NCBI GenBank assembly: GCA_947599925.1
Contig: CANQFT010000001.1
Location: 62,001-126,000, forward strand
Direction of reading: 5' to 3'
From: an uncultured Oscillospiraceae bacterium
GTDB lineage: Bacteria > Bacillota > Clostridia > Oscillospirales > Oscillospiraceae
Length of the DNA stretch: 64,000 nucleotides
The first letter of the stretch is position 1. Each line of letters begins with the position of its first letter. A program made the translations under genes and the position numbers. The notes beneath the pieces are model-generated. The model did no database searches. It was not told where the DNA came from and saw only the letters and a list, made by a program, of their open reading frames with translations. Below are positions 1 through 64,000 of the stretch, piece by piece.

Positions 1-411
1 GTCCCGGTCCAGACCGTAGAGCCCGGTCAAAAGCTGGGCGCACTGGGGCGAGTCCGCGCCCCGCTCCAGCCATTTTCGCACCAGCTTGGCCGGACGCACC
101 CCGCTGAGAGCGCCCCAGGCGGGCTTTCCCGTGTGCTGAATGAGGGAGCGGTAGGTGGCCATCTTCACCAGCCGCTGTTCCTGGGCAGGGCGGTCGGCGG
201 GGATGTCCAGCCCGAACTCCCCCAGCTCCGCCTGGCCCTGAAAGCGCTGGCCGTCCACGGTAAAAACCGCCTGGGCCCGGTCGCCGGTCAAGGTCACACA
301 GCCCTGGTTGGGGTCGGCGGGGTCGGCGGAGACCGGGTCGCCGGGCAGCAACATGGTGACCATCTGCTCCACGGCGTAGCGGTGGCCGTGGCCCTGAAAG
401 AGCAGTCTCAT
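1..411 (-). CDS. hemZ: Coproporphyrinogen dehydrogenase HemZ-like, N-terminal part (runs off window start)
   Basis: Reverse frame from CAT at 409-411 reads MRLLFQGHGHRYAVEQM...WGALSGVRPAKLVRKWLERG, resembling the HemZ N-terminus; overlaps the stop of the upstream MBL gene (ATGA). Confidence 0.6.
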   Translation of the reverse strand, partial: MRLLFQGHGHRYAVEQMVTMLLPGDPVSADPADPNQGCVTLTGDRAQAVFTVDGQRFQGQAELGEFGLDIPADRPAQEQRLVKMATYRSLIQHTGKPAWGALSGVRPAKLVRKWLERGADSPQCAQLLTGLYGLDRD

Positions 412-1037
412 AGGCCCAGTCCCTGGAGATAGGGGTTGCGCTGGCACTCGGCGCTCAGCGTGGTCGGGGCGTCGTGGCCGGGGTGGACGGCGTAGTCCCC
501 GCCCAGTGCCGCCAGCCGCCTCAGCGAGCGCGTCAGGGCCTCGCCGCTGCCGCCGGGGAGGTCGGTACGGCCCACGGAGAAGCGGAACAGGGTGTCCCCG
601 GTGAAGAGGTGTTCCCCCACTTGGAAACAGCACGAGCCCTCCGAGTGCCCCGGCGTGTGGAGCACATGGATGTGAAAGCCCGCCAGTTCCAGACAGCCCT
701 CCTCCAACTCCCGCAGATCGTCCCACGCGCCGGCCCGCTCCATCTGGGTCGGAAGGGGGAACAGCTGGGGGTCGGAGGCCCCGGCGTCCAGATCGTGGAG
801 GTAGACGGGCAGCAGGGGATACATCCGGCACAGCTCCGGCACGGCTCCCACATGGTCAAAGTGCCCGTGGGTCAGCAGAACGGCCTCCGGCCGCATCCCC
901 AGGTCCCGGCAGGCCCGCTCCACACTCTGGGCGTCTCCGCCGGGGTCGATCACAAGGCCCCGCGTGCCGTTTCGCAGGAGATAGCAGTTGGCCCCAAGGG
1001 GCGGCAGGGGCAGACGGTGGATGTCCATAGGGGTCAC
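408..1037 (-). CDS. MBL-fold metallo-hydrolase (hydroxyacylglutathione hydrolase-like)
   Basis: LLTHGHFDHVG, HTPGHSEGSCC, FTGDTLF, VHPGHDAPT motifs. Confidence 0.9.
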   Translation of the reverse strand: MTPMDIHRLPLPPLGANCYLLRNGTRGLVIDPGGDAQSVERACRDLGMRPEAVLLTHGHFDHVGAVPELCRMYPLLPVYLHDLDAGASDPQLFPLPTQMERAGAWDDLRELEEGCLELAGFHIHVLHTPGHSEGSCCFQVGEHLFTGDTLFRFSVGRTDLPGGSGEALTRSLRRLAALGGDYAVHPGHDAPTTLSAECQRNPYLQGLGL

Positions 1038-1066
1038 TTCCGTTTCAGAAAATTGGGCGATGCCGG

Positions 1067-1864
1067 TCAGTTGGCCGCCTCTCTGTCCCGCAGGTATACG
1101 TGCTTGGTGTGGGGATTGGAGGTGGGCCGGGCGTCGATCTCAAAGCGGTCCAGACTCTTGACCAGCTGGGTCAACTTCTGGAAGCCGTAGTTCCGGGGGT
1201 CGAAGTCGGGCTGTTGGCGCAGCAGCAGATTGCCCAGTTCCCCCATGAACGCGAAGCCGTCCTCGTCGGCGATCATGGCCAGGCTCTCGGCGATCAGGTC
1301 CACCACGGCCTGGGGAACGCCCTGGGCGGTGACGGCGGCGCCGTCATTGGCCGCCCTCCGGCGGTTTGGCCGCTCGGTGGGCTTGCTGGCGTCCCAGGCC
1401 TCGTCCGGGGTCTCTCCCGCGGCGGTGGCGGCCCGGATGACCTCGATGTAGACAAACTTGTCGCAGGCCACGATAAAGGGCTCCGGGGTCTTGCGCTCCC
1501 CCATGCCGATGACCTTTTTCCCCGCCTCTCTCAGCCGCAGGGCCAGGCGGGTGAAGTCGGAATCGCTGGACACCAGCACAAAGCCCTCGCAGGGGTTGTT
1601 GTAGAGCAGGTCCATGGCGTCGATGATCATGGCCGAGTCGGTGGCGTTTTTGCCGGTGGTGTAGCTGTACTGCTGGATGGGGGTCAGGGCGTTTTCCAGC
1701 AAAATGGGCTTCCAGGTGCCCATGTTGGCGGCGGTCCAGTCGCCGTAGATGCGCTTGATGGTGGGGGTGCCGTAGACGGCCACCTCGTTCATAATGGCCC
1801 GCATGGCGGTGCGGGGCGCGTTGTCGGCGTCGATCAATACGGCCAGACGGTCCGTTTCAGGCAT
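1067..1864 (-). CDS. NYN domain protein with C-terminal OST-HTH/LOTUS-like region
   Basis: LIDADNAP, TDSAMIIDAMDLLY, FVLVSSDSDFTRLALRLREAGKKVIGMG typical of NYN/LabA-like proteins. Confidence 0.8.
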   Translation of the reverse strand: MPETDRLAVLIDADNAPRTAMRAIMNEVAVYGTPTIKRIYGDWTAANMGTWKPILLENALTPIQQYSYTTGKNATDSAMIIDAMDLLYNNPCEGFVLVSSDSDFTRLALRLREAGKKVIGMGERKTPEPFIVACDKFVYIEVIRAATAAGETPDEAWDASKPTERPNRRRAANDGAAVTAQGVPQAVVDLIAESLAMIADEDGFAFMGELGNLLLRQQPDFDPRNYGFQKLTQLVKSLDRFEIDARPTSNPHTKHVYLRDREAAN

Positions 1865-1897
1865 AGAGCCCGCCTCCTTTTGGTTTGTGGTTTCAGC

Positions 1898-2641
1898 TTA
1901 TGCTTCCCCGCGGAGAATATCTTCCACAGCCTGGAGCTGGGCCACGGTGTTGACCCCCAGCATCTCCCGCTCCGAGCAGGTGTCGCACACCCGGACCTTC
2001 ATGCCCTTGGCCAGCAGGTAGCCGGGCACGTCGGTGATGTAATACTCCCCTTGGGCGTTGTCGTTTTTCAGGTGTCCCAGCGCTTCCAGCAGGGGCCCGG
2101 CCTGAAAGAGATAGACCCCCGTGTTCACCTCGCGCCCGGCGAACTGCTCCGGGGTACAGTCCTTGGCCTCCACGATGCCCTGAAACGCGCCGTCCCCGTC
2201 CCGGATGACCCGGCCATAGCTGCCGCCCTCGTCCACGTGGGCGGAGAGGAGGGTACACTGGGCGTCCTGGTCCAGATGGAGGCGGATCAGGGACTGGTAG
2301 GTCTCCCGCTTCATCAGGGGCGTGTCCCCACAGCACACCAGCACATGGCCCTCAAAGCCCCGCAGATGCTCGGCGGCGCACTGCACGGCGTGGCCCGTGC
2401 CCAGCTGTTGGAGCTGGAGGGCGCTGGGGTAGTCGGGGTAGGCGGCCTGGACATATTCCCGCTTGTAGCCCACCACCAGCACCACATTCTCCCTGGGCAA
2501 AAAATCCAGGGCGGACAGCACATAGTGCAGCAGCGGCTTGCCGTCGGCCAGACGCATGACTTTCGGCAGGTCCACGCCCTCGGTCTGGAGCCGGGTCCCC
2601 TTCCCCGCGCACAGCACCAGGGCCTTTACTTCCTCGCTCAT
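1898..2641 (-). CDS. Sugar-phosphate nucleotidyltransferase (GlmU N-terminal-like)
   Basis: MSEEVKALVLCAGKGTRLQTEGVDLPKVMRLADGKPLLHYVL; start chosen at the Met preceded by GGAGGGG; the longer ORF start is upstream of the RBS. Confidence 0.85.
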   Translation of the reverse strand: MSEEVKALVLCAGKGTRLQTEGVDLPKVMRLADGKPLLHYVLSALDFLPRENVVLVVGYKREYVQAAYPDYPSALQLQQLGTGHAVQCAAEHLRGFEGHVLVCCGDTPLMKRETYQSLIRLHLDQDAQCTLLSAHVDEGGSYGRVIRDGDGAFQGIVEAKDCTPEQFAGREVNTGVYLFQAGPLLEALGHLKNDNAQGEYYITDVPGYLLAKGMKVRVCDTCSEREMLGVNTVAQLQAVEDILRGEA

Positions 2642-2705
2642 GGAGGTCCCCTCCTTATATACTATATCGCGGCGCGCCATGTCCCGCGCCGCCTTGCCTG
2701 GTATC

Positions 2706-2857
2706 ATTCGCCATCCTTCGCGGTTCCCGGCAGGGCCGGGGAGCAAAGGCGGCATCCAGTCGATACGATAACATTATACCACATCCGCGCCAGCGGTGTG
2801 GTATAATTTGCCATCCTTTGCGGTTCCGCCCGGAAGGGCGGGAGCAAAGGCGGCATC
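2706..2857. repeat. Two copies (period 101 bp) of an approximately 50-bp hairpin repeat
   Basis: GGTATCATTCGCCATCCTTCGCGGTTCCCGGC..GCCGGGGAGCAAAGGCGGCATC and GGTATAATTTGCCATCCTTTGCGGTTCCGCCC..GGGCGGGAGCAAAGGCGGCATC. Confidence 0.8.
2773..2807. repeat. Palindromic element with TATAAT ends (ATTATACCACA...TGTGGTATAAT)
   Basis: About 15-bp stem; the same family recurs inverted at 24120-24152. Confidence 0.75.
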
Positions 2858-2861
2858 AAAA

Positions 2862-2890
2862 GTATAATAGCCGCTTTGCGGCTATTATAC
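2862..2890. repeat. Perfect 13-bp inverted repeat GTATAATAGCCGC-TTT-GCGGCTATTATAC
   Basis: Direct reading. Confidence 0.85.
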
Positions 2891-2999
2891 CATAAGCGGC
2901 GGCGCTGTGCAACGCCCCCGGCGCGGGCGGCGCCATTCGGTTGATTTTTTGCCGGGGATATGGTAGGATACAGTCAGTTCCAGCGGGGAGGTGAGCGGC

Positions 3000-3860
3000 G
3001 TGAAGCGGCTTTGGGAGAGCGCGCCGGTGCGTTTTGTCCGGGAGATGGTGGGCATCTACTTCGACAAACACGTGGCCCGGGCGTCGGCGGCGCTGGTGTA
3101 CTGGCTGATCCTGACCATTTTCCCGCTGCTGATCTGCCTGAACTCCTTCATCGCCTGGCTGGAGGTGGACGTGGCCTCGGCCCTGGAGGTGCTGGAGCCC
3201 ATTTTGCCCGCGGGACTGCTGAGCGTGGTGGAGGACTACCTCTACTACGCCGACGTCACCGCCGGGGAATCCCCCGCCTTTTTCGCCGTGGGCGTATTCA
3301 CCATGGTGGTGTTCGCCTCGGCGGCGGTGCGGAGCCTGATGGACATCATGGACGAGATATACCAGCGCAAGGGCTATGGCCCAGTGGTGCGCGTGGTCAT
3401 CAGCGTGGGCTTCTCCCTGGCCTTTTTGGTGGTCATCTACCTCTCCATGGTGGTGGTGCTCACAGGCACGCGGCTCTTCCACGTGCTGGAGGACCGGCTG
3501 GGGCTGAAATTTCTCAGCTGGCTGCTGGACTGGCCCTGGCTGAAGTTCGCGCTGCTGTTTGGCACGGTGTTTTTGCTTATCAGCCTCATCTACCTGGTGG
3601 TGGCCCCGCCGGGAAAGCCCAGAGCGCCGGTGTTTTTGGGCGCCCTGGTCACCTCGGCGTGCCTGGTGGCGGCCTCGGCGGTCTTCTCGCTGTTCATGCG
3701 CTTTTCCAGCCGCTATTCCCTGATCTACGGCTCTCTGGCCTCCCTGATCATCCTGCTTTTGTGGCTCTATTTGTGCGGAAATGTGCTGATTTTGGGGAAT
3801 GTTTTCAACTGCGTGCGCTACCGGCGGAAAAAAGAGAAAAATCTTTCAAAAAACCCTTGA
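3000..3860 (+). CDS. YihY/BrkB family inner membrane protein
   Basis: Multi-TM protein with ASAALVYWLILTIFPLLICLNSF and IYGSLASLIILLLWLYLCGNVLILGNVFN; GTG start with GGAGGT upstream. Confidence 0.85.
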   Translation: MKRLWESAPVRFVREMVGIYFDKHVARASAALVYWLILTIFPLLICLNSFIAWLEVDVASALEVLEPILPAGLLSVVEDYLYYADVTAGESPAFFAVGVFTMVVFASAAVRSLMDIMDEIYQRKGYGPVVRVVISVGFSLAFLVVIYLSMVVVLTGTRLFHVLEDRLGLKFLSWLLDWPWLKFALLFGTVFLLISLIYLVVAPPGKPRAPVFLGALVTSACLVAASAVFSLFMRFSSRYSLIYGSLASLIILLLWLYLCGNVLILGNVFNCVRYRRKKEKNLSKNP

Positions 3861-3885
3861 CACCGTCCCCAGACTTTGGTAGAAT
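3857..3885 (+). promoter_or_regulatory. Sigma-A type promoter for the S10 operon
   Basis: TTGACA - 17 nt - TAGAAT; the -35 overlaps the yihY stop codon; next gene is rpsJ. Confidence 0.75.
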
Positions 3886-3920
3886 AATCGAGCGCCTGTG
3901 TGGGCGCAGTCTGCGATGAT

Positions 3921-3956
3921 GTAGGAGATTGCTCAGTTTTCTGAGGTAACTTCTAC
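3921..3956 (+). promoter_or_regulatory. Stem-loop in the S10 operon leader
   Basis: GTAGGAG(A)TTGCTCAG-TTTT-CTGAG(G)TAACTTCTAC pairs over about 15 bp with two bulges. Confidence 0.55.
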
Positions 3957-4155
3957 GGAGTATGTCCGTCAATCGGGCGGCTGAGAGGACCTATTTCATG
4001 GGCGTATATCGTCCGGATATGGGAAACAGTCGGCTTCTCGCGCCGGCTTTCTTCATGTCAGGAAGTGATACGCACGGAAACGTGGATAGAGATTCTCACC
4101 GATACGAAGCAGGACAGACCACAACACACTTCGTATTTCAAGGAGGAACGAGCAA

Positions 4156-4470
4156 ATGGCAGCCCAAAAAGAAATAATCCGCATCCGCTTGAAGGCCTAC
4201 GACCACCAGCTCATCGACCAGAGCGCCGAGAAGATCGTGGAGACCGCCAAGCGCACCGGGGCCAGCGTCTCCGGCCCCATCCCCCTGCCCACCAAGAAGG
4301 AAGTCGTCACCATCCTTCGGGCCGTCCACAAGGATAAGGACTCCCGGGAGCAGTTTGAGCGCCGCACCCACAAGCGCCTCATCGACATCCTCAAGCCCTC
4401 CCCCAAGACGGTGGAGGCCCTGATGGCCCTGGAGCTGCCCGCCGGCGTGGAGATCGAGATCAAGCTCTGA
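4156..4470 (+). CDS. rpsJ: 30S ribosomal protein S10
   Basis: [49 protein letters not shown]. Confidence 0.98.
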
Positions 4471-4601
4471 TCCGCCCGCCGCCAACTTTGTTGTACCGCG
4501 TCTGCCTGAGCGATACGGGCAGGCAGGTCATGTTGGCCGAGCAACGGGGGACGCCCCCGCCTCGCCCAACCAATAACCTTAATTAAGGAGGAAGAAAACC
4601 A

Positions 4602-5327
4602 ATGGAAAAGGCCATTATCGGCAAGAAGGTCGGCATGAGCCAGATCTTCGACGAAGCCGGCAAGGTCATCCCGGTCACCGTCATCCAGGCGGGCCCCTGC
4701 ACCGTGGTGCAGAAAAAGACCGAGGACAAAGACGGCTACAACGCCGTCCAGCTGGGCTACGAGGACGTGGCGGAAAAGCGCCTGTCCAAGCCCGAGGTGG
4801 GACACCTGAAAAAAGCGGGCAGCGACCTCAAGCGGGTGCTCCGGGAGTTCGACCTGGACAACTACGAGGAGCTGAACGTGGGCGACGTCATCACCTGTGA
4901 TGTGTTCGCCGCGGGCGACCGGGTAGACGTGACCGGCATCAGCAAGGGCAAAGGTTACGCCGGCGTGGTCAAGCGCCACGGCTTCCACGTCCAGAAGGTG
5001 ACCCACGGCGGCGGCCCCATCCACCGTCATCCGGGCTCCAGCGGCCCCGCCACCGACCCCAGCCGGGTCTTCAAGGGCACCAAGAAGGCCGGGCACATGG
5101 GCGCCGAGCAGGTCACGGTCCAGAACCTGGACGTGGTCCAGGTGGACGAGGAGCTGGGCCTCATCGCCGTCTGCGGCGCCATCCCCGGACCCAAGGGCGG
5201 CGTGGTGCTGGTGAAGTCCAGCGTCAAGAAGCTCATCGAGAAGAAGGGCGAGGCCGGCGTCTCCAGCAACCCGCAGAAGGCTTCCGCCCGTATCAACCCG
5301 CAGAAGGCCTCTGCGCGTAATAAGTAA
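4602..5327 (+). CDS. rplC: 50S ribosomal protein L3 (C-terminal tandem NPQKASAR tail)
   Basis: [32 protein letters not shown]. Confidence 0.98.
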
Positions 5328-5344
5328 GAAAGGAGAGAAACACA

Positions 5345-5968
5345 ATGCCTAAAGCGAATCTTTACGATATGTCCGGCAAGAAGATCGGCGACGTGGAGCT
5401 CTCCGACGCCATCTTCGGCATTGAGCCCAACACCTATGTAGTCCACGACGTGGTGAAAAACCACCTGGCCAACTGCCGGCAGGGTACCCAGAGCGCCCTG
5501 ACCCGCGCGGAGGTGGCCGGCGGCGGCAAGAAGCCCTGGCGTCAGAAGGGCACGGGCCGCGCCCGGCAGGGCTCCACCCGCGCGCCCCAGTGGACCCACG
5601 GCGGCGTGGTCTTCGCCCCCAAGCCCAGGGATTACAGCTACGCCCTCAACAAGAAGGTCAAGCGCCTGGCCCTCAAGTCCGCCCTCTCCGCCAAGGCCGC
5701 CGAGGGCAACGTGCTGGTGGTGGACGATCTGAACCTGGACGCCATCAAGACCAGCCAGGTCAAGCGGTTCCTGGACGCCGTGGGCGCCAAGAAGGCCGTG
5801 CTCATCACCCCGGAGGTCCGGGAGAACGTCTACAAGTCCGCCCGCAACATCCCCGGCGTCAGCACCACCACCGCTGCCATCCTCAGTGTCTACGACATCG
5901 TCAACGCCAACCAGATCATCGTGGACAAGGCCGCCCTGTCCGTCATCGAGGAGGTGTTCGCGCAATGA
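5345..5968 (+). CDS. rplD: 50S ribosomal protein L4
   Basis: GGGKKPWRQKGTGRARQGSTRAPQWTHGGVVFAPKPRDYS. Confidence 0.98.
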   Translation: MPKANLYDMSGKKIGDVELSDAIFGIEPNTYVVHDVVKNHLANCRQGTQSALTRAEVAGGGKKPWRQKGTGRARQGSTRAPQWTHGGVVFAPKPRDYSYALNKKVKRLALKSALSAKAAEGNVLVVDDLNLDAIKTSQVKRFLDAVGAKKAVLITPEVRENVYKSARNIPGVSTTTAAILSVYDIVNANQIIVDKAALSVIEEVFAQ

Positions 5969-6261
5969 AAACCGCTTACGACATCATCAAGCGCCCCATC
6001 ATCACCGAGCAGTCCATGGCCGACATCGACATGAAGCGCTACGTCTTCGAGGTGGCCAAGGACGCCAACAAGATCGAGATCGCCAAGGCCGTGGAAGAGG
6101 CTTTCGGCGTGAAGGTGGCCAAGGTCAACACCCTGAATATGCAGGGCAAGCTCAAGCGCATGGGCGCCCAGCCCGCCGGCCGCCGGCCCTCCTGGAAGAA
6201 GGCCATGGTCACCCTGACCGCCGACTCCAAGGGCATCGAGCTCTTTGAGAACATGGTGTAA
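5965..6261 (+). CDS. rplW: 50S ribosomal protein L23
   Basis: MKTAYDIIKRPIITEQSM; ATGA overlap with rplD. Confidence 0.97.
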   Translation: MKTAYDIIKRPIITEQSMADIDMKRYVFEVAKDANKIEIAKAVEEAFGVKVAKVNTLNMQGKLKRMGAQPAGRRPSWKKAMVTLTADSKGIELFENMV

Positions 6262-6276
6262 GGAAGGAGAAGAGAA

Positions 6277-7110
6277 ATGGCTATCAAGACTTTCAAGCCC
6301 ACGACGCCTTCCCGCCGCCACATGACCGTGAGCGCCTTTGAGGGCATCGACAAGAAGGCCAAGCCGGAGCGCGGCCTGACCGAGAACCTGAAAAAGCACG
6401 CCGGCCGCAACAGCTACGGCCGCATCACCGTCCGCCACCACGGCGGCGGGAACAAGCGCAAGTACCGCGTCATCGACTTCAAGCGGGACAAGGAGGGGAC
6501 CGCCAAGGTCATCAACCTCCAGTACGACCCCAACCGCTCGGCCAACATCGCCCTCATCGAGTATGAGGACGGGGAGCGCCGGTATATCCTGGCCCCTGTG
6601 GGCCTGAAGGCCGGACACATCATCATGACCGGCGCCGACGCGGACATTCTCCCCGGCAACTGTCTGCCCATCAGCCGCATCCCCGTGGGCGAGATGATCC
6701 ACTGCGTGGAGATCTACCCCGGCAAGGGCGCCCAGCTGGTCCGGGCCGCCGGCGTAGCCGCTCAGCTCATGGCCAAGGAGAACGGCATGGCCCAGGTCCG
6801 TCTGCCCTCCGGCGAGGTCCGCTATATCCGCGAGGAGTGCCGGGCCACCATCGGTCAGGTGGGCAACGCCGACTGGGCCAACATCCAGATCGGCAAGGCC
6901 GGCCGCAAGCGTCACATGGGCTGGCGGCCCACCGTCCGCGGCTCGGTCATGAACCCCAACGACCACCCCCACGGCGGCGGCGAGGGCAAGAGCCCTGTGG
7001 GACGGCCCGGCCCCGTCACTCCCTGGGGCAAGCCCGCCATGGGGTACAAGACCCGCAAGAAGAAGAACCGCACCGAGCAGTTCATCGTCAAGCACCGCAA
7101 CGCGAAGTAA
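6277..7110 (+). CDS. rplB: 50S ribosomal protein L2
   Basis: [18 protein letters not shown]...[38 protein letters not shown]. Confidence 0.99.
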
Positions 7111-7128
7111 GAAAGGAGCGTGTAAACA

Positions 7129-7401
7129 ATGTCCAGAAGTATCAAGAAAGGCCCGTTTTGCGCTCCCGAGCTGCTCAAGCGCGTGGACGAGCTGAACAAG
7201 GCCAACGACAAGAAGGTCCTCAAGACCTGGAGCCGGGCCAGCACCATCTTCCCCTCCTTTGTGGGACATACCTTTGCCGTCCACGACGGCCGCAAGCACG
7301 TGCCCGTGTACGTCACCGAGGATATGGTGGGCCACAAGCTGGGGGAGTTTGCCCCCACCCGCACCTTCAAGGGCCACTCGGGCACCAAGACCGGGCAGTA
7401 A
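7129..7401 (+). CDS. rpsS: 30S ribosomal protein S19
   Basis: [19 protein letters not shown]...[18 protein letters not shown]. Confidence 0.98.
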
Positions 7402-7416
7402 GGAGGGCACAGAGCA

Positions 7417-7749
7417 ATGGAAGCGAAAGCATTTGTGAAATATGTCCGCATCTCCACCCAGAAGGTGCAGATCGTGGCCGACCTGATCCGCGGCAAGGAC
7501 GTGAAGTTGGCCGCCGCCATCCTCCAAAATACGCCCAAGTCCGCCTGTGAGCCCCTGGCCAAGCTGCTCAAGAGCGCCTGTGCCAACGCCGAGAACAACT
7601 TCCACATGGACCCTGAAAAGCTCTATGTGTCCGAGGTGTTCGCCACCCCCGGCCCCATCATCAAGCGGATGCGCCCCAGGGCCCGGGGCCGCGGGTTCCG
7701 CATCAACAAGCGCACCAGCCACATCACCCTCGCGGTGAAAGAGCGCTGA
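7417..7749 (+). CDS. rplV: 50S ribosomal protein L22
   Basis: KYVRISTQKVQIVADLIRGKD...RMRPRARGRGFRINKRTSHITLAVKE. Confidence 0.98.
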   Translation: MEAKAFVKYVRISTQKVQIVADLIRGKDVKLAAAILQNTPKSACEPLAKLLKSACANAENNFHMDPEKLYVSEVFATPGPIIKRMRPRARGRGFRINKRTSHITLAVKER

Positions 7750-7764
7750 GGGAGGAGGAAGAAT

Positions 7765-8676
7765 ATGGGACAGAAAGTCAATCCCCACGGTCTGCGCGTG
7801 GGCGTCATCAAGGATTGGGACTCCCGGTGGTTCGCCTCCAACGAAAAGGTGGGCGACCTGCTGGTGGAGGACTACAATCTCCGCAAGGACCTGAAAAAGC
7901 AGCTCTACGCCGCCGGTGTGCCCAAGATCGAGATCGAGCGCCGGGGCGACAACAAAGTGGTCATCTATCTCCACTGCGCCCGGCCCGGCATGATCATCGG
8001 CAAGGGCGGCGAGGACATCGAAAAGCTCCGCGCCAGCATCGCCAAGCGTCTGGGCAAGGACGTCTCCCTGAACATCGTGGAGGTCAAGAGCCCCGACACC
8101 AACGCCCAGCTGGTGGCTGAGAACATCGCCCAGCAGCTGGAGAAGCGCATCGGCTTCCGCCGGGCCATGAAGAACGCCATGGGCCGGGCCATGCGGATGG
8201 GCGCCCTGGGCATCAAGACCTGCTGCTCCGGACGGCTGGGCGGCGCCGAGATCGCCCGCACCGAGCACTACCACGACGGCACCATTCCGCTGCAGACCCT
8301 CCGGGCCGACATCGACTACGGCTTCGCCGAGGCCGCCACCACCTATGGCCGCATCGGCGTGAAGGTCTGGATCTACAAGGGCGAGGTCCTGAGCCAGACC
8401 CTGCGGACCACCCCGCGCACCATGGACACCACCAAGCCCTTCCGGGACAAGAGTGAGCGCCGGGACCGCCGGGACCGCCGGGACGGGGACCGCCGTGGTC
8501 CCGGTGGCAACCGGGACGACCGCCGCGGCGGACGCTTTGGCGACCGCCGGCCCGCCGGCCCTGTCTACCAGGCCCGTCCCCAGATCGTCACCCCCAAGCC
8601 CGCGCCCGCTCCTGTGGAGGAGGCGCCCGCCCAGGCCGCTGAGGCCGCTGCTCCCGAGGAAGGAGGCCAGGAATAA
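7765..8676 (+). CDS. rpsC: 30S ribosomal protein S3 with long Arg/Asp- and Pro/Ala-rich C-terminal extension
   Basis: [24 protein letters not shown]...; 303 aa. Confidence 0.98.
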
Positions 8677-9128
8677 TGCTGCTGCCCAAGAGAGTGAAAT
8701 ACCGCCGCGTCCACCGCGGCCGGATGAAGGGCAAGGCCACCAGAGGCAACACCGTCACCTACGGTGATTTTGGCCTCCAGGCCATTGAGCCCGCCTGGAT
8801 CACCAGCAACCAGATCGAGGCCGCCCGTATCGCCATGACCCGCTACACCAAGCGTGGCGGTAAGGTGTGGATCAAGATCTTCCCCGACAAGCCCATCACC
8901 GAGAAGCCCGCCGAGACCCGTATGGGCTCCGGCAAGGGCTCTCCGGAGTACTGGGTGGCCGTGGTCAAGCCCGGCCGGATCATGTTTGAGATCGCCGGCG
9001 TCCCTGAGGACATCGCCCGCGAGGCTCTGCGTCTGGCCTCCCACAAGCTGCCCATCAAGTGCAAGGTCGTGGCCAAGGAGGCGGCGGCTGCCGCCGCCGA
9101 GGCCGAGGCCGAGAAGGGTGGTGAATGA
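8676..9128 (+). CDS. rplP: 50S ribosomal protein L16
   Basis: [27 protein letters not shown]. Confidence 0.98.
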
Positions 9129-9328
9129 AGATGAAAGCCAGTGAAGTCCGCAAAATGAGTTCCCAGGAGCTGGAGAGCAAGCTGATGGACTTGAAGAAGG
9201 ACCTGTTCCAGCTTCGTCTTCAGCACGCCACCAACCAGCTTGACAACCCCATCCGCATCGCCCAGGTGAAGCGGGACATCGCCAGGGTCAAGACCGTCAT
9301 CCGCCAGCAAGAGCTGGCAGGCCGATAA
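9125..9328 (+). CDS. rpmC: 50S ribosomal protein L29
   Basis: [37 protein letters not shown]. Confidence 0.97.
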
Positions 9329-9344
9329 AAGGAGGTAGCCGAAG

Positions 9345-9605
9345 ATGGAGAACAGAACCTCTTCCCGTAAGACCAGAGTCGGCCTGGTGGTCTCTGACAA
9401 GATGGACAAGACCGTGGTGGTGGCCATCGCCGACCGTGTGGCCCACCCGCTGTACAAGAAGATCGTCAAGCGGACCTACAAGCTCAAGGCCCACGACGAG
9501 CAGAACGCCTGCGGCGTGGGCGACCGCGTCCGCGTCATGGAGACCCGGCCTCTCAGCAAGGACAAGCGCTGGAGAGTCGTGGAGATCATCGAGAAAGCCA
9601 AGTAA
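9345..9605 (+). CDS. rpsQ: 30S ribosomal protein S17
   Basis: [39 protein letters not shown]. Confidence 0.98.
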
Positions 9606-9617
9606 GGAGGTGCCAGT

Positions 9618-9986
9618 ATGATTCAGCAAGAGAGTTATCTGAAAGTCGCCGATAATACCGGCGCCAAGGAGATCAAGACCATCCGCGTGCTGGGCGGCTC
9701 CCGCCGCAAGTTCGGCAACATCGGCGACGTGGTGGTGGCCTCTGTCCGCAAGGCCCAGCCCGGCGGCCAGGTGAAGAAGGGCGAAGTGGTCCGCGCCGTC
9801 ATCGTCCGCTCCAGCCGCGGCGTCCGCCGCGCCGACGGCAGCTACGTCCGCTTTGACGACAACGCCGCCGTCCTCATCCGCGACGACAAGAACCCCCGCG
9901 GGACCCGTATCTTTGGGCCGGTGGCCAGGGAGCTGCGCGACAAGGATTACATGAAGATCCTGTCCCTGGCGCCCGAAGTGCTGTAA
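9618..9986 (+). CDS. rplN: 50S ribosomal protein L14
   Basis: [31 protein letters not shown]. Confidence 0.99.
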
Positions 9987-9998
9987 GGGGGTAGCGAG

Positions 9999-10316
9999 AT
10001 GAACAACATGAGCATTCGCAAGGACGATACCGTCATCGTCCTGTCCGGCAAGGACAAGGGCAAGACCGGCAAGGTGCTGAAGGCCATGCCCAAGGAGAAG
10101 AAGGTCCTGGTGGAGAAGGTCAACATCGTCTCCCGCCACACCAAGCCCCGCCAGCAGGGCGAGCAGGGCGGCATCATCAAGAAAGAAGCCCCCATCTACG
10201 CCTGCAAGGTCATGCGGGTCTGCCCCAAGTGCAACAAGCCCACCCGTCCGGCCCACAAGCTCCTGGCCGACGGGAAGAAAGTCCGCGTCTGCAAGAAGTG
10301 CGGCGCTGAGATCTGA
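9999..10316 (+). CDS. rplX: 50S ribosomal protein L24
   Basis: [38 protein letters not shown]. Confidence 0.98.
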
Positions 10317-10333
10317 GAAAGGAGGGAATCCCA

Positions 10334-11206
10334 ATGGCTGAGAACAAGACCGAGAAGGTGGAGGAGGCCGTAGAGGCCGTGAAGGAAAAGGTCGAGGAAG
10401 CGGCCCAGGCCGTGGAGGCCAAGGCCGAAGAGGTCAAGGCCAAGGCCGCCAAGGTCAAGGAAGAGGTCAAGGCCAAGGCCGAGGACGTGGCCGAGGACGT
10501 GAAAGCCAAGGCCGCCAAGGTCAAGAAAGACGTGGAAGCCAAGGCCGAGGATGTGGCCGAGGACGTGAAAGCCAAGGCCGCCAAGGTCAAGAAAGACGTG
10601 GAAGCCAAGGCCGAGGCCGCGAAGAAGGACGCGAAGGCGGCGGCCAAACCCGCCACCGACGGTATGCCCAATCTGCGTGCCAAGTACGTCTCCGAAGTCG
10701 CTCCCGCGCTCATGGAGAAGTTTGGCTACAAGTCCGTGATGCAGATCCCCAAGATCGAGAAGATCGTGGTCAACTGCGCCTGTGGCGAAGCCCGGGACAA
10801 CTCCAAGGTCCTGGAAGCCGTGGTGGGCGATCTGGCCGCCATCACCGGCCAGAAGCCGGTCATCACCAAGGCCAAGAAGTCCGTGGCCAACTTCAAGCTC
10901 CGCGAGGGGATGCCCATCGGCGCCAAGGTGACGCTCCGCTCCGACAAGATGTGGGAGTTCCTGGACCGCCTGTTCAGCGTGGCCCTGCCCCGCGTGCGCG
11001 ATTTCCGCGGCATCAACCCCAACTCCTTTGACGGCCGGGGCAACTACGCCCTGGGTCTCAAGGAGCAGCTGATCTTCCCTGAGATCGACTACGACAAGAT
11101 CGACAAGATCCGGGGCATGGATGTGATCATCTGCACCACCGCCAACACCGATGAAGAGGGCCGGGCTCTGCTGGAGCTCATCGGCGCCCCCTTCATCCGC
11201 AGCTGA
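10334..11206 (+). CDS. rplE: 50S ribosomal protein L5 with approximately 110-aa repetitive N-terminal extension
   Basis: Canonical L5 starts near [37 protein letters not shown]; the preceding Lys/Ala/Glu-rich coil is in frame behind the only good RBS (AAAGGAGGG). Confidence 0.95.
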
Positions 11207-11223
11207 GAAAGGAGAGCGGAACA

Positions 11224-11409
11224 ATGGCGAAGAAATCCATGATCCTGAAGCAGCAGGCCAAGCCCAAGTTCTCCACTCGGCGCTACAACCGCTGCAAGAT
11301 CTGCGGCCGCCCCCACGCCTACCTCCGGGACTACGGCATCTGCCGCATCTGCTTCCGGGAGCTGGCCTACAAGGGCCAGATCCCCGGCGTGAAGAAGGCG
11401 TCCTGGTAA
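11224..11409 (+). CDS. rpsN: 30S ribosomal protein S14, zinc-binding type
   Basis: [61 protein letters not shown]. Confidence 0.98.
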
Positions 11410-11416
11410 CGCCCGC

Positions 11417-11554
11417 TTTGCCGGACAGCGCCGCGACAGGGGCCGGAGCCCCGCCGCCGGGCCCTGTCCGGCAAAACGAGAGCCGCACCCATCCGTAGGC
11501 CCTGCCCGGGGCCTACGGAACACCCATGTCATAAGCCGATTTTTTCGGTTTATG
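11417..11554 (+). promoter_or_regulatory. Three consecutive hairpins between rpsN and rpsH
   Basis: TTTGCCGGACAG/CTGTCCGGCAAA (11417-11475); CCGTAGGCCC/GGGCCTACGG (11493-11518); CATAAGCCGA/TCGGTTTATG (11530-11554). Confidence 0.65.
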
Positions 11555-11654
11555 GATGTCCGACGATGGCAACAGGTCGGGACGGTGCCTAAGCCCTGAT
11601 ACCTTGCCATTGAACCGGGGAACCGGCCCGGTAATCTTGATAGGAGGTAATCTC

Positions 11655-12053
11655 ATGCAAATCACAGACCCCATTGCGGATATGCTGACTCGGATCCGCA
11701 ACGCGTCCAACGCCGGCCATGATACGGTGGACGTGCCTGCCAGCAACATGAAGAAGTCCATCGCGCAGATCCTTCTCGATGAGGGCTATATCAAGAACTA
11801 CCAGCTCATCGAGGACAACCTTCAGGGTATCATCCACATCACCTTGAAGTACAACGCCAACAAGGAGAAGGCCATCACCAACCTCCGCCGCGTCAGCAAG
11901 CCCGGTCTCCGGGTGTACGCCGGCGCCGACGAGCTGCCGCGGGTCATCCGCGGCCTTGGGATCGCCATCGTCTCCACGTCCAAGGGCGTCATGACCGACA
12001 AGGCCGCGCGCGCGGCCCACGTCGGCGGTGAAGTCCTGGCGTTCGTGTGGTAA
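11655..12053 (+). CDS. rpsH: 30S ribosomal protein S8
   Basis: [49 protein letters not shown]. Confidence 0.98.
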
Positions 12054-12068
12054 GGGAGGGCAGAGAAT

Positions 12069-12617
12069 ATGTCGAGAATCGGAAGAATGCCCATCGACCT
12101 CCCCGCGGGCGTCGAAGTAAAAGTGGCAGAGGGCAACCACGTCACCGTCAAGGGCCCCAAGGGCACCCTGGAGCGTGATTTGAGCCCCGTGATCACCATC
12201 CAGCAGGAGGGCGCCGTGATCCACGTCACCCGCCCCAACGATCTGAAAGAGAGCCGTTCGCTCCACGGCCTGACCCGGACCCTGCTCAACAACATGGTCG
12301 TGGGCGTCACCGAGGGGTTCCAGAAGACCCTGGACGTCAACGGCGTGGGCTACCGCGTGGCCATGGAGGGCGGCAAGCTGGTCATGAACCTGGGCTATTC
12401 CCACCAAGTGACCATGGAGGCTCCCGAGGGCATCAAGCTGGAGACCCCCAACCCCAACCAGATCGTCGTCAGCGGCGCTGACAAACAGCGTGTGGGTCAG
12501 TTCGCCGCCGAGATCCGCGAGAAACGTCCGCCTGAACCCTACAAGGGCAAGGGTATCAAATACGCTGACGAGGTCATTCGCCGTAAGGAAGGCAAGACCG
12601 GCGTCAAGAAAAAGTAA
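12069..12617 (+). CDS. rplF: 50S ribosomal protein L6
   Basis: [38 protein letters not shown]. Confidence 0.98.
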
Positions 12618-12632
12618 GGAGGTGCCTAGAGT

Positions 12633-12989
12633 ATGATCAAGAAAATCGATACAAACGCTCAGCGGCTGCGCCGCCATAAGCGGGTCCGCGCCAAGATCAG
12701 CGGCACCCCCGAGCGTCCCCGTCTCAACGTGTTCCGCAGCGAGACCAACATCTACGCCCAGGTCATCGACGACGTCAACGGCGTGACCCTCGTCTCCGCC
12801 TCCTCGCTGGAAAAGGGCTTCGGCGCCGGTTCCAACTGCGAGGCAGCCAAGAAGGTGGGCCAGACCGTGGCCGAGCGGGCCAAGGCCAAGGGGATCAACA
12901 CCGTGGTCTTTGACCGTGGCGGCTATGTCTACCACGGCCGGGTGAAGGCCCTGGCCGAAGGCGCCCGCGAGGGCGGCCTGGAGTTTTAA
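12633..12989 (+). CDS. rplR: 50S ribosomal protein L18
   Basis: [35 protein letters not shown]. Confidence 0.98.
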
Positions 12990-13006
12990 GGAGGGAGGAA
13001 GAACAA

Positions 13007-13507
13007 ATGCCTAAGTTTGAAAAAGAGCAGAGCGAGTTCAGCGAAAAGCTGGTCTACCTCAACCGCGTTTCCAAGACCGTCAAGGGCGGCCGCGTGGCCA
13101 AGTTCACCGCCCTCATGGTCATCGGCGACGAAAAGGGCCGCGTGGGCTTTGGCACCGGCAAGGCCGCCGAGGTCCCTGAAGCCATCCGCAAGGGCATCGA
13201 GGACGCCAAGAAGAACATGGTCAACATCACCCTGTCCGGCACCACCATTCCCCACGAGATCATCGGGGAGTTCGGCGCCGGCCGGGTCCTCCTCAAGCCC
13301 GCCGCCCCCGGCACCGGCATCATCGCCGGCGGCCCGGTCCGCGCGGTGATGGAGGCTGCCGGCATCCGGGACATCCGGGCCAAGTGCCTGCGCTCCAACA
13401 ACCCCCAGAACGTGGTCTCCGCCACCTTCGAGGGCCTGAAGGCCCTCCGCGGGCCGGAAGAGGTGGCCCGGCTCCGGGGCAAGAGCGTGGAAGAAATTTT
13501 GGGTTAA
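13007..13507 (+). CDS. rpsE: 30S ribosomal protein S5
   Basis: [43 protein letters not shown]. Confidence 0.98.
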
Positions 13508-13521
13508 GGAGGAGACGACAC

Positions 13522-13704
13522 ATGGCTAAGTTGAATGTGAAGCTGGTCAAGAGCCTGAACGGTCGGCTCCAAAAGCACAAGGACACCGCCGCCGCGCTGG
13601 GTCTCCGCAAGATCGGGGACGCCACCGTGCAGCCTGACAACGCCGCCACCCGCGGCAAGATCGCTCTGATCGGTTATCTCCTTGAGGTCACCGAGGAAAA
13701 GTAA
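13522..13704 (+). CDS. rpmD: 50S ribosomal protein L30
   Basis: [47 protein letters not shown]. Confidence 0.95.
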
Positions 13705-13716
13705 GGAGGCGCAACA

Positions 13717-14157
13717 ATGAATTTGTATGAACTCTCCCCCGCCCCCGGCTCCACCCAGGTGGGGAAGCGCAAGGGCCGGGGCCCCGGCTCCGGCAACGGC
13801 AAGACCGCCGGCCGCGGCCACAAGGGTCAGTGGGCCCGCTCCGGCGGCGGCGTGCGCGTGGGCTTTGAGGGCGGCCAGATGCCTCTGGCCCGCCGGGTGC
13901 CCAAGCGGGGCTTCAACAATATCTTCGCCAAGCCCCTGGAGGTCATCAACGTGGCCAGCCTCAACAAGTTCGACGATGGCGCCACCGTCAACATCTGTGA
14001 CCTGCTGGACAAGGGCATCCTCTCCAAGTGCGAGTACGGCGTGAAGGTGCTGGGCAGCGGTGCCCTCACCAAGAAGCTCACCGTGCGGGCCTCCGCGTTC
14101 TCCGCCTCCGCCAAGGAGAAGATCGAAGCCGCGGGCGGAAAGGCCGAGGTGATTTGA
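13717..14157 (+). CDS. rplO: 50S ribosomal protein L15
   Basis: [38 protein letters not shown]. Confidence 0.98.
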
Positions 14158-14158
14158 G

Positions 14159-15568
14159 TTGATTACCACCATCCGTAACGCCTGGCGGATCGAGGAACTG
14201 CGTAAGAAGATCCTCTTCACGCTGTTCGCTCTGCTGATCTTCCGCCTGGGCTCTGTCATCCCCGTGCCCTTCATCAACTCCAACGCGCTGGCCGAGGAGC
14301 TGAGCCGTCAGTCGGGCACCATCTTCGGCCTGCTGAACGCCATGAGCGGCGACGCCTTCGCCCAGGCGACGGTATTCGCCCTCTCCATCCAGCCCTATAT
14401 CAACAGCTCCATCATCATCGAGCTGCTGTGCATCGCCATCCCCGCGCTGGAGCGGATGCAGAAAGAGGGCGGCGAGGAGGGCCGCAAGAAGATCGCGGCC
14501 ATCACCCGGTACACCACCGTGGCCATCGCCATTCTCCAGGGCTTTGGGTATTTCACCCTCATCCGCAACTGGGGCCTGATCGATTCTGCCGTTGGTATGC
14601 CCATGTGGCTGACCGGCGTGATCATCGTCCTGGCCTTCACCGCCGGCTCCGCCTTCCTGATGTGGCTGGGCGAGCAGATCACCGAGTTCGGCATCGGCAA
14701 CGGCATCTCCATGATCCTCTTCGCCGGCATCGTGGCCCGTGTGCCCAGCATGATCTCCAGCATGATCACAGGCGTCAGCCGCTGGAGCGAGGTCCGCAGC
14801 GTGGGCCGGGACGCCCTTTTGTCCCAGATGACCACCACCTACACCAACCAGGGCGTGTCCAACGCCGCGGAGCAGGCCCAGAGCTATGTGAACAGCGCCC
14901 TGCACCCGGTGATGATCCCGCTGTTCTTCATCGGGATGCTGCTGCTGGTCATCTTCATCGTGTTCATCACCAATTCCGAGCGCCGCATCCCCGTGCAGTA
15001 CGCCAAGCGGGTGGTGGGCCGGAAGATGTACGGCGGCCAGTCCACCCACCTGCCCATGAAGGTGAATATGTCCGGCGTGCTGCCCATCATCTTCGCCCAG
15101 TCCATCGCCTCCCTGCCCGCCACCATCGCCGGGTTCGCCGGCGTCACCTCCAGGAGCGAGGGCTTTGGCGGGGCCTTTATGCGGGTCTTTGACTCCAGCG
15201 GCGTGGTCTACTGCGTGGTCTACTTCCTGCTCATCGTGGGCTTCAGCTACTTCTACTCCTCCATCCAGTTCAACCCCGTGGAAGTGGCCAACAACCTGAA
15301 GAACAACGGCGGCTTTGTCCCCGGCTTCCGTCCGGGCAAGCCCACCGCGGACTTCCTGCGGAAAGTGCTGAGCAAGATCACCATGTTCGGCGCCCTCTAC
15401 CTGGCCGTCATCGCCATCCTGCCCATCATCACCGGCAACATCGTGGGCAACAACGCTCTGTCCCTGGGCGGTACGTCGGTCATCATCGTGGTGGGCGTGG
15501 CGCTGGAGACGGTGAAGGCCATGGAGGCCCAGATGCTCATGCGGCACTACAAGGGCTTTTTGGAGTAA
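14159..15568 (+). CDS. secY: Preprotein translocase subunit SecY (TTG start)
   Basis: ITTIRNAWRIEELRKKILFTL...RMQKEGGEEGRKKI...; multi-TM. Confidence 0.97.
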   Translation: MITTIRNAWRIEELRKKILFTLFALLIFRLGSVIPVPFINSNALAEELSRQSGTIFGLLNAMSGDAFAQATVFALSIQPYINSSIIIELLCIAIPALERMQKEGGEEGRKKIAAITRYTTVAIAILQGFGYFTLIRNWGLIDSAVGMPMWLTGVIIVLAFTAGSAFLMWLGEQITEFGIGNGISMILFAGIVARVPSMISSMITGVSRWSEVRSVGRDALLSQMTTTYTNQGVSNAAEQAQSYVNSALHPVMIPLFFIGMLLLVIFIVFITNSERRIPVQYAKRVVGRKMYGGQSTHLPMKVNMSGVLPIIFAQSIASLPATIAGFAGVTSRSEGFGGAFMRVFDSSGVVYCVVYFLLIVGFSYFYSSIQFNPVEVANNLKNNGGFVPGFRPGKPTADFLRKVLSKITMFGALYLAVIAILPIITGNIVGNNALSLGGTSVIIVVGVALETVKAMEAQMLMRHYKGFLE

Positions 15569-15574
15569 GCGCCC

Positions 15575-16207
15575 ATGAAGATGATTTTTCTTGGGGCGCC
15601 GGGCGCCGGAAAAGGTACCCAGGCCGACATTTTTGCCAAGCGTTTGAACATCCCCACCATCTCCACCGGCAACATCCTCCGCGCCGCCATCGCCGACGGC
15701 ACCGAGACCGGCCTCAAGGCCAAGTCCTTTATGGACAAGGGCCAGCTGGTCCCCGACGAGGTGATCCTGAACATCGTCAAGGAGCGGCTGGACCAGCCCG
15801 ACTGTCAAAGGGGCTATATCCTGGACGGGGTGCCCCGCACCTTGGCCCAGGCCCAGGCCCTGGAGGATATGGGCGTGACCTTTGACCAGGTGGTCTCCAT
15901 CGAGGTGGCCGACCAGGTCATCGTCCAGCGCATGACCGGCCGCCGGGCCTGCACCCAGTGCGGCGCCACCTACCACGTGGAGGCCGCGCCGCCCAAGGTG
16001 GAGGGCGTGTGCGACAAGTGCGGAGGGACCCTGGTCCAGCGGACGGATGACGCCGCCGAGACCGTGCTCGACCGCCTGAAGGTCTTTCACGAGCTCACTG
16101 AGCCCCTCAAGGACTTTTACGCCCAGCGGGGACTCCTGAAGCTGGTGGACAACCAGCCCACCATCGAGGCCACCACCCAGGCCATCTGCCAGGTGCTGGG
16201 GCTGTAA
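15575..16207 (+). CDS. adk: Adenylate kinase (zinc-binding LID)
   Basis: MIFLGAPGAGKGTQADIFAKRL; CTQCGATYH...CDKCGG. Confidence 0.97.
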   Translation: MKMIFLGAPGAGKGTQADIFAKRLNIPTISTGNILRAAIADGTETGLKAKSFMDKGQLVPDEVILNIVKERLDQPDCQRGYILDGVPRTLAQAQALEDMGVTFDQVVSIEVADQVIVQRMTGRRACTQCGATYHVEAAPPKVEGVCDKCGGTLVQRTDDAAETVLDRLKVFHELTEPLKDFYAQRGLLKLVDNQPTIEATTQAICQVLGL

Positions 16208-16219
16208 CAGGCGATGGAG

Positions 16220-16984
16220 ATGATTTCCCTCAAGACCCCGGAGGAGATCGAGAAGATGCGCGTGGCCGGACGGATCACGGCCCAGGCCAGAGCCCTGGCC
16301 GGATCCATGGTCAAGCCGGGCGTGTCCACCTACGAGATCGACCGCGAGGTCAGGCGCTTTATCCAGAGCCACGGCGCCAAGCCCTCCTTTTTGGGGCTCT
16401 ACGGCTTTCCCGCCTCCATCTGCGCCTCGGTGAACGAGTGCGTCATCCACGGCATCCCCTCCAAAAAGCAGATACTCCGCGAGGGCGACATCGTGTCGGT
16501 GGACGTGGGCGCCTTCATCGGCGGCTTCCACGGCGACTGCGCCGCCACCTTCCTGTGCGGCGCGGTGGACCCCAAGGCCCAACAGCTGGTGGAGGTGACC
16601 CGGCAGAGCTTCTTTGAGGGTATCAAGTTGGCGCGGCCGGGCAACCGGGTCCGGGACATCGGCGCGGCGGTGCAGAAGTATGTGGAATCCTTTGGCTTCA
16701 GCGTGGTCCGGGACTTTGTGGGCCACGGCGTGGGCCGGAAGATGCACGAGCCGCCGGAGGTGCCCAACTACGGCCCCGCCGGACACGGCGCCCGGCTGAC
16801 CCCGGGCATGGTCATCGCCGTGGAACCCATGGTGTGCGCCGGGGACTATCACGTGGAGAACCTGGACGGCAACTGGACCACCGTCACCGTGGACAGGAGC
16901 CTTGCCGCCCACTACGAAAACACCATTCTCATTACACAAGGTGAGGCGGAGATCCTCACCGACCCAGGGGACGGCACGCTGTGA
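16220..16984 (+). CDS. map: Type I methionyl aminopeptidase
   Basis: MISLKTPEEIEKMRVAGRI...FVGHGVGRKMHEPPEVPNYG. Confidence 0.96.
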   Translation: MISLKTPEEIEKMRVAGRITAQARALAGSMVKPGVSTYEIDREVRRFIQSHGAKPSFLGLYGFPASICASVNECVIHGIPSKKQILREGDIVSVDVGAFIGGFHGDCAATFLCGAVDPKAQQLVEVTRQSFFEGIKLARPGNRVRDIGAAVQKYVESFGFSVVRDFVGHGVGRKMHEPPEVPNYGPAGHGARLTPGMVIAVEPMVCAGDYHVENLDGNWTTVTVDRSLAAHYENTILITQGEAEILTDPGDGTL

Positions 16985-17078
16985 CGCGTCCAGGGAACGG
17001 GAAAGGACCCGCCGCCGGAAGAAGCGGCACACCGCGGCGCAATCGGGCGCGAAGCGCCCTCCGAGGAGGAAATGAGAC

Positions 17079-17297
17079 TTGGCAAAGGATGATATGATCG
17101 AAGTGGAGGGCGTGGTCACAGAGGCCCTGCCCAACACCACCTTTAAAGTGGACATCGGGAATGGACACATCATTCTCGCCCACATCTCCGGCAAACTGCG
17201 GATGAACTTCATCCGCATCCTGCCCGGAGACAAGGTCACGGTGCAGATGTCGCCCTACGACGTCACCCGGGGCCGGATCACCTGGCGAACAAAGTAA
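17079..17297 (+). CDS. infA: Translation initiation factor IF-1 (TTG start)
   Basis: [60 protein letters not shown]. Confidence 0.97.
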
Positions 17298-17373
17298 ACA
17301 ACAACGACCTGCCGGGCCGCGGCCTTGCCCGGACCCGGTGGGGGCCATCAAGGCATTCATAAGGAGGTTTAAC

Positions 17374-17487
17374 ATGAAAGTCAGACCGTCTGTGAAGCCC
17401 ATGTGCGAGAAGTGCAAGATCATCAAGCGCAAGGGCAAAGTCATGGTAATTTGCGAAAACCCCAAGCACAAGCAGAGACAAGGTTAA
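17374..17487 (+). CDS. rpmJ: 50S ribosomal protein L36 (37 aa, below ORF-track cutoff)
   Basis: [47 protein letters not shown]. Confidence 0.97.
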
Positions 17488-17506
17488 AAAGGAGGGACAG
17501 TGAAGT

Positions 17507-17875
17507 ATGGCTCGTATTGCTGGCATTGACTTGCCGAAGGACAAGCGCGTGGAGATCGGCTTGACCTATATTTTCGGCATCGGGCGCACCAGCGCCAACA
17601 AGATCCTGGCCGCCACAGGCATCGACCCCGACACCCGGGTGAAGGACTTGACGGAGGAACAAGAGGCTGCCCTCCGTGAAGAGATCGGCAACCACTACAC
17701 CGTGGAGGGCGACCTCCGCCGGAACGTGGCCCTGGACATCAAGCGGCTCACCGAGATCGGCTGCTACCGGGGCATCCGCCACCGCAAGGGTCTGCCCGTC
17801 CGGGGCCAGCGGTCCAAGACCAACGCCCGCACCCGCAAGGGCCCCAAGCGCACCGTGGCCAACAAGAAGAAGTAA
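17507..17875 (+). CDS. rpsM: 30S ribosomal protein S13
   Basis: [34 protein letters not shown]. Confidence 0.98.
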
Positions 17876-17890
17876 GGAGGGAGAGAGATT

Positions 17891-18292
17891 ATGGCTGCTA
17901 CCACGAAAGGCAAAAAGACGACCCGTCGTCGCCGCGAACGCAAGAACATCGAGAAGGGCGCGGTTCACATCCGCTCCTCCTTCAACAACACCATGGTCAC
18001 CGTGACCGACACCAACGGCAACGCCATCTCCTGGGCTTCCTCCGGCGAGATGGGCTTCCGCGGCTCCCGCAAGTCCACCCCCTTCGCCGCTCAGACCGCC
18101 GCCGAGACGGCTGCCAAGGCCGCCATGGAGCACGGCCTCAAGAGCGTCGAGGTCTTTGTCAAGGGTCCCGGCCAGGGCCGTGAGGCCGCCATCCGGGCGC
18201 TCCAGGCCGTGGGCCTGGAGGTCACTCTGATCAAAGACGTCACCCCCATCCCCCACAACGGCTGCCGTCCGCCGAAGCGCCGCCGCGTGTAA
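17891..18292 (+). CDS. rpsK: 30S ribosomal protein S11
   Basis: [46 protein letters not shown]. Confidence 0.98.
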
Positions 18293-18317
18293 TAGCAAAA
18301 GGAGGAATTGAGTTAAT

Positions 18318-18920
18318 ATGGCTAAGAATATGCAGCCTGTGGCCAAGCGCTGCAAGGCTCTGAATGTTTCTCCCGCCGCTATGGGATACGCCAAGAAGCA
18401 GACCAACCGCAACCCCAAGGGCCAGATGCGCCGCAAGCAGAGCGAGTACGCCATGCAGATGAACGAGAAGCAGAAGGTCAAGTTCGTCTACGGCATCATG
18501 GAAAAGCAGTTCCGCGCCTACTACGAAAAGGCCGCCCGCAGCGAGGGCATGACCGGCGAGGTGCTGCTGACCACCATCGAGCGGCGGCTGGACAACGTGG
18601 TGTACCGCCTGGGCTTTGCCATGACCCGCCGTGAGGCCCGCCAGAGCGTCAACCATGGTCACTTCACCGTCAACGGCCGCAAGGTGAACATCCCCTCCTA
18701 CCTGGTGAAGCCCGGGGACGTGGTGGAGGTCAAGGAGTCCAGCCGGGACAGCGTCCGCTTCAAGCGCTTCACCGGCGAGGACGCCCCCATCTTCGCCACC
18801 CCCAAGTGGCTGAGCCGTGAAAAGAACGCCCTCAAGGGCACCGTGGTCCAGATGCCGGCCCGTGACGACATTGATATGCCTGTTGAGGAGCACCTTATCG
18901 TCGAGCTCTATTCCAAGTAA
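18318..18920 (+). CDS. rpsD: 30S ribosomal protein S4
   Basis: RRLDNVVYRLGFAMTRREARQSVNHGHFTVNGRKVNIPSY. Confidence 0.98.
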   Translation: MAKNMQPVAKRCKALNVSPAAMGYAKKQTNRNPKGQMRRKQSEYAMQMNEKQKVKFVYGIMEKQFRAYYEKAARSEGMTGEVLLTTIERRLDNVVYRLGFAMTRREARQSVNHGHFTVNGRKVNIPSYLVKPGDVVEVKESSRDSVRFKRFTGEDAPIFATPKWLSREKNALKGTVVQMPARDDIDMPVEEHLIVELYSK

Positions 18921-18976
18921 TAAGCTCCCCTCGATTCGTTTTTACCAACTGTTGAAGAAGGAGGGTCACACACGAT

Positions 18977-19924
18977 ATGGTAGAAATTGAAAAGCCCCGC
19001 ATTGAGTGCGTCGAAAAACCCAGCGAGGAGTCTCATGGCAAGTATATCATTGAGCCGCTGGAGCGAGGTTATGGCACCACCCTGGGCAATTCCATGCGCC
19101 GTATTCTGCTCTCCAGTCTGCCCGGTGTGGCGGTCACGACCATCAAGATCGCCGGCATCCAGCACGAGTTTTCCACCATCCCCGGCGTCACCGAGGACGT
19201 CACCGAGATCGTGCTGAACGTCAAGAGCATCATTGCCAAGCTGTACAGCGAGGGCGCCAAGACTGTCTATATCGAGGCCGCCGGCCCCTGCGAGGTCACT
19301 GCCGGCGACATCAAGGCCGACGGCGAGGTGGAGGTGCTCAACCCGGAGCTCCACATCGCCACGCTGGGCCCCGACGCCAATCTGAACATGGAGCTGACCC
19401 TGGCCCACGGCAGAGGCTACGTTCCCGCGGAGCGCAACAAGCCCCAGCAGTCCATCATCGGCGTCATCCCCGTGGACAGCGTCTACACACCGGTGAAAAA
19501 GGTCAACTACACCGTGGAGAACACCCGCGTGGGCGACGCCACGGACTTTGACAAGCTGACCTTGGAGGTCTGGACCAACGGCGTCATCTCGGCCCGCGAC
19601 GCCGTCAGCCTTGGGGCCCGCATCCTCTGCGACCACTTCATGCTCTTCACCGACCTCTCCGAGACCATGGGCTCCAAGTCCACCGTGGTGGAGAAGTCGG
19701 ACACCCAGCGCGACAAGGTGCTGGAGCTGACCATCGAGGAGCTGGACCTCTCTGTCCGCAGCTTCAACTGCCTCAAGCGCGCCAACATCAACACCGTGGA
19801 GGACCTGATCTCCAAGACCGAGGACGAGATGATGAAGGTGCGGAACCTGGGCCGCAAGAGCTTGGAAGAGGTCATGAACAAGCTGGCCATGATGGGCCTG
19901 ACCCTGGCCAGCGACGAGAACTGA
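18977..19924 (+). CDS. rpoA: RNA polymerase alpha subunit
   Basis: [28 protein letters not shown]-like N-domain; C-terminal [13 protein letters not shown]. Confidence 0.98.
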
Positions 19925-19952
19925 CAAACCCCGACATTGGAGGTGTTAAACA

Positions 19953-20285
19953 ATGCGTAAACTTGGCAAGCCCACCGACCAGCGCCTGGCGATGCTGCGG
20001 CAGCTGACCACGGAGCTCCTGGACCACGGCAAGCTGGAGACCACCGCCAGCCGCGCCAAGGAGGTGGCCCCTCTGGCTGAACAGATGATCACCCTGGGCA
20101 AGAAGAGCGGTCTGGCCAACTACCGCCAGGCTCTGAGCTTTATCACCCGCGAGGATGTGGCCCACAAGCTCTTTGGCGAGATCGCCCAGAAGTACGCCGA
20201 CCGTGACGGTGGCTACACCCGCGTGGTCCTCACCGGTCCCCGCCGGGGCGACGCCGCGGAGATGGCCATTGTGGAGCTGGTCTGA
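19953..20285 (+). CDS. rplQ: 50S ribosomal protein L17
   Basis: [38 protein letters not shown]. Confidence 0.98.
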
Positions 20286-20306
20286 GCCAGCGCCGCGAGA
20301 CAAACC

Positions 20307-20346
20307 AAGACCCCAGCCTGTGTCCGCAGGCTGGGGTCTTTCTTTT
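20307..20346 (+). terminator. Rho-independent terminator of the ribosomal supercluster
   Basis: AAGACCCCAGCCTG-TGTCCG-CAGGCTGGGGTCTTTCTTTT. Confidence 0.9.
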
Positions 20347-20426
20347 GCTCTCCGGCGGCGCGGTCCCAAACAACGGATGGGCCGGACTGGGGACCAGGCG
20401 CCTTGGGATGGCCGCGCCCAGGGCGC

Positions 20427-23400
20427 TTATTTCTTAAACAGGTCGCGCAGGACCTCCATCAGCTTGTCCACGTCGATGGGCTTGGACATATGGCCGTTCA
20501 TCCCGGCTTCCATGGCCTTTTCCCTATCCTCGTCAAAGGCGTTGGCGGTCATGGCGATGATGGGGATGTTGGCCAGGGCCGGGTCCTCCATGCCGCGGAT
20601 GGCCCTGGTGGTGGCGTAGCCGTCCAGAATGGGCATCTGAATGTCCATCAGGATCAGATCGTACCAGCCCGGCTGGGACGCGGCCACCATGTCCCGGGCC
20701 TGTTCGCCGTTTTCCGCGCACTCCACCTGGAATCCCACGCCGGAGAGGATCTCCACGGCGATCTCCCGGTTGAGCTCGTTGTCCTCGGCCAGCAGGATGC
20801 GCTTTCCGGCAAAGAGGCCCTCCTGCCTCTCCGTTTCCGGCGCGGCGGTCTTCTGCTCGACCGCTTGGCCCAGGCTGCGCTCCAGGACCTGGTGCAGTTC
20901 GGAGACGAAGAGGGGCTTGCTGATGAATCCGGTGGCGCCGGCGGCCAGGGCCTCTTTTTCAATGTCCGCCCAGTCGTAAGCGGACATGAGGATGATGGGG
21001 GAGGTGTCTCCGATGGTCTGGCGGATGTGGCGGATGGTCTCCACGCCGCTCATCTCCGGCATGGACCAGTCGATGATGTACACCTCAAAGGGGTCGGCCA
21101 GCTCCAGGGCCTCGCTGGTCCGGAGGATGGCCTCTTTGCCGGACATGGCCCACTCCGCGCGCATACCGATCTGCCGGAGCATTTTGGACGCGCTCTGGCA
21201 GCAGATGGCGTCGTCATCCACCACCAGGCCGCGGAAGCCCTTCAGCGCCGCGATGGGTTCCGGCTTTTGCCGGATGTCGGTGAAGCGCAGTTCCAGCACC
21301 ACCGTGAAGGTGGTGCCCTTGCCCTGCTCGCTCTCCACGGTGATGGTGCCGCCCATCATGTCCACGATGTTCTTGGCGATGGCCATGCCCAGACCCGTGC
21401 CCTGGATGCCGTTGACGGTGGAGGTCTGTTCCCTGGTGAATGGGTCAAATACTGTTTTCATAAACTCCGGGCTCATGCCGATCCCCGTGTCGCTGACCCG
21501 GAACTCATAGACGCCCCGCTTGGGGGAGCGAGAGGGCTTTTGCGTGACCTGGATGGCCACGGTGCCGCCCGCTGGGGTGAACTTGATGGCGTTGGAGATC
21601 AGGTTCAGCAGGACCTGGTTGAGCCGCAGCCTGTCGCAGTAGATCTTCTCCTCCGTAATGTCCACCGTGTCGATAAAGAGCTCCTGCCGCTTGGCGTGTA
21701 TATCCGACTGGATCATGTTGCGAAGGCCCTGCAGGATCTCCGCCAGATCCTCCGGCTTCTCGTTGATGGTGACCTTGCCCGACTCGATGCGGCTCATGTC
21801 CAGAACATCGTTGATGAGGGAGAGCAGATGGTTGGACGACTGGGTGATCTTGCCCAGATAGTCCCGCACCTTTTCCTGGTTGTCCAGGTGGGTGGTGATC
21901 AGCGCGGTGTAGCCGATGATGGCGTTCATGGGGGTGCGGATGTCGTGGGACATATTGTTGAGGAACACGGTCTTCGCGCGGCTGGCCGCGTCCGCGGCGT
22001 GGAGGGCGGTGGAGAGTTCCTGGGTCTTGACCTCCAGGGCCGCGGTGGCGCGGGCGACCTTGTTTTCCAGCTTGTGCTGGTTGCGGGTACGCACCATCAG
22101 CATCACCACGGTGAAGAGCAGCAACAGCACCGCGACGATGCCCACCACAAAGTATTCCGGGTGCTGATACAAGACCGCCTGGATGGAGGTGGCCCGCCCG
22201 CTCTGGGCGGCGTTGATCTCCTGGGCGACGATGGAATCGACCCTGGCGGCGGTGAGGCTCTCGGTGCTCTTGTCCAGGATGGAGAGCAGGTAGCGCCCGT
22301 TCTCCAGGCTGTTGCTCACCGCGTAGGAGAAGGAGGTGCTGCCAAAGGTGGTGGAGGCCAGCCGGTTGCGGATGTCCTCGGTGGTGTACCACTCGGAGGT
22401 GTAGGCGTAGAGGAAGGTGGCGTCCACCTTGCCCTCCATCACCGCCTTCACGCAGTCCCCTGAGGTGTTCATCCAGGTCAGCGCCTCGCTGGGATAGCGG
22501 TTGGTGATATACTCCTCCAGCGCCTCGGAGCGCGTCAGGGCCGCCACCGTCCCCACCGTGCCGTCAAATCCGTCCAGCGTCAGACGGGAAAAGTTGGTCT
22601 GGTAATAGGGGGTGGTGATCTTGAAGTTCTCCTCCTCGGCCAGATAGGAGTCGCTCACGAAGTCCAGCACCACGTCCGCCGCCTCAGAATCCCGGAGCTT
22701 GAAATACTCTTCCCGGTCCTTGACGGGGATAAACTCGTAGTCCAGGGAGAGATAGTCGGCCAGGACTTTGAAGAGGGAGGGCAGGATGCCCTTGGCCTCG
22801 CCGTCCTGAAAGTAGCTGTACGGGATGCGGTCGGGGTTCATCAGCAGACGGATGGGCCGGCCCGACTGCCGGAGCTCGCTCAGATACGCCTGCTCCTGCG
22901 CGTTGAGGATGATGGCGCCGTTTTGGTTGGCGGAGTAATATTTGCTGTGCAGCTCGTCCCGCCAGTTGGGGTCGTGGAGGTCCATCTCGTTGATGGCGAT
23001 GTTGATCTCGTCCATCAGGTCGGCCCGGTCCTTCCGGGTGCAGACGTAAAAGGGGCTGGCGCTGAAGGATTCCAGCAGCCATTCGTCCCCCATCAGACGC
23101 AGACTGCCGGTGACCGCCCCGTCCACCTGGCCGTTTTGGAGGGCCTGGGAGAGCTCGTCCTGGGTGGCGAAATACACCGCGTTGAACGTAAAGCCGTGCT
23201 CCTGGGCAAAGTTCTCAAAGTTGAGGTTTTTGGAGTTTTCCTCCAGCATACCCACCGTGATGCCGTCGTAGGTGGTATAATCCCCCTCCACGATGCTCTG
23301 GTTGCCCGCCTTTACGGTGAAGATGGTGGAGTTGACCCCGATGGGCTGGCTGGAGAAGAGGAACTCCTCCTCCCGTTCCGGGGTCATGGACACGGAGGTG

Positions 23401-23687
23401 ACAATATCCACCTCGCCGCTGCGGAGCATATCCAGGGCCTGGGCGTAGGAGCCGTCGTAGCCTATGTATTCATAGGTCCAGCCCCCGTGGACGGCCAGGC
23501 GCTGGAGAAATTCGTACCCGTATCCGCTCCGGCGGCCGTTGTCCGCGATGGTGTGGTAGCCGGGGAAGGAGAAAAACCCCACGCGGAGCACGTTCTCCTC
23601 CTGTGGCGCGGCATAGGCGAAGGGGCAGGAGGCCCCCAGCAGGAGAGCGGCGAGCAGCAGGGCGCATATCCGGCGCGGCGTTTTCAT
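20427..23687 (-). CDS. BvgS/EvgS-like hybrid sensor histidine kinase: signal peptide, two substrate-binding-like domains, TM, HisKA, HATPase, two receiver domains
   Basis: VGFFSFPGYHTIADNGRRSGYGYEFLQRL; NNMSHDIRTPMNAIIGYT; GTGLGMAIAKNIVDMMGG; VDDDAI...DWSMPEMSG; LAEDNELNREI...LMDIQMPILDGYATTRAIR. Confidence 0.9.
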   Translation of the reverse strand: MKTPRRICALLLAALLLGASCPFAYAAPQEENVLRVGFFSFPGYHTIADNGRRSGYGYEFLQRLAVHGGWTYEYIGYDGSYAQALDMLRSGEVDIVTSVSMTPEREEEFLFSSQPIGVNSTIFTVKAGNQSIVEGDYTTYDGITVGMLEENSKNLNFENFAQEHGFTFNAVYFATQDELSQALQNGQVDGAVTGSLRLMGDEWLLESFSASPFYVCTRKDRADLMDEINIAINEMDLHDPNWRDELHSKYYSANQNGAIILNAQEQAYLSELRQSGRPIRLLMNPDRIPYSYFQDGEAKGILPSLFKVLADYLSLDYEFIPVKDREEYFKLRDSEAADVVLDFVSDSYLAEEENFKITTPYYQTNFSRLTLDGFDGTVGTVAALTRSEALEEYITNRYPSEALTWMNTSGDCVKAVMEGKVDATFLYAYTSEWYTTEDIRNRLASTTFGSTSFSYAVSNSLENGRYLLSILDKSTESLTAARVDSIVAQEINAAQSGRATSIQAVLYQHPEYFVVGIVAVLLLLFTVVMLMVRTRNQHKLENKVARATAALEVKTQELSTALHAADAASRAKTVFLNNMSHDIRTPMNAIIGYTALITTHLDNQEKVRDYLGKITQSSNHLLSLINDVLDMSRIESGKVTINEKPEDLAEILQGLRNMIQSDIHAKRQELFIDTVDITEEKIYCDRLRLNQVLLNLISNAIKFTPAGGTVAIQVTQKPSRSPKRGVYEFRVSDTGIGMSPEFMKTVFDPFTREQTSTVNGIQGTGLGMAIAKNIVDMMGGTITVESEQGKGTTFTVVLELRFTDIRQKPEPIAALKGFRGLVVDDDAICCQSASKMLRQIGMRAEWAMSGKEAILRTSEALELADPFEVYIIDWSMPEMSGVETIRHIRQTIGDTSPIILMSAYDWADIEKEALAAGATGFISKPLFVSELHQVLERSLGQAVEQKTAAPETERQEGLFAGKRILLAEDNELNREIAVEILSGVGFQVECAENGEQARDMVAASQPGWYDLILMDIQMPILDGYATTRAIRGMEDPALANIPIIAMTANAFDEDREKAMEAGMNGHMSKPIDVDKLMEVLRDLFKK

Positions 23688-23907
23688 GGGTCAGTCCTCC
23701 GTTTCCGTTGAATCGGGCAGGAAAATGTTTCATTCATAGTATTATACCACAGTACGCGGCCCTCTGTATAGCCCCAAAGCGCAATTTCTCAGCGCGTGCC
23801 CGCCCTCAGATTGCCAAATCATACCGCGCCTTATGTTCGCATATCCAAAAGCCGGGCGTCCATACTAAGAATCGTCAGTACAGAAATAGGCAGGAGGAAT
23901 CCCCTTG

Positions 23908-24090
23908 ATGAAAGCAACTGGCGTCGTAAGACGCATCGACGACCTTGGCCGTATCGTCATCCCCAAAGAGATCCGCCGCACCATGCGTATCCGCGAGGGC
24001 GACCCGCCGCTGACGACGTTGGAACGCTGGGAACGCTTCTGCCTCGGAATGCTCAAACTGGAAAAGCGGGCGGGGTGGGGCGGTACATAG
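23908..24090 (+). pseudogene. spoVT: SpoVT 5' fragment (aa 1-33), continuing into the recombinase 3' tail: attL gene fusion
   Basis: MKATGVVRRIDDLGRIVIPKEIRRTMRIREGDP is the SpoVT/AbrB-family N-terminus; it then diverges to PLTTLERWERFCLGMLKLEKRAGWGGT*. RBS AGGAGG present. Confidence 0.85.
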
Positions 24091-24119
24091 ATGCGGAAAA
24101 GCGCCGCGAGAGATGACAA

Positions 24120-24152
24120 ACGATACCACACGCTGGCGCGAGTGTGGTATAA
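24120..24152. repeat. Palindromic element, inverted copy of the 2773-2807 family
   Basis: Reverse complement ATTATACCACACTCGCGCCAGCGTGTGGTAT versus ATTATACCACATCCGCGCCAGCGGTGTGGTATAAT. Confidence 0.7.
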
Positions 24153-24255
24153 TGTCCGCGAAGAGGCTATGATACCGACTGGATGCGCCATAAAAATGCT
24201 TTCAGGTACATTTTAACTTCCGGGGCTATACTGTTCCAGGAAAGGGGTGGGACGG

Positions 24256-24933
24256 ATGCGTATTCTGATCGCCGAGGACGAGATCCCCATCGCCAAGGCC
24301 CTCAAGGCCCTGTTGGAGCGAAACAAGTACACCGTGGACATGGTCCACAACGGCAACGATGCCCTGGACTACATCACCGAGGTCAGCTACGACGCTCTGG
24401 TGCTGGACATTATGATGCCCGGGCTGGACGGGTTGGAGGTCCTCCGCCGGGCCCGCGCCCAGGGAGTCGCCGCCCCCGCCCTCTTCCTCACGGCCCGGAG
24501 CGAGGTGGAGGACCGGGTGACGGGGCTGGACGCCGGGGCGGACGACTATCTGCCCAAGCCCTTTGCCACCGCGGAGTTCCTGGCCCGCGTCCGGGCCCTG
24601 ACCCGCCGCCGGGGAGAGTACGCCCACGCCCTGCTCACCCTGGGCGACCTCACTTTGGACACCGCGGAGTATACCCTGCGGGTGGGGGATGCCCAGGAGC
24701 GGCTGAGCAACAAGGAATACCAGCTGATGGAGCTGCTGATGCGAAACCCCAGGCAGGTCTTTTCCACGGAGCGGCTGATGGAGACGGTCTGGGGCCTGGA
24801 CGCCGAGGCGGATCTGGACGTGGTCTGGACGTACATCGGCTTTTTGCGGAAAAAACTCAAGGCCCTGGGCGCCCATGTGGAGCTGCGGACCATCCGGGGG
24901 CTGGGGTACACGCTGGAGGAGAGCCTATGCTGA
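24256..24933 (+). CDS. OmpR-family response regulator
   Basis: MRILIAEDEIPIAKALKALLER...LDIMMPGLDGLEV...PKPFATAEFLARVRAL plus winged-helix domain. Confidence 0.95.
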   Translation: MRILIAEDEIPIAKALKALLERNKYTVDMVHNGNDALDYITEVSYDALVLDIMMPGLDGLEVLRRARAQGVAAPALFLTARSEVEDRVTGLDAGADDYLPKPFATAEFLARVRALTRRRGEYAHALLTLGDLTLDTAEYTLRVGDAQERLSNKEYQLMELLMRNPRQVFSTERLMETVWGLDAEADLDVVWTYIGFLRKKLKALGAHVELRTIRGLGYTLEESLC

Positions 24934-26219
24934 AGAAGATGCACTGGCGGTTCATCGCCTCCGCCATGGCCGCCATCACCGCGGTGGTGCTGGTGCTGGT
25001 GGGAGGGATGAACCTCTGGAACTACCACATCACGACCCAGCGGCAGGACGACATCCTGGCCGAGCTGATGACCCGGCAGGAGGACCAGACAGTCCCGTCT
25101 CCCAACCTCCCCTCCGACTCCCTCGCCGATCCTCCGGAGGACCAGGAGCCGCCTCCGGACCGGGAGGGGCGGGAGCCCTTCCGGGACGACGCGCCCTTTG
25201 GCCGGGGCGGCCACTCCCCGGAACTGCGGTATATGCTGCGCTACTTCGCCGTCACCTGCGACGCGTCGGGGACGGCGGTGGGGACCGACCGGGAATTTAT
25301 CGCCTCGGTGACTTCCCAGGAGGCGGCCCAGTGGGGCGAGCGGGTGGCCCGCTCCGGCGGGACGACGGGGTATCTGAACGGCTACCGCTACCTGAAGCGC
25401 GCCACCGGGGACGGCTGGACCATCCTCTTTTTGAACTCCGAGCGGGAGATCCAGGCCATGCTCACGCTGTTGGCGGTGTCCTCGGCGGTGGCGGTCATCA
25501 GCCTGCTGGTGGTCTTTGTGCTGGTGGTGCTGTTCTCCCGGCGGGCCATCGCCCCTTATGTGCGGAACATCGAGATGCAAAAGCAGTTCATCACCGACGC
25601 CGGCCATGAGCTCAAGACCCCTCTCACCGCCATCTCCGCCTCCGCCGACGTCCTGGCCATGGACGCCCCGGACAGCGAGTGGGTGGCCTCCATCCAGACC
25701 GAGTGCGCCCGGATGAGCAAGCTGGTGTCCGACCTTGTCACCCTGTCCCGGCTGGACGAGGAGCAGCCCTTCCCGGAACGGGCCGACTTCTCGCTGTCCG
25801 ACGCGGTCTGGGAGATCGCCGAGCCGGCCCAGACCTTGGCCAAGGCCAGACAGCGGACCTACGAGCAGACCATCCAGGACGGGATCGTCCTCCACGGGGA
25901 CAAGGGAGCCATCCAGCAAATGGTGTCCATCCTGCTGGACAACGCCATGAAATACTCCGCCGAGCGGGGGCGGATCCGCCTGAGCCTGAGCCGGGTCAAG
26001 GGCAGGGCCCAGATCCAGGTGTTCAACACCTGCGACCTCTCCGGCGTGGAGATCGACCGGCTCTTCGACCGCTTCTACCGCCCGGACGCCTCCCGCTCCT
26101 CCCACACCGGCGGGACCGGCATCGGCCTGTCCATCGCCCGCTCCATCGCCCAGGCCCACGGGGGCAGCCTCACCGCCCAGACCGGGGACGGGGGCATCAC
26201 CTTCACGGCGCGGTTCTGA
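24927..26219 (+). CDS. Sensor histidine kinase
   Basis: MLKKMHWRFIASAMAAITAVV; FITDAGHELKTPLTAISASADVL; GGTGIGLSIARSIAQAHGG; overlaps the RR stop. Confidence 0.95.
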   Translation: MLKKMHWRFIASAMAAITAVVLVLVGGMNLWNYHITTQRQDDILAELMTRQEDQTVPSPNLPSDSLADPPEDQEPPPDREGREPFRDDAPFGRGGHSPELRYMLRYFAVTCDASGTAVGTDREFIASVTSQEAAQWGERVARSGGTTGYLNGYRYLKRATGDGWTILFLNSEREIQAMLTLLAVSSAVAVISLLVVFVLVVLFSRRAIAPYVRNIEMQKQFITDAGHELKTPLTAISASADVLAMDAPDSEWVASIQTECARMSKLVSDLVTLSRLDEEQPFPERADFSLSDAVWEIAEPAQTLAKARQRTYEQTIQDGIVLHGDKGAIQQMVSILLDNAMKYSAERGRIRLSLSRVKGRAQIQVFNTCDLSGVEIDRLFDRFYRPDASRSSHTGGTGIGLSIARSIAQAHGGSLTAQTGDGGITFTARF

Positions 26220-26421
26220 CCGCCGGAAAACGCCCGCCGCGCCCAGACGGGACAAAAGCGTCCGCAGCTCCAGGCTGTGGGCGCTTTTTTTGGCGGCGGC
26301 GCCAACGTCACCAAGGGCCGGGCCGGGGCCGATGGCTTTACAGTTTGTTTACACTTCTTTTCAGGTTGATTTTGGGTTGAACTGGTATGCTGGCCCCAAT
26401 GATGAAAAGGGGGTCGGTTCC

Positions 26422-28128
26422 ATGTCTCAAACCTCTGCGCCGGTGAAGGAGAGACGGAAATTTCCGGTCAAGAAGCTGATCAAGTGGGTCGTGCTCCTGG
26501 CCGTGCTGGGCGTGGCCGGGTTTCTGGTCCTGCGGCACTTCACAGCCGGAGAGGGCGACCGCTCCGCCGGAGGCGACGTGGCCCGGATCACCGCACAGGT
26601 GGAGCGGCGCACCATCACCAGCTCTCTGAGCGGCAGCGGCACGCTCCAACCGGCCGCCTCCTATACGGTCACGACCCTGGTCCAAGGGGACATCCTCTCC
26701 GACACCTTCCAGGAGGGGGACCTGGTGGAAGAGGGGCAGGTCCTCTACCAAATCGACAGCTCGGACGCCGCCAACAACATCGAAAAGGCCCAGCTCTCCT
26801 TGTCCCAGGCCCAGAGGAGCTACAACAACACCCTGCAGGACCGCTACATCACCTCCGACGCCTCCGGGCAGGTCTACTCTTTGGAGGTAGAGGAGGGGGA
26901 CAAGGTCAACAACGGCCAGACCATCGCCCTGCTCCGGGACAGCTCGGTGATGACCCTGGAACTTCCCTTCCCCGCCGATGACGCCAAGGGCTTTTTCGTG
27001 GGCCAGACCGCCCAGGTCACTCTGGACGGCTCCTTTGAGGTGCTGACCGGGACGGTGACGGCGGTGGCCGCCACCGACACCGTGGCGGCGGGCAACTCCA
27101 TCCAGCGCGCCGTCACCATCGGGGTGGAGAACCCCGGCGGGCTCTCCACCGGCCAGGCCGCCGCCGCGGAGGTCAACGGCGTGGGCTGCGCGGCCAGCGG
27201 CGTGTTTTCCTACCGCGCCCAGTCCGCCGTCACCGCCTCCGCCTCCGGGACCATCACCCAGCTGAACATCCGGGAAGGGGACTGGGTGACCAGCGGCCAG
27301 ACCGTGGCCGTCTTGGGCGGCGACGACCTGAACAACTCCATCCAGAACGCCCAGGACTCCCTGCGAAACGCGGAGCTGTCCATGGAGAACACCCAGGAAC
27401 AGCTGGAGAACTACACCATCACCGCCCCGGTCAGCGGCACGGTGGTGGACAAGAACAAAAAGGCCGGGGAGACCATCTCCAACGCCAGCGCGGACCAGAC
27501 CCTCTGCACCATCTATGACCTGTCCTATCTGGAGATGACCCTGGCCATCGACGAGCTGGACATCAGCAAGGTGGCGGTGGGCCAGAAGGTCAGCATCACC
27601 TCCGACTCGGTGGAGGGAAAGAGCTACACCGGCGTCGTCACCAAGGTCTCGGTGGTGGGCGCCACCTCCATGGGCATCACCTCCTATCCCGCCACCATCC
27701 GCATCGACGAGACCGACGGTCTGCTTCCGGGGATGAATGTGGACGCGGAGATCGTGCTCAGCCAGGTGGAGGACGCCCTGACCATCCCCTCCGCCGCTCT
27801 GGAGCGGGGGAACCGCGTGCTGATCCCCGAAACCTCTCCCAGCGCAGCCAACGCCCTGGCCGACCAGGAGGCCCCGGAGGGGTACGTCTACGTCCAGGTG
27901 GAGACCGGCGCCAGCGACGACAGCTACATTGAGATCACCTCCGGTCTCCAAGAGGGGGACAGCGTGGCCTACACCCCCGCCACGGGAGAGAGCAGTGAGA
28001 TACCCTTTGGAATGCCCGGCGCCATGGGCGGGATGAATATGCCCGGCGGCGGATCCTTCGGCGGAGAACGCGGCGCCGGGGGCTTCAGCGGCAACCCCAA
28101 CCGGGGCGGGAACTTTGGGGGGCGCTGA
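26422..28128 (+). CDS. Efflux periplasmic adaptor/HlyD-like (MacA/RND-type) with Gly/Met-rich C-terminus
   Basis: Single N-terminal TM, biotinyl-lipoyl-like repeats (GTVVDKNKKAGETI), C-terminal GGMNMPGGGSFGGERGAGGFSGNPNRGGNFGGR. Confidence 0.9.
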   Translation: MSQTSAPVKERRKFPVKKLIKWVVLLAVLGVAGFLVLRHFTAGEGDRSAGGDVARITAQVERRTITSSLSGSGTLQPAASYTVTTLVQGDILSDTFQEGDLVEEGQVLYQIDSSDAANNIEKAQLSLSQAQRSYNNTLQDRYITSDASGQVYSLEVEEGDKVNNGQTIALLRDSSVMTLELPFPADDAKGFFVGQTAQVTLDGSFEVLTGTVTAVAATDTVAAGNSIQRAVTIGVENPGGLSTGQAAAAEVNGVGCAASGVFSYRAQSAVTASASGTITQLNIREGDWVTSGQTVAVLGGDDLNNSIQNAQDSLRNAELSMENTQEQLENYTITAPVSGTVVDKNKKAGETISNASADQTLCTIYDLSYLEMTLAIDELDISKVAVGQKVSITSDSVEGKSYTGVVTKVSVVGATSMGITSYPATIRIDETDGLLPGMNVDAEIVLSQVEDALTIPSAALERGNRVLIPETSPSAANALADQEAPEGYVYVQVETGASDDSYIEITSGLQEGDSVAYTPATGESSEIPFGMPGAMGGMNMPGGGSFGGERGAGGFSGNPNRGGNFGGR

Positions 28129-28130
28129 GC

Positions 28131-28868
28131 ATGGAGGCCCTGATCGAATTTCGCCAGGTCTGTAAGTTTTACCGCATGGGCGAGGAGACGGTGGTGGCCG
28201 CCGACCACATCGACATGACCATCCAGCGGGGAGAGTTCGTCGCCATCGTGGGCCAGTCCGGTTCCGGCAAGAGCACCTGCATGAACATCATCGGCTGTCT
28301 GGACGTTCCCTCCGAGGGGGTCTACCTGCTGGACGGGCAGGATGTGGGCCGGCTCTCCACCAAAAAGCTGGCCGCCATCCGCAACAAGATGCTGGGCTTT
28401 ATCTTTCAGCAGTATAACCTTCTGCCCAAGCAGAGCATTCTGGAAAACGTGGAGGTGCCCTTGATGTACGCGGGCGTGCCCCGGGGAGAGCGGCGGCGGC
28501 GGGCCATGGAGGTACTGGAGCAAGTTGGCCTGGCCGACAAGTACCGCCACCGGCCCAGCCAGCTCTCCGGCGGCCAGCAGCAGCGGGCGTCCATCGCCAG
28601 GGCGCTGGCCGGACGGCCCGCCATCATCCTGGCTGACGAGCCCACCGGCGCTTTGGACAGTCACACCGGCCGGGAAGTGCTGGCCATGCTCCAGGACGTC
28701 CACCGCCAGGGCAACACCGTCGTCCTGATCACCCACGACAACTCCATCGCCTGCGAGGCCCAGCGCATCATCCGCCTGGAGGACGGCCGGGTGGTCTACG
28801 ACGGGGACCCCCGCGCGCCCCAGGCCGTGGTACGCCACCGTTCCGGCGGAGAGGGGGGAGCCCGGTGA
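28131..28868 (+). CDS. ABC transporter ATP-binding protein (MacB-type)
   Basis: [52 protein letters not shown]. Confidence 0.96.
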
Positions 28869-30058
28869 GCATTTTGGAGACCTTCGGCCTGGCCCTGCAA
28901 AATATCTGGGCCAGCAAGATCCGCACCCTGCTGACCATGCTGGGCATTATCATCGGCGTCACCGCCGTGATCGTCATCGTGGGGCTGGGAAACGGGATGC
29001 AGAACTATATGCGCGACTCCTTTGCCTCTCTGGGCACCAATCAGCTCACCGTGATGATCTCCGGCCGCGGCTCCTCCAGAAGCATCTCTGTGGATGAGAT
29101 GTACCAGCTGGTGGAGGATCACGCCTCCTTGCTGGAGGGGCTCTCCCCCACCGTGCCCGTGATGGGGCAGATCAAGGTGGACACCGAGACCCTCTCCTCC
29201 TCCGTCACCGGCGTGGGGGAGGACTATCTGGATATGAAGGGCCTCACCCTGGCCCAAGGCCGGGGGCTCCAGTACGCGGACGTCGCCGAGCGGCGCACCG
29301 TGTGCGTGGTGGGGGCCTATGTGGCCCGGGAGTATTTTCAAAATAACGCCGTGGGCCAGACCCTGCGGGTCAACGGCAGGAAGGTGAACATCGTCGGGGT
29401 CCTGGAACAGCAGGAGGAGGACATGGACGAGGGCGGGAGCGACGACTGCCTCTATCTGCCCTATTCCACCGCCTCTCGCTTCTTCTCCGGCGGGCAGGTG
29501 AGCAGTTATATGGTGACGGTGACCGACGAGGACCGCATCAACGACGCCCAGACCGTCTTAGAGGACGCCCTCTACGCCGTCTTTGGCGACAGCGACTCCT
29601 ACACCGTGTCCAACATGGCGGCGGCGCTGGAGACCATGAACTCCATGATCGGCATGGTCATCACCATCCTGGCCCTCATCGCCGGGATCTCCCTTTTGGT
29701 GGGCGGCATCGGCATTATGAATATCATGCTGGTCTCGGTGAGTGAGCGCACACGGGAGATCGGCATCCGAAAGGCGCTGGGGGCGCGGGAAGGGGTCATC
29801 CTCCGGCAGTTCGTCATCGAGGCGGCCACCACCTCCGGCCTGGGCGGACTGTTTGGCATCGCCCTGGGCTACCTTCTCTCGCGGGTGGCCACCGTGGTGA
29901 TCACCAACCTCACCGAGACGGCCATCACCGTCTCCCCATCCCTGGCGGCGGTGGCCATGGCCTCCGGCATCTCCATCGCCATCGGCGTGCTGTTTGGCTT
30001 TCTCCCCGCGCGCAAGGCGGCCCGGCTCAACCCCATCGACGCTTTGAGATACGATTAA
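28865..30058 (+). CDS. ABC transporter permease (MacB/FtsX-type)
   Basis: NIWASKIRTLLTMLGIIIGVTAVIVIVGLGNGMQNYM...ERTREIGIRKALGAREGVILRQFVIEA. Confidence 0.95.
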   Translation: MSILETFGLALQNIWASKIRTLLTMLGIIIGVTAVIVIVGLGNGMQNYMRDSFASLGTNQLTVMISGRGSSRSISVDEMYQLVEDHASLLEGLSPTVPVMGQIKVDTETLSSSVTGVGEDYLDMKGLTLAQGRGLQYADVAERRTVCVVGAYVAREYFQNNAVGQTLRVNGRKVNIVGVLEQQEEDMDEGGSDDCLYLPYSTASRFFSGGQVSSYMVTVTDEDRINDAQTVLEDALYAVFGDSDSYTVSNMAAALETMNSMIGMVITILALIAGISLLVGGIGIMNIMLVSVSERTREIGIRKALGAREGVILRQFVIEAATTSGLGGLFGIALGYLLSRVATVVITNLTETAITVSPSLAAVAMASGISIAIGVLFGFLPARKAARLNPIDALRYD

Positions 30059-30072
30059 AGGAGTGCTGCTTT

Positions 30073-32277
30073 ATGAAACGATGGATCTCTTTCGCGCTGG
30101 CGCTGTGCCTGTTGACGGCGCTGATCCCGTCCGTACAGGCCGCCGGATCGGACAGCGGGGACGACGCGGTGGCCTGTCTGAAGGCGCTGGACATCTTGGA
30201 GGGGGACGGGACGGGCGATCTGAAGCTGTCCGCGCCAGTCACCCGCGCCGCCTTCGCCAAGCTGTTGGCGGCCACCTCTCCCTACCGGGACGACCTGGGC
30301 GGCCAGGGAGCGGGCTACTCGCTCTTCACCGATGTGAAAAGCGGCCATTGGGCCGGCGGATATATCAAGCTGTGCCTGGATAACGGCTGGATGATCGGCT
30401 ATACCGACGGCTCTTTCCGCCCAGACGACCCCGTCTCCTTGGAGGAGGCGTGTACCGCCGGACTGCGGCTGTTGGGCTATGCCAGCGCCGACCTCTCCGG
30501 CCCCTTCCCCGCCGCGCAGCTCAACAAGGCCGCCGCCGTGGGACTGCGGGACGGCCTCGCCGCCCAGCAGGGCCAGGAGCTCACCCGTGAGGAGTGCGTC
30601 CGGCTCTTTTACAACCTCCTCACCTGCAAGACCCCGCAGGGCCAAGTCTACGCCTCCACGCTGGGCCTCCCGCTGGACAGCGACGGGGAGGTGGACTACC
30701 TGGCGGCGGTGAAGGAGGACCTGGAGGGGCCCTTCCTCAGCGGGGAGACCGAGCCCGCCCTGCCCGCCGCTCCAGAGGTGATCTACCTCAACGGCCAGCG
30801 GGTGTCCGACATCCTCTGGCAGAAGGACGATGTGTACTACTACGCCCACGGCTACCTGTGGGTCTACCGTGAGCCGGTCTACGGCCAGATCTCCGCGCTG
30901 AACCCCACCGCGGCCGACCCGGAGACGGTGAGCGTCAACAACAAGACCTATACGCTGTCCGGCAGCGCGGTGAAAGAACAGCTCTCCGCCCTGGGCTCCA
31001 GGGCGGTGGGGGCCAGCGTGACGCTGCTGCTGGGCATGGACGGCCAAGTGGCCGCCGTCCGCGCCGTCAGCGGGCCCTTTGTGGCGGGGGATGCCGACAC
31101 GCTGGGCTTTGCGCCCCGGACGGTCTACCGGGACGGCGCGCTCTCCAACAGCGCCGCGCTTTCCAAGTACGACGTCTACTATTATAGCGCCGATGAATCC
31201 GCCCTTTGGATCTACACCGACCGGGTCTCCGGCAGGATCCAGGCGCTGACGCCCAGCCTGTCAGCCCCCACCGCCGTCACCATCTCCGGCCAGAGCTACA
31301 CCCTTGCCACCGACGCCCTGTCCCGGAAGCTGTCCAGCCTCAACGGCAAGTGGACAGACCGGTTCGTCACCCTGCTTTTGGGCATGGACGGCACGGTGGT
31401 GGAGGTGCTGACCGACGAGGCGGTAGAGGCCACCTACTACGGCGTGGTGCAGTCGGCTGTCAAGACGGCGGCGGACGGCGCGGTGGAGTGGCAGATCACC
31501 CTGCTGTGTACCGATGGCCGCCAGCACACCTTCTCCGCCGGCGCCGACAGGACCTGGGAGACGGGCGACCTGGCCCGCGTGACGGTGGACCAGGACGGGG
31601 CGGAGTTTGAGTCTCTCAGGAGGCGCGCCCTCTCCGGCACAGTGGACGCCGGCGCCTCCAAAGCGGGCAGTTACGCCCTCGCCGACAACGTCAAAGTCCT
31701 GGACGTGGACGAGGACGGAGACGGCGGGGCGGTGGAGCGCTCCGAGCTGGCGGGGCTGGCCCTCACGGAGAGCAACGTGCGCTACTACGAACTGAACGAC
31801 AGCGGCCAGGTGGAGCATCTGATCCTGCAAAACGCCACGGAGCTTTTGTGGGAGCACGGCCTGTTGACCAAAGTGGAGAGCAGTTCCCGCGACTCCATGA
31901 GCAGCACGACCCAGTACACCATCCTGATCGACGGCCAGAGCCGGACCTACTCCCTCAGCGGCCAGAGTTTCCCCGTCACGGCGGGCCAGGGCGTGGCGGT
32001 GCGCTTCTCCGCCGCGGGCGCGATCGTGGGGATGCGCGCCCTGACCGCGGTGGAACTGGCCGAGGTCCGGCCCTCCTCCGGCGCCGCCGTGGGCGCCGAC
32101 GGCCAGAGCTATGACTTGGCGGGCGAGGTGAGCGTCTGCCTGCGGGCCGCGGACTGGAACTACTACGCCCTGGAGCGGGAGGACCTCAAGACCCTGAGCG
32201 CCGACGACTACACCTTGACCGGCTACTACGACACGGCCCAGGGAAAGCTCCAGGTCATCCTGGCCCGACAAAAATAA
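30073..32277 (+). CDS. Secreted SLH-domain protein
   Basis: Signal peptide MKRWISFALALCLLTALIPSVQA; FTDVKSGHWAGGYIKLCLDNGWMIGYTDGSFRPDDPVSLEEA. Confidence 0.8.
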   Translation: MKRWISFALALCLLTALIPSVQAAGSDSGDDAVACLKALDILEGDGTGDLKLSAPVTRAAFAKLLAATSPYRDDLGGQGAGYSLFTDVKSGHWAGGYIKLCLDNGWMIGYTDGSFRPDDPVSLEEACTAGLRLLGYASADLSGPFPAAQLNKAAAVGLRDGLAAQQGQELTREECVRLFYNLLTCKTPQGQVYASTLGLPLDSDGEVDYLAAVKEDLEGPFLSGETEPALPAAPEVIYLNGQRVSDILWQKDDVYYYAHGYLWVYREPVYGQISALNPTAADPETVSVNNKTYTLSGSAVKEQLSALGSRAVGASVTLLLGMDGQVAAVRAVSGPFVAGDADTLGFAPRTVYRDGALSNSAALSKYDVYYYSADESALWIYTDRVSGRIQALTPSLSAPTAVTISGQSYTLATDALSRKLSSLNGKWTDRFVTLLLGMDGTVVEVLTDEAVEATYYGVVQSAVKTAADGAVEWQITLLCTDGRQHTFSAGADRTWETGDLARVTVDQDGAEFESLRRRALSGTVDAGASKAGSYALADNVKVLDVDEDGDGGAVERSELAGLALTESNVRYYELNDSGQVEHLILQNATELLWEHGLLTKVESSSRDSMSSTTQYTILIDGQSRTYSLSGQSFPVTAGQGVAVRFSAAGAIVGMRALTAVELAEVRPSSGAAVGADGQSYDLAGEVSVCLRAADWNYYALEREDLKTLSADDYTLTGYYDTAQGKLQVILARQK

Positions 32278-32299
32278 CCCCAGCGGGCGAATATGCAAA

Positions 32300-32331
32300 A
32301 AGGGCGGGGCGCATCACGCGCCCCGCCCTTT
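32300..32331 (+). terminator. Rho-independent terminator
   Basis: AGGGCGGGGCGC-ATCAC-GCGCCCCGCCCTTT. Confidence 0.75.
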
Positions 32332-32365
32332 CATCCGCTCACCCGCAGGAACCACAAAATCGTCC

Positions 32366-32920
32366 CTAACGCAGTTTGAATATGTGCATGATGCGCCAGT
32401 CCTCGTGTTCTATCGCACCCGCCATATGCCGATCCAGCCAATGCAGCTTTTGGCAAAATCGTTCCGCGATCTCGACCCTGTCAAAGAGGCCCTGCGCGTT
32501 GAGCTGCGTCCCATAAAAACGATTCAACTCTCTGAACATTTTCCCGTCCGCATCGCTGGGCGTGCCATTTATATGAAAGAGCCCCTCTCCCAGCATGGAG
32601 TATCCGCCGAAGCCTGTGACGTCTACGCCATAATAGACAGACGGGTGAGGGCATTCTTTTGCCGCGTCAAACCAGATGACCTCAAAGTCATCTCCTGTTT
32701 GCTCACTGCATGACCTGGCAAGCTCCCGCAGCTCCTGCACAGACAGCTGTTTGCCGATCCCCATATCCTCGCTCTCATAGTATTCGATATACTTTTTCCA
32801 AAGGGTCATATACGCATCGCTCGCCGTATCGGACCCAGGCGGCTCACACCGATAGAGCCCCTTATAGGTTGGGCATACGTGCTCGGACATCGGCTTAGAC
32901 AGCACCTTATAAAACCCCAT
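32366..32920 (-). CDS. Hypothetical protein
   Basis: MGFYKVLSKPMSEHVCPTYKGLYRCEPPGSD...; start preceded by AAAGGAGG on the minus strand; no family recognised. Confidence 0.6.
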   Translation of the reverse strand: MGFYKVLSKPMSEHVCPTYKGLYRCEPPGSDTASDAYMTLWKKYIEYYESEDMGIGKQLSVQELRELARSCSEQTGDDFEVIWFDAAKECPHPSVYYGVDVTGFGGYSMLGEGLFHINGTPSDADGKMFRELNRFYGTQLNAQGLFDRVEIAERFCQKLHWLDRHMAGAIEHEDWRIMHIFKLR

Positions 32921-33096
32921 CTGCGCGCGAACCTCCTTTGCTTGTCCGTTTTGCCGGTTGGTGGCCGTCGGCACCACAAGTATACACTGTTTCGCCGCGG
33001 CTGTCACTCCCTTTTTCCAGACGGCCAAAGCCGCCGGGCATCACGAGCGCCGTGCATAACACGCCCAAACTGGGAAAGGTTAACAGCGGGGGAGTG

Positions 33097-33363
33097 ATGC
33101 GGTTGGAGATCAACATCCGGGACCGTGACAAACTTGTGGAGATCTGGCTGACCAATGCCGAGAAAGACGACGAGGACCTGCAACGACGGCTCAGGCCCCT
33201 CTATCAGACCTGCCAAAAGCAGGGCTATCTGGCCGCTGTATTCAAATCGGGCAACGAGGGCCTGACCGCCCTCACCGGGACCCTGCTCACCTCCAACCGC
33301 AGGCGCATGGCGAACCAGGCGGCGCGCCAGGACGCTCCGCGGCCCATGGAACTCGCCCGGTAG
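33097..33363 (+). CDS. Small hypothetical protein, possibly mobile-element associated
   Basis: MRLEINIRDRDKLVEIWLTNAEKDDEDLQRRLRPLYQTCQKQGYLAAVFKSG...; RBS GGGGGAG. Confidence 0.5.
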   Translation: MRLEINIRDRDKLVEIWLTNAEKDDEDLQRRLRPLYQTCQKQGYLAAVFKSGNEGLTALTGTLLTSNRRRMANQAARQDAPRPMELAR

Positions 33364-33450
33364 CCCGCGGCCCCAATTCTTCCCAGGTTGTTATTTGTCC
33401 ATTTCTATGCTACAATGTTATCACAATATAAACGGCGGAGGGCATTCGTT

Positions 33451-34485
33451 ATGGATAACAAGAGCGACGAGCTGATGAAAGTCGGCCAGGTACTGCTGTA
33501 CAGTGATAGCAACGGAAAAGAATTTGTGAGCGTGGTTTTCCAGGATGAGAACTTCTGGCTGACCCAAAGCGGGATGGCCCAGCTTTTTGCCTGTACCCCG
33601 GAGAACATTCTTCAGCACCTGAAAAACATCTACGCCGAGGAAGAACTGGAGCGGGAGGCAACGACTAAGAAATTCTTAGTGGTTCGCCAGGAGGGCGCCC
33701 GCCAGGTCCGGCGCGAACTGGAGCATTACAACCTGGACGCCATCATCGCCGTGGGCTACCGGGTGAACTCCAAGAAGGCCACCCGCTTCCGCCAGTGGGC
33801 CACCAGGACCCTGAAGGAGTACATCCAGAAGGGCTTTGTCCTCAACGACGAGCTGATGAAAAACGGCCGCCCCTTCGGCAAGGACTACTTCGACGAACTC
33901 CTGGAGCGCATTCGGGAAATCCGGGCCAGCGAGCGCCGGGCCTATCAGAAGATCGCCGACATCTTCGAGCAGTGCAGCTACGACTACGACAAGCGGAGCG
34001 ATACCACCAAGGCTTTTTACGCCTTTGTCCAAAACAAGCTCCACTTCGCCGTCACCGGCCAGACCGCCGCCGAGTTGATCGCGGAGCGGGCCACGCCGGA
34101 CAGCCCCACCATGGGCCTGACCACCTGGAAGGCCGCTCCCGATGGCAAGATCCTGAAAAGCGATACCCTCATCGCGAAAAACTACTTAAACGAGAAGGAG
34201 CTCTCCCGTCTCAACCGGCTGGTCACCATGTTCATCGACTACGCCGAGCTGATGGCGGAGGACCAGGTGCCCATGTCCATGGCGGACTGGCTGGCCGAGG
34301 CCGACCGCTTCCTGGCCCACAACCGCCAGAAGGTGCTGGAGGGCAAGGGCCGCGTTTCCCACGAGGAGGCGGCCAAAAAGGTGGGGGACATCTATGAGGA
34401 GTTCCGCAAAAAGCAGGACGCCGCCTACATCTCCGAGTTTGACCGCCAGACGGCGAAATACCTGAAGGGTGAAACCGATGATTGA
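33451..34485 (+). CDS. RhuM family protein
   Basis: SVVFQDENFWLTQSGMAQLFACTPENILQHLKNIY...EHYNLDAIIAVGYRVNSKKATRFRQWATRTLKEYIQKGFVLND. Confidence 0.9.
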   Translation: MDNKSDELMKVGQVLLYSDSNGKEFVSVVFQDENFWLTQSGMAQLFACTPENILQHLKNIYAEEELEREATTKKFLVVRQEGARQVRRELEHYNLDAIIAVGYRVNSKKATRFRQWATRTLKEYIQKGFVLNDELMKNGRPFGKDYFDELLERIREIRASERRAYQKIADIFEQCSYDYDKRSDTTKAFYAFVQNKLHFAVTGQTAAELIAERATPDSPTMGLTTWKAAPDGKILKSDTLIAKNYLNEKELSRLNRLVTMFIDYAELMAEDQVPMSMADWLAEADRFLAHNRQKVLEGKGRVSHEEAAKKVGDIYEEFRKKQDAAYISEFDRQTAKYLKGETDD

Positions 34486-36676
34486 AAAATTTGCCATCGC
34501 CGGATACTGCCGCATCTCGGTGGACGAGGAGCTGGACCGGGACAACACCTCCATCGAAAACCAAAAGGCCATCATCGGGGACTTTGTGAAGCGCAAATTC
34601 CCCGGCTCTGCCCTGACCTTCTACGAGGACCGGGACAAGTCCGGCTATACCTTCGACCAGCGGCCCGGCTACCAGGCCATGCGCCGGGAGCTGATGGGCC
34701 ACAAAAAAGACATCCTCATCATCAAGGACTTCTCCCGCTTCTCCCGCCGCAACTCCCGCGGCCTGGTGGAGTTGGAGGACCTGCGGGACGCGGGGGTGCG
34801 GATCATCTCCATCGGGGACAACATCGACTTCCCCAACGACGACGACTGGCTGAAGATCCAGTTTCAATTCCTCATCAACGAGATGCCCGTCACCGACGCC
34901 AGCAAGAAGGTGAAGTCGGTGATCCAGCGCCGCCAGCAGGACGGCCAGTGGCTCTGCGCCGCCCCCTACGGCTATATCCTCAACAAGCGCCGGGAATTTG
35001 AGATCGTCCCCACCGAGGCGGAGATCGTCCGGGAGATCTTCCGGCTCTACATCGGCGGCTGGGGCTACAAGAAGATCGCCAACCATCTCACCGACCGGGG
35101 GATCCCGACTCCTCGGATGGCCGAGCGGGAGCGGAGAGAGGCGGCGGGGGAGGAGTGCCGGCGTCCGGCCAAGCCCCTCTGGGCCATTGTCACCATACAG
35201 GGCATCCTGGACAACGACTTTTATATCGGCACGCTCCGCCAGGGAAAGTACACCCGCGGGAAGATCAACGGCAAGGACGTGCGGCGGGACGAGGCGGAAC
35301 ACATCGTCATCGAGCGCCACCACCAGCCCATCCTCGACGACCGCACCTTCGCCACCGCCCATGCCCTGCGCCAGACCCGATCCACCGCCCACTACCGGGG
35401 CCAGAAGAAGTACGACAACGCCTACTCCGGCTTCCTGTTCTGCGGGGACTGCGGCTCTCCCATGTTCGCCATGAGCCGCCGGGACCTCAGGGACGCCTAC
35501 CGCTGCGGGACCTACCACCGCCGGGGGCTGAAAGGCTGCACCAGCCACCACATCCGGGTGGACAAGCTGGACGAGCTGTTGAAGCGGTATATCCGCAAGG
35601 TCCGGGACAACTCCGCCGCCATGCTGGACCGCCTCAACGCGGACTTGGACAAGGAGCAGGAGGACGTGGCCGAAACGGAGCAGGCCGCCGCCCATCTGGA
35701 AGCGGTGCTGGCGGACCTGCGGGACGAGCTGAAAGCCACCAAGCGCCAGCGTGTCCGGGACGTGATGCGCCATCCGGAGCAGGAGGAGACGCTGGAGGCG
35801 ACCTACGACGAGTTGGAAGCCGACCTCCTCCGCCGGATCGAGGGCGTCCAGAGCCAGATCGCCATGGCCCAGGACAGGCGCAACACCATCATCCGGGTGA
35901 ACCGGGCGGCAAAGACCGCCCAGGAGGTCTTTGCCGACATACTGAACAAGCCCAGGCTGGACCGCGGCGACCTCCAGCTCATCATCGAGAAGATCATGGT
36001 CTACGAGGACCACATCGAGGTGCAGCTCAAAGCCGACGTGGACAGCATCCTCCGCTGCGGCGAACTGCCGGAGGAGCCGGCCGGGGAGCGGCCCGCGGGG
36101 GCGGCGGCCATGGCCCCCGCCCCCATCCCTCTGGACCGGCGGGCGGCGGACGACTACGAGATCCAGATCACCCAGTCCAGCGATAAGCACGGCGACAAGG
36201 TCTTTACGGTCAAAGTCGTCAGGGAGGGCGACCCGCTGGAGATCTTCACCGACAAGGACGGCGGCGTGGTGTTCAAAAAGTACAGCCTGATGGGTGGGCT
36301 CAGCGACTTCGCCGGGCAGATGTGCGAGACCCTGTCCAAACTCTCCGGCCTCACCGCCGTCATCACCGACCGGGACAGCGTGCTGGCCGTCTCCGGCGCC
36401 TGCCGCAAGGAACTCTCCGAGCGGGCGGTCAGCGAGGACCTGGAAAAGCTGATGGAGGGCCGCCAGCTCTATGTGTCCCAGGACGGCCAGAGCCATGTGA
36501 CCATCTGCCGGGACAGCGAGCAGTTCCAGGCCATGGTGTGCGCCCCCATCCTCTCCGGCGGCGACGTGCTGGGCGCGGTCCTCTTCGTGCAGGAGGAGGG
36601 AAAAACCGCCGGCGAGGCCGAGGTGAAAATGATCCAGACCGCCGCCGGTTTCCTCAGCCGGCACATGGAATCTTAA
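34478..36676 (+). CDS. Large serine recombinase fused in frame at its C-terminus to the SpoVT C-terminal (GAF-like) domain
   Basis: AIAGYCRISVDEELDRDNTSIENQK..., IIKDFSRFSRRNSR, zinc-ribbon CGDCGSPMFA, then from 36224 EGDPLEIFTDKDGGVVFKKYSLMGGLSDFAGQ...AAGFLSRHMES = SpoVT C-terminus. Confidence 0.92.
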   Translation: MIEKFAIAGYCRISVDEELDRDNTSIENQKAIIGDFVKRKFPGSALTFYEDRDKSGYTFDQRPGYQAMRRELMGHKKDILIIKDFSRFSRRNSRGLVELEDLRDAGVRIISIGDNIDFPNDDDWLKIQFQFLINEMPVTDASKKVKSVIQRRQQDGQWLCAAPYGYILNKRREFEIVPTEAEIVREIFRLYIGGWGYKKIANHLTDRGIPTPRMAERERREAAGEECRRPAKPLWAIVTIQGILDNDFYIGTLRQGKYTRGKINGKDVRRDEAEHIVIERHHQPILDDRTFATAHALRQTRSTAHYRGQKKYDNAYSGFLFCGDCGSPMFAMSRRDLRDAYRCGTYHRRGLKGCTSHHIRVDKLDELLKRYIRKVRDNSAAMLDRLNADLDKEQEDVAETEQAAAHLEAVLADLRDELKATKRQRVRDVMRHPEQEETLEATYDELEADLLRRIEGVQSQIAMAQDRRNTIIRVNRAAKTAQEVFADILNKPRLDRGDLQLIIEKIMVYEDHIEVQLKADVDSILRCGELPEEPAGERPAGAAAMAPAPIPLDRRAADDYEIQITQSSDKHGDKVFTVKVVREGDPLEIFTDKDGGVVFKKYSLMGGLSDFAGQMCETLSKLSGLTAVITDRDSVLAVSGACRKELSERAVSEDLEKLMEGRQLYVSQDGQSHVTICRDSEQFQAMVCAPILSGGDVLGAVLFVQEEGKTAGEAEVKMIQTAAGFLSRHMES

Positions 36677-36902
36677 GTAAACCCGCCAAAGGCGATAAGT
36701 GCAGTTTTTCGGCATTTATCGCCTTGTTTTTATGTCAACAGCGAGTTTTGTCGAACGATTTTCCGACTTTTTTGCGATTTTTATATTGCGGGAACTGTAA
36801 AAATATGGTATATTTACTCCACCGGACAGGGCCCGGACCGAGCCCCTCCGCCGGGGAAAACAGGCGCGGCCCTGGCCGCCGGAAATGGGGGAATACCACA
36901 TG

Positions 36903-37661
36903 GAACAGGAAATGGTGATCGTAGTGGGTGACGCTTCACAGGACTTTCAATCCGCCTTGACCGAGGCTGTGCGGCGGGAGCCGGGGATGCGTTTGGCAGG
37001 GGCCACGGGAGACGGGCAGGAGCTTTTGGAGCTGGTCCGCGCCCAGCGGCCCGACGCGGTGGTGATGGACCTGGTGCTGACGGGGATGGACGGGCTGGAA
37101 GTCCTGGCCCAGCTGCAGCAGTTGCCCCAGCGGCCCCAGATCCTGGTGGCCTCCGCCTTTCTCCACGAGGGGCTGGTGAGCCAGGTCCGCGGCAGCGGCG
37201 CGGCCTATCTGATGCCAAAGCCCTGCCGGGTCACGACGTTGCTGGAGCGTGTGCGGCAGCTGGTGGCGGGGGCGTCGCCCCTGGACCTGGTCCCCAGCCC
37301 CGGCGCGGAGAGCCTGGAACTGCGGGTCACGAGCATCATCCACGAGATCGGCGTGCCCGCCCACATCAAGGGCTACCAGTACCTCCGGGAAGCCATCCGC
37401 CTGGCGGTGGAGGACATGGAGGTCATCAACGCCGTCACCAAGGTGCTCTACCCCACCGTGGCCAAGACCTTCGGCACCACGCCCAGCCGGGTGGAGCGGG
37501 CCATCCGCCACGCCATCGAGGTGGCCTGGGACCGGGGCGACCTGGAGACCCTGCAAAAATACTTTGGCTACACCGTCTCCAACGCCAAGGGCAAGCCCAC
37601 CAACTCCGAGTTCATCGCCATGATCGCCGACCGCCTCCAACTCCAGCGCAAGGAGGGCTGA
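36903..37661 (+). CDS. spo0A: Sporulation transcription factor Spo0A
   Basis: C-terminal [26 protein letters not shown]...[22 protein letters not shown]...[16 protein letters not shown]; receiver [15 protein letters not shown]. Confidence 0.95.
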
Positions 37662-37691
37662 CGCCCCACAGCGCAAAACGCGACACGCCCC

Positions 37692-37731
37692 GCGCCCGGT
37701 CCCCGGGATCGCAGGGCGTGTTTTTCGCGCC
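37692..37731 (+). terminator. Probable Rho-independent terminator after spo0A
   Basis: ACACGCCC...GGGCGTGTTTTT. Confidence 0.6.
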
Positions 37732-37740
37732 CACGATGGG

Positions 37741-37929
37741 TCAGGATCGGCCCGCCTCGTCGTCCATGACGGCCAGGGCGCTTCGCACCATGGCGTGGAT
37801 CAGCCGAAGCTGGCCTGGTGTGGCCCGCCGCTGAAGTTCCAGCAGGTCGCCGTCCCCCGCCGCTCCACCGCCCAGCTGGTCGGCCAGCAGATAGGCGGGG
37901 CTGGCCCCCAGCTTGTCGCACAGGCACAC
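37741..37929 (-). pseudogene. Possible XRE-regulator C-terminal remnant
   Basis: CLCDKLGASPAYLLADQL...RRATPGQLRLIHAMVRSALAVMDDEAG; no HTH N-terminus in frame upstream. Confidence 0.4.
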
Positions 37930-38079
37930 GAACAGCGGCAGGCTGGGACCATCCTGTTCCTGTCGCGGTTTTTTGTTGCGGAAACGGCATTGATATGATA
38001 TACTTTATTTTAAAGCCTAAATGGTTCATGCTTTTCTACACTGAAATAAACTAATCCTGGATGTGAAGAAGGTCAGTTT

Positions 38080-38916
38080 ATGGGATACGAAGCCGAAAAA
38101 GCAACGTTCAGCCTACAGCTGAAAGAATTTGCCGCTACTTTGGGATCAGCCATCGCCAAAAACGATGAATGGACGATTCGCGGCTTTATCGACATATTCA
38201 AGAATGTATATACCATTTCAACGGATACAAAAATTGTATCTAAACTCCTTGAATTACATCTGTTTCCCTTTTTTCTTTCTTTCGCAGAAGAAAAAGGATA
38301 CGACATTGAACTTGCTACCCATCAGAATTGGTATCCTGACCTGACCTTTCTGTCAAAGGCAGATCCGCAGATCAAGTTTGCGGTAGATTTGAAAACTACA
38401 TATAGGGATGAAGCCTATCCGGGGTTTTGTAACGGATTTACATTAGGATCACACGGCGAATACTTTGTAAAGCGTACAAGCACAAAGAACATACAGTACC
38501 CTTATGGGGAATACAGCGGTCACTTCTGTTTGGGAATCATCTATTCTCGCGCGGTTCTGGATAAGAGCGAGGAAACGCATATATACTCCCTTGACGAATT
38601 AGGAACCATTCCGCCGGTGATCAAGGATTTTTTGTTCTTTGCTGAAGAGAAATGGAAGATAGCCAGCGATAAAGGCGGAAGCGGTAACACTGCAAATATC
38701 GGCAGTATTCAAAAAATCGAGGATATTCTCCGCGGCAACGGTGTATTTGCCAAAGCCGGAGAAGAATTATTCGACGACTACTGGGCCAATTTTGGAAAGC
38801 TTAAGATCCGTGTGGATGGAAAGTGGAAAAAACTGTCGTCCTTCGAGGAATATTTGCGCTATCGTAGGCTCTCACTCGACTTGAACAACCCAAAAGCGGT
38901 AAAGAGGAGAGCGTGA
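38080..38916 (+). CDS. EcoRV-family type II restriction endonuclease
   Basis: QNWYPDLTFLSKADPQIKFAVDLKTTYR, STKNIQYPYGEYSGHFCLGIIYSRA, EEKWKIASDKGGSGNTANIGSI parallel EcoRV blocks (YPDFT..IDIKTTY; TKNIVYPF; KWVIAGDLAGSGNTTNIGSI, recalled). Confidence 0.85.
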   Translation: MGYEAEKATFSLQLKEFAATLGSAIAKNDEWTIRGFIDIFKNVYTISTDTKIVSKLLELHLFPFFLSFAEEKGYDIELATHQNWYPDLTFLSKADPQIKFAVDLKTTYRDEAYPGFCNGFTLGSHGEYFVKRTSTKNIQYPYGEYSGHFCLGIIYSRAVLDKSEETHIYSLDELGTIPPVIKDFLFFAEEKWKIASDKGGSGNTANIGSIQKIEDILRGNGVFAKAGEELFDDYWANFGKLKIRVDGKWKKLSSFEEYLRYRRLSLDLNNPKAVKRRA

Positions 38917-39830
38917 TGAACGATAAGGTATTTGTTCCGCCGATAAAGACACAAGGGATAAAGACAAAATCGGTTCCTCTGATTCAGCGGAGTGTCGTAA
39001 TGGACGAAGAGTCCGTATGGATAGAGCCTTTTATGGGCTCTGGTGTGGTTGGCTTCAATCTTGAGCCGAAGCGCGCCGTATTTGCGGATATAAATCCGCA
39101 TATCATAGCGTTTTATACTCAAATCAAAAACGGTGTTCTTACGCCCTGCATAGTGCGTGCGTTCCTTGAGCGCGAAGGACGGCTATTGGAGCAAAAAGAT
39201 GCCGAGCACTATTATTTTATTCGAAACCGGTTTAACCGGCAGCATGACCCATTGGACTTTTTGTTTTTGAACCGCGCTTGCTTTAACGGAATGATTCGAT
39301 TCAACAAAGATCATGACTTTAATGTTCCGTATGGACATAAGCCACAGCGATTTACAAAAGCTTATATCACAAAAATCGTGAATCAGGTCGCTCATGTGTC
39401 GCAGCTGTTGCAAAGACATTCTTGGGAGTTCCTTTGTCAATCATTTGAACGCACGATTGCCATGGCGACGGAACGTGATTTTGTCTATTGCGATCCGCCA
39501 TATATCGGCCGCCATGTAGATTATTATGACAGTTGGGATGAAGGCTCGGAGATCATGCTACACACCGCGTTAGTTGCCAGCAAGGCAAGGTTCATGTTGT
39601 CAACATGGGATCACAACGACTTCAGGGTAAACGAATATATCCAAACACTATGGGGCGATTGCCAAAAAATCACGCGGGAGCATTTTTATCATGTCGGTGC
39701 AAAGGAGATAAACAGAAACCCTGTTGTGGAAGCGCTGTTGACCAATTATACGATTACCGGGGCACAGGGTCACCGGGCATTGGAAGATCCTCAGATCACA
39801 CTATTTGAAATGGCACCTGCGTTTGGCTGA
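38916..39830 (+). CDS. Dam-family N6-adenine DNA methyltransferase (cognate of the EcoRV-like enzyme)
   Basis: IEPFMGSGVVGFNL, FLFLNRACFNGMIRFN, DFVYCDPPYIGRHVDYYDSWDEG. Confidence 0.9.
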   Translation: MNDKVFVPPIKTQGIKTKSVPLIQRSVVMDEESVWIEPFMGSGVVGFNLEPKRAVFADINPHIIAFYTQIKNGVLTPCIVRAFLEREGRLLEQKDAEHYYFIRNRFNRQHDPLDFLFLNRACFNGMIRFNKDHDFNVPYGHKPQRFTKAYITKIVNQVAHVSQLLQRHSWEFLCQSFERTIAMATERDFVYCDPPYIGRHVDYYDSWDEGSEIMLHTALVASKARFMLSTWDHNDFRVNEYIQTLWGDCQKITREHFYHVGAKEINRNPVVEALLTNYTITGAQGHRALEDPQITLFEMAPAFG

Positions 39831-39884
39831 TCCTCATTATTTCAAGAGCCAGACCAGCTAGACACACTTATGGAACAATAACGT

Positions 39885-39913
39885 CAAGGCCGGGAGTTCT
39901 CTCCCGGCCTTTT
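39885..39913. terminator. Rho-independent terminator
   Basis: AAGGCCGGGAG-TTCT-CTCCCGGCCTTTT. Confidence 0.85.
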
Positions 39914-40012
39914 GCTTTCCTGTTTGGCCCTTCCCATCAGGAACTCCCCCTTTCTTTTTTTGCCCTTTTGCGGTAAAATATATCCAAAAAGGCAGGGAGA
40001 GGGGGCTGCGCT

Positions 40013-42079
40013 GTGGAGAGGATCACCTGGGACACGCCGCTGGGCGGTTTTCCTGGCGTGGGGGCGGCCCGGCAGCGGGCGCTGGCCAAGCTGGGGCTGG
40101 AGCGGGCGGGGGATCTGCTGACCTTCTATCCCCGGCGCTACGAGGACCGCCGGACCGTCTGGCCCATCGCCCAGGCCCCTGTGGGGGTGGACTGCTGCGT
40201 GGCGGTCACGGTCACCAGGCCCGCGGTCCTGTCCCGGATCCCCGGCGGGCGGCAGATCGTCCGCTGTACCGTCAGTGACGACACCGCCGCTCTGGAGCTG
40301 ACCTTCTTCAACCGCCCCTTCGCGCAAAAGGCCCTCCGCACCGGCGGGCGCTACATCCTCTTTGGCAAGATCGACCTCTTTGGCGGGCGGCGGCAGATGG
40401 TGAACCCCACCGTGGAGGACGCGGCCCGCCCCAAGCTGGCGGGGACCATCGTGCCCTGCTACCCGCTGACGGCGGGGCTGTCCAACGGCCAGGTCATGGC
40501 CTGGGTCCGGCTGGCGGTGGAGGGCTGCCTGGACCAGTTGGCCGAGACCCTGCCCGATCAAGTCCTGGCCCAAGCCCAGCTGCCCGGCATCCAGTGGGCC
40601 TGCGCCCAGATCCACTTTCCCAAGGACCCGGCGGCGCTGGAACAGGCCCGGCGGCGGATGGCCTTTGAGGAGTTTTTCTACCTGACGGTGGGGCTGGGGG
40701 TGCTCCGCAAGCGCCGGGAGACCCACCGCGGCGCACCGCTGACGGCGGGCGGACGGGCGGACTTCGAGCCCCTGCTGCCCTTTGCCCTCACCGGCGCCCA
40801 GCGCCGGGTCATAGACGAGTGCGCCGCGGACCTCTCCGGTGACGTGCCCATGAACCGCCTGGTGCAAGGGGACGTGGGCTCGGGCAAGACGGCCATCGCC
40901 GCTTTCTGCCTCTGGCGGGCCGCCAAAAGCGGCGCCCAGGGCGCTATGATGGCCCCCACCGAGCTGTTGGCCCACCAGCACTTCGAGACCCTCCGGGCCC
41001 TGCTGGAGCCCGACCATGTGGCGGTGGCTTTGCTCACCGGGTCCCAGACCCCGGCGGAAAAGCGGGCCATCAAAAAAGCCCTGGCCGCCGGGGACATCCA
41101 GGTGGTGGTGGGGACCCACGCCCTGCTCAGCCAGGGCGTGGACTTCCGGGACCTGGCCCTGGCGGTGGTGGACGAACAGCACCGCTTCGGGGTCAACCAG
41201 CGCTCCGCCCTGGCCGCCAAGGGCCGCCACCCCCATCTGCTGGTCCTCTCGGCCACCCCCATTCCCCGGACCCTGGCCCTGATCTTGTACGGCGACCTGG
41301 ACGTGTCCATTCTGGACCAGTTGCCGCCGGGCCGGACCCCGGTGGAGACCTATCTGGTCAGCGAGGCGTACCACCCCCGGCTCTACAAATTCGTGGACAA
41401 GCTGGTGGACCAGGGGCGGCAGGTGTACATCGTCTGCCCCGCCGTGGACGAGAGCGAGGCCGCCGAGGGCGACCCCACGCTGAGGTCCGTGACCCAGTAC
41501 GCCCGCCATCTGGCCGAGGCCGTCTTTCCCCACCGGAGGGTGGCCTTTGTCCACGGCAAGCTGAGACCGGCGGAAAAGGAGGCGGTCATGGCCGCCTTCG
41601 CCGCCGGGGAGGTGCAGGTGCTGGTGTCCACCACCGTCATCGAGGTGGGGGTGGACGTGCCCAACGCGGCGCTGATGGTGGTGGAGAACGCCGACCGCTT
41701 TGGCCTCAGCCAGCTCCACCAGCTCCGGGGACGGGTGGGCCGCGGGAAGCACCAGTCCTACTGCGTGCTGGTGTCCAACAACAAAAACCCGGAGACCCGC
41801 GCCCGGCTCAAGGCCCTGTGCGCCACCACCGACGGCTTCGCCATCGCCCAGGCCGACCTGGACGCCCGCGGCCCCGGCGACTTCTTTGGCGCCCGGCAGC
41901 ACGGCCTGCCCACCCTCCACCCCTCCAGCCTCTGGGCCGACGTGCGCCTGATCCAGCAGGCCCAGCAGACGGCCCAGGCGCTTCTGGAGACCGACCCGGC
42001 CCTGACCCTGCCCCAGCACCAGCTGATGTGGCCGCGGCTGCGGCAGCTGTTCGCGGAAAACCCCGACGTCTTCAACTGA
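40013..42079 (+). CDS. recG: ATP-dependent DNA helicase RecG (GTG start)
   Basis: GDVGSGKTAIAAFCLWRAAKSG, VVDEQHRFGVNQRSAL, LSATPIPRTLALILYGDLD, QLRGRVGRGKHQSYC. Confidence 0.97.
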   Translation: MERITWDTPLGGFPGVGAARQRALAKLGLERAGDLLTFYPRRYEDRRTVWPIAQAPVGVDCCVAVTVTRPAVLSRIPGGRQIVRCTVSDDTAALELTFFNRPFAQKALRTGGRYILFGKIDLFGGRRQMVNPTVEDAARPKLAGTIVPCYPLTAGLSNGQVMAWVRLAVEGCLDQLAETLPDQVLAQAQLPGIQWACAQIHFPKDPAALEQARRRMAFEEFFYLTVGLGVLRKRRETHRGAPLTAGGRADFEPLLPFALTGAQRRVIDECAADLSGDVPMNRLVQGDVGSGKTAIAAFCLWRAAKSGAQGAMMAPTELLAHQHFETLRALLEPDHVAVALLTGSQTPAEKRAIKKALAAGDIQVVVGTHALLSQGVDFRDLALAVVDEQHRFGVNQRSALAAKGRHPHLLVLSATPIPRTLALILYGDLDVSILDQLPPGRTPVETYLVSEAYHPRLYKFVDKLVDQGRQVYIVCPAVDESEAAEGDPTLRSVTQYARHLAEAVFPHRRVAFVHGKLRPAEKEAVMAAFAAGEVQVLVSTTVIEVGVDVPNAALMVVENADRFGLSQLHQLRGRVGRGKHQSYCVLVSNNKNPETRARLKALCATTDGFAIAQADLDARGPGDFFGARQHGLPTLHPSSLWADVRLIQQAQQTAQALLETDPALTLPQHQLMWPRLRQLFAENPDVFN

Positions 42080-42208
42080 GGCCGGGCCCTGAATTTCCCA
42101 GGGGCCGGAGGCGACATTTTTCGTGACATTTCCCGCTTGGTGTGCTATACTTTGAAAGATATGGAAGCCCCCGATCAGGACACACTGGATACAAAGGGTG
42201 ATTTGGAT

Positions 42209-45200
42209 ATGAAAAACGGTTGGAAACGCCTGACCAGCCTCTGGCTGGCGGCGGCCCTGAGCCTCTCTCTGGCGGTCCCGGCCTGGGCCGTGGAGCCCGC
42301 GGCGGAGGCGGAGGCCGGGGCGGGGGAGGCCGCCCGGCCCTTCTCCGTCACGGTCGGCGACTATGTGCCCGGCATGGTCGGCTCGGAGAACATCCAGGCC
42401 GGAGGGATCTACACCCTCATCGCCCTGCCCGCGGACATTGCCATGGACGGCGGCGCGGTCAAGCCCCTGACCCCGGATGCACTGCTGGAGGCGGCGGGCC
42501 AGGCGCTCTACATCGGCTCGGCGGTGGCCTCGGAGAACGGCTACGTGGCCTTCCGCGATGTGCGCCTCCGCACGGCGGACGCGGTGGTCTATTACGTCAC
42601 CGGCCCCGGCCTGGAAACGCCGCTCTACGAGGCCACCAACGACTACACCAGCATCGTGGGCGCCGTCCGCACCGACACCCTCGACCACTCCGCCACCATC
42701 GCCCTGGTGGACGGGGAGACCGGCTACGCCTATGCCAACACCGCCGAGGCCGACGCCGCCGGCGACTTCTTCTTTGAGCACGTAGCTCCGGGCACCTACT
42801 CCCTGCGGGTGACAAAGCCCGGCTACCTGCCCACCACCCGCACGGCGGTGGAGGTCCCCGACAGGGGCGAGATGTACCTGCCGGACTTTGACATCTCCTC
42901 CGACGCCGGCGGCCTGTTCCGGGTGGGTGACGTCACCGGGGACGGGGTCCGGGACATGGAGGACCTGGCCGCCATGTTGCTCTGCTTTGAGCGGCCTGAC
43001 GCCGTGCCCGTGGGCTTTACCGCCGACCTCAACGGCGACGGCGCGGTGGACAAGCTGGACAGCGACCTGTTGCTCACCGCCGCCGCCAAGCCCGACGTCC
43101 CCGACATCGCCACCGGCACGGCGGAAAACGTCACCGGGGCCAGGCTGACGGTGAAGGACTCCAACGCCGCCGCCACCGCCGCCCAGCGGTATCTCTCCAT
43201 CGGCGCGGAGACCGCCGCCACGGTCTCCGCCGCCGCCTTCTCTCTCACCTTCCCTCTGGACGCGGTCCAGCCCCTCAACGCCGCGGGCGGCCTCATCTCC
43301 CCGGTGGACGGCTCCTCCGTGGCCAGCTGCCTGGTCCCCGCCTCCGGCGTGGAGGTCAAACTGGCGCGCTGGCAGGTCCGCGGGGGCTACGCCACCCTCT
43401 CCTTCGCCCTCACCTGCGGCGCGCCCAAGGCCGCCGGAGAGCTGGCCAGGTTCTACTACTGCCCCGCCGAGGGCTCTACCGCCGGGTTCTATGACGGCGT
43501 GTTCACCCTGGACCACGCCGCGGGGCTGGTGGGCAGGAACACGGTGGTCACCCTCTGCGACCTGGCCTATCCCGGCCAGGACAGCGCCCAGATCGACCGC
43601 CTTGTCATCGACCAGACCGACGCTACGCTGACGATCCCCGCCGCCGGACGCACCGCTGTGCTGGCCCTGTCCGCCACGGGCTACGCGGGCCAGACGGCCT
43701 ATCCCGACCTCACCGGACTGGTCTGGACCGTGGCCGACGAGAGCGGCCAGACCCCGGCCTGGGCCGGAGTGGAGCAGGGCCTGCTCACCGTCACCGCCGA
43801 CGCCGTGCCCGGCACGCTTTCTGTCACCGCCGCGCGGGGCGATGTGGCGTCCGAGCCCCTCTCCGTGACGCTGGAAAACGAGGCCGCCGTGCCCACCACG
43901 CTGGTGGTGGAGCCCGTCCAGGGCCCCGCCACCCTCACCGTTCCCTCCGGCGAACAGGGCCGGCTGGCCTTTGCCGCCACGGTCTATGACCAGTACGGCA
44001 AGGAGATGGAGCTGGACCAGGGCGTGACCTGGTCCCTCTCCGGCCATCCTGACGGGGTGAGCGTGGACGACGCTGGCGTTCTCACCGCCGACTGCGCCGA
44101 CCTGGCCGCCAGGGACGGCGGCTACCGCTTCACCCTCCACGCCCAGGTCCTTGGTCTGAGCCAGGGCGTCCAGGTCACTCTGCTGGTGGAGGCCCAGCTG
44201 GCCCAGCTGGTCATCGCCGGGCCGGACAGCGCCATCATCCCGGACCGGGAGAGCGCGGCCACGGTGCTGGAGTATACCGTCACCGGCCTTGACCGGCGGG
44301 GCGATCCCATGGACCTCTCCGCGGACGACGTGTCCGTTTTCTCCGTGGCCCCGGCGGACCAGGGCGTGGAGGCCAGCAAGGGTCTGGACGGCAGCTATAC
44401 CGTCACCGTCTCCCCCACGGCCCAGGCCGGTGCATACACCATCACCGCCGCCCAGGGCGATGTGGAGGGGACCTATCCCCTCACGCTGACCCAGGCGGAG
44501 GACTATGTGGCCGTCCGGGCCTATCTGGACGCCCAGGACGGCGGGCAGTACACCCTCCAGGCCGGGACCGGCCTCTCCGCCGCGCTGGAGGCCGTGCTGC
44601 TGGACGCCGACGGCGACCGGGCCCTCGACCAGCCGGAGGCGTGGACCTGGACCCTCTCGCCCCAGCTGGAGGGATTTGACCTGATCCCCGGCGAGGGCGG
44701 GGCGGCGGAGCTGACGGTGGACAAGACCGTGGCCCCGGGGCGGTATACCCTGGCCGTCACCGCCGCCGATGAAGCGAGCGGCCTCAGCGTCACCCTGCCC
44801 ATCCTTTTGGAGATCCAAAGCGTGCTGGCCCGTCTGGAACTGGCCGCGCCGGAGAGCCTGGCCATCCCGGAGACCGGCGCTGTGGAGTGCGCCCTGACCG
44901 TCAACGGTTGGGATGGGCAGGGCGCCGCCATGAGCAATCTGGAGGACCTGATCTGGAACGTCACCGGCCAGGACGATGAGCCGGTCCAGGGCGTGGAGGT
45001 CCAGGCCGAGACCCGCCGCCTGGTGGTCTCCTCCTCCGCCGTGCCGGGGCAGATCACCCTGCGGGTGACCTCGCCGGAGGGCGATGTGGAGGCCACCGCC
45101 GAGGTGAAACTGACCCCGGCGGGCACCAGCACCGAACTCCTGGTGCTCTACCAGACCGTGGTGCTGGACGGCAAGACCGAGGCGGAGCTGGCCGCCCGCC

Positions 45201-48200
45201 ACACTGAGACCTTCACCATGAAAGAGGGCCAGACCCTGCGGGTGAGCTACACCGCCATGCTGGTGGACCAGACCGTGGGCAAGGCCACGCCGGTCCCCGC
45301 GGACCAGGTGAAGTGGCTGGGGGCGGGCAACAGCTTCACTGTGGACGCCAACGCGGAAAGCGGCGTCTACTCCCGCAAAGTCACCGCCGTCTACCAGGGC
45401 CAGTCCGCCTCGGCGGAGGTGCAGGCCACCCTCTACCCCAACATCACCGGGCTCCTGCTGGACTTTGGCGACGGCGCCGGCGGCCAGCCGCCCTATACCC
45501 TGATGGTGCCCAGCCGGGGCTCCAAGCTCTATTCCGCCACGGTGCTGGCCCAGTTTACCCGCGCCGGCGCGACGCAGACCGCGCCCATCGCCAGCCTGGG
45601 CCTTACCGACTACAACGTGGAGATGGCCACGGCCCTGACCGGGCTTTACAGCGAGTTTGACCGGGAGACGGGGGTCCTGACCTTCATCGTGGACCCCGCC
45701 GCCATCCAGAACCCCACCTCCGCCCCCACCGACGGCACCAGGGACATCCGCTACATCCTGATCTTCCTGGACTATTTCCCCGGAGAGACCCTGCAATCTG
45801 ATTCCCTGGCCCTCTACCTCCAGCCGGAGGTGGCGGCTCCGGCCTCGGCCATGCTGCGCCGTGGCGTGGGCACCGGCGTCTCCTTCGCCTTTGGGACCCC
45901 TCTGCCCGGCGAAAAGACCACCGTCGCGGCGGGGACCCGCTCCAACTGCTACGCCCTGGAGCTTCTGGACCAGTACGGCCGGCCCATCTCCGGCACAGTG
46001 ACCTGGAACCTGACCGGCCCCGCGGATGTGGTCAGTCCCTCCGGCGGGAAGATCTCCATCGTAGACCCCGGCGCGGCCATCCAGAGCGCGTACCCCGGCT
46101 ACGCCAGCATCCGGCGTCTGCGGGTGGCCCCGGACTGCCCGGAGGGGGACTACCAGCTGACCCTCACCGCCCAGTGCGGCGGGATGACTTGCGCTTTGCC
46201 CATCGACCTGTCGGTGAAGAGCATGGCCACCGCCGAGGACCTGACCATGACCCTCTTTGGCGAGGGGCAGGTGGTCATCCCCATGTACTACGCCCAGTAT
46301 AACAGCACCACGGTCAACACCCGCCAGAACACCACCGAATACACCGCCATCCTGGAGGCCGCCGCCGGCGGCGAGCTGGACCTGACGGACGGCTACTCCC
46401 TGACCTGGACGGTGACAGACCCGGAGGGCCAGACGCCCGCGGGCGTGACCATCACCCCTGCGGCGGGCAGCCCCTCCGCCACGGTGAGCGTGTCCAACTC
46501 CGCCCAGCCCACCGGCGTGGCCGACGCCACCAAGCACACCGTCACCGCCACGCTCTGGGACCCCCAGGGCCAGATGTTTACCCAGGCGTCCGCGCGCCTG
46601 GAACTGAACCGCAGCGCCTCGGTGCCCACGCTGATGACCCTGCGGAAGAGCGGCGAGACCACCAGCGTCACCTCCGCCTCCTTCTCCATGGCCGCCTCCT
46701 CCACCGATGTTCTCACCCAGGACTACACCTTCCATCTGCTGGACCAGTATAACGAACTGGCCTCGCTGAAGGACCGGCGGCAGGTGACCTGGTCCCTCGC
46801 CAACGACAAAAACAGCGGCGTGACCCTCCAGACCCTGACCGACGCCGACGGCGTGCCCTACGCCCACATCCAGGTGGAAAACCCCGGCTACTCGGTGAAC
46901 AAGACCGTCACCCTCACCGCCGCCATCACCATCGTGGAGGAAAAGGCATCGTCCGGCCGCCAGACCATCTATTACTCCCTGCCCATCAAAGTCACCATCG
47001 GCTCTTCCAGCGGCGGCGGAGGCGGCGGCGGAGGCGGCCTCGGCGGTGGAGGAGAGGAGGACACCTCCACCTCCGGCGTGCCCGCCTCCATCGCCATCAA
47101 CGGCAACACCAGCGTCTCCACCTCCGTGGGCAAGGCCACCACAGCCACCTACTCCGCCACCCTGCGGGATGCCTCCGGCAAGACCTGCTCCAGCTCCTAT
47201 ACAAGAAGCGTGACCTGGTCCAGCACCATCTCTCCCGCCGGGTCGGGCATCACCTTCAACAACGCCACCCACGTCCTCTCCGTCCCCGCCACCGCCAAGG
47301 CCGGGACCTACACCGTGACCATCACCGCCAGATACACCCCCAGGAGCCTCTCCGCCACGCGGACGGTGACAGTGACGGTGGGCGCCTCCTCCGGCACGCC
47401 CGCCAAGCTCTCCATCGGCGGCACCACCTCCATCTCCGCCACCCAGGGCACCGCCGCCACCTATACCTACACCGCCAACCTCACCGACGCCGCGGGCGCC
47501 GCCTGTCCCGCCGCGGAGGTGAACAAAGTCACCTGGAGCGCCTCCGGCCTCACCTCCAACATCACCTTCAACACCACGACCCACACCCTGACCATCCCCG
47601 CCACCGTGCCCGCGGGCGCCTATTCTGTCACCCTCACCGCCAAATACGCCGCCACCAACCTCAGCGCCTCCGCCACCGTGACCATCACCGTGGCCGCGAA
47701 GCAGGCCGACGCGGTGGGGGCCACCATCGTGCCCACCATGACCGCCACCGGCACGGCGGGCAGCGTGACCCTGAACGCCACCCAGGAGAAGGCCATCACC
47801 GACTCCAGCGCCACCGGCGCCACCATCACCATCGCCCCCACCGGGCCCACCAACCTGACCTCCGCCACCGTCACCCTCACCGCCGCCACCGCCAAGACCA
47901 TGGCGGGCAGGAGCCAGTCTTTGAAGGTGCGGACCACCCTTGGCACGGTGGTGCTGCCCGCCCAGAGCCTCTCGGCGCTGGCGGGGCAGGGCGGGAGCAA
48001 CGTGTCGGTGACGGTGTCCTCCGACCACGGCGCGATCAAAGTCACCTTCACCTGCGGCTATGAGTCCGCCCAGCTGCCGGGCAGCATCGCCCTGTCGGTG
48101 CCCACCTCCGGCAACGTGGCCCTGCGGACCGTGGACGGCGGCAAGAGCGTGATGAAGAAGGCCGTGGTGAAAAACGGGTCCATCCTGGCCTATGTGACCG

Positions 48201-48784
48201 GCTCCATCCAGCTGGAGATGGAGACCCGCCAGCCCACCTTCTCCGACACCCAGAGCCACTGGGCCCGCGACGCCATCAGCTTCACCGCCGCCCGTGAGCT
48301 CTTCACCGGCGTCACCCCCACCACCTTTGCCCCGGACACCCCCATGACCCGCGCCATGCTGGTCACGGTGCTCCACCGCCTGGAGGACACCCCCGCGGCG
48401 GCGGCCTCCAACTTCGCCGACGTGCCCGCGGGACAGTGGTACACCGACGCGGTGGGCTGGGCCAGCGCCAAGGGCATCGTCCAGGGCACCGGGACAGGCT
48501 TCGCGCCCGACGGGAACATCAGCCGGGAACAGCTGGCCACCATCATCTACCGCTATGTGGGCTCTCTGGGCCTGTCCACCGGACAGCAGGACGACCTGAG
48601 CGCCTTCTCCGACCGGGGCCAGGTGAATTCCTGGGCCCTGGAGGGGATGCGTTGGGCCGTGGGCGCGGGCCTCATCACCGGCAAGCCCGGCGGCCTGCTG
48701 GACCCCGGCGGCGCGGCGAGCCGGGCGGAGGTGTCCACCATCCTCCAGCGGCTCATCAGCAACATCCTGGTCCCCACGGTGTAA
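42209..48784 (+). CDS. Giant secreted surface protein: dockerin-like EF-hand segment, Ig-like repeats, Gly-rich linker, C-terminal SLH domains
   Basis: Signal peptide LWLAAALSLSLAVPAWA; DVTGDGVRDMEDL..DLNGDGAVDKLDSDL; SSSGGGGGGGGGLGGGGEED; SDTQSHWARDAISFTAARELFTGVTPTTFAPDTPMTRAMLVTVLHRL. Confidence 0.88.
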   Translation: MKNGWKRLTSLWLAAALSLSLAVPAWAVEPAAEAEAGAGEAARPFSVTVGDYVPGMVGSENIQAGGIYTLIALPADIAMDGGAVKPLTPDALLEAAGQALYIGSAVASENGYVAFRDVRLRTADAVVYYVTGPGLETPLYEATNDYTSIVGAVRTDTLDHSATIALVDGETGYAYANTAEADAAGDFFFEHVAPGTYSLRVTKPGYLPTTRTAVEVPDRGEMYLPDFDISSDAGGLFRVGDVTGDGVRDMEDLAAMLLCFERPDAVPVGFTADLNGDGAVDKLDSDLLLTAAAKPDVPDIATGTAENVTGARLTVKDSNAAATAAQRYLSIGAETAATVSAAAFSLTFPLDAVQPLNAAGGLISPVDGSSVASCLVPASGVEVKLARWQVRGGYATLSFALTCGAPKAAGELARFYYCPAEGSTAGFYDGVFTLDHAAGLVGRNTVVTLCDLAYPGQDSAQIDRLVIDQTDATLTIPAAGRTAVLALSATGYAGQTAYPDLTGLVWTVADESGQTPAWAGVEQGLLTVTADAVPGTLSVTAARGDVASEPLSVTLENEAAVPTTLVVEPVQGPATLTVPSGEQGRLAFAATVYDQYGKEMELDQGVTWSLSGHPDGVSVDDAGVLTADCADLAARDGGYRFTLHAQVLGLSQGVQVTLLVEAQLAQLVIAGPDSAIIPDRESAATVLEYTVTGLDRRGDPMDLSADDVSVFSVAPADQGVEASKGLDGSYTVTVSPTAQAGAYTITAAQGDVEGTYPLTLTQAEDYVAVRAYLDAQDGGQYTLQAGTGLSAALEAVLLDADGDRALDQPEAWTWTLSPQLEGFDLIPGEGGAAELTVDKTVAPGRYTLAVTAADEASGLSVTLPILLEIQSVLARLELAAPESLAIPETGAVECALTVNGWDGQGAAMSNLEDLIWNVTGQDDEPVQGVEVQAETRRLVVSSSAVPGQITLRVTSPEGDVEATAEVKLTPAGTSTELLVLYQTVVLDGKTEAELAARHTETFTMKEGQTLRVSYTAMLVDQTVGKATPVPADQVKWLGAGNSFTVDANAESGVYSRKVTAVYQGQSASAEVQATLYPNITGLLLDFGDGAGGQPPYTLMVPSRGSKLYSATVLAQFTRAGATQTAPIASLGLTDYNVEMATALTGLYSEFDRETGVLTFIVDPAAIQNPTSAPTDGTRDIRYILIFLDYFPGETLQSDSLALYLQPEVAAPASAMLRRGVGTGVSFAFGTPLPGEKTTVAAGTRSNCYALELLDQYGRPISGTVTWNLTGPADVVSPSGGKISIVDPGAAIQSAYPGYASIRRLRVAPDCPEGDYQLTLTAQCGGMTCALPIDLSVKSMATAEDLTMTLFGEGQVVIPMYYAQYNSTTVNTRQNTTEYTAILEAAAGGELDLTDGYSLTWTVTDPEGQTPAGVTITPAAGSPSATVSVSNSAQPTGVADATKHTVTATLWDPQGQMFTQASARLELNRSASVPTLMTLRKSGETTSVTSASFSMAASSTDVLTQDYTFHLLDQYNELASLKDRRQVTWSLANDKNSGVTLQTLTDADGVPYAHIQVENPGYSVNKTVTLTAAITIVEEKASSGRQTIYYSLPIKVTIGSSSGGGGGGGGGLGGGGEEDTSTSGVPASIAINGNTSVSTSVGKATTATYSATLRDASGKTCSSSYTRSVTWSSTISPAGSGITFNNATHVLSVPATAKAGTYTVTITARYTPRSLSATRTVTVTVGASSGTPAKLSIGGTTSISATQGTAATYTYTANLTDAAGAACPAAEVNKVTWSASGLTSNITFNTTTHTLTIPATVPAGAYSVTLTAKYAATNLSASATVTITVAAKQADAVGATIVPTMTATGTAGSVTLNATQEKAITDSSATGATITIAPTGPTNLTSATVTLTAATAKTMAGRSQSLKVRTTLGTVVLPAQSLSALAGQGGSNVSVTVSSDHGAIKVTFTCGYESAQLPGSIALSVPTSGNVALRTVDGGKSVMKKAVVKNGSILAYVTGSIQLEMETRQPTFSDTQSHWARDAISFTAARELFTGVTPTTFAPDTPMTRAMLVTVLHRLEDTPAAAASNFADVPAGQWYTDAVGWASAKGIVQGTGTGFAPDGNISREQLATIIYRYVGSLGLSTGQQDDLSAFSDRGQVNSWALEGMRWAVGAGLITGKPGGLLDPGGAASRAEVSTILQRLISNILVPTV

Positions 48785-48802
48785 CGAAAGGAGACGTCTG
48801 AT

Positions 48803-50452
48803 ATGAAACATATCCTCAAGGCCCTGGGCGCCTTTTCCCTCGCCCTCTCCCTGGCGCTGGCGCTGTGGGCGTCGCCTCTGTCTCCTGTGGCCCAGGCCGC
48901 GGAGCCGGAGGGGGAGTACGCCGGGTATCTGGTCATGCTGGGGGAGCGCCCCGCCGTGGCGCCCATCCTCTCCGGCGGCGAGGCCACGCTGATGGCGGCC
49001 AACGACGAGCGGGAGGAACTTCTGCCCCTGGCCGAGAACCTGGGCATCTACAAGGCCGACCAGCTGGACGACATCCAGAACCTGGTCTGGTCCGGGCAGG
49101 TGATCTCCGCCGAGCCCGACTACAAGGCCGAGCTCTTTGATGTGCCGGACCTGGAGACCGACCACCTCGACCCCACCAAGCCCAACGACCCCTACTTCAT
49201 CGAGCAGAACCAGAACCTCCAGTACTACCTGAAGGACACCGACGCCTACGGCGTCTCCATCCGCGCCGCCTGGGACGCGGGCCTCACCGGGGAAGGGGTC
49301 ACGGTGGCCGTTGTGGACTCCGGGCTGAACCTCTACCATAACGACGTGCCCTTGAAGGTGGCCCGTGGCCGGTATTACTTCTACCGCGAGGAGCCCAACG
49401 GGCGGTACTCGTTCGTGGTGAACGGCAAGACCCACTACTACAACTACTACTCCAGCGACGACGTGCTGGACAACTACAACGGGGGCCACGGCACCATGGT
49501 CTCCGGCCTCATCGCCGCCAACAAGGATAACGGCATCGGCATCGCCGGTGCGGCGCCCAACGTGACGCTGCTGCCCGTGCGCTGTTTCACCGCCACGGAG
49601 GGACACCTGGGCGGCTATGTCTCCAACCTCATCAGCGGTGTGACCTACGCCATGGAAAACGGGGCCAACATCATCAACATGAGCTGGGGCATCGCCAACG
49701 ACTCCGCCGTTCTGCGGACCGTCATCACCGAGGCCGCCAACCAGGGCTGTATCCTCATCGCCGCCGCGGGCAACGACGGCCTCTCCTCGCCCTGTTACCC
49801 CGCCGCCTGGGACAACGTCATCGGCGTGGGCGCCACGGACAAGACCGGCTACCTGGCCAACTACTCCCGCCGCAACGACTCCGTGATGGTCTGCGCGCCG
49901 GGCAACGAGATGTGGTCCCTGTCCAACGCCCAGAACGACCGCTATGTGAAAAACGCGGGCACCTCCTTCTCCACGCCCCTGGTCGTCGCTTGCGCGGCCC
50001 TGCTGAAAGAGGCGGACCCCACCATGACCCAGGCTGACTTTGCCCGTCTGCTCCAGGGCAACTGCGACCCGGTCCAGTTCCGGTCTCCCGCTGACTCGGC
50101 CTACGGCGGCTATGGCATCATCAACCTCCGCAAAATGCTGGACGACGTGGGCTACGCCGGGGCCACCATGACCCGCGGCGGCGACGTTCTGACCGTCCGG
50201 GCGGCCTACCACCCCGTGGAGAGCGAACTGGTCCCGCCGGACGGCCAGGCGGTGCTGATGATCGGGGCCTACAACGCCCAGGGCCACCTGCTGGACAGCC
50301 AGACGGCCCTGGTCGGCCTCAGCGGCTACGGGGCCTACTCCCTCTCCGCCCAGTTCACCGATCCCAACATCGCCACGCTCCGGGCCTTCTACCTGAAAAA
50401 CGACGGCACATTGGCCGCCGCCGCGGCCCCGACCATGCTCACAGCCCGCTGA
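48803..50452 (+). CDS. Secreted subtilisin-like S8 serine peptidase
   Basis: Signal peptide; VTVAVVDSGLNLYHND, GGHGTMVSGLIAANK, AGTSFSTPLVVACAALL (D/H/S triad). Confidence 0.95.
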   Translation: MKHILKALGAFSLALSLALALWASPLSPVAQAAEPEGEYAGYLVMLGERPAVAPILSGGEATLMAANDEREELLPLAENLGIYKADQLDDIQNLVWSGQVISAEPDYKAELFDVPDLETDHLDPTKPNDPYFIEQNQNLQYYLKDTDAYGVSIRAAWDAGLTGEGVTVAVVDSGLNLYHNDVPLKVARGRYYFYREEPNGRYSFVVNGKTHYYNYYSSDDVLDNYNGGHGTMVSGLIAANKDNGIGIAGAAPNVTLLPVRCFTATEGHLGGYVSNLISGVTYAMENGANIINMSWGIANDSAVLRTVITEAANQGCILIAAAGNDGLSSPCYPAAWDNVIGVGATDKTGYLANYSRRNDSVMVCAPGNEMWSLSNAQNDRYVKNAGTSFSTPLVVACAALLKEADPTMTQADFARLLQGNCDPVQFRSPADSAYGGYGIINLRKMLDDVGYAGATMTRGGDVLTVRAAYHPVESELVPPDGQAVLMIGAYNAQGHLLDSQTALVGLSGYGAYSLSAQFTDPNIATLRAFYLKNDGTLAAAAAPTMLTAR

Positions 50453-50463
50453 ACCCCGCGAAA

Positions 50464-50494
50464 AAGCGCCCAGGCCATTGGCCTGGGCGCTTTT
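50464..50494. terminator. Bidirectional Rho-independent terminator
   Basis: AAAAAGCGCCCAGGCC-ATT-GGCCTGGGCGCTTTT. Confidence 0.85.
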
Positions 50495-50496
50495 AC

Positions 50497-50529
50497 TGTC
50501 AAAGAAGTGGCAAAGCCACTTCTTTGACA
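50497..50529. repeat. Perfect 15-bp inverted repeat TGTCAAAGAAGTGGC-AAA-GCCACTTCTTTGACA
   Basis: Direct reading. Confidence 0.9.
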
Positions 50530-50700
50530 ATGTTTCACGGCCCGCCGCAGCGCACGGCCCGGCCACAGAGCGGCCGGGCCGCACGTTTGCGGGCCGAGAT
50601 GTATTTTTTCCGACGTACACGCCGCCGGAAAAAATTTTTATGACCCTTTCGCGCCCTTCGGCGCGAAACTCTGCGAGGCTTTTCTGCCAGTCTTGGCGGC

Positions 50701-50985
50701 ACGACGGCTCGGACGCTTCGATTTGTCACGCCTCGCCTGTTCGCGACGCCCGGCTTCGCTCCGACTCGGGCTGGTCTCCAGGCCGCGCGCGGCCCTCCGC
50801 TCGCCCTCGCTCCGCTCCATCCGGTCTGCTCACGACGGCTCGGACGCTTCGATTTGTCACGCCTCGCCTGTTCGCGACGCCCGGCTTCGCTCCGTTCGGG
50901 AAAAATCCGCTGGGCTTTGCCCAGCCTGTTTTTTCCCTCGCTCCGCTCCATCCGGGCTGCTCACGACGGCTCGGACGCTTCTTCT
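50701..50985. repeat. Tandem repeat, period 131 bp, two full copies plus partial third
   Basis: ACGACGGCTCGGACGCTTC at 50701, 50832 and 50963. Confidence 0.9.
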
Positions 50986-52307
50986 CGCCGGAGGGCGTCC
51001 AGCAGGGCCTGCCTCTCGTTGGGCAGCGCGCCGGAGATCACCTGGTCCAGCAGTTCTCCCAGCGCCCGGCCCACGGCGGGGCCGGCGGGGACGCCGGCGG
51101 CCAGAACGTCCCTGCCATCCACCGCCAGGTCCCGAAGCGAGAAGCACTGGCCCTGGTCGATGACCTGCCGGGCCAGGTCACGAAGCCGCTGGATGTGGGC
51201 CAACCGCTGGGGCACATGGGGCCGGTCCTGCCCGATGGCGTCACAGCGCTTGAGCTCCAGCAGTTGGAAAAAGACCTCCGGCCCCAGCCGTCCCAGCCAG
51301 CGGCGGACGGACTTCTCCGTGTCCTCGATGGGAACGTCGTGCCGCCGGACCAGCAGGACGACCCGCTGTTGGGTGGCGTTGTCATACTTCAAAGCCTGGA
51401 GCATGGCCTGGGCCAGCTGGGCCCCCAGCTTGGCGTGGCCGTAGAAGTGGTCCTGCCCGGCCTGGTCGGTGGTCTTGCTGCCCGGCTTGCCCACGTCGTG
51501 GAGCAGTACCGCCAGCCGCAACGTCAGATCCTCCGGCGCGGCGGCCAGGGCGTGCAGGGTGTGTTCCCAACCGCCCCAGCGGTGCCAGGGCGTGCGCTGT
51601 TCCAGCGTCACCAGCGGCGCCAACTGCGGCCAAAAGCGGCAAAACACCGCCGGATGCTCCCGCAAAACCGCCGCGCAGTTCCCACCCAGCAGGAGCTTGG
51701 AGAGTTCCGCCTGGATGCGCTCGGCGGCCACATGGTCCAGCATGGGCAGGTTTCGCTCCAGCGCGGCGGCGGTGCGGGGCTCGATGGCGTAGTTCAGGGT
51801 GGCGGCGAAGCGGAGACAGCGCATGAGCCGAAGCCCGTCCTCCTGAAACCGCCGGTCAGGGTCGCCCACACAGCGCAGGGTCCTGTTGGCCAGGTCCGCC
51901 TGCCCGCCAAAGGGGTCGTGGATGCCGCCGTGGAGGTCCATGGCCATGGCGTTGACGGTGAGATCCCGCCGGGCCAGGTCCTCCGCCAGATGGGGGACAA
52001 AGGCCACGCTGTCGGGCCGCCGGCCGTCGGAGTAGGGGCCGTCGGCGCGGAAGGTCGTGACCTCGTACTGCCCGCCCTCCAGCCGCAGGGTCACTGTGCC
52101 GTGGCGCAGTCCGGTCTCCAGCACCCGCACGCCGGGAAAACAGGATCGGACCTGCTGGGGCAGGGCGGAGGTACACAGGTCCCAGTCCTGGGCGGCGACC
52201 CCGCGGAGCGTGTCCCGCACGCAGCCGCCCACAGCGTAGGCCTCAAAGCCCGCGCCGTTCAGGGTGGACAGGACCCAGCGGACCTCCTGGGGCATAGGCT
52301 GGGTCAT
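50961..52307 (-). CDS. cca: CCA tRNA nucleotidyltransferase
   Basis: GFEAYAVGGCVRDTLRGVAAQDWDLCTSA, RRDLTVNAMAMD, LHDVGKPGSKTTD. Confidence 0.95.
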   Translation of the reverse strand: MTQPMPQEVRWVLSTLNGAGFEAYAVGGCVRDTLRGVAAQDWDLCTSALPQQVRSCFPGVRVLETGLRHGTVTLRLEGGQYEVTTFRADGPYSDGRRPDSVAFVPHLAEDLARRDLTVNAMAMDLHGGIHDPFGGQADLANRTLRCVGDPDRRFQEDGLRLMRCLRFAATLNYAIEPRTAAALERNLPMLDHVAAERIQAELSKLLLGGNCAAVLREHPAVFCRFWPQLAPLVTLEQRTPWHRWGGWEHTLHALAAAPEDLTLRLAVLLHDVGKPGSKTTDQAGQDHFYGHAKLGAQLAQAMLQALKYDNATQQRVVLLVRRHDVPIEDTEKSVRRWLGRLGPEVFFQLLELKRCDAIGQDRPHVPQRLAHIQRLRDLARQVIDQGQCFSLRDLAVDGRDVLAAGVPAGPAVGRALGELLDQVISGALPNERQALLDALRREEASEPS

Positions 52308-52888
52308 CGGGCGCCCCCCTCTCCGTCGGCCCAGCGCTCCAGAAGGCGCTTGCGGTGCTTGTAGTCGGGCATCAGCGCCCCCATCAGACTGTGAAAACCG
52401 GGGCCGTGGTCGGGGTGGACCAGGTGGCACAGTTCGTGGAGGACCACATAGTCCAGGCATGGCCTGGGCGCGTAAAAAAGCCGGGTGTTCAGGGTGATCA
52501 CCCCTGACTTCCAGGCGCAGGAACCCCAGCGGCTGGTCATCTCCCGCAGCCGGAGCCGGGGCCGCCGCACCCCATAGGGGGCCAGCAGGGGCAGCTGACC
52601 GGCCAGGGAATCGGAAAACAGCGCCAGGCATTCTTCCCGCGGCGGCGGGGGCAGGGCCTCGGTCTGCCGCCGCTGACGGGCCAGCCGGTCCTGGGCGGCG
52701 CGGACAAAGGCGCCTCGCCCGGACACAAAGGCGTCGATGGTCCGCAGACTCATCCGGGGATGGGCGGAGACGTACACGCCGCCGTCCCGCCGCACCCGCA
52801 GGTTCAGGTTTTTCACCTGCTTGCGCTCCAGGGTATAGACGATCTGCCCGCCCTCAAAGGGGACGGCGCGCTGGGTGATGGCCGCCAT
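52304..52888 (-). CDS. YgjP/M48-like zinc metallopeptidase
   Basis: RKQVKNLNLRVRRDGGVYVSAHPRMSL; LDYVVLHELCHLVHPDHGPGFHSL. Confidence 0.9.
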   Translation of the reverse strand: MAAITQRAVPFEGGQIVYTLERKQVKNLNLRVRRDGGVYVSAHPRMSLRTIDAFVSGRGAFVRAAQDRLARQRRQTEALPPPPREECLALFSDSLAGQLPLLAPYGVRRPRLRLREMTSRWGSCAWKSGVITLNTRLFYAPRPCLDYVVLHELCHLVHPDHGPGFHSLMGALMPDYKHRKRLLERWADGEGGAR

Positions 52889-52982
52889 GGCCGCCCCCTC
52901 CTTGTTCTCAATTGCCTGTCCGGGCCGTGGGGACAGGCAACGCCATTGTACCCCCTCCGGCCAATTTTGGCAAGGGAAGGAT

Positions 52983-53010
52983 TGATTTTTTCACAGCGCT
53001 GTGCTAAACT
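52983..53010 (+). promoter_or_regulatory. Putative promoter with 12-bp palindromic operator CACAGCGCTGTG
   Basis: TTGATT-16-TAAACT with the palindrome at 52992-53003 in the spacer. Confidence 0.45.
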
Positions 53011-53050
53011 ATCCTTGCGATTCCCAGACGGAAAGGACCCCTGAGAGCCT

Positions 53051-53812
53051 ATGATCGACTGCTTTGACGTGACGCTGCCCGCCTTGACGGGGGCCGAGCC
53101 CCGGCGGGCGTGGGTGTATGTGCCCGACTTTGCCCAGGAGGACCCGGAGCTTCGCCTCCCCGTGCTCTATATGTTTGACGGCCACAACCTCTTTTTTGAC
53201 GAGGAGGCCACCTACGGCAAGAGCTGGGGGCTGAAGGAATTTCTGGAGGAGGATGGCACGCCCCTGATCGTGGCCGCCGCCGAGTGCAACCACCGCGACG
53301 GCCAGCGCCTCAACGAGTATTCCCCCTTCTCCGGGGAGATGCCGGGCCACGGCCATGTCACGGGCCGGGGCAAGGCCACCATGGACTGGTATGTGGAGCG
53401 CTTCAAGCCCTATGTGGACCAGACCTACCCCACCTTGCCCGACCGGGCCCACACTTTCATCGCCGGCAGCTCCATGGGCGGGCTGATGACGCTGTACGCC
53501 GTGCTGCGCTACAACCAGGTGTTCTCCCGGGGCGCGGCCCTGTCGCCCAGCGTCTGGTTCGCCCGGGACAAGTTGGAGACCATGATCCGCAACGCCCGTG
53601 TCCGGCGGGACACGGTGCTCTACATGGACTACGGCCAGCGGGAGATCGCCGGCCGCAGGATGTTGGAGTGGTACAGCGCCGTGGCAGGGGCCATCACAGC
53701 CAAGGGCGTGAACCTCACCAGCCGCATCGTCCCCGGCGGCGACCACAGCGAGAGCAGTTGGGAAAAGCAGATCCCCTTTTTTATCCAGACCCTCTTTTAT
53801 GGGCTAGATTAG
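53051..53812 (+). CDS. Esterase (alpha/beta hydrolase, putative esterase family)
   Basis: VLYMFDGHNLFFDEEATYGKSWGL; FIAGSSMGGLMTLYAVL nucleophile elbow. Confidence 0.88.
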   Translation: MIDCFDVTLPALTGAEPRRAWVYVPDFAQEDPELRLPVLYMFDGHNLFFDEEATYGKSWGLKEFLEEDGTPLIVAAAECNHRDGQRLNEYSPFSGEMPGHGHVTGRGKATMDWYVERFKPYVDQTYPTLPDRAHTFIAGSSMGGLMTLYAVLRYNQVFSRGAALSPSVWFARDKLETMIRNARVRRDTVLYMDYGQREIAGRRMLEWYSAVAGAITAKGVNLTSRIVPGGDHSESSWEKQIPFFIQTLFYGLD

Positions 53813-53825
53813 GAGGAAAAACGCC

Positions 53826-54581
53826 ATGGAAGTACAATACTTCAAACAGTGGTCCCCGGCCCTGGGCCGGGACATGGAGTGCAAGGTCTACGGCCACGCC
53901 GGCCGCCCCATCCTCTTCATCCCCTGCCAGGACGGGCGGTTCTTCGACTTTGAGAACTTCCACATGACCGACACCTGGGCGCCCTGGATCGAGGGCGGCA
54001 AGTGCATGGTCTTTTCCGTGGACACCATGGACAAGGAGACCTGGTCCAACAAGACCGGCGACCCCCGCTGGCGGGCCGAGCGCCACGAGCAGTGGATGGC
54101 CTACCTCTGCGACGAGATGGTCCCCTTCATGCGCCAGATGGTCAACGAGCGCAACGGCTGGACCGGCTACCCCGGCGTCATCGCCTTTGGCTGTTCCCTG
54201 GGCGCCACCCACGCCGCCAACCTCTTTTTCCGCCGGCCCGACCTCTTCGACGGGATGCTGGCCCTCAGCGGCATCTACGACGCCGCCTACGGCTTTGACG
54301 GCTATATGGACGACCTGGTCTACCTCAACTCCCCCGTCCACTTTCTCCAGGGCATGACCCCCGACCACCCCAACGTGGCGCGCTACAACAATGGCCGGGG
54401 CATTATCTGCGTGGGCCTGGGTGCCTGGGAACAGCCGGAGACCACCCGCCGGGTGGACGAGCTGTGCCGGCAGATCGGCATCAACATCTGGGTGGACTAC
54501 TGGGGCCACGACGTGAACCACGACTGGCCCTGGTGGCACAAGCAGGTGACGTATTTTGCCCCGTTCCTGCTGGAAGGATAA
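53826..54581 (+). CDS. Second esterase-like alpha/beta hydrolase
   Basis: VIAFGCSLGATHAANLFFRRPDLFDGMLALSG; YWGHDVNHDWPWWHKQVTYF. Confidence 0.82.
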   Translation: MEVQYFKQWSPALGRDMECKVYGHAGRPILFIPCQDGRFFDFENFHMTDTWAPWIEGGKCMVFSVDTMDKETWSNKTGDPRWRAERHEQWMAYLCDEMVPFMRQMVNERNGWTGYPGVIAFGCSLGATHAANLFFRRPDLFDGMLALSGIYDAAYGFDGYMDDLVYLNSPVHFLQGMTPDHPNVARYNNGRGIICVGLGAWEQPETTRRVDELCRQIGINIWVDYWGHDVNHDWPWWHKQVTYFAPFLLEG

Positions 54582-54625
54582 GCGGGGCGGACCGACAGAG
54601 CCAAAGAAAGAAGGTCATTTTACCG

Positions 54626-55843
54626 ATGAAAAACCTGGTGTTTCTCTCTCCCAACTTCCCCACCAACTACTGGCAGTTCTGCCGTGAGCTGAAAAACAAC
54701 GGCCTCAACGTCCTGGGCGTGGGGGACGCCCCCTACGACGAGCTGTCCGGCGAGCTGAAGGACAGCCTGACGGAGTATTACAAGGTGGACACCCTGGAGG
54801 ACTACGACCAGGTCTACCGGGCCGTGGCCTACTTCGCCTGGAAGTACGGCAAGCTCGACTGGCTGGAGTCCAACAACGAATACTGGCTGGAGCAGAACGC
54901 CGCCCTGCGGACCGACTTCCACATCACCTCCGGCTTCCAGATCGAGGATATGCCCCGCGTCAAGTTCAAGTCCGCCATGAAGGAGTATTACGCCAAGGCG
55001 GGCATCCCCGCGGCCCGCTGGCATCTGGTGGAGGGCAAAAAGGACGCCCTGGCCTTCATCCAGGAGGTTGGCTGGCCCGTCATCGTCAAGCCCGACAACG
55101 GCGTGGGCGCCAGCGACACCCACAAGCTCTCCTCCGAAAAGGACCTGGACCGCTTTCTCAAGACCCGCCGGGACGTTCCTTATATCATGGAGGAGTTTGT
55201 CCACGCCGAGGTGAACTCCTACGACGCCATCATCGACTCCCAGGGCGAGCCCATCTTTGAGACGGGCAACATCACCCCCATGTCCATCATGGACATCGTC
55301 AACGAAGAGGACAACTCCATCTACTATATCCTCAAGGACCTGCCCGACGACACCCGCGCCGCGGGCCGCGCGGCGGTGCGGGCCTGGGGCGTGAAGAGCC
55401 GCTTTGTCCACTTTGAGTTCTTCCGGCTCACCCAGGACCAGGAGGGCCTGGGCAAAAAGGGCCAGATCGTGGCCCTGGAGGTCAATATGCGGCCCTGCGG
55501 CGGCTTTACCCCGGACATGATGAACTTCGCCCACTCCACCAGCGTCTACAAGATCTGGGCCGACATGATCGCCTTTGACCGCTCCACCGTTCCCCAGGGC
55601 GAGCACGCCTTCTGCGCCTTCGCCGGACGGCGGGACGGCAAGGACTTCGTCCTCAGCCACGAGGAGATCCTGCAAAAATACGCCGGCCAGCTCCGCATGG
55701 TGGAGCGCATCCCCGACGTGCTGGCCGACGCCATGGGCAACCAGATGTATGTGGCGGTATTCCCCACCGAGGCCAAGCTGAAGGCCTTCTACAAGGACGT
55801 GCTCAAGACCAAGGCGGAGAAAAAAACGACAAAGAAGAAGTAA
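54626..55843 (+). CDS. ATP-grasp domain protein (carboxylate-amine ligase-like)
   Basis: WPVIVKPDNGVGASDTHKL, VALEVNMRPCGGFTPDMM. Confidence 0.85.
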   Translation: MKNLVFLSPNFPTNYWQFCRELKNNGLNVLGVGDAPYDELSGELKDSLTEYYKVDTLEDYDQVYRAVAYFAWKYGKLDWLESNNEYWLEQNAALRTDFHITSGFQIEDMPRVKFKSAMKEYYAKAGIPAARWHLVEGKKDALAFIQEVGWPVIVKPDNGVGASDTHKLSSEKDLDRFLKTRRDVPYIMEEFVHAEVNSYDAIIDSQGEPIFETGNITPMSIMDIVNEEDNSIYYILKDLPDDTRAAGRAAVRAWGVKSRFVHFEFFRLTQDQEGLGKKGQIVALEVNMRPCGGFTPDMMNFAHSTSVYKIWADMIAFDRSTVPQGEHAFCAFAGRRDGKDFVLSHEEILQKYAGQLRMVERIPDVLADAMGNQMYVAVFPTEAKLKAFYKDVLKTKAEKKTTKKK

Positions 55844-55855
55844 ACCATCTCACAA

Positions 55856-55892
55856 AAAAGGGCATCCCCGCCACAGCGGGGATGCCCTTTTG
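55856..55892. terminator. Bidirectional terminator between convergent operons
   Basis: AAAAGGGCATCCCCGC-CACA-GCGGGGATGCCCTTTT. Confidence 0.88.
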
Positions 55893-55906
55893 TATGCGTT
55901 TTGTCC

Positions 55907-56695
55907 TCAGTTCTCCGCGTAGCGGGAGAGGAACTGGCGGGTGCGCTCCTGGGCGGGGTGCTCGATGACCTGCTGGGCGGGGCCCTGCTCCACGATGACG
56001 CCCCCGTCCATGAAGATGACCTGGTCGGCCACGTCCCGGGCGAAGGCCATCTCGTGGGTGACGATGATCATGGTGGTGTGCTGTTGGGCCAGGCCCCGGA
56101 TCACCTTGAGGACTTCCCCGGTGAGTTCCGGGTCCAGGGCGGAGGTGGGCTCGTCAAAGCACAGCACGTCGGGCTGGAGGGCCAGGGCGCGGGCGATGGC
56201 GACCCGCTGCTGCTGGCCGCCGGAGAGCTGGTGGGGGTAGTGGCCCGCCCTGTCGGACAGGCCCATCTGCGCCAGCAGTTCCAGCCCCCGCTGGTCGATG
56301 GCCGCCTTGTGCCGGTCCTTTCCGGCGCGCCGGCCGGCGGCGTCCTCCTTGTCCCGCAGATGGAGGGACAGGGTGACGTTTTGCAGGGCGGTGTACTGGG
56401 GAAAGAGGTTGAAATTCTGGAACACCAGGCCGAAGTGGAGCCGCTTTTCCCGGATGTCGGCGGGCCGCTGGGTGGCGGGGTCGGCGGCGTCAAAGATCAC
56501 CTTGTCCCGCACGGCGATGGTCCCGCCGTTGGGCTTTTCCAGAAAGTTGAGACAGCGCAGGAGGGTGGTCTTGCCGCTGCCGGAGGAGCCAATGATGGCC
56601 AGGGCCTGCCCCGCCTCCAGGGAGAAGGAGATGTCGTCCAGCACGCGGGTGGCGCCGAAGTGCTTTTCGATGTTGTGAACGTCCAGAATAGGCAT
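55907..56695 (-). CDS. Amino-acid ABC transporter ATP-binding protein (GlnQ-like)
   Basis: [61 protein letters not shown]. Confidence 0.95.
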   Translation of the reverse strand: MPILDVHNIEKHFGATRVLDDISFSLEAGQALAIIGSSGSGKTTLLRCLNFLEKPNGGTIAVRDKVIFDAADPATQRPADIREKRLHFGLVFQNFNLFPQYTALQNVTLSLHLRDKEDAAGRRAGKDRHKAAIDQRGLELLAQMGLSDRAGHYPHQLSGGQQQRVAIARALALQPDVLCFDEPTSALDPELTGEVLKVIRGLAQQHTTMIIVTHEMAFARDVADQVIFMDGGVIVEQGPAQQVIEHPAQERTRQFLSRYAEN

Positions 56696-56708
56696 ACCGG
56701 CGCCCCCT

Positions 56709-57476
56709 TTAGCGGAAGTAGTCCAGCCGCCGCTCCACCCAGCCGAAGAACAGGGTGAGCGCGCCGTTGAAGATGAGGTAGTAGATCCCGGTAAAGAGGA
56801 GGGGCCACCACAGCCCCGAATAGCCGTGGGAGCCTTTCATAAAGGCGTAGCCCGCCCAGATGACTTCCTGGAGGGAGATGATGCGGGCGATGGAGGTGTC
56901 TTTCACCAGGGTGATGATCTCGTTGGACATGGGCGGGATGATCCGCTTGACCATCTGGAGCAGAGTGACCTTGAAGAAGATCTGGCTGCGGGTCATGCCC
57001 AGCACCAGGCCCGCCTCCTGCTGGCCCAGGGGCACGGACTGGATGCCGCCGCGGTAGATCTCGGAGAAGTAGCAGGCGTAGTTGAGGATAAAGGCGATGG
57101 CGGCGGCCAGGAACCGGCCTGACTCCCCGCCGGGCCAGGGGCTTCCGCTGTCCAGGATCATGCCGGGGATGAAGAAGATGATGATGAGCTGGAGCATCAG
57201 CGGGGTGCCCCGGATGACCCACACCAGCAGCCGGCACAGTGCGCTGACCGGCCGGAAGCCCCAGATGGCCCGGAGGACGGGGTGCTGGCCCTCCGCGCAC
57301 AAAAAGCCCAGCGGGGCCCAGCGGCTCATGGAGCCGAAAGAGATGAGCAATCCCAGCGGGATGGCCCCTGCCAGCGTGACGGCAAAGAGCCGCAGGGTCT
57401 GCAAAAAGCCCGTGTTCAGCGCGCCCACAACGGTGCGGAACACGTCGGAAGAGAAAAAGGAGAGCATATGCCTCAC
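56709..57476 (-). CDS. Amino-acid ABC transporter permease
   Basis: VWVIRGTPLMLQLIIIFF; EIYRGGIQSVPLGQQEAGLVLGMTRSQIF. Confidence 0.93.
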   Translation of the reverse strand: MRHMLSFFSSDVFRTVVGALNTGFLQTLRLFAVTLAGAIPLGLLISFGSMSRWAPLGFLCAEGQHPVLRAIWGFRPVSALCRLLVWVIRGTPLMLQLIIIFFIPGMILDSGSPWPGGESGRFLAAAIAFILNYACYFSEIYRGGIQSVPLGQQEAGLVLGMTRSQIFFKVTLLQMVKRIIPPMSNEIITLVKDTSIARIISLQEVIWAGYAFMKGSHGYSGLWWPLLFTGIYYLIFNGALTLFFGWVERRLDYFR

Positions 57477-57513
57477 CTGCCTGTATGTGGTGTGCCCAGG
57501 GCGGGGGACCGGG

Positions 57514-57548
57514 AAAAAAGCAGAGGGCGGTCTGCCCTCTGCTTTTTT
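57514..57548. terminator. Intra-operon hairpin/terminator between SBP and permease genes
   Basis: AAAAAAGCAGAGGGC-GGTCT-GCCCTCTGCTTTTTT. Confidence 0.8.
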
Positions 57549-57564
57549 AGAGGCGGGATGATTC

Positions 57565-58416
57565 TTACTGCGCGATCACGGCGGCCTGGACGCCATAGGT
57601 CTCGGCAATGTCCATCATGGTGCCGTTGGCGTAGCTGGCGGCGAAGAAGTCGTTGAGGGCGGCGGCCAGGTCGGAGCCCTGGCGGAAGCCCACGCCGTAC
57701 TCCTCGCTGTTGAGGCCCACGGTGTAGGTCAGATCGGCGTAGCCGGTGCCCTCGCCCACCATGGCGGCGGCCATGAGGGAGTCGATCACCGCGGCGTCAG
57801 AGGTGCCGGCGGAGACTTCCATCAGGGCGGTGGCCTGGTCGGCCACCTCGGTGTAGGTGGCGCCCAGGGCCTCCACCTGCTCCTTGCCGGCGGAGCCGGC
57901 CTCCACGGCGAAGGACAGGTCCTTCACGCTCTCCACATCCTGGTACTGGTCGGCCACGTCCGCCTTGACGATGACCACTTGGGCGTTGTTGCAGTAGGCG
58001 TTGGAGCACTCCATGGAGTTGAGCACCTCGTCGGTGAGGGTCATGCCGTTCCACACCACGTCGATGTTCTTGTTCTCCAGCTCAAAGAGCTTGTTGTCCC
58101 AGTCGATCAGCTGGAACTGGGCCTTCACGCCCAGGCTCTCGGCAAAGGCCTTGGCCATGTCGGCGTCAAAGCCGATCCAGTTGCCGTTCTCGTCCTGGTA
58201 GTCCATGGGCTCAAACTCGGTGATGCCCACCACCAGAGTGCCCTTGCCCTCGACGTAGGCCAGGTCGGAGGGGGCGGGGGCCTCGGTGTTCTCCGGAGCG
58301 GGCTCGGAGGCCTCAGGGGCCTCAGACGGGGTTTCGGGCTGGTCCTCGGTCTGCCCGCAGGCGGCCAGAGCGAAGAGCATCAGTAGAGCAAGAGACAAAG
58401 CGATGATCCGTTTCAT
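57565..58416 (-). CDS. Amino-acid ABC transporter substrate-binding lipoprotein
   Basis: LMLFALAACGQ lipobox; GITEFEPMDYQDENGNWIGFDADMAKAFAESLGV. Confidence 0.95.
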   Translation of the reverse strand: MKRIIALSLALLMLFALAACGQTEDQPETPSEAPEASEPAPENTEAPAPSDLAYVEGKGTLVVGITEFEPMDYQDENGNWIGFDADMAKAFAESLGVKAQFQLIDWDNKLFELENKNIDVVWNGMTLTDEVLNSMECSNAYCNNAQVVIVKADVADQYQDVESVKDLSFAVEAGSAGKEQVEALGATYTEVADQATALMEVSAGTSDAAVIDSLMAAAMVGEGTGYADLTYTVGLNSEEYGVGFRQGSDLAAALNDFFAASYANGTMMDIAETYGVQAAVIAQ

Positions 58417-58511
58417 GGGTATGTATCCTCCTTCAAAGGTTTGACTTTAGTATAGTAGCACGCTAATGCGAACTTGTAAAGAGGCAATTTGCAAAAACCG
58501 GGCAAAAAGCG

Positions 58512-58543
58512 CAAAAAAACAGGCGGCCCGCATGGGCCACCTG
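58512..58543 (-). terminator. Rho-independent terminator downstream of the SDR gene repeat region
   Basis: Minus strand ACAGGTGGCCC-ATGC-GGGCCGCCTGTTTTTTT. Confidence 0.75.
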
Positions 58544-58560
58544 TCGGTTCGCTCAGTCGC

Positions 58561-58983
58561 GCTTCGTTGTCACGCTCGCATTGGGCGGCCTTTCCGGACC
58601 CGCTTCGCCCCTGCGCGGCCCAAATGCCGCTCACGCCTGACGGCGTTCGCCTGTTTTGGGCCTGTCGGGGCTCCACCGGCCCCGGGCCGCCTATGCTCGC
58701 GCTTCGCTGTCACGCTCGCATTGGGCGGCCTTCTCGGACCCGCTTCGCCCCTGCGCGGCCCAAATGCCGCTCACGCCTGCGGCGTTCGCCTGTTTTGGGC
58801 CTGTCGGGCCTCCGGCTCCGGCCCGCCTATGCTCGCGCTTCGTTGTCACGCTCGCATTGGGCGGCCTTCTCGGACCCGCTTCGCCCCTGCGCGGCCCAAA
58901 TGCCGCTCACGCCTCGCGGCGTTCGCCTGTTTTGGGCCTGTCGGGGCTCCACCGGCCCCGGCCCGCCTATGCTTGCGCTTCGG
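58561..58983. repeat. Tandem repeat, three units of 140/136/140 bp
   Basis: GCTTCG(T/C)TGTCACGCTCGCATTGGGCGGCC at 58561, 58701, 58837; terminal GCTTCGG at 58977. Confidence 0.92.
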
Positions 58984-58986
58984 TCC

Positions 58987-59790
58987 TCAGGGCCTCAGGC
59001 CCATGCCGCCCTCCAGGGTCAGGGTCTCGCCGGTGAGGTACTTGAAGTCGGGGTTGGCCAGCTGGACGCACACCCGTCCGATCTCCAACTCCGGGTCGCC
59101 GTAGTGACCCATGGGCGGCATCTTCACGTTGGCCTTGAACGCGTCGGGATAGGCTTTCTGAAAGCCCTCCAGCTGGGCGGTCCAGGCGATGGGGCAGACC
59201 ACGTTGACGTTGATCCCGTCGGGGCCCCACTCGGTGGCGGCCACGCGGGAAAGACCCCGGATGCCCTCTTTCGCGGCGGCGTAGGCGCACTGGCCGTAGT
59301 TTCCAAAGAGCCCCGCGCCGCTGGCGAAGTTGATCACGCTGCCCTTGGCCTCTTTCAGATAGGGATAGGCGGCCTGCATATAGTAGAAAGCGGCGTACAG
59401 CCCGGAGTAGAGGGCCAGATCGAACTGCTCGGTGGTGTGGTCGGCCAGGGTGACGCCGGAGGCGCTGGCCTGGGCGTTGTTGATGAGCACGTCGATGCGC
59501 CCAAAGGCTTTGACGGCCTCATCGATGACGTGCTGGACCACGGCCTTGTTGTCCTGGCCGGAGGCCACGTCGGCCTGCACAGGCAGAACTTTGACGCCGT
59601 AGAGCCGCTCCAGCTCCTCCTTGGCGTCCTCCAGCTTCTTCACGTTGCGCCCGGTGATGACCAGGTTGGCCCCCTCCTTGGCGTAGGCGGTGGCGATGCC
59701 GTAGCCGATGGAGCCGCAGCTCTTGCCATCGCCCAGAACGGCCCGGCCTCCGCCGGTGATGATGGCGGTCTTACCCTCTAAAAATCCCAT
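58987..59790 (-). CDS. Short-chain dehydrogenase/reductase
   Basis: TAIITGGGRAVLGDGKSCGSIGYGIATAYAKEGANLVITGRN; YAAAKEGIRGLSRVAATEW. Confidence 0.9.
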   Translation of the reverse strand: MGFLEGKTAIITGGGRAVLGDGKSCGSIGYGIATAYAKEGANLVITGRNVKKLEDAKEELERLYGVKVLPVQADVASGQDNKAVVQHVIDEAVKAFGRIDVLINNAQASASGVTLADHTTEQFDLALYSGLYAAFYYMQAAYPYLKEAKGSVINFASGAGLFGNYGQCAYAAAKEGIRGLSRVAATEWGPDGINVNVVCPIAWTAQLEGFQKAYPDAFKANVKMPPMGHYGDPELEIGRVCVQLANPDFKYLTGETLTLEGGMGLRP

Positions 59791-59823
59791 GTGAAAATAC
59801 GCTCCTTTCAGGATAGTTTTGCC

Positions 59824-61239
59824 TTACTTTTTGGCGAGATATTCATCAATGGCCTTTGCGGCCACCTTGCCCGCGCCCATGGCGGAGATGACGGTGGCGG
59901 CCCCGGTGACGGCGTCGCCTCCGGCGTAGACCCCGGCCTTGGTGGTGGCGCCGGTCTGCTCCTCCACGATGATGCCGCCGTGGCGGTTGACCTCCAGCCC
60001 CTCGGTGGTGGACTTGATGAGGGGGTTGGGGGAGGTGCCGATGGACATGACCACCGTGTCCACGTCGATGTCAAACTCGCTGCCCTCGATGGGGATGGGG
60101 CGGCGGCGGCCCTTCTCGTCGGGCTCGCCCAGCTCCATTTTGATGCAGCGCATCCCCGTGACAAAGCCGTTTTTGGGGTCGCGCTTGTCGTCGGGGTTCT
60201 GGTAGCCCAGGATCTCCACGGGGTTGTGCAGCAGCTTGAACTCGATGCCCTCCTCCATGGCGTGCTCCACCTCCTCTTTCCGGGCGGGGAGCTCCTCCAG
60301 GGAGCGGCGGTAGACGATATACACCTTCTCCGCGCCCAGCCGCAGGGCGGTGCGGGCCGCGTCCATGGCCACGTTGCCGCCGCCCACCACGGCCACCTTG
60401 CCGCCCTTCATGATGGGGGTGACGGGCTCGTCCTTGTAGGCTTTCATCAGGTTGGAGCGGGTCAGGAACTCATTGGCGGAGTAGACCCCTTTCAGGCTCT
60501 CGCCGGGGATGCCCATGAAGTTGGGCAGACCCGCGCCGGAGCCCACGAACACCGCCTCAAAGCCCATGTCGAAGAGCTCGTCGATGGTGAGGGTCTTGCC
60601 GATGACCATGTTGGTCTCCATCTTCACCCCCATGGCGGTGAGGTTGTCCACCTCTTTCTGGACGATGGACTTGGGCAGACGGAACTCCGGGATGCCGTAG
60701 ACCAGCACGCCTCCGGCGGTGTGCAGGGCCTCAAAGACAGTGACCTCGTAGCCCTTCTTGGCCAGATCGCCCGCGCAGGTCAGACCGCTGGGGCCGGAAC
60801 CCACCACCGCCACCTTGTGGCCGTTGGAGGGGACCTTCTCCGGGGCGGCCTGGGCGTGGGCGTTGTGCCAGTCGGCCACGAACCGCTCCAGCCGGCCGAT
60901 GCCCACCGGCTCGCCCTTGATGCCCCGGACGCACTTGCTCTCGCACTGGGTCTCCTGGGGGCAGACCCGGCCGCAGACGGCGGGCAGGGAGGAGGACTGC
61001 TGGATGATCTGATAGGCCCCCTCAAAGTCCCCCTCCTTGATCTTCTCGATAAAGGCGGGGATGTGGATGTTCACCGGGCAGCCGGACACGCAGGGCATAT
61101 TTTTGCAGTTGAGGCACCGCAGGGCCTCGTCTATGGCGGTGGCCTCGTCGTAGCCCAGGGCCACCTCGCTGAAGTTGTGGGCGCGGACCTTGGGGTCCTG
61201 GGTGGGCATGGGGTTCTTCTTGGGGTTCATGTTGGCCAT
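59824..61239 (-). CDS. Glutamate synthase small subunit-like/NADPH:ferredoxin oxidoreductase (NfnB-like)
   Basis: CLNCKNMPCVSGCPVNIHIP, CGRVCPQETQCESKC, VAVVGSGPSGLTCAGDLAKKGYEVTVFEA. Confidence 0.92.
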   Translation of the reverse strand: MANMNPKKNPMPTQDPKVRAHNFSEVALGYDEATAIDEALRCLNCKNMPCVSGCPVNIHIPAFIEKIKEGDFEGAYQIIQQSSSLPAVCGRVCPQETQCESKCVRGIKGEPVGIGRLERFVADWHNAHAQAAPEKVPSNGHKVAVVGSGPSGLTCAGDLAKKGYEVTVFEALHTAGGVLVYGIPEFRLPKSIVQKEVDNLTAMGVKMETNMVIGKTLTIDELFDMGFEAVFVGSGAGLPNFMGIPGESLKGVYSANEFLTRSNLMKAYKDEPVTPIMKGGKVAVVGGGNVAMDAARTALRLGAEKVYIVYRRSLEELPARKEEVEHAMEEGIEFKLLHNPVEILGYQNPDDKRDPKNGFVTGMRCIKMELGEPDEKGRRRPIPIEGSEFDIDVDTVVMSIGTSPNPLIKSTTEGLEVNRHGGIIVEEQTGATTKAGVYAGGDAVTGAATVISAMGAGKVAAKAIDEYLAKK

Positions 61240-61240
61240 A

Positions 61241-62095
61241 TCATTGCGCCTCCTTTTTGAACAGGTTGCAGGTCTCTTCGTAGGCGTGGCGCTCAAAGTC
61301 CCGGTACATGGCGCCGCGGCTCATGGCCTCGTCAAAATCCACCTGGTAGCCGTCAAAGTCCGGGCCGTCCACACAGGCGAATTTGGTGACGCTCTTGCCA
61401 TCTTGGCGCAGGGTCAGCCGGCAGCCGCCGCACATCCCCGTGCCGTCGATCATGATGGGGTTCATGCTCACCACGCAGGGGATGCCGGTGGGCCGGGTGG
61501 CCTCCACCACGAACTTCATCATAATGAGGGGCCCGATGGCGATGACCTCGTCAAAGGTCTCCCCAGCGGCGAACATCTCGTTGAGGGGGACGCACACATT
61601 GCCCTCTCGCCCGTAGGAGCCGTCGTCGGTCATCACGTGGAGAACGTCCGAACAGGCCCGGAACTCGTCTTCCAGGATCAGCAGGTCCTTGGAGCGGAAG
61701 CCGATGATGGAGGTGACGGCGCAGCCCTGGTCGTGGAGCTTTTTGGCCACGGGCAGGGCGATGGCGCAGCCCACGCCGCCGCCCACCACGCAGACCTTTT
61801 TCAACCCCTGGGTGCGGGTGGCGACGCCCAGCGGACCCACAAAGTCCTGGAGGCTGTCGCCCTCGTTCAAGTGGTTGAGCCGCTCCGTGGTGGCGCCCAC
61901 GATTTGGAAAATGATCGTCACCGAGCCCTTTTCCCGGTCATAGCCCGCCACGGTCAGCGGGATGCGCTCTCCCGCCTCGTCCACCCGCAGGATGACGAAC
62001 TGCCCCGGCTGGGCCTTGGCGGCCACAAAGGGCGCCTGGATCTCCATCTTGGTAACAGTGGGGTTCAGCGCCTCTTTTTTCAAAATTTTATACAT
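61241..62095 (-). CDS. Sulfide/dihydroorotate dehydrogenase-like FAD/NAD-binding protein (NfnA-like)
   Basis: MYKILKKEALNPTVTKMEIQAPFVAAKAQPGQFVILRVDE; MIDGTGMCGGCRLTL. Confidence 0.9.
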   Translation of the reverse strand: MYKILKKEALNPTVTKMEIQAPFVAAKAQPGQFVILRVDEAGERIPLTVAGYDREKGSVTIIFQIVGATTERLNHLNEGDSLQDFVGPLGVATRTQGLKKVCVVGGGVGCAIALPVAKKLHDQGCAVTSIIGFRSKDLLILEDEFRACSDVLHVMTDDGSYGREGNVCVPLNEMFAAGETFDEVIAIGPLIMMKFVVEATRPTGIPCVVSMNPIMIDGTGMCGGCRLTLRQDGKSVTKFACVDGPDFDGYQVDFDEAMSRGAMYRDFERHAYEETCNLFKKEAQ

Positions 62096-62146
62096 TCCGC
62101 ACTCTCCTCTCGGAAATATCACAGATCGATCGGGTACCAGAGAGAA

Positions 62147-62174
62147 AGTATACTATTCTCATGGAAAAAGTCAA
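62147..62174 (-). promoter_or_regulatory. Sigma-A type promoter for the Nfn-like operon
   Basis: Minus strand TTGACT-16-TATACT. Confidence 0.6.
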
Positions 62175-62195
62175 GTGGAAAAGCCTTGTAAAGAC

Positions 62196-62223
62196 AAAAA
62201 GCCGGCTGCCCAAGACAGCCGGC
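62196..62223 (-). terminator. Rho-independent terminator of the serC-serA transcript
   Basis: Minus strand GCCGGCTG-TCTTGGG-CAGCCGGCTTTTTG. Confidence 0.8.
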
Positions 62224-62301
62224 CTGTTTTTCGCCGTGCGGACCGCCCCAAGCCCGGCCCGCCTATGCTCGCGCTTCGTTGTTCCCCAGGGGTGAGAATC
62301 C

Positions 62302-62427
62302 AAAGAGAGGGGCCGCGGCCCCTCTTTTTGGCCGAAGGGGATTCCAAAGGGGGCTCTCGGATTGCCCCCTTTGGCGGGTTTCTTGGGGGGTCTGGGGGGC
62401 CATTCTTTGACCGAATCAAAGAATGGT
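62302..62427. repeat. Three consecutive strong inverted repeats
   Basis: AGAGGGGCCGCGGCCCCTCT; CCAAAGGGGGC/GCCCCCTTTGG; CCATTCTTTGA-CCGAA-TCAAAGAATGG. Confidence 0.75.
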
Positions 62428-62512
62428 CCCCCAGGAAGAGGCCCTTGCCGGGCCCCGCCCGGCCCATGCTCACAGCTTTGGACCCGCCGGGCCTCCACCG
62501 GCTCCGGGCCGC

Positions 62513-63694
62513 CTATGCTCGCGCTTCGTGCTCCAGCAGCCGCACCCGGATCATGCCGTCCAGGGCGCGGATGTGCTCCATCACCGTGGCCGCGGGCACG
62601 GCGTTCAGGTCCACCATGGTGTAGGCGTAATCGCCCCTGGACTTGTTGGTCATGTTCTCCACGTTCATCCCCTCGGCGCTGAGGGCGGCGGTGATGTTCG
62701 CCAGCACGCCGGGGCTGTTGCGGTGGTGTATGCAAAGCCGCGCGGTGCCCGACCAGGGCATGACGCACTCCGGCAGGTTCACCGAGTTGACGATGTTGCC
62801 GTTTTCCAGGTAGTCGGCCAGTTCCCGGGCCGCCATGACCGCGCAGTTGTCCTCGCTCTCCGGGGTAGAGGCGCCCAGATGGGGCAGGGCGGTGACGTTG
62901 GGGGCGGCCAGCACCTTGCTGGTGGGGAAATCGGTGACGTAGGCGCCCAGCTTGCCGCTCTCCAGGGCGGCGATCACGTCGGTCTCATCGATCAGACCGC
63001 CGCGGGCCATGTTGATCACCCGCACCCCGTCCTTCATCTGGGCGATGGCGGCGGCGTTGATCATGCCCTTGGTGTCCTTGTTCTGGGGCACATGGAGGGT
63101 GATGTAATCCGCCTGGCGGTAGAGCTCGCCCAAGTCGGCGGTGAAGTTGACGGCCCGGCTCAGGGACAGGGCCCAGTGGACAGAGAGGAAGGGGTCGTAG
63201 CCCACCACGGTCATGCCCAGCTTCACCGCGATGTTGGCCACCTGTACGCCGATGGCGCCCAGGCCGATGACGCCCAGGGTCTTGCCCAGCAGTTCCGGGC
63301 CCACGAACTGGCTCTTGCCCTTCTCCACCACCTCGCTGACCTCCAGACCTTGGGCGGCCTGGGCATCCAGCCACTTGACGCCGGCGGCCACCTTCCGGGA
63401 GGCCATGAGCAGGGCGCAGGTGGTGAGCTCTTTCACGGCGTTGGCGTTGGCGCCGGGGGTGTTGAAGACCACGATGCCCGCCTCGGAGCAGCGGGGGATG
63501 GGGATGTTGTTGGTGCCCGCGCCGGCGCGGGCGATGGCCAGCAGGCTCTGGGGCAGTTCCGCCTCCAGCATATCCGCCGACCGCACCAGGATGCCCGTGG
63601 GCTCGGCGCAGTCGTCGGAGACGGTATACTTGGCCTTGTCCAGCTTGTCCAGGCCGATCTTGGCGATCTTGTTCAGGGTCTTGATGTTATACAT
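62513..63694 (-). CDS. serA: D-3-phosphoglycerate dehydrogenase with ACT domain
   Basis: IARAGAGTNNIPIPRCSEAGIVVFNTPGANANAVKEL; GKTLGVIGLGAIGVQVANIAVKLGM; C-terminal ACT. Confidence 0.9.
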   Translation of the reverse strand: MYNIKTLNKIAKIGLDKLDKAKYTVSDDCAEPTGILVRSADMLEAELPQSLLAIARAGAGTNNIPIPRCSEAGIVVFNTPGANANAVKELTTCALLMASRKVAAGVKWLDAQAAQGLEVSEVVEKGKSQFVGPELLGKTLGVIGLGAIGVQVANIAVKLGMTVVGYDPFLSVHWALSLSRAVNFTADLGELYRQADYITLHVPQNKDTKGMINAAAIAQMKDGVRVINMARGGLIDETDVIAALESGKLGAYVTDFPTSKVLAAPNVTALPHLGASTPESEDNCAVMAARELADYLENGNIVNSVNLPECVMPWSGTARLCIHHRNSPGVLANITAALSAEGMNVENMTNKSRGDYAYTMVDLNAVPAATVMEHIRALDGMIRVRLLEHEARA

Positions 63695-63700
63695 ACTCGC

Positions 63701-64000
63701 TCAATTCTCCTTGTCAAACTTGCGGATGAAGTCGCACAGCTTCTCCACGCCCTCGGTGGGCATGGCGTTGTAGATGGAGGCCCGCATCCCGCCCACGGCC
63801 CTGTGGCCCTTCAGATTGGTAAAGCCCGCCGCCACAGACTCCTTGACGAACTTGGCGTCCAGCTCCTCGTCCCCGGTGCGGAAGGTGACGTTCATGTCGC
63901 TGCGGCTGCCCTTCTCCACCGCGCAGGTGAAGAGCCTGGAGGCGTCGATCACGTCGTAGAGCATCTGGGCCTTGGCGTGCTTGATCTTCTCCATACCGGG
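63701..64000 (-). CDS. serC: Phosphoserine aminotransferase, C-terminal part (runs off window end)
   Basis: DMNVTFRTGDEELDAKFVKESVAAGFTNLKGHRAVGGMRASIYNAMPTEGVEKLCDFIRKF. Confidence 0.93.
   Translation of the reverse strand, partial: PGMEKIKHAKAQMLYDVIDASRLFTCAVEKGSRSDMNVTFRTGDEELDAKFVKESVAAGFTNLKGHRAVGGMRASIYNAMPTEGVEKLCDFIRKFDKEN

Follow-up and report, generated by a model that had tools for sequence, protein, structure and literature searches.

A spoVT-targeting mobile element family in the Oscillospirales with a serine recombinase whose C-terminus would be exchanged upon integration

In the genome of an uncultured Oscillospiraceae bacterium the sporulation regulator gene spoVT is split by an element whose large serine recombinase gene runs in frame into the part of spoVT that encodes its GAF-like domain. 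Sequence comparisons place this element in a mobile-element family of spore-forming gut bacteria that is widespread in the Oscillospirales. The circular form of the element would encode a 613-aa recombinase in place of the 732-aa recombinase-SpoVT_C fusion, and the C-terminal tail that distinguishes the shorter form is conserved as protein across the family. We favour an account, with a probability of roughly 0.6, in which this family targets spoVT, the tailed form of the recombinase integrates, the GAF-tailed form excises and a small element-encoded protein acts as the directionality factor.

Results

An element inserted into spoVT carries a recombinase fused to SpoVT_C

In the window, i.e. 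the whole stretch of 64,000 nt analysed here, codon 32 of spoVT is the insertion point of a 12.2 kb element; all parts of the split locus listed below lie on the plus strand. The 13-bp core GAGGGCGACCCGC is present twice, as attL at 23995..24007 and as attR at 36224..36236, with a spacing of 12,229 bp and a putative crossover dinucleotide GA at 24001-24002 and 36230-36231, respectively. At attL, the SpoVT N-terminus MKATGVVRRIDDLGRIVIPKEIRRTMRIREGDP (23908-24006) is followed by the element-coded residues PLTTLERWERFCLGMLKLEKRAGWGGT (n=27). The resulting 60-aa ORF (23908..24090, stop codon at 24088-24090) begins with 33 aa that belong to the AbrB-type domain (E 8e-7 for the MazE/AbrB-type fold in Pfam) and continues in frame into 27-28 element-coded residues.

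At attR, domain matches and the structure model identified the ORF at 34478..36676 as a large serine recombinase fused in frame to SpoVT_C, which represents the integrated isoform of 732 aa. Its Resolvase, Recombinase and Zn_ribbon_recom domains are followed by SpoVT_C at residues 608-731 (E 7e-38); a coiled coil, with long helices at 361-489 in the model, completes the architecture typical of large serine recombinases, and S14 of the YxRxS motif is invariant. The protein resembles the SCC recombinases CcrA/B/C and the TnpX-type transposon recombinases, CcrB being the closest curated model (E 2e-32) and the catalytic domain matching TnpX, but membership in either type was rejected, as both matches fall far under the curated cut-offs.

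The present tail of the recombinase is the C-terminal, GAF-like part of the host spoVT gene (36233..36676), which matches 2w1t (E 6e-41). In the structure model of the fusion, whose global confidence is low (pTM 0.37), it forms a separate unit (pLDDT 82-90) on a disordered linker. Most probably the enzyme tolerates the domain as a passenger attached through a flexible linker, and modulation is the most that we would ascribe to it; its predicted separate folding fits a tolerated passenger and a regulator equally. Constraint on SpoVT_C showed no clear difference between fused and intact genes, the insertions being mostly recent, and decay of SpoVT_C was absent in carriers. The intrinsic terminator of spoVT (36689..36725; hairpin of -21.3 kcal/mol, z -5.2, followed by a T-run) would end the transcript of the integrated recombinase gene as well.

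In silico joining of the outer halves across the core GAGGGCGACCCGC yielded a complete SpoVT, and joining of the inner halves yielded the 613-aa recombinase. Excision is accordingly predicted, from these junctions, to restore spoVT and the recombinase gene exactly. Interruption of spoVT and its precise restoration on removal were found at the junctions of 28-35 elements, as in sporulation gene-intervening elements, and the location of attP within a coding gene, which gives two encoded products, corresponds to integration-dependent gene switching. The first-pass annotation had placed attP inside the recombinase gene, with the C-terminus exchanged on integration and two isoforms encoded, and had suggested a survey of homologues for paired C-termini. 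Both the junction reconstruction, in which the 613-aa form ends exactly as given there, and the survey, which detected conserved paired C-termini, bear this out. In G058, a congener of the window genome, spoVT is intact; between these two genomes the region around spoVT and spo0A (23811-50040 of the window versus L141/L142) is inverted.

The fusion recurs in a horizontally mobile family

A scan of genome contigs retrieved 80 relatives, 78 of which extended far enough to be informative. In 75 of these 78 (76/79 when the window is counted) the recombinase is fused in frame to SpoVT_C at GDP|LEI, as in the window, and since this arrangement recurs in relatives outside the window, the split and the fusion are not due to chance. 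Distant fragments from viral and phage records (51-66% identity) that reach past the junction are fused too, and separate SpoVT N- and C-terminal fragments were detected in nearly all of the 40 carrier genomes searched. Carriers include a cultured strain, Flintibacter muris DSM 110149 (locus L016). At other target sites the recombinase gains a short unrelated peptide instead of the GAF domain.

Elements with the two spoVT halves on a single contig range from 6.4 to 80.7 kb in size. The smallest element, of about 6.4 kb (L107 in G276, 855-8199), contains two AAA ATPase-like genes, a small ORF and the recombinase gene. At two loci (L098 and L071, G282/G022:C23) the order of the SpoVT N- and C-terminal parts is wrong for a simple insertion, with element parts located outside and 18 kb of other DNA in between, an arrangement that we attribute to probable misassembly or rearrangement. 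In Angelakisella massiliensis (L080:10001-12407) a family recombinase devoid of the attP end is encoded just upstream of an intact spoVT.

SpoVT_C was found in 122 of 141 family genomes and was fused in 23 of these 122 (19%), which belong to 17 genera with patchy occurrence within genera. Recombinases that are 85-88% identical are attached to SpoVT_C domains of just 37-44% identity, and between the window and the congener G251 the RhuM proteins are 98% identical, compared to 85% for Spo0A. These mismatches imply that the elements move horizontally. A single ancient insertion followed by vertical inheritance was ruled out by the discordant divergence of recombinase and SpoVT_C together with the patchy presence within genera.

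attP overlaps the recombinase gene and a displaced, conserved tail

The attP site reconstructed from 34 elements spans ~50 bp and, as is characteristic of serine integrase attP sites, has imperfect inverted repeats that flank a central dinucleotide. It is strongly palindromic at the GA centre (G^A), with 16.3 of 24 matches as opposed to 3-10 at other centres; the corresponding values were 9.5 for attB, 10.3 for attL and 7.0 for attR. Its left arm (36206..36232), palindromic with 24004-24026, is formed by the last codons of the element-coded part of the recombinase (TVKVVREGD), in which synonymous sites are conserved (pS 0.20). An uninterrupted attP was detected neither in 401 family genomes nor in viral contigs, and a match in G688 was dismissed as contiguous attP because it represents a decayed copy. 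A complete free element was absent from phage and plasmid collections, and the nearest matches among phage records were short fragments, one of them already fused.

The right arm of attP corresponds to the first 8 codons of the recombinase tail PPLTTLERWERFCLGMLKLEKRAGWGGT (24004..24087), which integration splits from its gene. Tails were recovered at attL for 35 elements. They share the consensus TLxxWERFCFGMLDLAKRxGW, have free third positions beyond codon 8 and are predicted to form a helix (pLDDT about 78). Codons 9-25 showed a pN/pS of 0.27 (31 elements), in comparison to 1.04 and 1.45 in the other frames; values for the recombinase were 0.16 in the catalytic domain, 0.25 in the zinc/recombinase region, 0.33 in the coiled coil and 0.77 in the linker before attP. 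Directly after the tail stop codon nucleotide identity falls to the background of 0.26, marking the end of homology. The linker before attP takes 25 distinct lengths in 58 loci, and the frame is kept in all of them. Virtually all elements examined retain the displaced tail in frame, with its protein sequence conserved. Taken together, the constraint on codons 9-25, the end of homology at the stop codon and the 25 in-frame linker lengths indicate that the free, tailed recombinase is very probably a real isoform that is lost upon integration. At the level of sequence evolution, selection maintains a recombinase reading frame that continues across attP into the tail, and the clearest signature of selection at the protein level is that of the swapped-out tail rather than of the GAF domain.

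In spoVT, the tail is in frame both with the recombinase (in the circle) and with the SpoVT N-terminal fragment (in the integrated state). In G290, where spoVT is uninterrupted, the element has an altered core and lies beside lepA; no SpoVT N-terminal fragment exists there, and the recombinase is the only product whose frame the tail shares. This arrangement favours the recombinase as the product that needs the tail; the G290 element, 97% identical to L029, was retargeted only recently. In arrays of G565 and G061 the tail persists on SpoVT N-terminal ORFs with no recombinase nearby, so the tail may matter in this ORF as well. They consist of four (L158, G565:C23:38000-56000) or 2-3 (L157, G061:C31:98000-109000) tandem SpoVT-N-plus-tail units that precede an intact spoVT; unrelated genes spanning about 1-4 kb separate the units, and each unit has a repeat of the spoVT upstream region. 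These arrays look like non-autonomous cassettes that re-supply the 5'-end of spoVT and so leave this gene intact.

A small ORF is a candidate directionality factor

Serine integrases catalyse recombination of attP with attB, and the reverse reaction needs a recombination directionality factor (RDF). A small ORF of about 87-88 aa at 33097..33363 is a candidate for this function on the basis of its position and co-occurrence. It was located upstream of the recombinase gene in 62 of 76 loci, was present in 13 of 14 fusion carriers versus 1 of 67 others (Fisher p 5e-13) and is retained in the smallest element; no known family was found for it. The earlier suggestion that the tail swap serves as a built-in RDF substitute is weakened, because the small ORF tracks the recombinase almost perfectly, and is the better RDF candidate.

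Directly upstream of the recombinase gene, and overlapping its start by 8 nt (ATGATTGA), lies a RhuM-family gene (33451..34485; Pfam Virulence_RhuM, E 2e-107), which occupies this position in 31 of 81 loci. The cargo, assigned by domain matches, consists of an OmpR-type response regulator (24256..24933) followed in the ORF list by a histidine kinase to 26219, of MacA/HlyD-like, ABC ATPase and MacB/FtsX-like efflux genes (26422..30058), and of an SLH-domain protein (30073..32277). Diverged relatives of this efflux-SLH cluster (26422-32277) are situated a few kb from the chromosomal spoVT in two genomes of another genus (L143/L144, L146).

A MobA-type relaxase (PF03432) was found near the recombinase in all 6 relatives tested, and its occurrence in several relatives suggests that the family elements are probably mobilizable or conjugative. 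No relaxase was recognised in the window element, which may itself not be self-mobile. An initial clustering had counted a relaxase in 66 loci; this count was rejected since the cluster was mixed with the small ORF, and only relaxases tested by Pfam are claimed. Outside the element, the window encodes an EcoRV-like restriction endonuclease (Pfam E 2e-120) and a D12-class adenine methyltransferase just downstream of spo0A (38080-39830), and 33-nt tandem repeats at 10336-10645 encode a lysine/glutamate-rich repeat protein.

Discussion

We propose that the attB of the family recombinase is codon 32 of spoVT and that its attP is formed by the 3'-end of the recombinase gene itself. Integration would split spoVT, leave the last ~25 recombinase codons to end 6-80 kb away at attL, where they adjoin the SpoVT N-terminal fragment, and let the recombinase ORF continue into SpoVT_C. 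On arrival in a new cell the circle would give rise to the tailed enzyme, and this form would integrate. In a carrier cell the GAF-tailed enzyme would be the only recombinase of the element and would have to perform excision, because carriers hold no other element recombinase and no uninterrupted attP occurs in the 401 genomes, yet the elements spread. Loss of the tail would mark the enzyme as belonging to an integrated element, and a lowered or redirected activity is the probable consequence; the small 87-88-aa protein is the likely directionality factor.

Direction may also be set by the swap. In the strict form of this idea, which we consider quite unlikely, the tailed enzyme recombines attP with attB only and the GAF-tailed enzyme recombines attL with attR without any factor, perhaps gated by a SpoVT ligand or by oligomerisation. 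The isoform present would then always fit the reaction that the element needs next; constraint on the tail matches that on the DNA-binding region, and engineered serine integrases are reversed by C-terminal fusion of an RDF, switching to attL x attR (PMC5737554). However, the association of the small ORF with the recombinase and its retention in the 6.4 kb element argue for a separate factor, and the short peptides acquired at other target sites are not GAF domains. It is improbable that a free-only C-terminal helix drives integration and that the GAF replacement converts the enzyme into an excisionase responsive to a sporulation or metabolic signal of the host. Still less probable is that the exchange is a neutral by-product of the overlap of attP with the 3'-end of the recombinase gene, neither tail being of consequence. 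It is true that attP sites beside or within integrase genes are common, that agreement of frame between attP and attB occurs by chance in about 1 of 3 cases and that SpoVT_C constraint in the fusions is not clearly unlike that of intact copies, but we regard this reading as very improbable in view of the conservation of the tail as protein past the attP arm and of the frame kept across the fast-evolving linker.

Alternatively, the tail might act after integration, within a small SpoVT-N-tail protein that the spoVT promoter would express and that could be, for instance, a modified regulator; the connection of the tail with the recombinase would then be incidental. The ORF is intact in nearly all carriers, and in G565 four copies persist in cassette-like arrays that contain no recombinase gene. 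Nevertheless, the structure model of the fragment reached a pTM of only 0.33, the fragment terminates within the AbrB fold and lacks the strands needed to complete this fold, and neither the 25 linker lengths of the recombinase, all in frame without a stop, nor the tail in G290 that lacks SpoVT-N is explained, which makes this alternative distinctly improbable. Programmed excision during sporulation that restores SpoVT, in the manner of skin in sigK, would be compatible with our preferred account and is unlikely. A sporulation gene is restored exactly, SpoVT_C has not decayed in carriers, the host keeps spoIVA along with a sigG-like gene (its best score against the sigG model, 417.6 bits, does not reach the curated cut-off of 457), and SpoVT is essential for sporulation in Bacillus cereus (PMC5061766). 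In B. subtilis, however, SpoVT acts in the forespore (PMC5061766), where excision would strip the germ line of the element, whereas excision of skin is confined to the mother cell (PMC5025042). This forespore role speaks against mother-cell-timed excision of the skin type, as do, against programmed excision in general, the great diversity and horizontal mobility of the elements.

The proposed exchange has precedents. In the Myxococcus phage Mx8, attP lies inside int, integration alters the C-terminus of the integrase by providing a new 3'-end, and the altered enzyme is active with changed specificity (PMC6070905). Mx8 differs in being a phage and in involving no sporulation gene according to this review, whereas the spoVT elements gain a whole host sensor domain and the end that they lose is conserved across a large element family. 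The archaeal 'suicidal' tyrosine integrases of the SSV type likewise have attP inside the integrase gene, which integration disrupts and excision restores; self-disrupting recombinases of this kind were described as exclusively archaeal, and, besides being tyrosine recombinases, they differ in that the SSV gene is broken while that of the spoVT elements is re-tailed (PMC8371274). In the immunity system of mycobacteriophage BPs, integration at an attP within a coding gene removes a C-terminal tail and changes the behaviour of the product, but the switched gene encodes a repressor and the removed tail is a degradation tag (PMC4557955). The sections considered here of the reports on skin, SPbeta and gin describe large serine recombinases whose precise excision reconstitutes a sporulation gene, a separate RDF for skin-Cd, SPbeta and gin, and no fusion of the recombinase to a host protein (PMC5025042, PMC4191935, PMC5595907). 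No report of spoVT elements was found in the open-licence literature. Integration-dependent integrase ends are thus already known, and the serine-recombinase version inside a sporulation regulator appears to be new.

The spoVT elements are a naturally occurring and widespread system, easy to reconstitute, whose serine integrase would swap a conserved peptide for a host domain each time it acts. With two matched proteins, the contribution of integrase C-termini to the control of direction becomes directly testable, and the tail, should it govern direction or stability, would be of use for integrases applied in genome engineering. For the Oscillospirales, spoVT emerges as an apparently unreported hot spot for mobile elements within a regulator of spore formation, occupied in 19% of those sampled family genomes that encode SpoVT_C.

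Follow-up and report, generated by a model that had tools for sequence, protein, structure and literature searches.

A probable serine recombinase element in spoVT with its attP site in the 3' end of its own recombinase gene

The 64,000-nucleotide stretch of Oscillospiraceae DNA analysed here (the window) very probably holds an integrated serine recombinase element that entered the sporulation gene spoVT by crossover at a GA dinucleotide near codon 32, carries its attP site in the 3' end of its own recombinase gene, swaps the tail of the recombinase upon integration and would restore both genes upon excision. The anatomy of the element, its dyad, crossover point, conserved tail, fusion to the host gene and horizontal spread could all be read from sequence comparison. 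A preliminary description of the same DNA had recognized the attP site, but missed the spoVT target, the recombinase gene spanning its own attP and the conserved in-frame tail at the left end.

The target gene lies in two halves (coordinates refer to the window; features are on the plus strand unless stated otherwise). Its 5' half (23908-24001, up to the crossover) is immediately preceded by a Shine-Dalgarno-like AGGAGG, and the first 33 residues are identical to the intact SpoVT of the congener G002. The left flank encodes MKATGVVRRIDDLGRIVIPKEIRRTMRIREGDP, that is, SpoVT residues 1-33, the last of which are common to the element via a 13-bp repeat. The 3' half (36231-36676), comprising the remaining DNA-binding hairpin and the GAF domain, matches Pfam SpoVT_C (E 7e-38), NCBIfam spore_V_T and the solved SpoVT structure 2w1t, and is directly followed by spo0A (36885-37661). 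The element splits the gene near codon 32, and joining the flanks at GA resulted in a 179-residue SpoVT with 80% identity, free of gaps, to the gene of G002, in which spoVT is intact and the insertion site empty. Precise removal in silico restores spoVT in frame, as is characteristic of skin-type intervening elements. Just downstream of spo0A, genes for an EcoRV-type restriction endonuclease and a D12-class adenine methyltransferase were observed (38080-39830). At 39884-50620, the minus strand has a frame open over 3578 codons that matches nothing in Pfam.

The element-encoded part of the recombinase spans 587 codons (34469-36230). Matches to PF00239 (Resolvase), PF07508 (Recombinase) and PF13408 (zinc ribbon), all above cut-off, place it among the large serine recombinases, with Ser17 invariant in 14 sequences. 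Its closest solved counterpart is SprA (YokA), and long helices at residues 383-493 of the predicted model fit a coiled coil. The reading frame has no stop at the right end of the element and continues through the spoVT 3' half to 36676, giving 735 aa in total, so that this half forms the in-frame C-terminus of the integrated recombinase. Joining the circle in silico, in turn, yielded a 616-aa recombinase ending in a tail encoded at the left end. The open frame through the right end, together with this in-frame tail, indicates that integration swaps the native tail for the C-terminal GAF part of SpoVT; excision would restore both genes. Since the predicted structure of the fusion cannot be relied on at the junction (pLDDT <50 over residues 505-609), mimicry of the missing SpoVT hairpin by the recombinase tail is treated here as a possibility.

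In the proposed sequence of events, the recombinase of the circular element, bearing its own tail of about 28 aa, would join attP to attB in spoVT, a reaction we infer from its products. Integration would turn the recombinase into a recombinase-GAF fusion and leave the spoVT 5' half truncated, with the short tail attached to it. The predicted fusion enzyme, probably together with a directionality factor for which an 88-aa protein is a candidate, would then excise the element and leave both genes in frame. The inferred parts of this scheme are that the fusion is active, which protein acts as the directionality factor, and that excision takes place during sporulation. Were excision to occur in the forespore, the element would be missing from the spore, barring persistence and reintegration of the circle; skin and SPbeta escape such loss because their excision is confined to the mother cell. 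Tentatively, and with more doubt than confidence, we also consider that the tail swap might be a built-in direction switch, the short-tailed free recombinase being set for integration and the GAF fusion for excision. If so, excision would be gated by GAF sensing, and the element would read the sporulation state of its host via a domain of the host itself.

The arrangement recurs in a family of elements. A first search, covering 99 related genomes, returned 17 close relatives, whose open frames mostly span 717-776 codons. Scanning genome contigs revealed 427 relatives, of which the best 80 were taken; five from viral contigs brought the set to 85 loci. Among these 85 (best 80 of 427 plus five viral), 75 were recognized as in-frame fusions by pattern, to which L124, L142 and L172 were added on account of their SpoVT-type ends; four are cut by a contig end and three do not lie in spoVT (L138, L174, L187). 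Fusion into SpoVT_C was hence found in 78 of the 81 informative loci within this selection. Most carriers are metagenome assemblies; named isolates in the set include Flintibacter muris DSM 110149, Flavonifractor An100 and An306, Butyricicoccus pullicaecorum DSM 23266, Oscillibacter valericigenes An411 and Pseudoflavonifractor MSJ-30.

Recombinase and target gene have different histories. The recombinases of L041 and L182 are 94% identical, yet their SpoVT halves share only 42% identity, and in 630 pairs the recombinases differ by <25% while the SpoVT_C parts differ by >40%. Recombinases this similar on divergent SpoVT halves indicate that the element moves horizontally. Comparison with the congeners G001 and G005 gave dS values of 0.19-0.22 for the recombinase versus 0.34-0.51 for spo0A and spoVT_C. 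With the copies in these two genomes, the element has no more in common in place than its initial 74-98 bases and its final 3.2 kb, and the cargo differs.

We then turn to the state of the hosts. In 34 of 37 carrier genomes, spoVT is present only as separate halves; an intact copy was found in G143, G121 and G133, and in G143 and G133 the recombinase does not lie in spoVT. All 79 complete spoVT 3' halves (79/79) are open over 146-154 codons, and dN/dS of spoVT is near 0.3, similar to the comparison with the intact gene. A sigG-like match is present in every genome tested (36/36), 32 of them full length at 372-437 bits, which is below the strict cut-off of 457. In several carriers, sigG, the forespore sigma factor gene, was itself seen to be split by some element, between ...FSTYGVP and MIAGE... 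(L268-L273 in G009 and G128; only the C-part in G138 and G056).

Such retention might suggest a domesticated developmental switch, that is, a skin-like intervening sequence whose timed excision now belongs to the sporulation programme of the host. The open halves in all complete fusions, the retained sigG, the general lack of a second spoVT copy and the precedents of skin and SPbeta would fit this reading. We nevertheless rate it as unlikely: the cargo differs between congeners, the phylogeny of the recombinase strongly conflicts with that of the host gene, and G002, a member of the same genus, has an empty site. Moreover, the known precedents reside in genes of the mother cell. Elsewhere spoVT belongs to the forespore, both in B. 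subtilis and in C. difficile, whose mature heat-resistant spores depend on it (PMC3789822), so the spore would inherit the excision.

Plain disruption is a second reading, in which spoVT is dispensable to these hosts, insertion is tolerated and the fusion is accidental read-through. It agrees with the integrated state being the only one seen in assemblies, but would leave the stop-free 3' halves, their dN/dS and the retention of sigG unaccounted for; nor would in-frame junctions on both sides and a selected tail be expected by accident. We regard it as distinctly improbable.

The left-end tail (24002-24090; PLTTLERWERFCLGMLKLEKRAGWGGT plus stop) is in frame with the spoVT 5' half and conserved in 56 left ends, where the open frame stops 26-34 codons past the GDP codons. 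Tail-bearing left ends were recovered from about 40 genomes. Beyond the attP arm, pN/pS of the tail is 0.35 in the shared frame, compared to 1.17 and 1.3 in the other frames, and by this measure the tail is a peptide under purifying selection. The native tail, about 28 aa long, would form the C-terminus of the recombinase in the circular form. Alternatively, it could serve the truncated SpoVT 5' half, the two together forming an alternative small DNA-binding protein. The sequence itself is compatible with service to the recombinase, to SpoVT or to both, and in 56/56 left ends the 5' half reads into the tail without a change of frame. However, the break falls near residue 32-33, in the middle of the hairpin domain, and judged by the known SpoVT fold the 5' half should not fold alone; horizontal spread further implies that the tail comes from the element and the 5' half from the host. 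Service to SpoVT consequently appears decidedly doubtful, and the position of the break inside the SpoVT DNA-binding hairpin favors a tail that serves the recombinase. Two genomes show further tail arrangements. In the assembly of the isolate Ruminococcaceae bacterium P7 (G130; L219, L228-L231, L236), the spoVT 5' half occurs twice, each time followed by a different tail, and several more left ends lie at other sites. On one contig of G084 (L089 / L274), an intact spoVT is preceded, at a distance of 1 kb, by a 5' half of the gene that bears an element-like tail.

The point of exchange was located by comparing element ends. The left 13-bp repeat (attL; GAGGGCGACCCGC, 23995-24007) recurs as an exact copy at the right end (attR; 36224-36236), with the crossover dinucleotide GA at 24001-24002 and 36230-36231, respectively. 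At right ends outside spoVT (G034, G019), element sequence is kept up to ...GACAGCGA and ...AACGGCGA, that is, to ...GCGA, and then diverges; the G034 end adjoins the 3' side of a lepA-like gene. Left ends outside spoVT (L226-L231) start with GACCC after unrelated sequence. Taken together, and independently of the dyad, these ends point to a crossover at GA, exactly at the dyad centre. By this comparison, the exchanged element extends from 24001/24002 to 36230, about 12.23 kb. The same spoVT site in G094 (L049, L088) was found to hold an element with unrelated, nearly perfect, GA-centred arms (ATCCGTATGTATGCCGGGGGTG and ACCCCTTAGGATACATACGGAT to either side of the centre); in this genome, 240 kb separate the two spoVT halves, which lie on opposite strands.

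When the right end is joined to the left, the sequence reads CAAAGTCGTCAG-G-GAGGGCGACCCGC-CG-CTGACGACGTTG, centred between G at 36230 and A at 36231. The inverted arms that the preliminary description had reported from opposite ends of the element, CAAAGTCGTCAG at 36211-36222 within the recombinase reading frame and CTGACGACGTTG at 24010-24021, were reproduced, with a match of 11/12 overall and 8/8 nearest the core. In random joins of window places, pairs of at least 11/12 occurred in 0.3% of trials when the centre was allowed to vary within 8 bases and the gap from 0 to 30, and in 5 per million at the same exact position. The dyad of the window is therefore good by itself, but not overwhelming, and it is the family comparison that secures it. 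It supports the centre, yet alone is no proof of the outer boundaries that the preliminary description had given.

The family consensus, built from unique ends only (76 right, 51 left), reads TGTCAATGTTATCAGTGACGG-NGAC-CCGTCACAGACAACATTGACA. Its arms, at about 21 bp each, are longer than the 12 bases initially described. Written as TGTCAATGTTATCAGTGACGGCG|ACCCGTCACAGACAACATTGACA, with the bar at the centre, the consensus is symmetric at 19/21 of positions 3-23 from the centre, and the copy studied here keeps 14/21 of the consensus arm positions. In the 44 elements for which both ends are known, the dyad is present again, its arms matching at a mean of 16.2/21; sliding one arm by 1-5 bases reduces the match to 3.9-5.4/21. 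Pairing of arms within elements exceeded all 10000 shuffled pairings, to which kinship of the elements contributes. In the right arm, third codon positions are about as conserved as first and second positions, indicating that DNA recognition constrains the arm sequence beyond protein coding. An origin of the dyad by chance, or as a by-product of two coding sequences, as the coding nature of both arms and the 0.3% for this copy alone might suggest, has a practically negligible probability given this third-position conservation, the covariation of partner arms and the loss of symmetry upon a 1-base slide, by which the family comparison already contradicts it.

With two symmetric half-sites around a non-palindromic central dinucleotide, GA, which coincides with the crossover, and with the recombinase domains, the recurrence in 44 elements bears out the original reading as a large serine integrase attP; a check for related elements with different end sequences found none within the family. 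In attB, the outer (zinc ribbon) motif is expected about 5 bp inward, and a shift of 5 scored well in both halves, with a shift of -1 scoring better. Free attP junctions, indicative of a circle, were assembled in none of 64 genomes, all 17 pattern matches being attL sites, and none were present in two viral-contig scans. The short gut-phage record MT839487.1, whose recombinase is 66% identical, was discarded as a candidate circle, as it ends just before the att site. Nothing was detected at the dyad that would point to a tRNA or RNA-family origin.

Between the ends, the element carries a cargo of an OmpR-type response regulator (24247-24933), a sensor histidine kinase (24930-26219), an HlyD-type membrane fusion protein (26290-28128), an ABC ATPase (28131-28868) with a MacB/FtsX permease (28865-30058) and an S-layer homology domain protein (30073-32277). 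In the congener G001 (L265 4078-12186), the same 8-kb regulator-kinase-HlyD-ABC-MacB-SLH block, 91% identical to 24192-32276 here, resides outside the element, directly upstream of the spoVT 5' half, indicating that either the block or the left end was rearranged. The cargo of the present copy may hence be rearranged, and whether this copy can still move is in doubt. In most elements (34 of 40 loci), the 88-aa protein (33097-33363) is encoded ahead of the recombinase; its conservation makes it a candidate recombination directionality factor. This protein has no relative in Pfam, NCBIfam or PHROG, and its low-confidence model (pLDDT 62) gave no structural match at E <= 0.001. A RhuM family protein, encoded in a minority of elements, overlaps the start of the recombinase (33451-34485). 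Within the flanking DNA examined, 12 of 40 relatives carry a relaxase (PF03432 in the G005 copy), and on this gene content the element may be of the mobilizable-island type; a domain search of the element revealed no relaxase in this copy.

Serine recombinase elements in sporulation genes are already known, as are attP sites inside archaeal integrase genes. As in SPbeta (SprA/SprB) in spsM and skin (SpoIVCA; CD1231/CD1234) in sigK, a serine recombinase element splits a sporulation gene that precise excision can restore. Those elements, however, sit in mother-cell genes rather than in one that belongs to the forespore in other species, and the descriptions consulted mention no recombinase-host fusion, whereas here the recombinase exchanges its C-terminus. 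The A118/LI serine integrases use 25-bp half-sites with a central dinucleotide and an outer motif at positions 16-24 (PMC3783163). The present attP likewise has symmetric half-sites of about 25 bp, with an outer arm, TGTCAATGTT, at 14-23 and an inner GTGACGG at 3-9, but unlike theirs lies inside the recombinase coding sequence. In this respect it resembles the archaeal suicidal integrases (SSV1, pTN3, pT26-2), in which attP is inside the integrase gene and integration alters the integrase; those are tyrosine recombinases that become split and are probably inactivated (PMC8371274). Assignment to that class, defined by a tyrosine recombinase cut in two, was rejected, since the bacterial enzyme is a serine recombinase in which the catalytic and DNA-binding part stays whole and the C-terminal tail alone is exchanged. 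Integration-dependent immunity in mycobacteriophage BPs also relies on attP inside an element gene and a changed protein C-terminus, although there the gene is the repressor and not the recombinase itself (PMC4557955). In the literature searched, which lay largely outside subscription journals, we found no prior report in which a serine recombinase of bacteria reads across its own attP and trades C-termini with a regulator of the host, and no paper combining spoVT, 'serine recombinase' and 'insertion'.

A 2021 review described recombinases that disrupt their own gene upon integration as exclusively archaeal (PMC8371274). A bacterial family distributed across Flavonifractor, Oscillibacter, Butyricicoccus and their relatives contrasts with this statement. 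It makes testable the notion that the direction of a serine integrase is set by a swapped C-terminal domain, and the 44 reconstructed attP sites with their recombinases represent a ready set for specificity work. Finally, the element may bear on those gut anaerobes that possess sporulation genes yet are hard to sporulate, as spoVT of a carrier would stay split until the element leaves.
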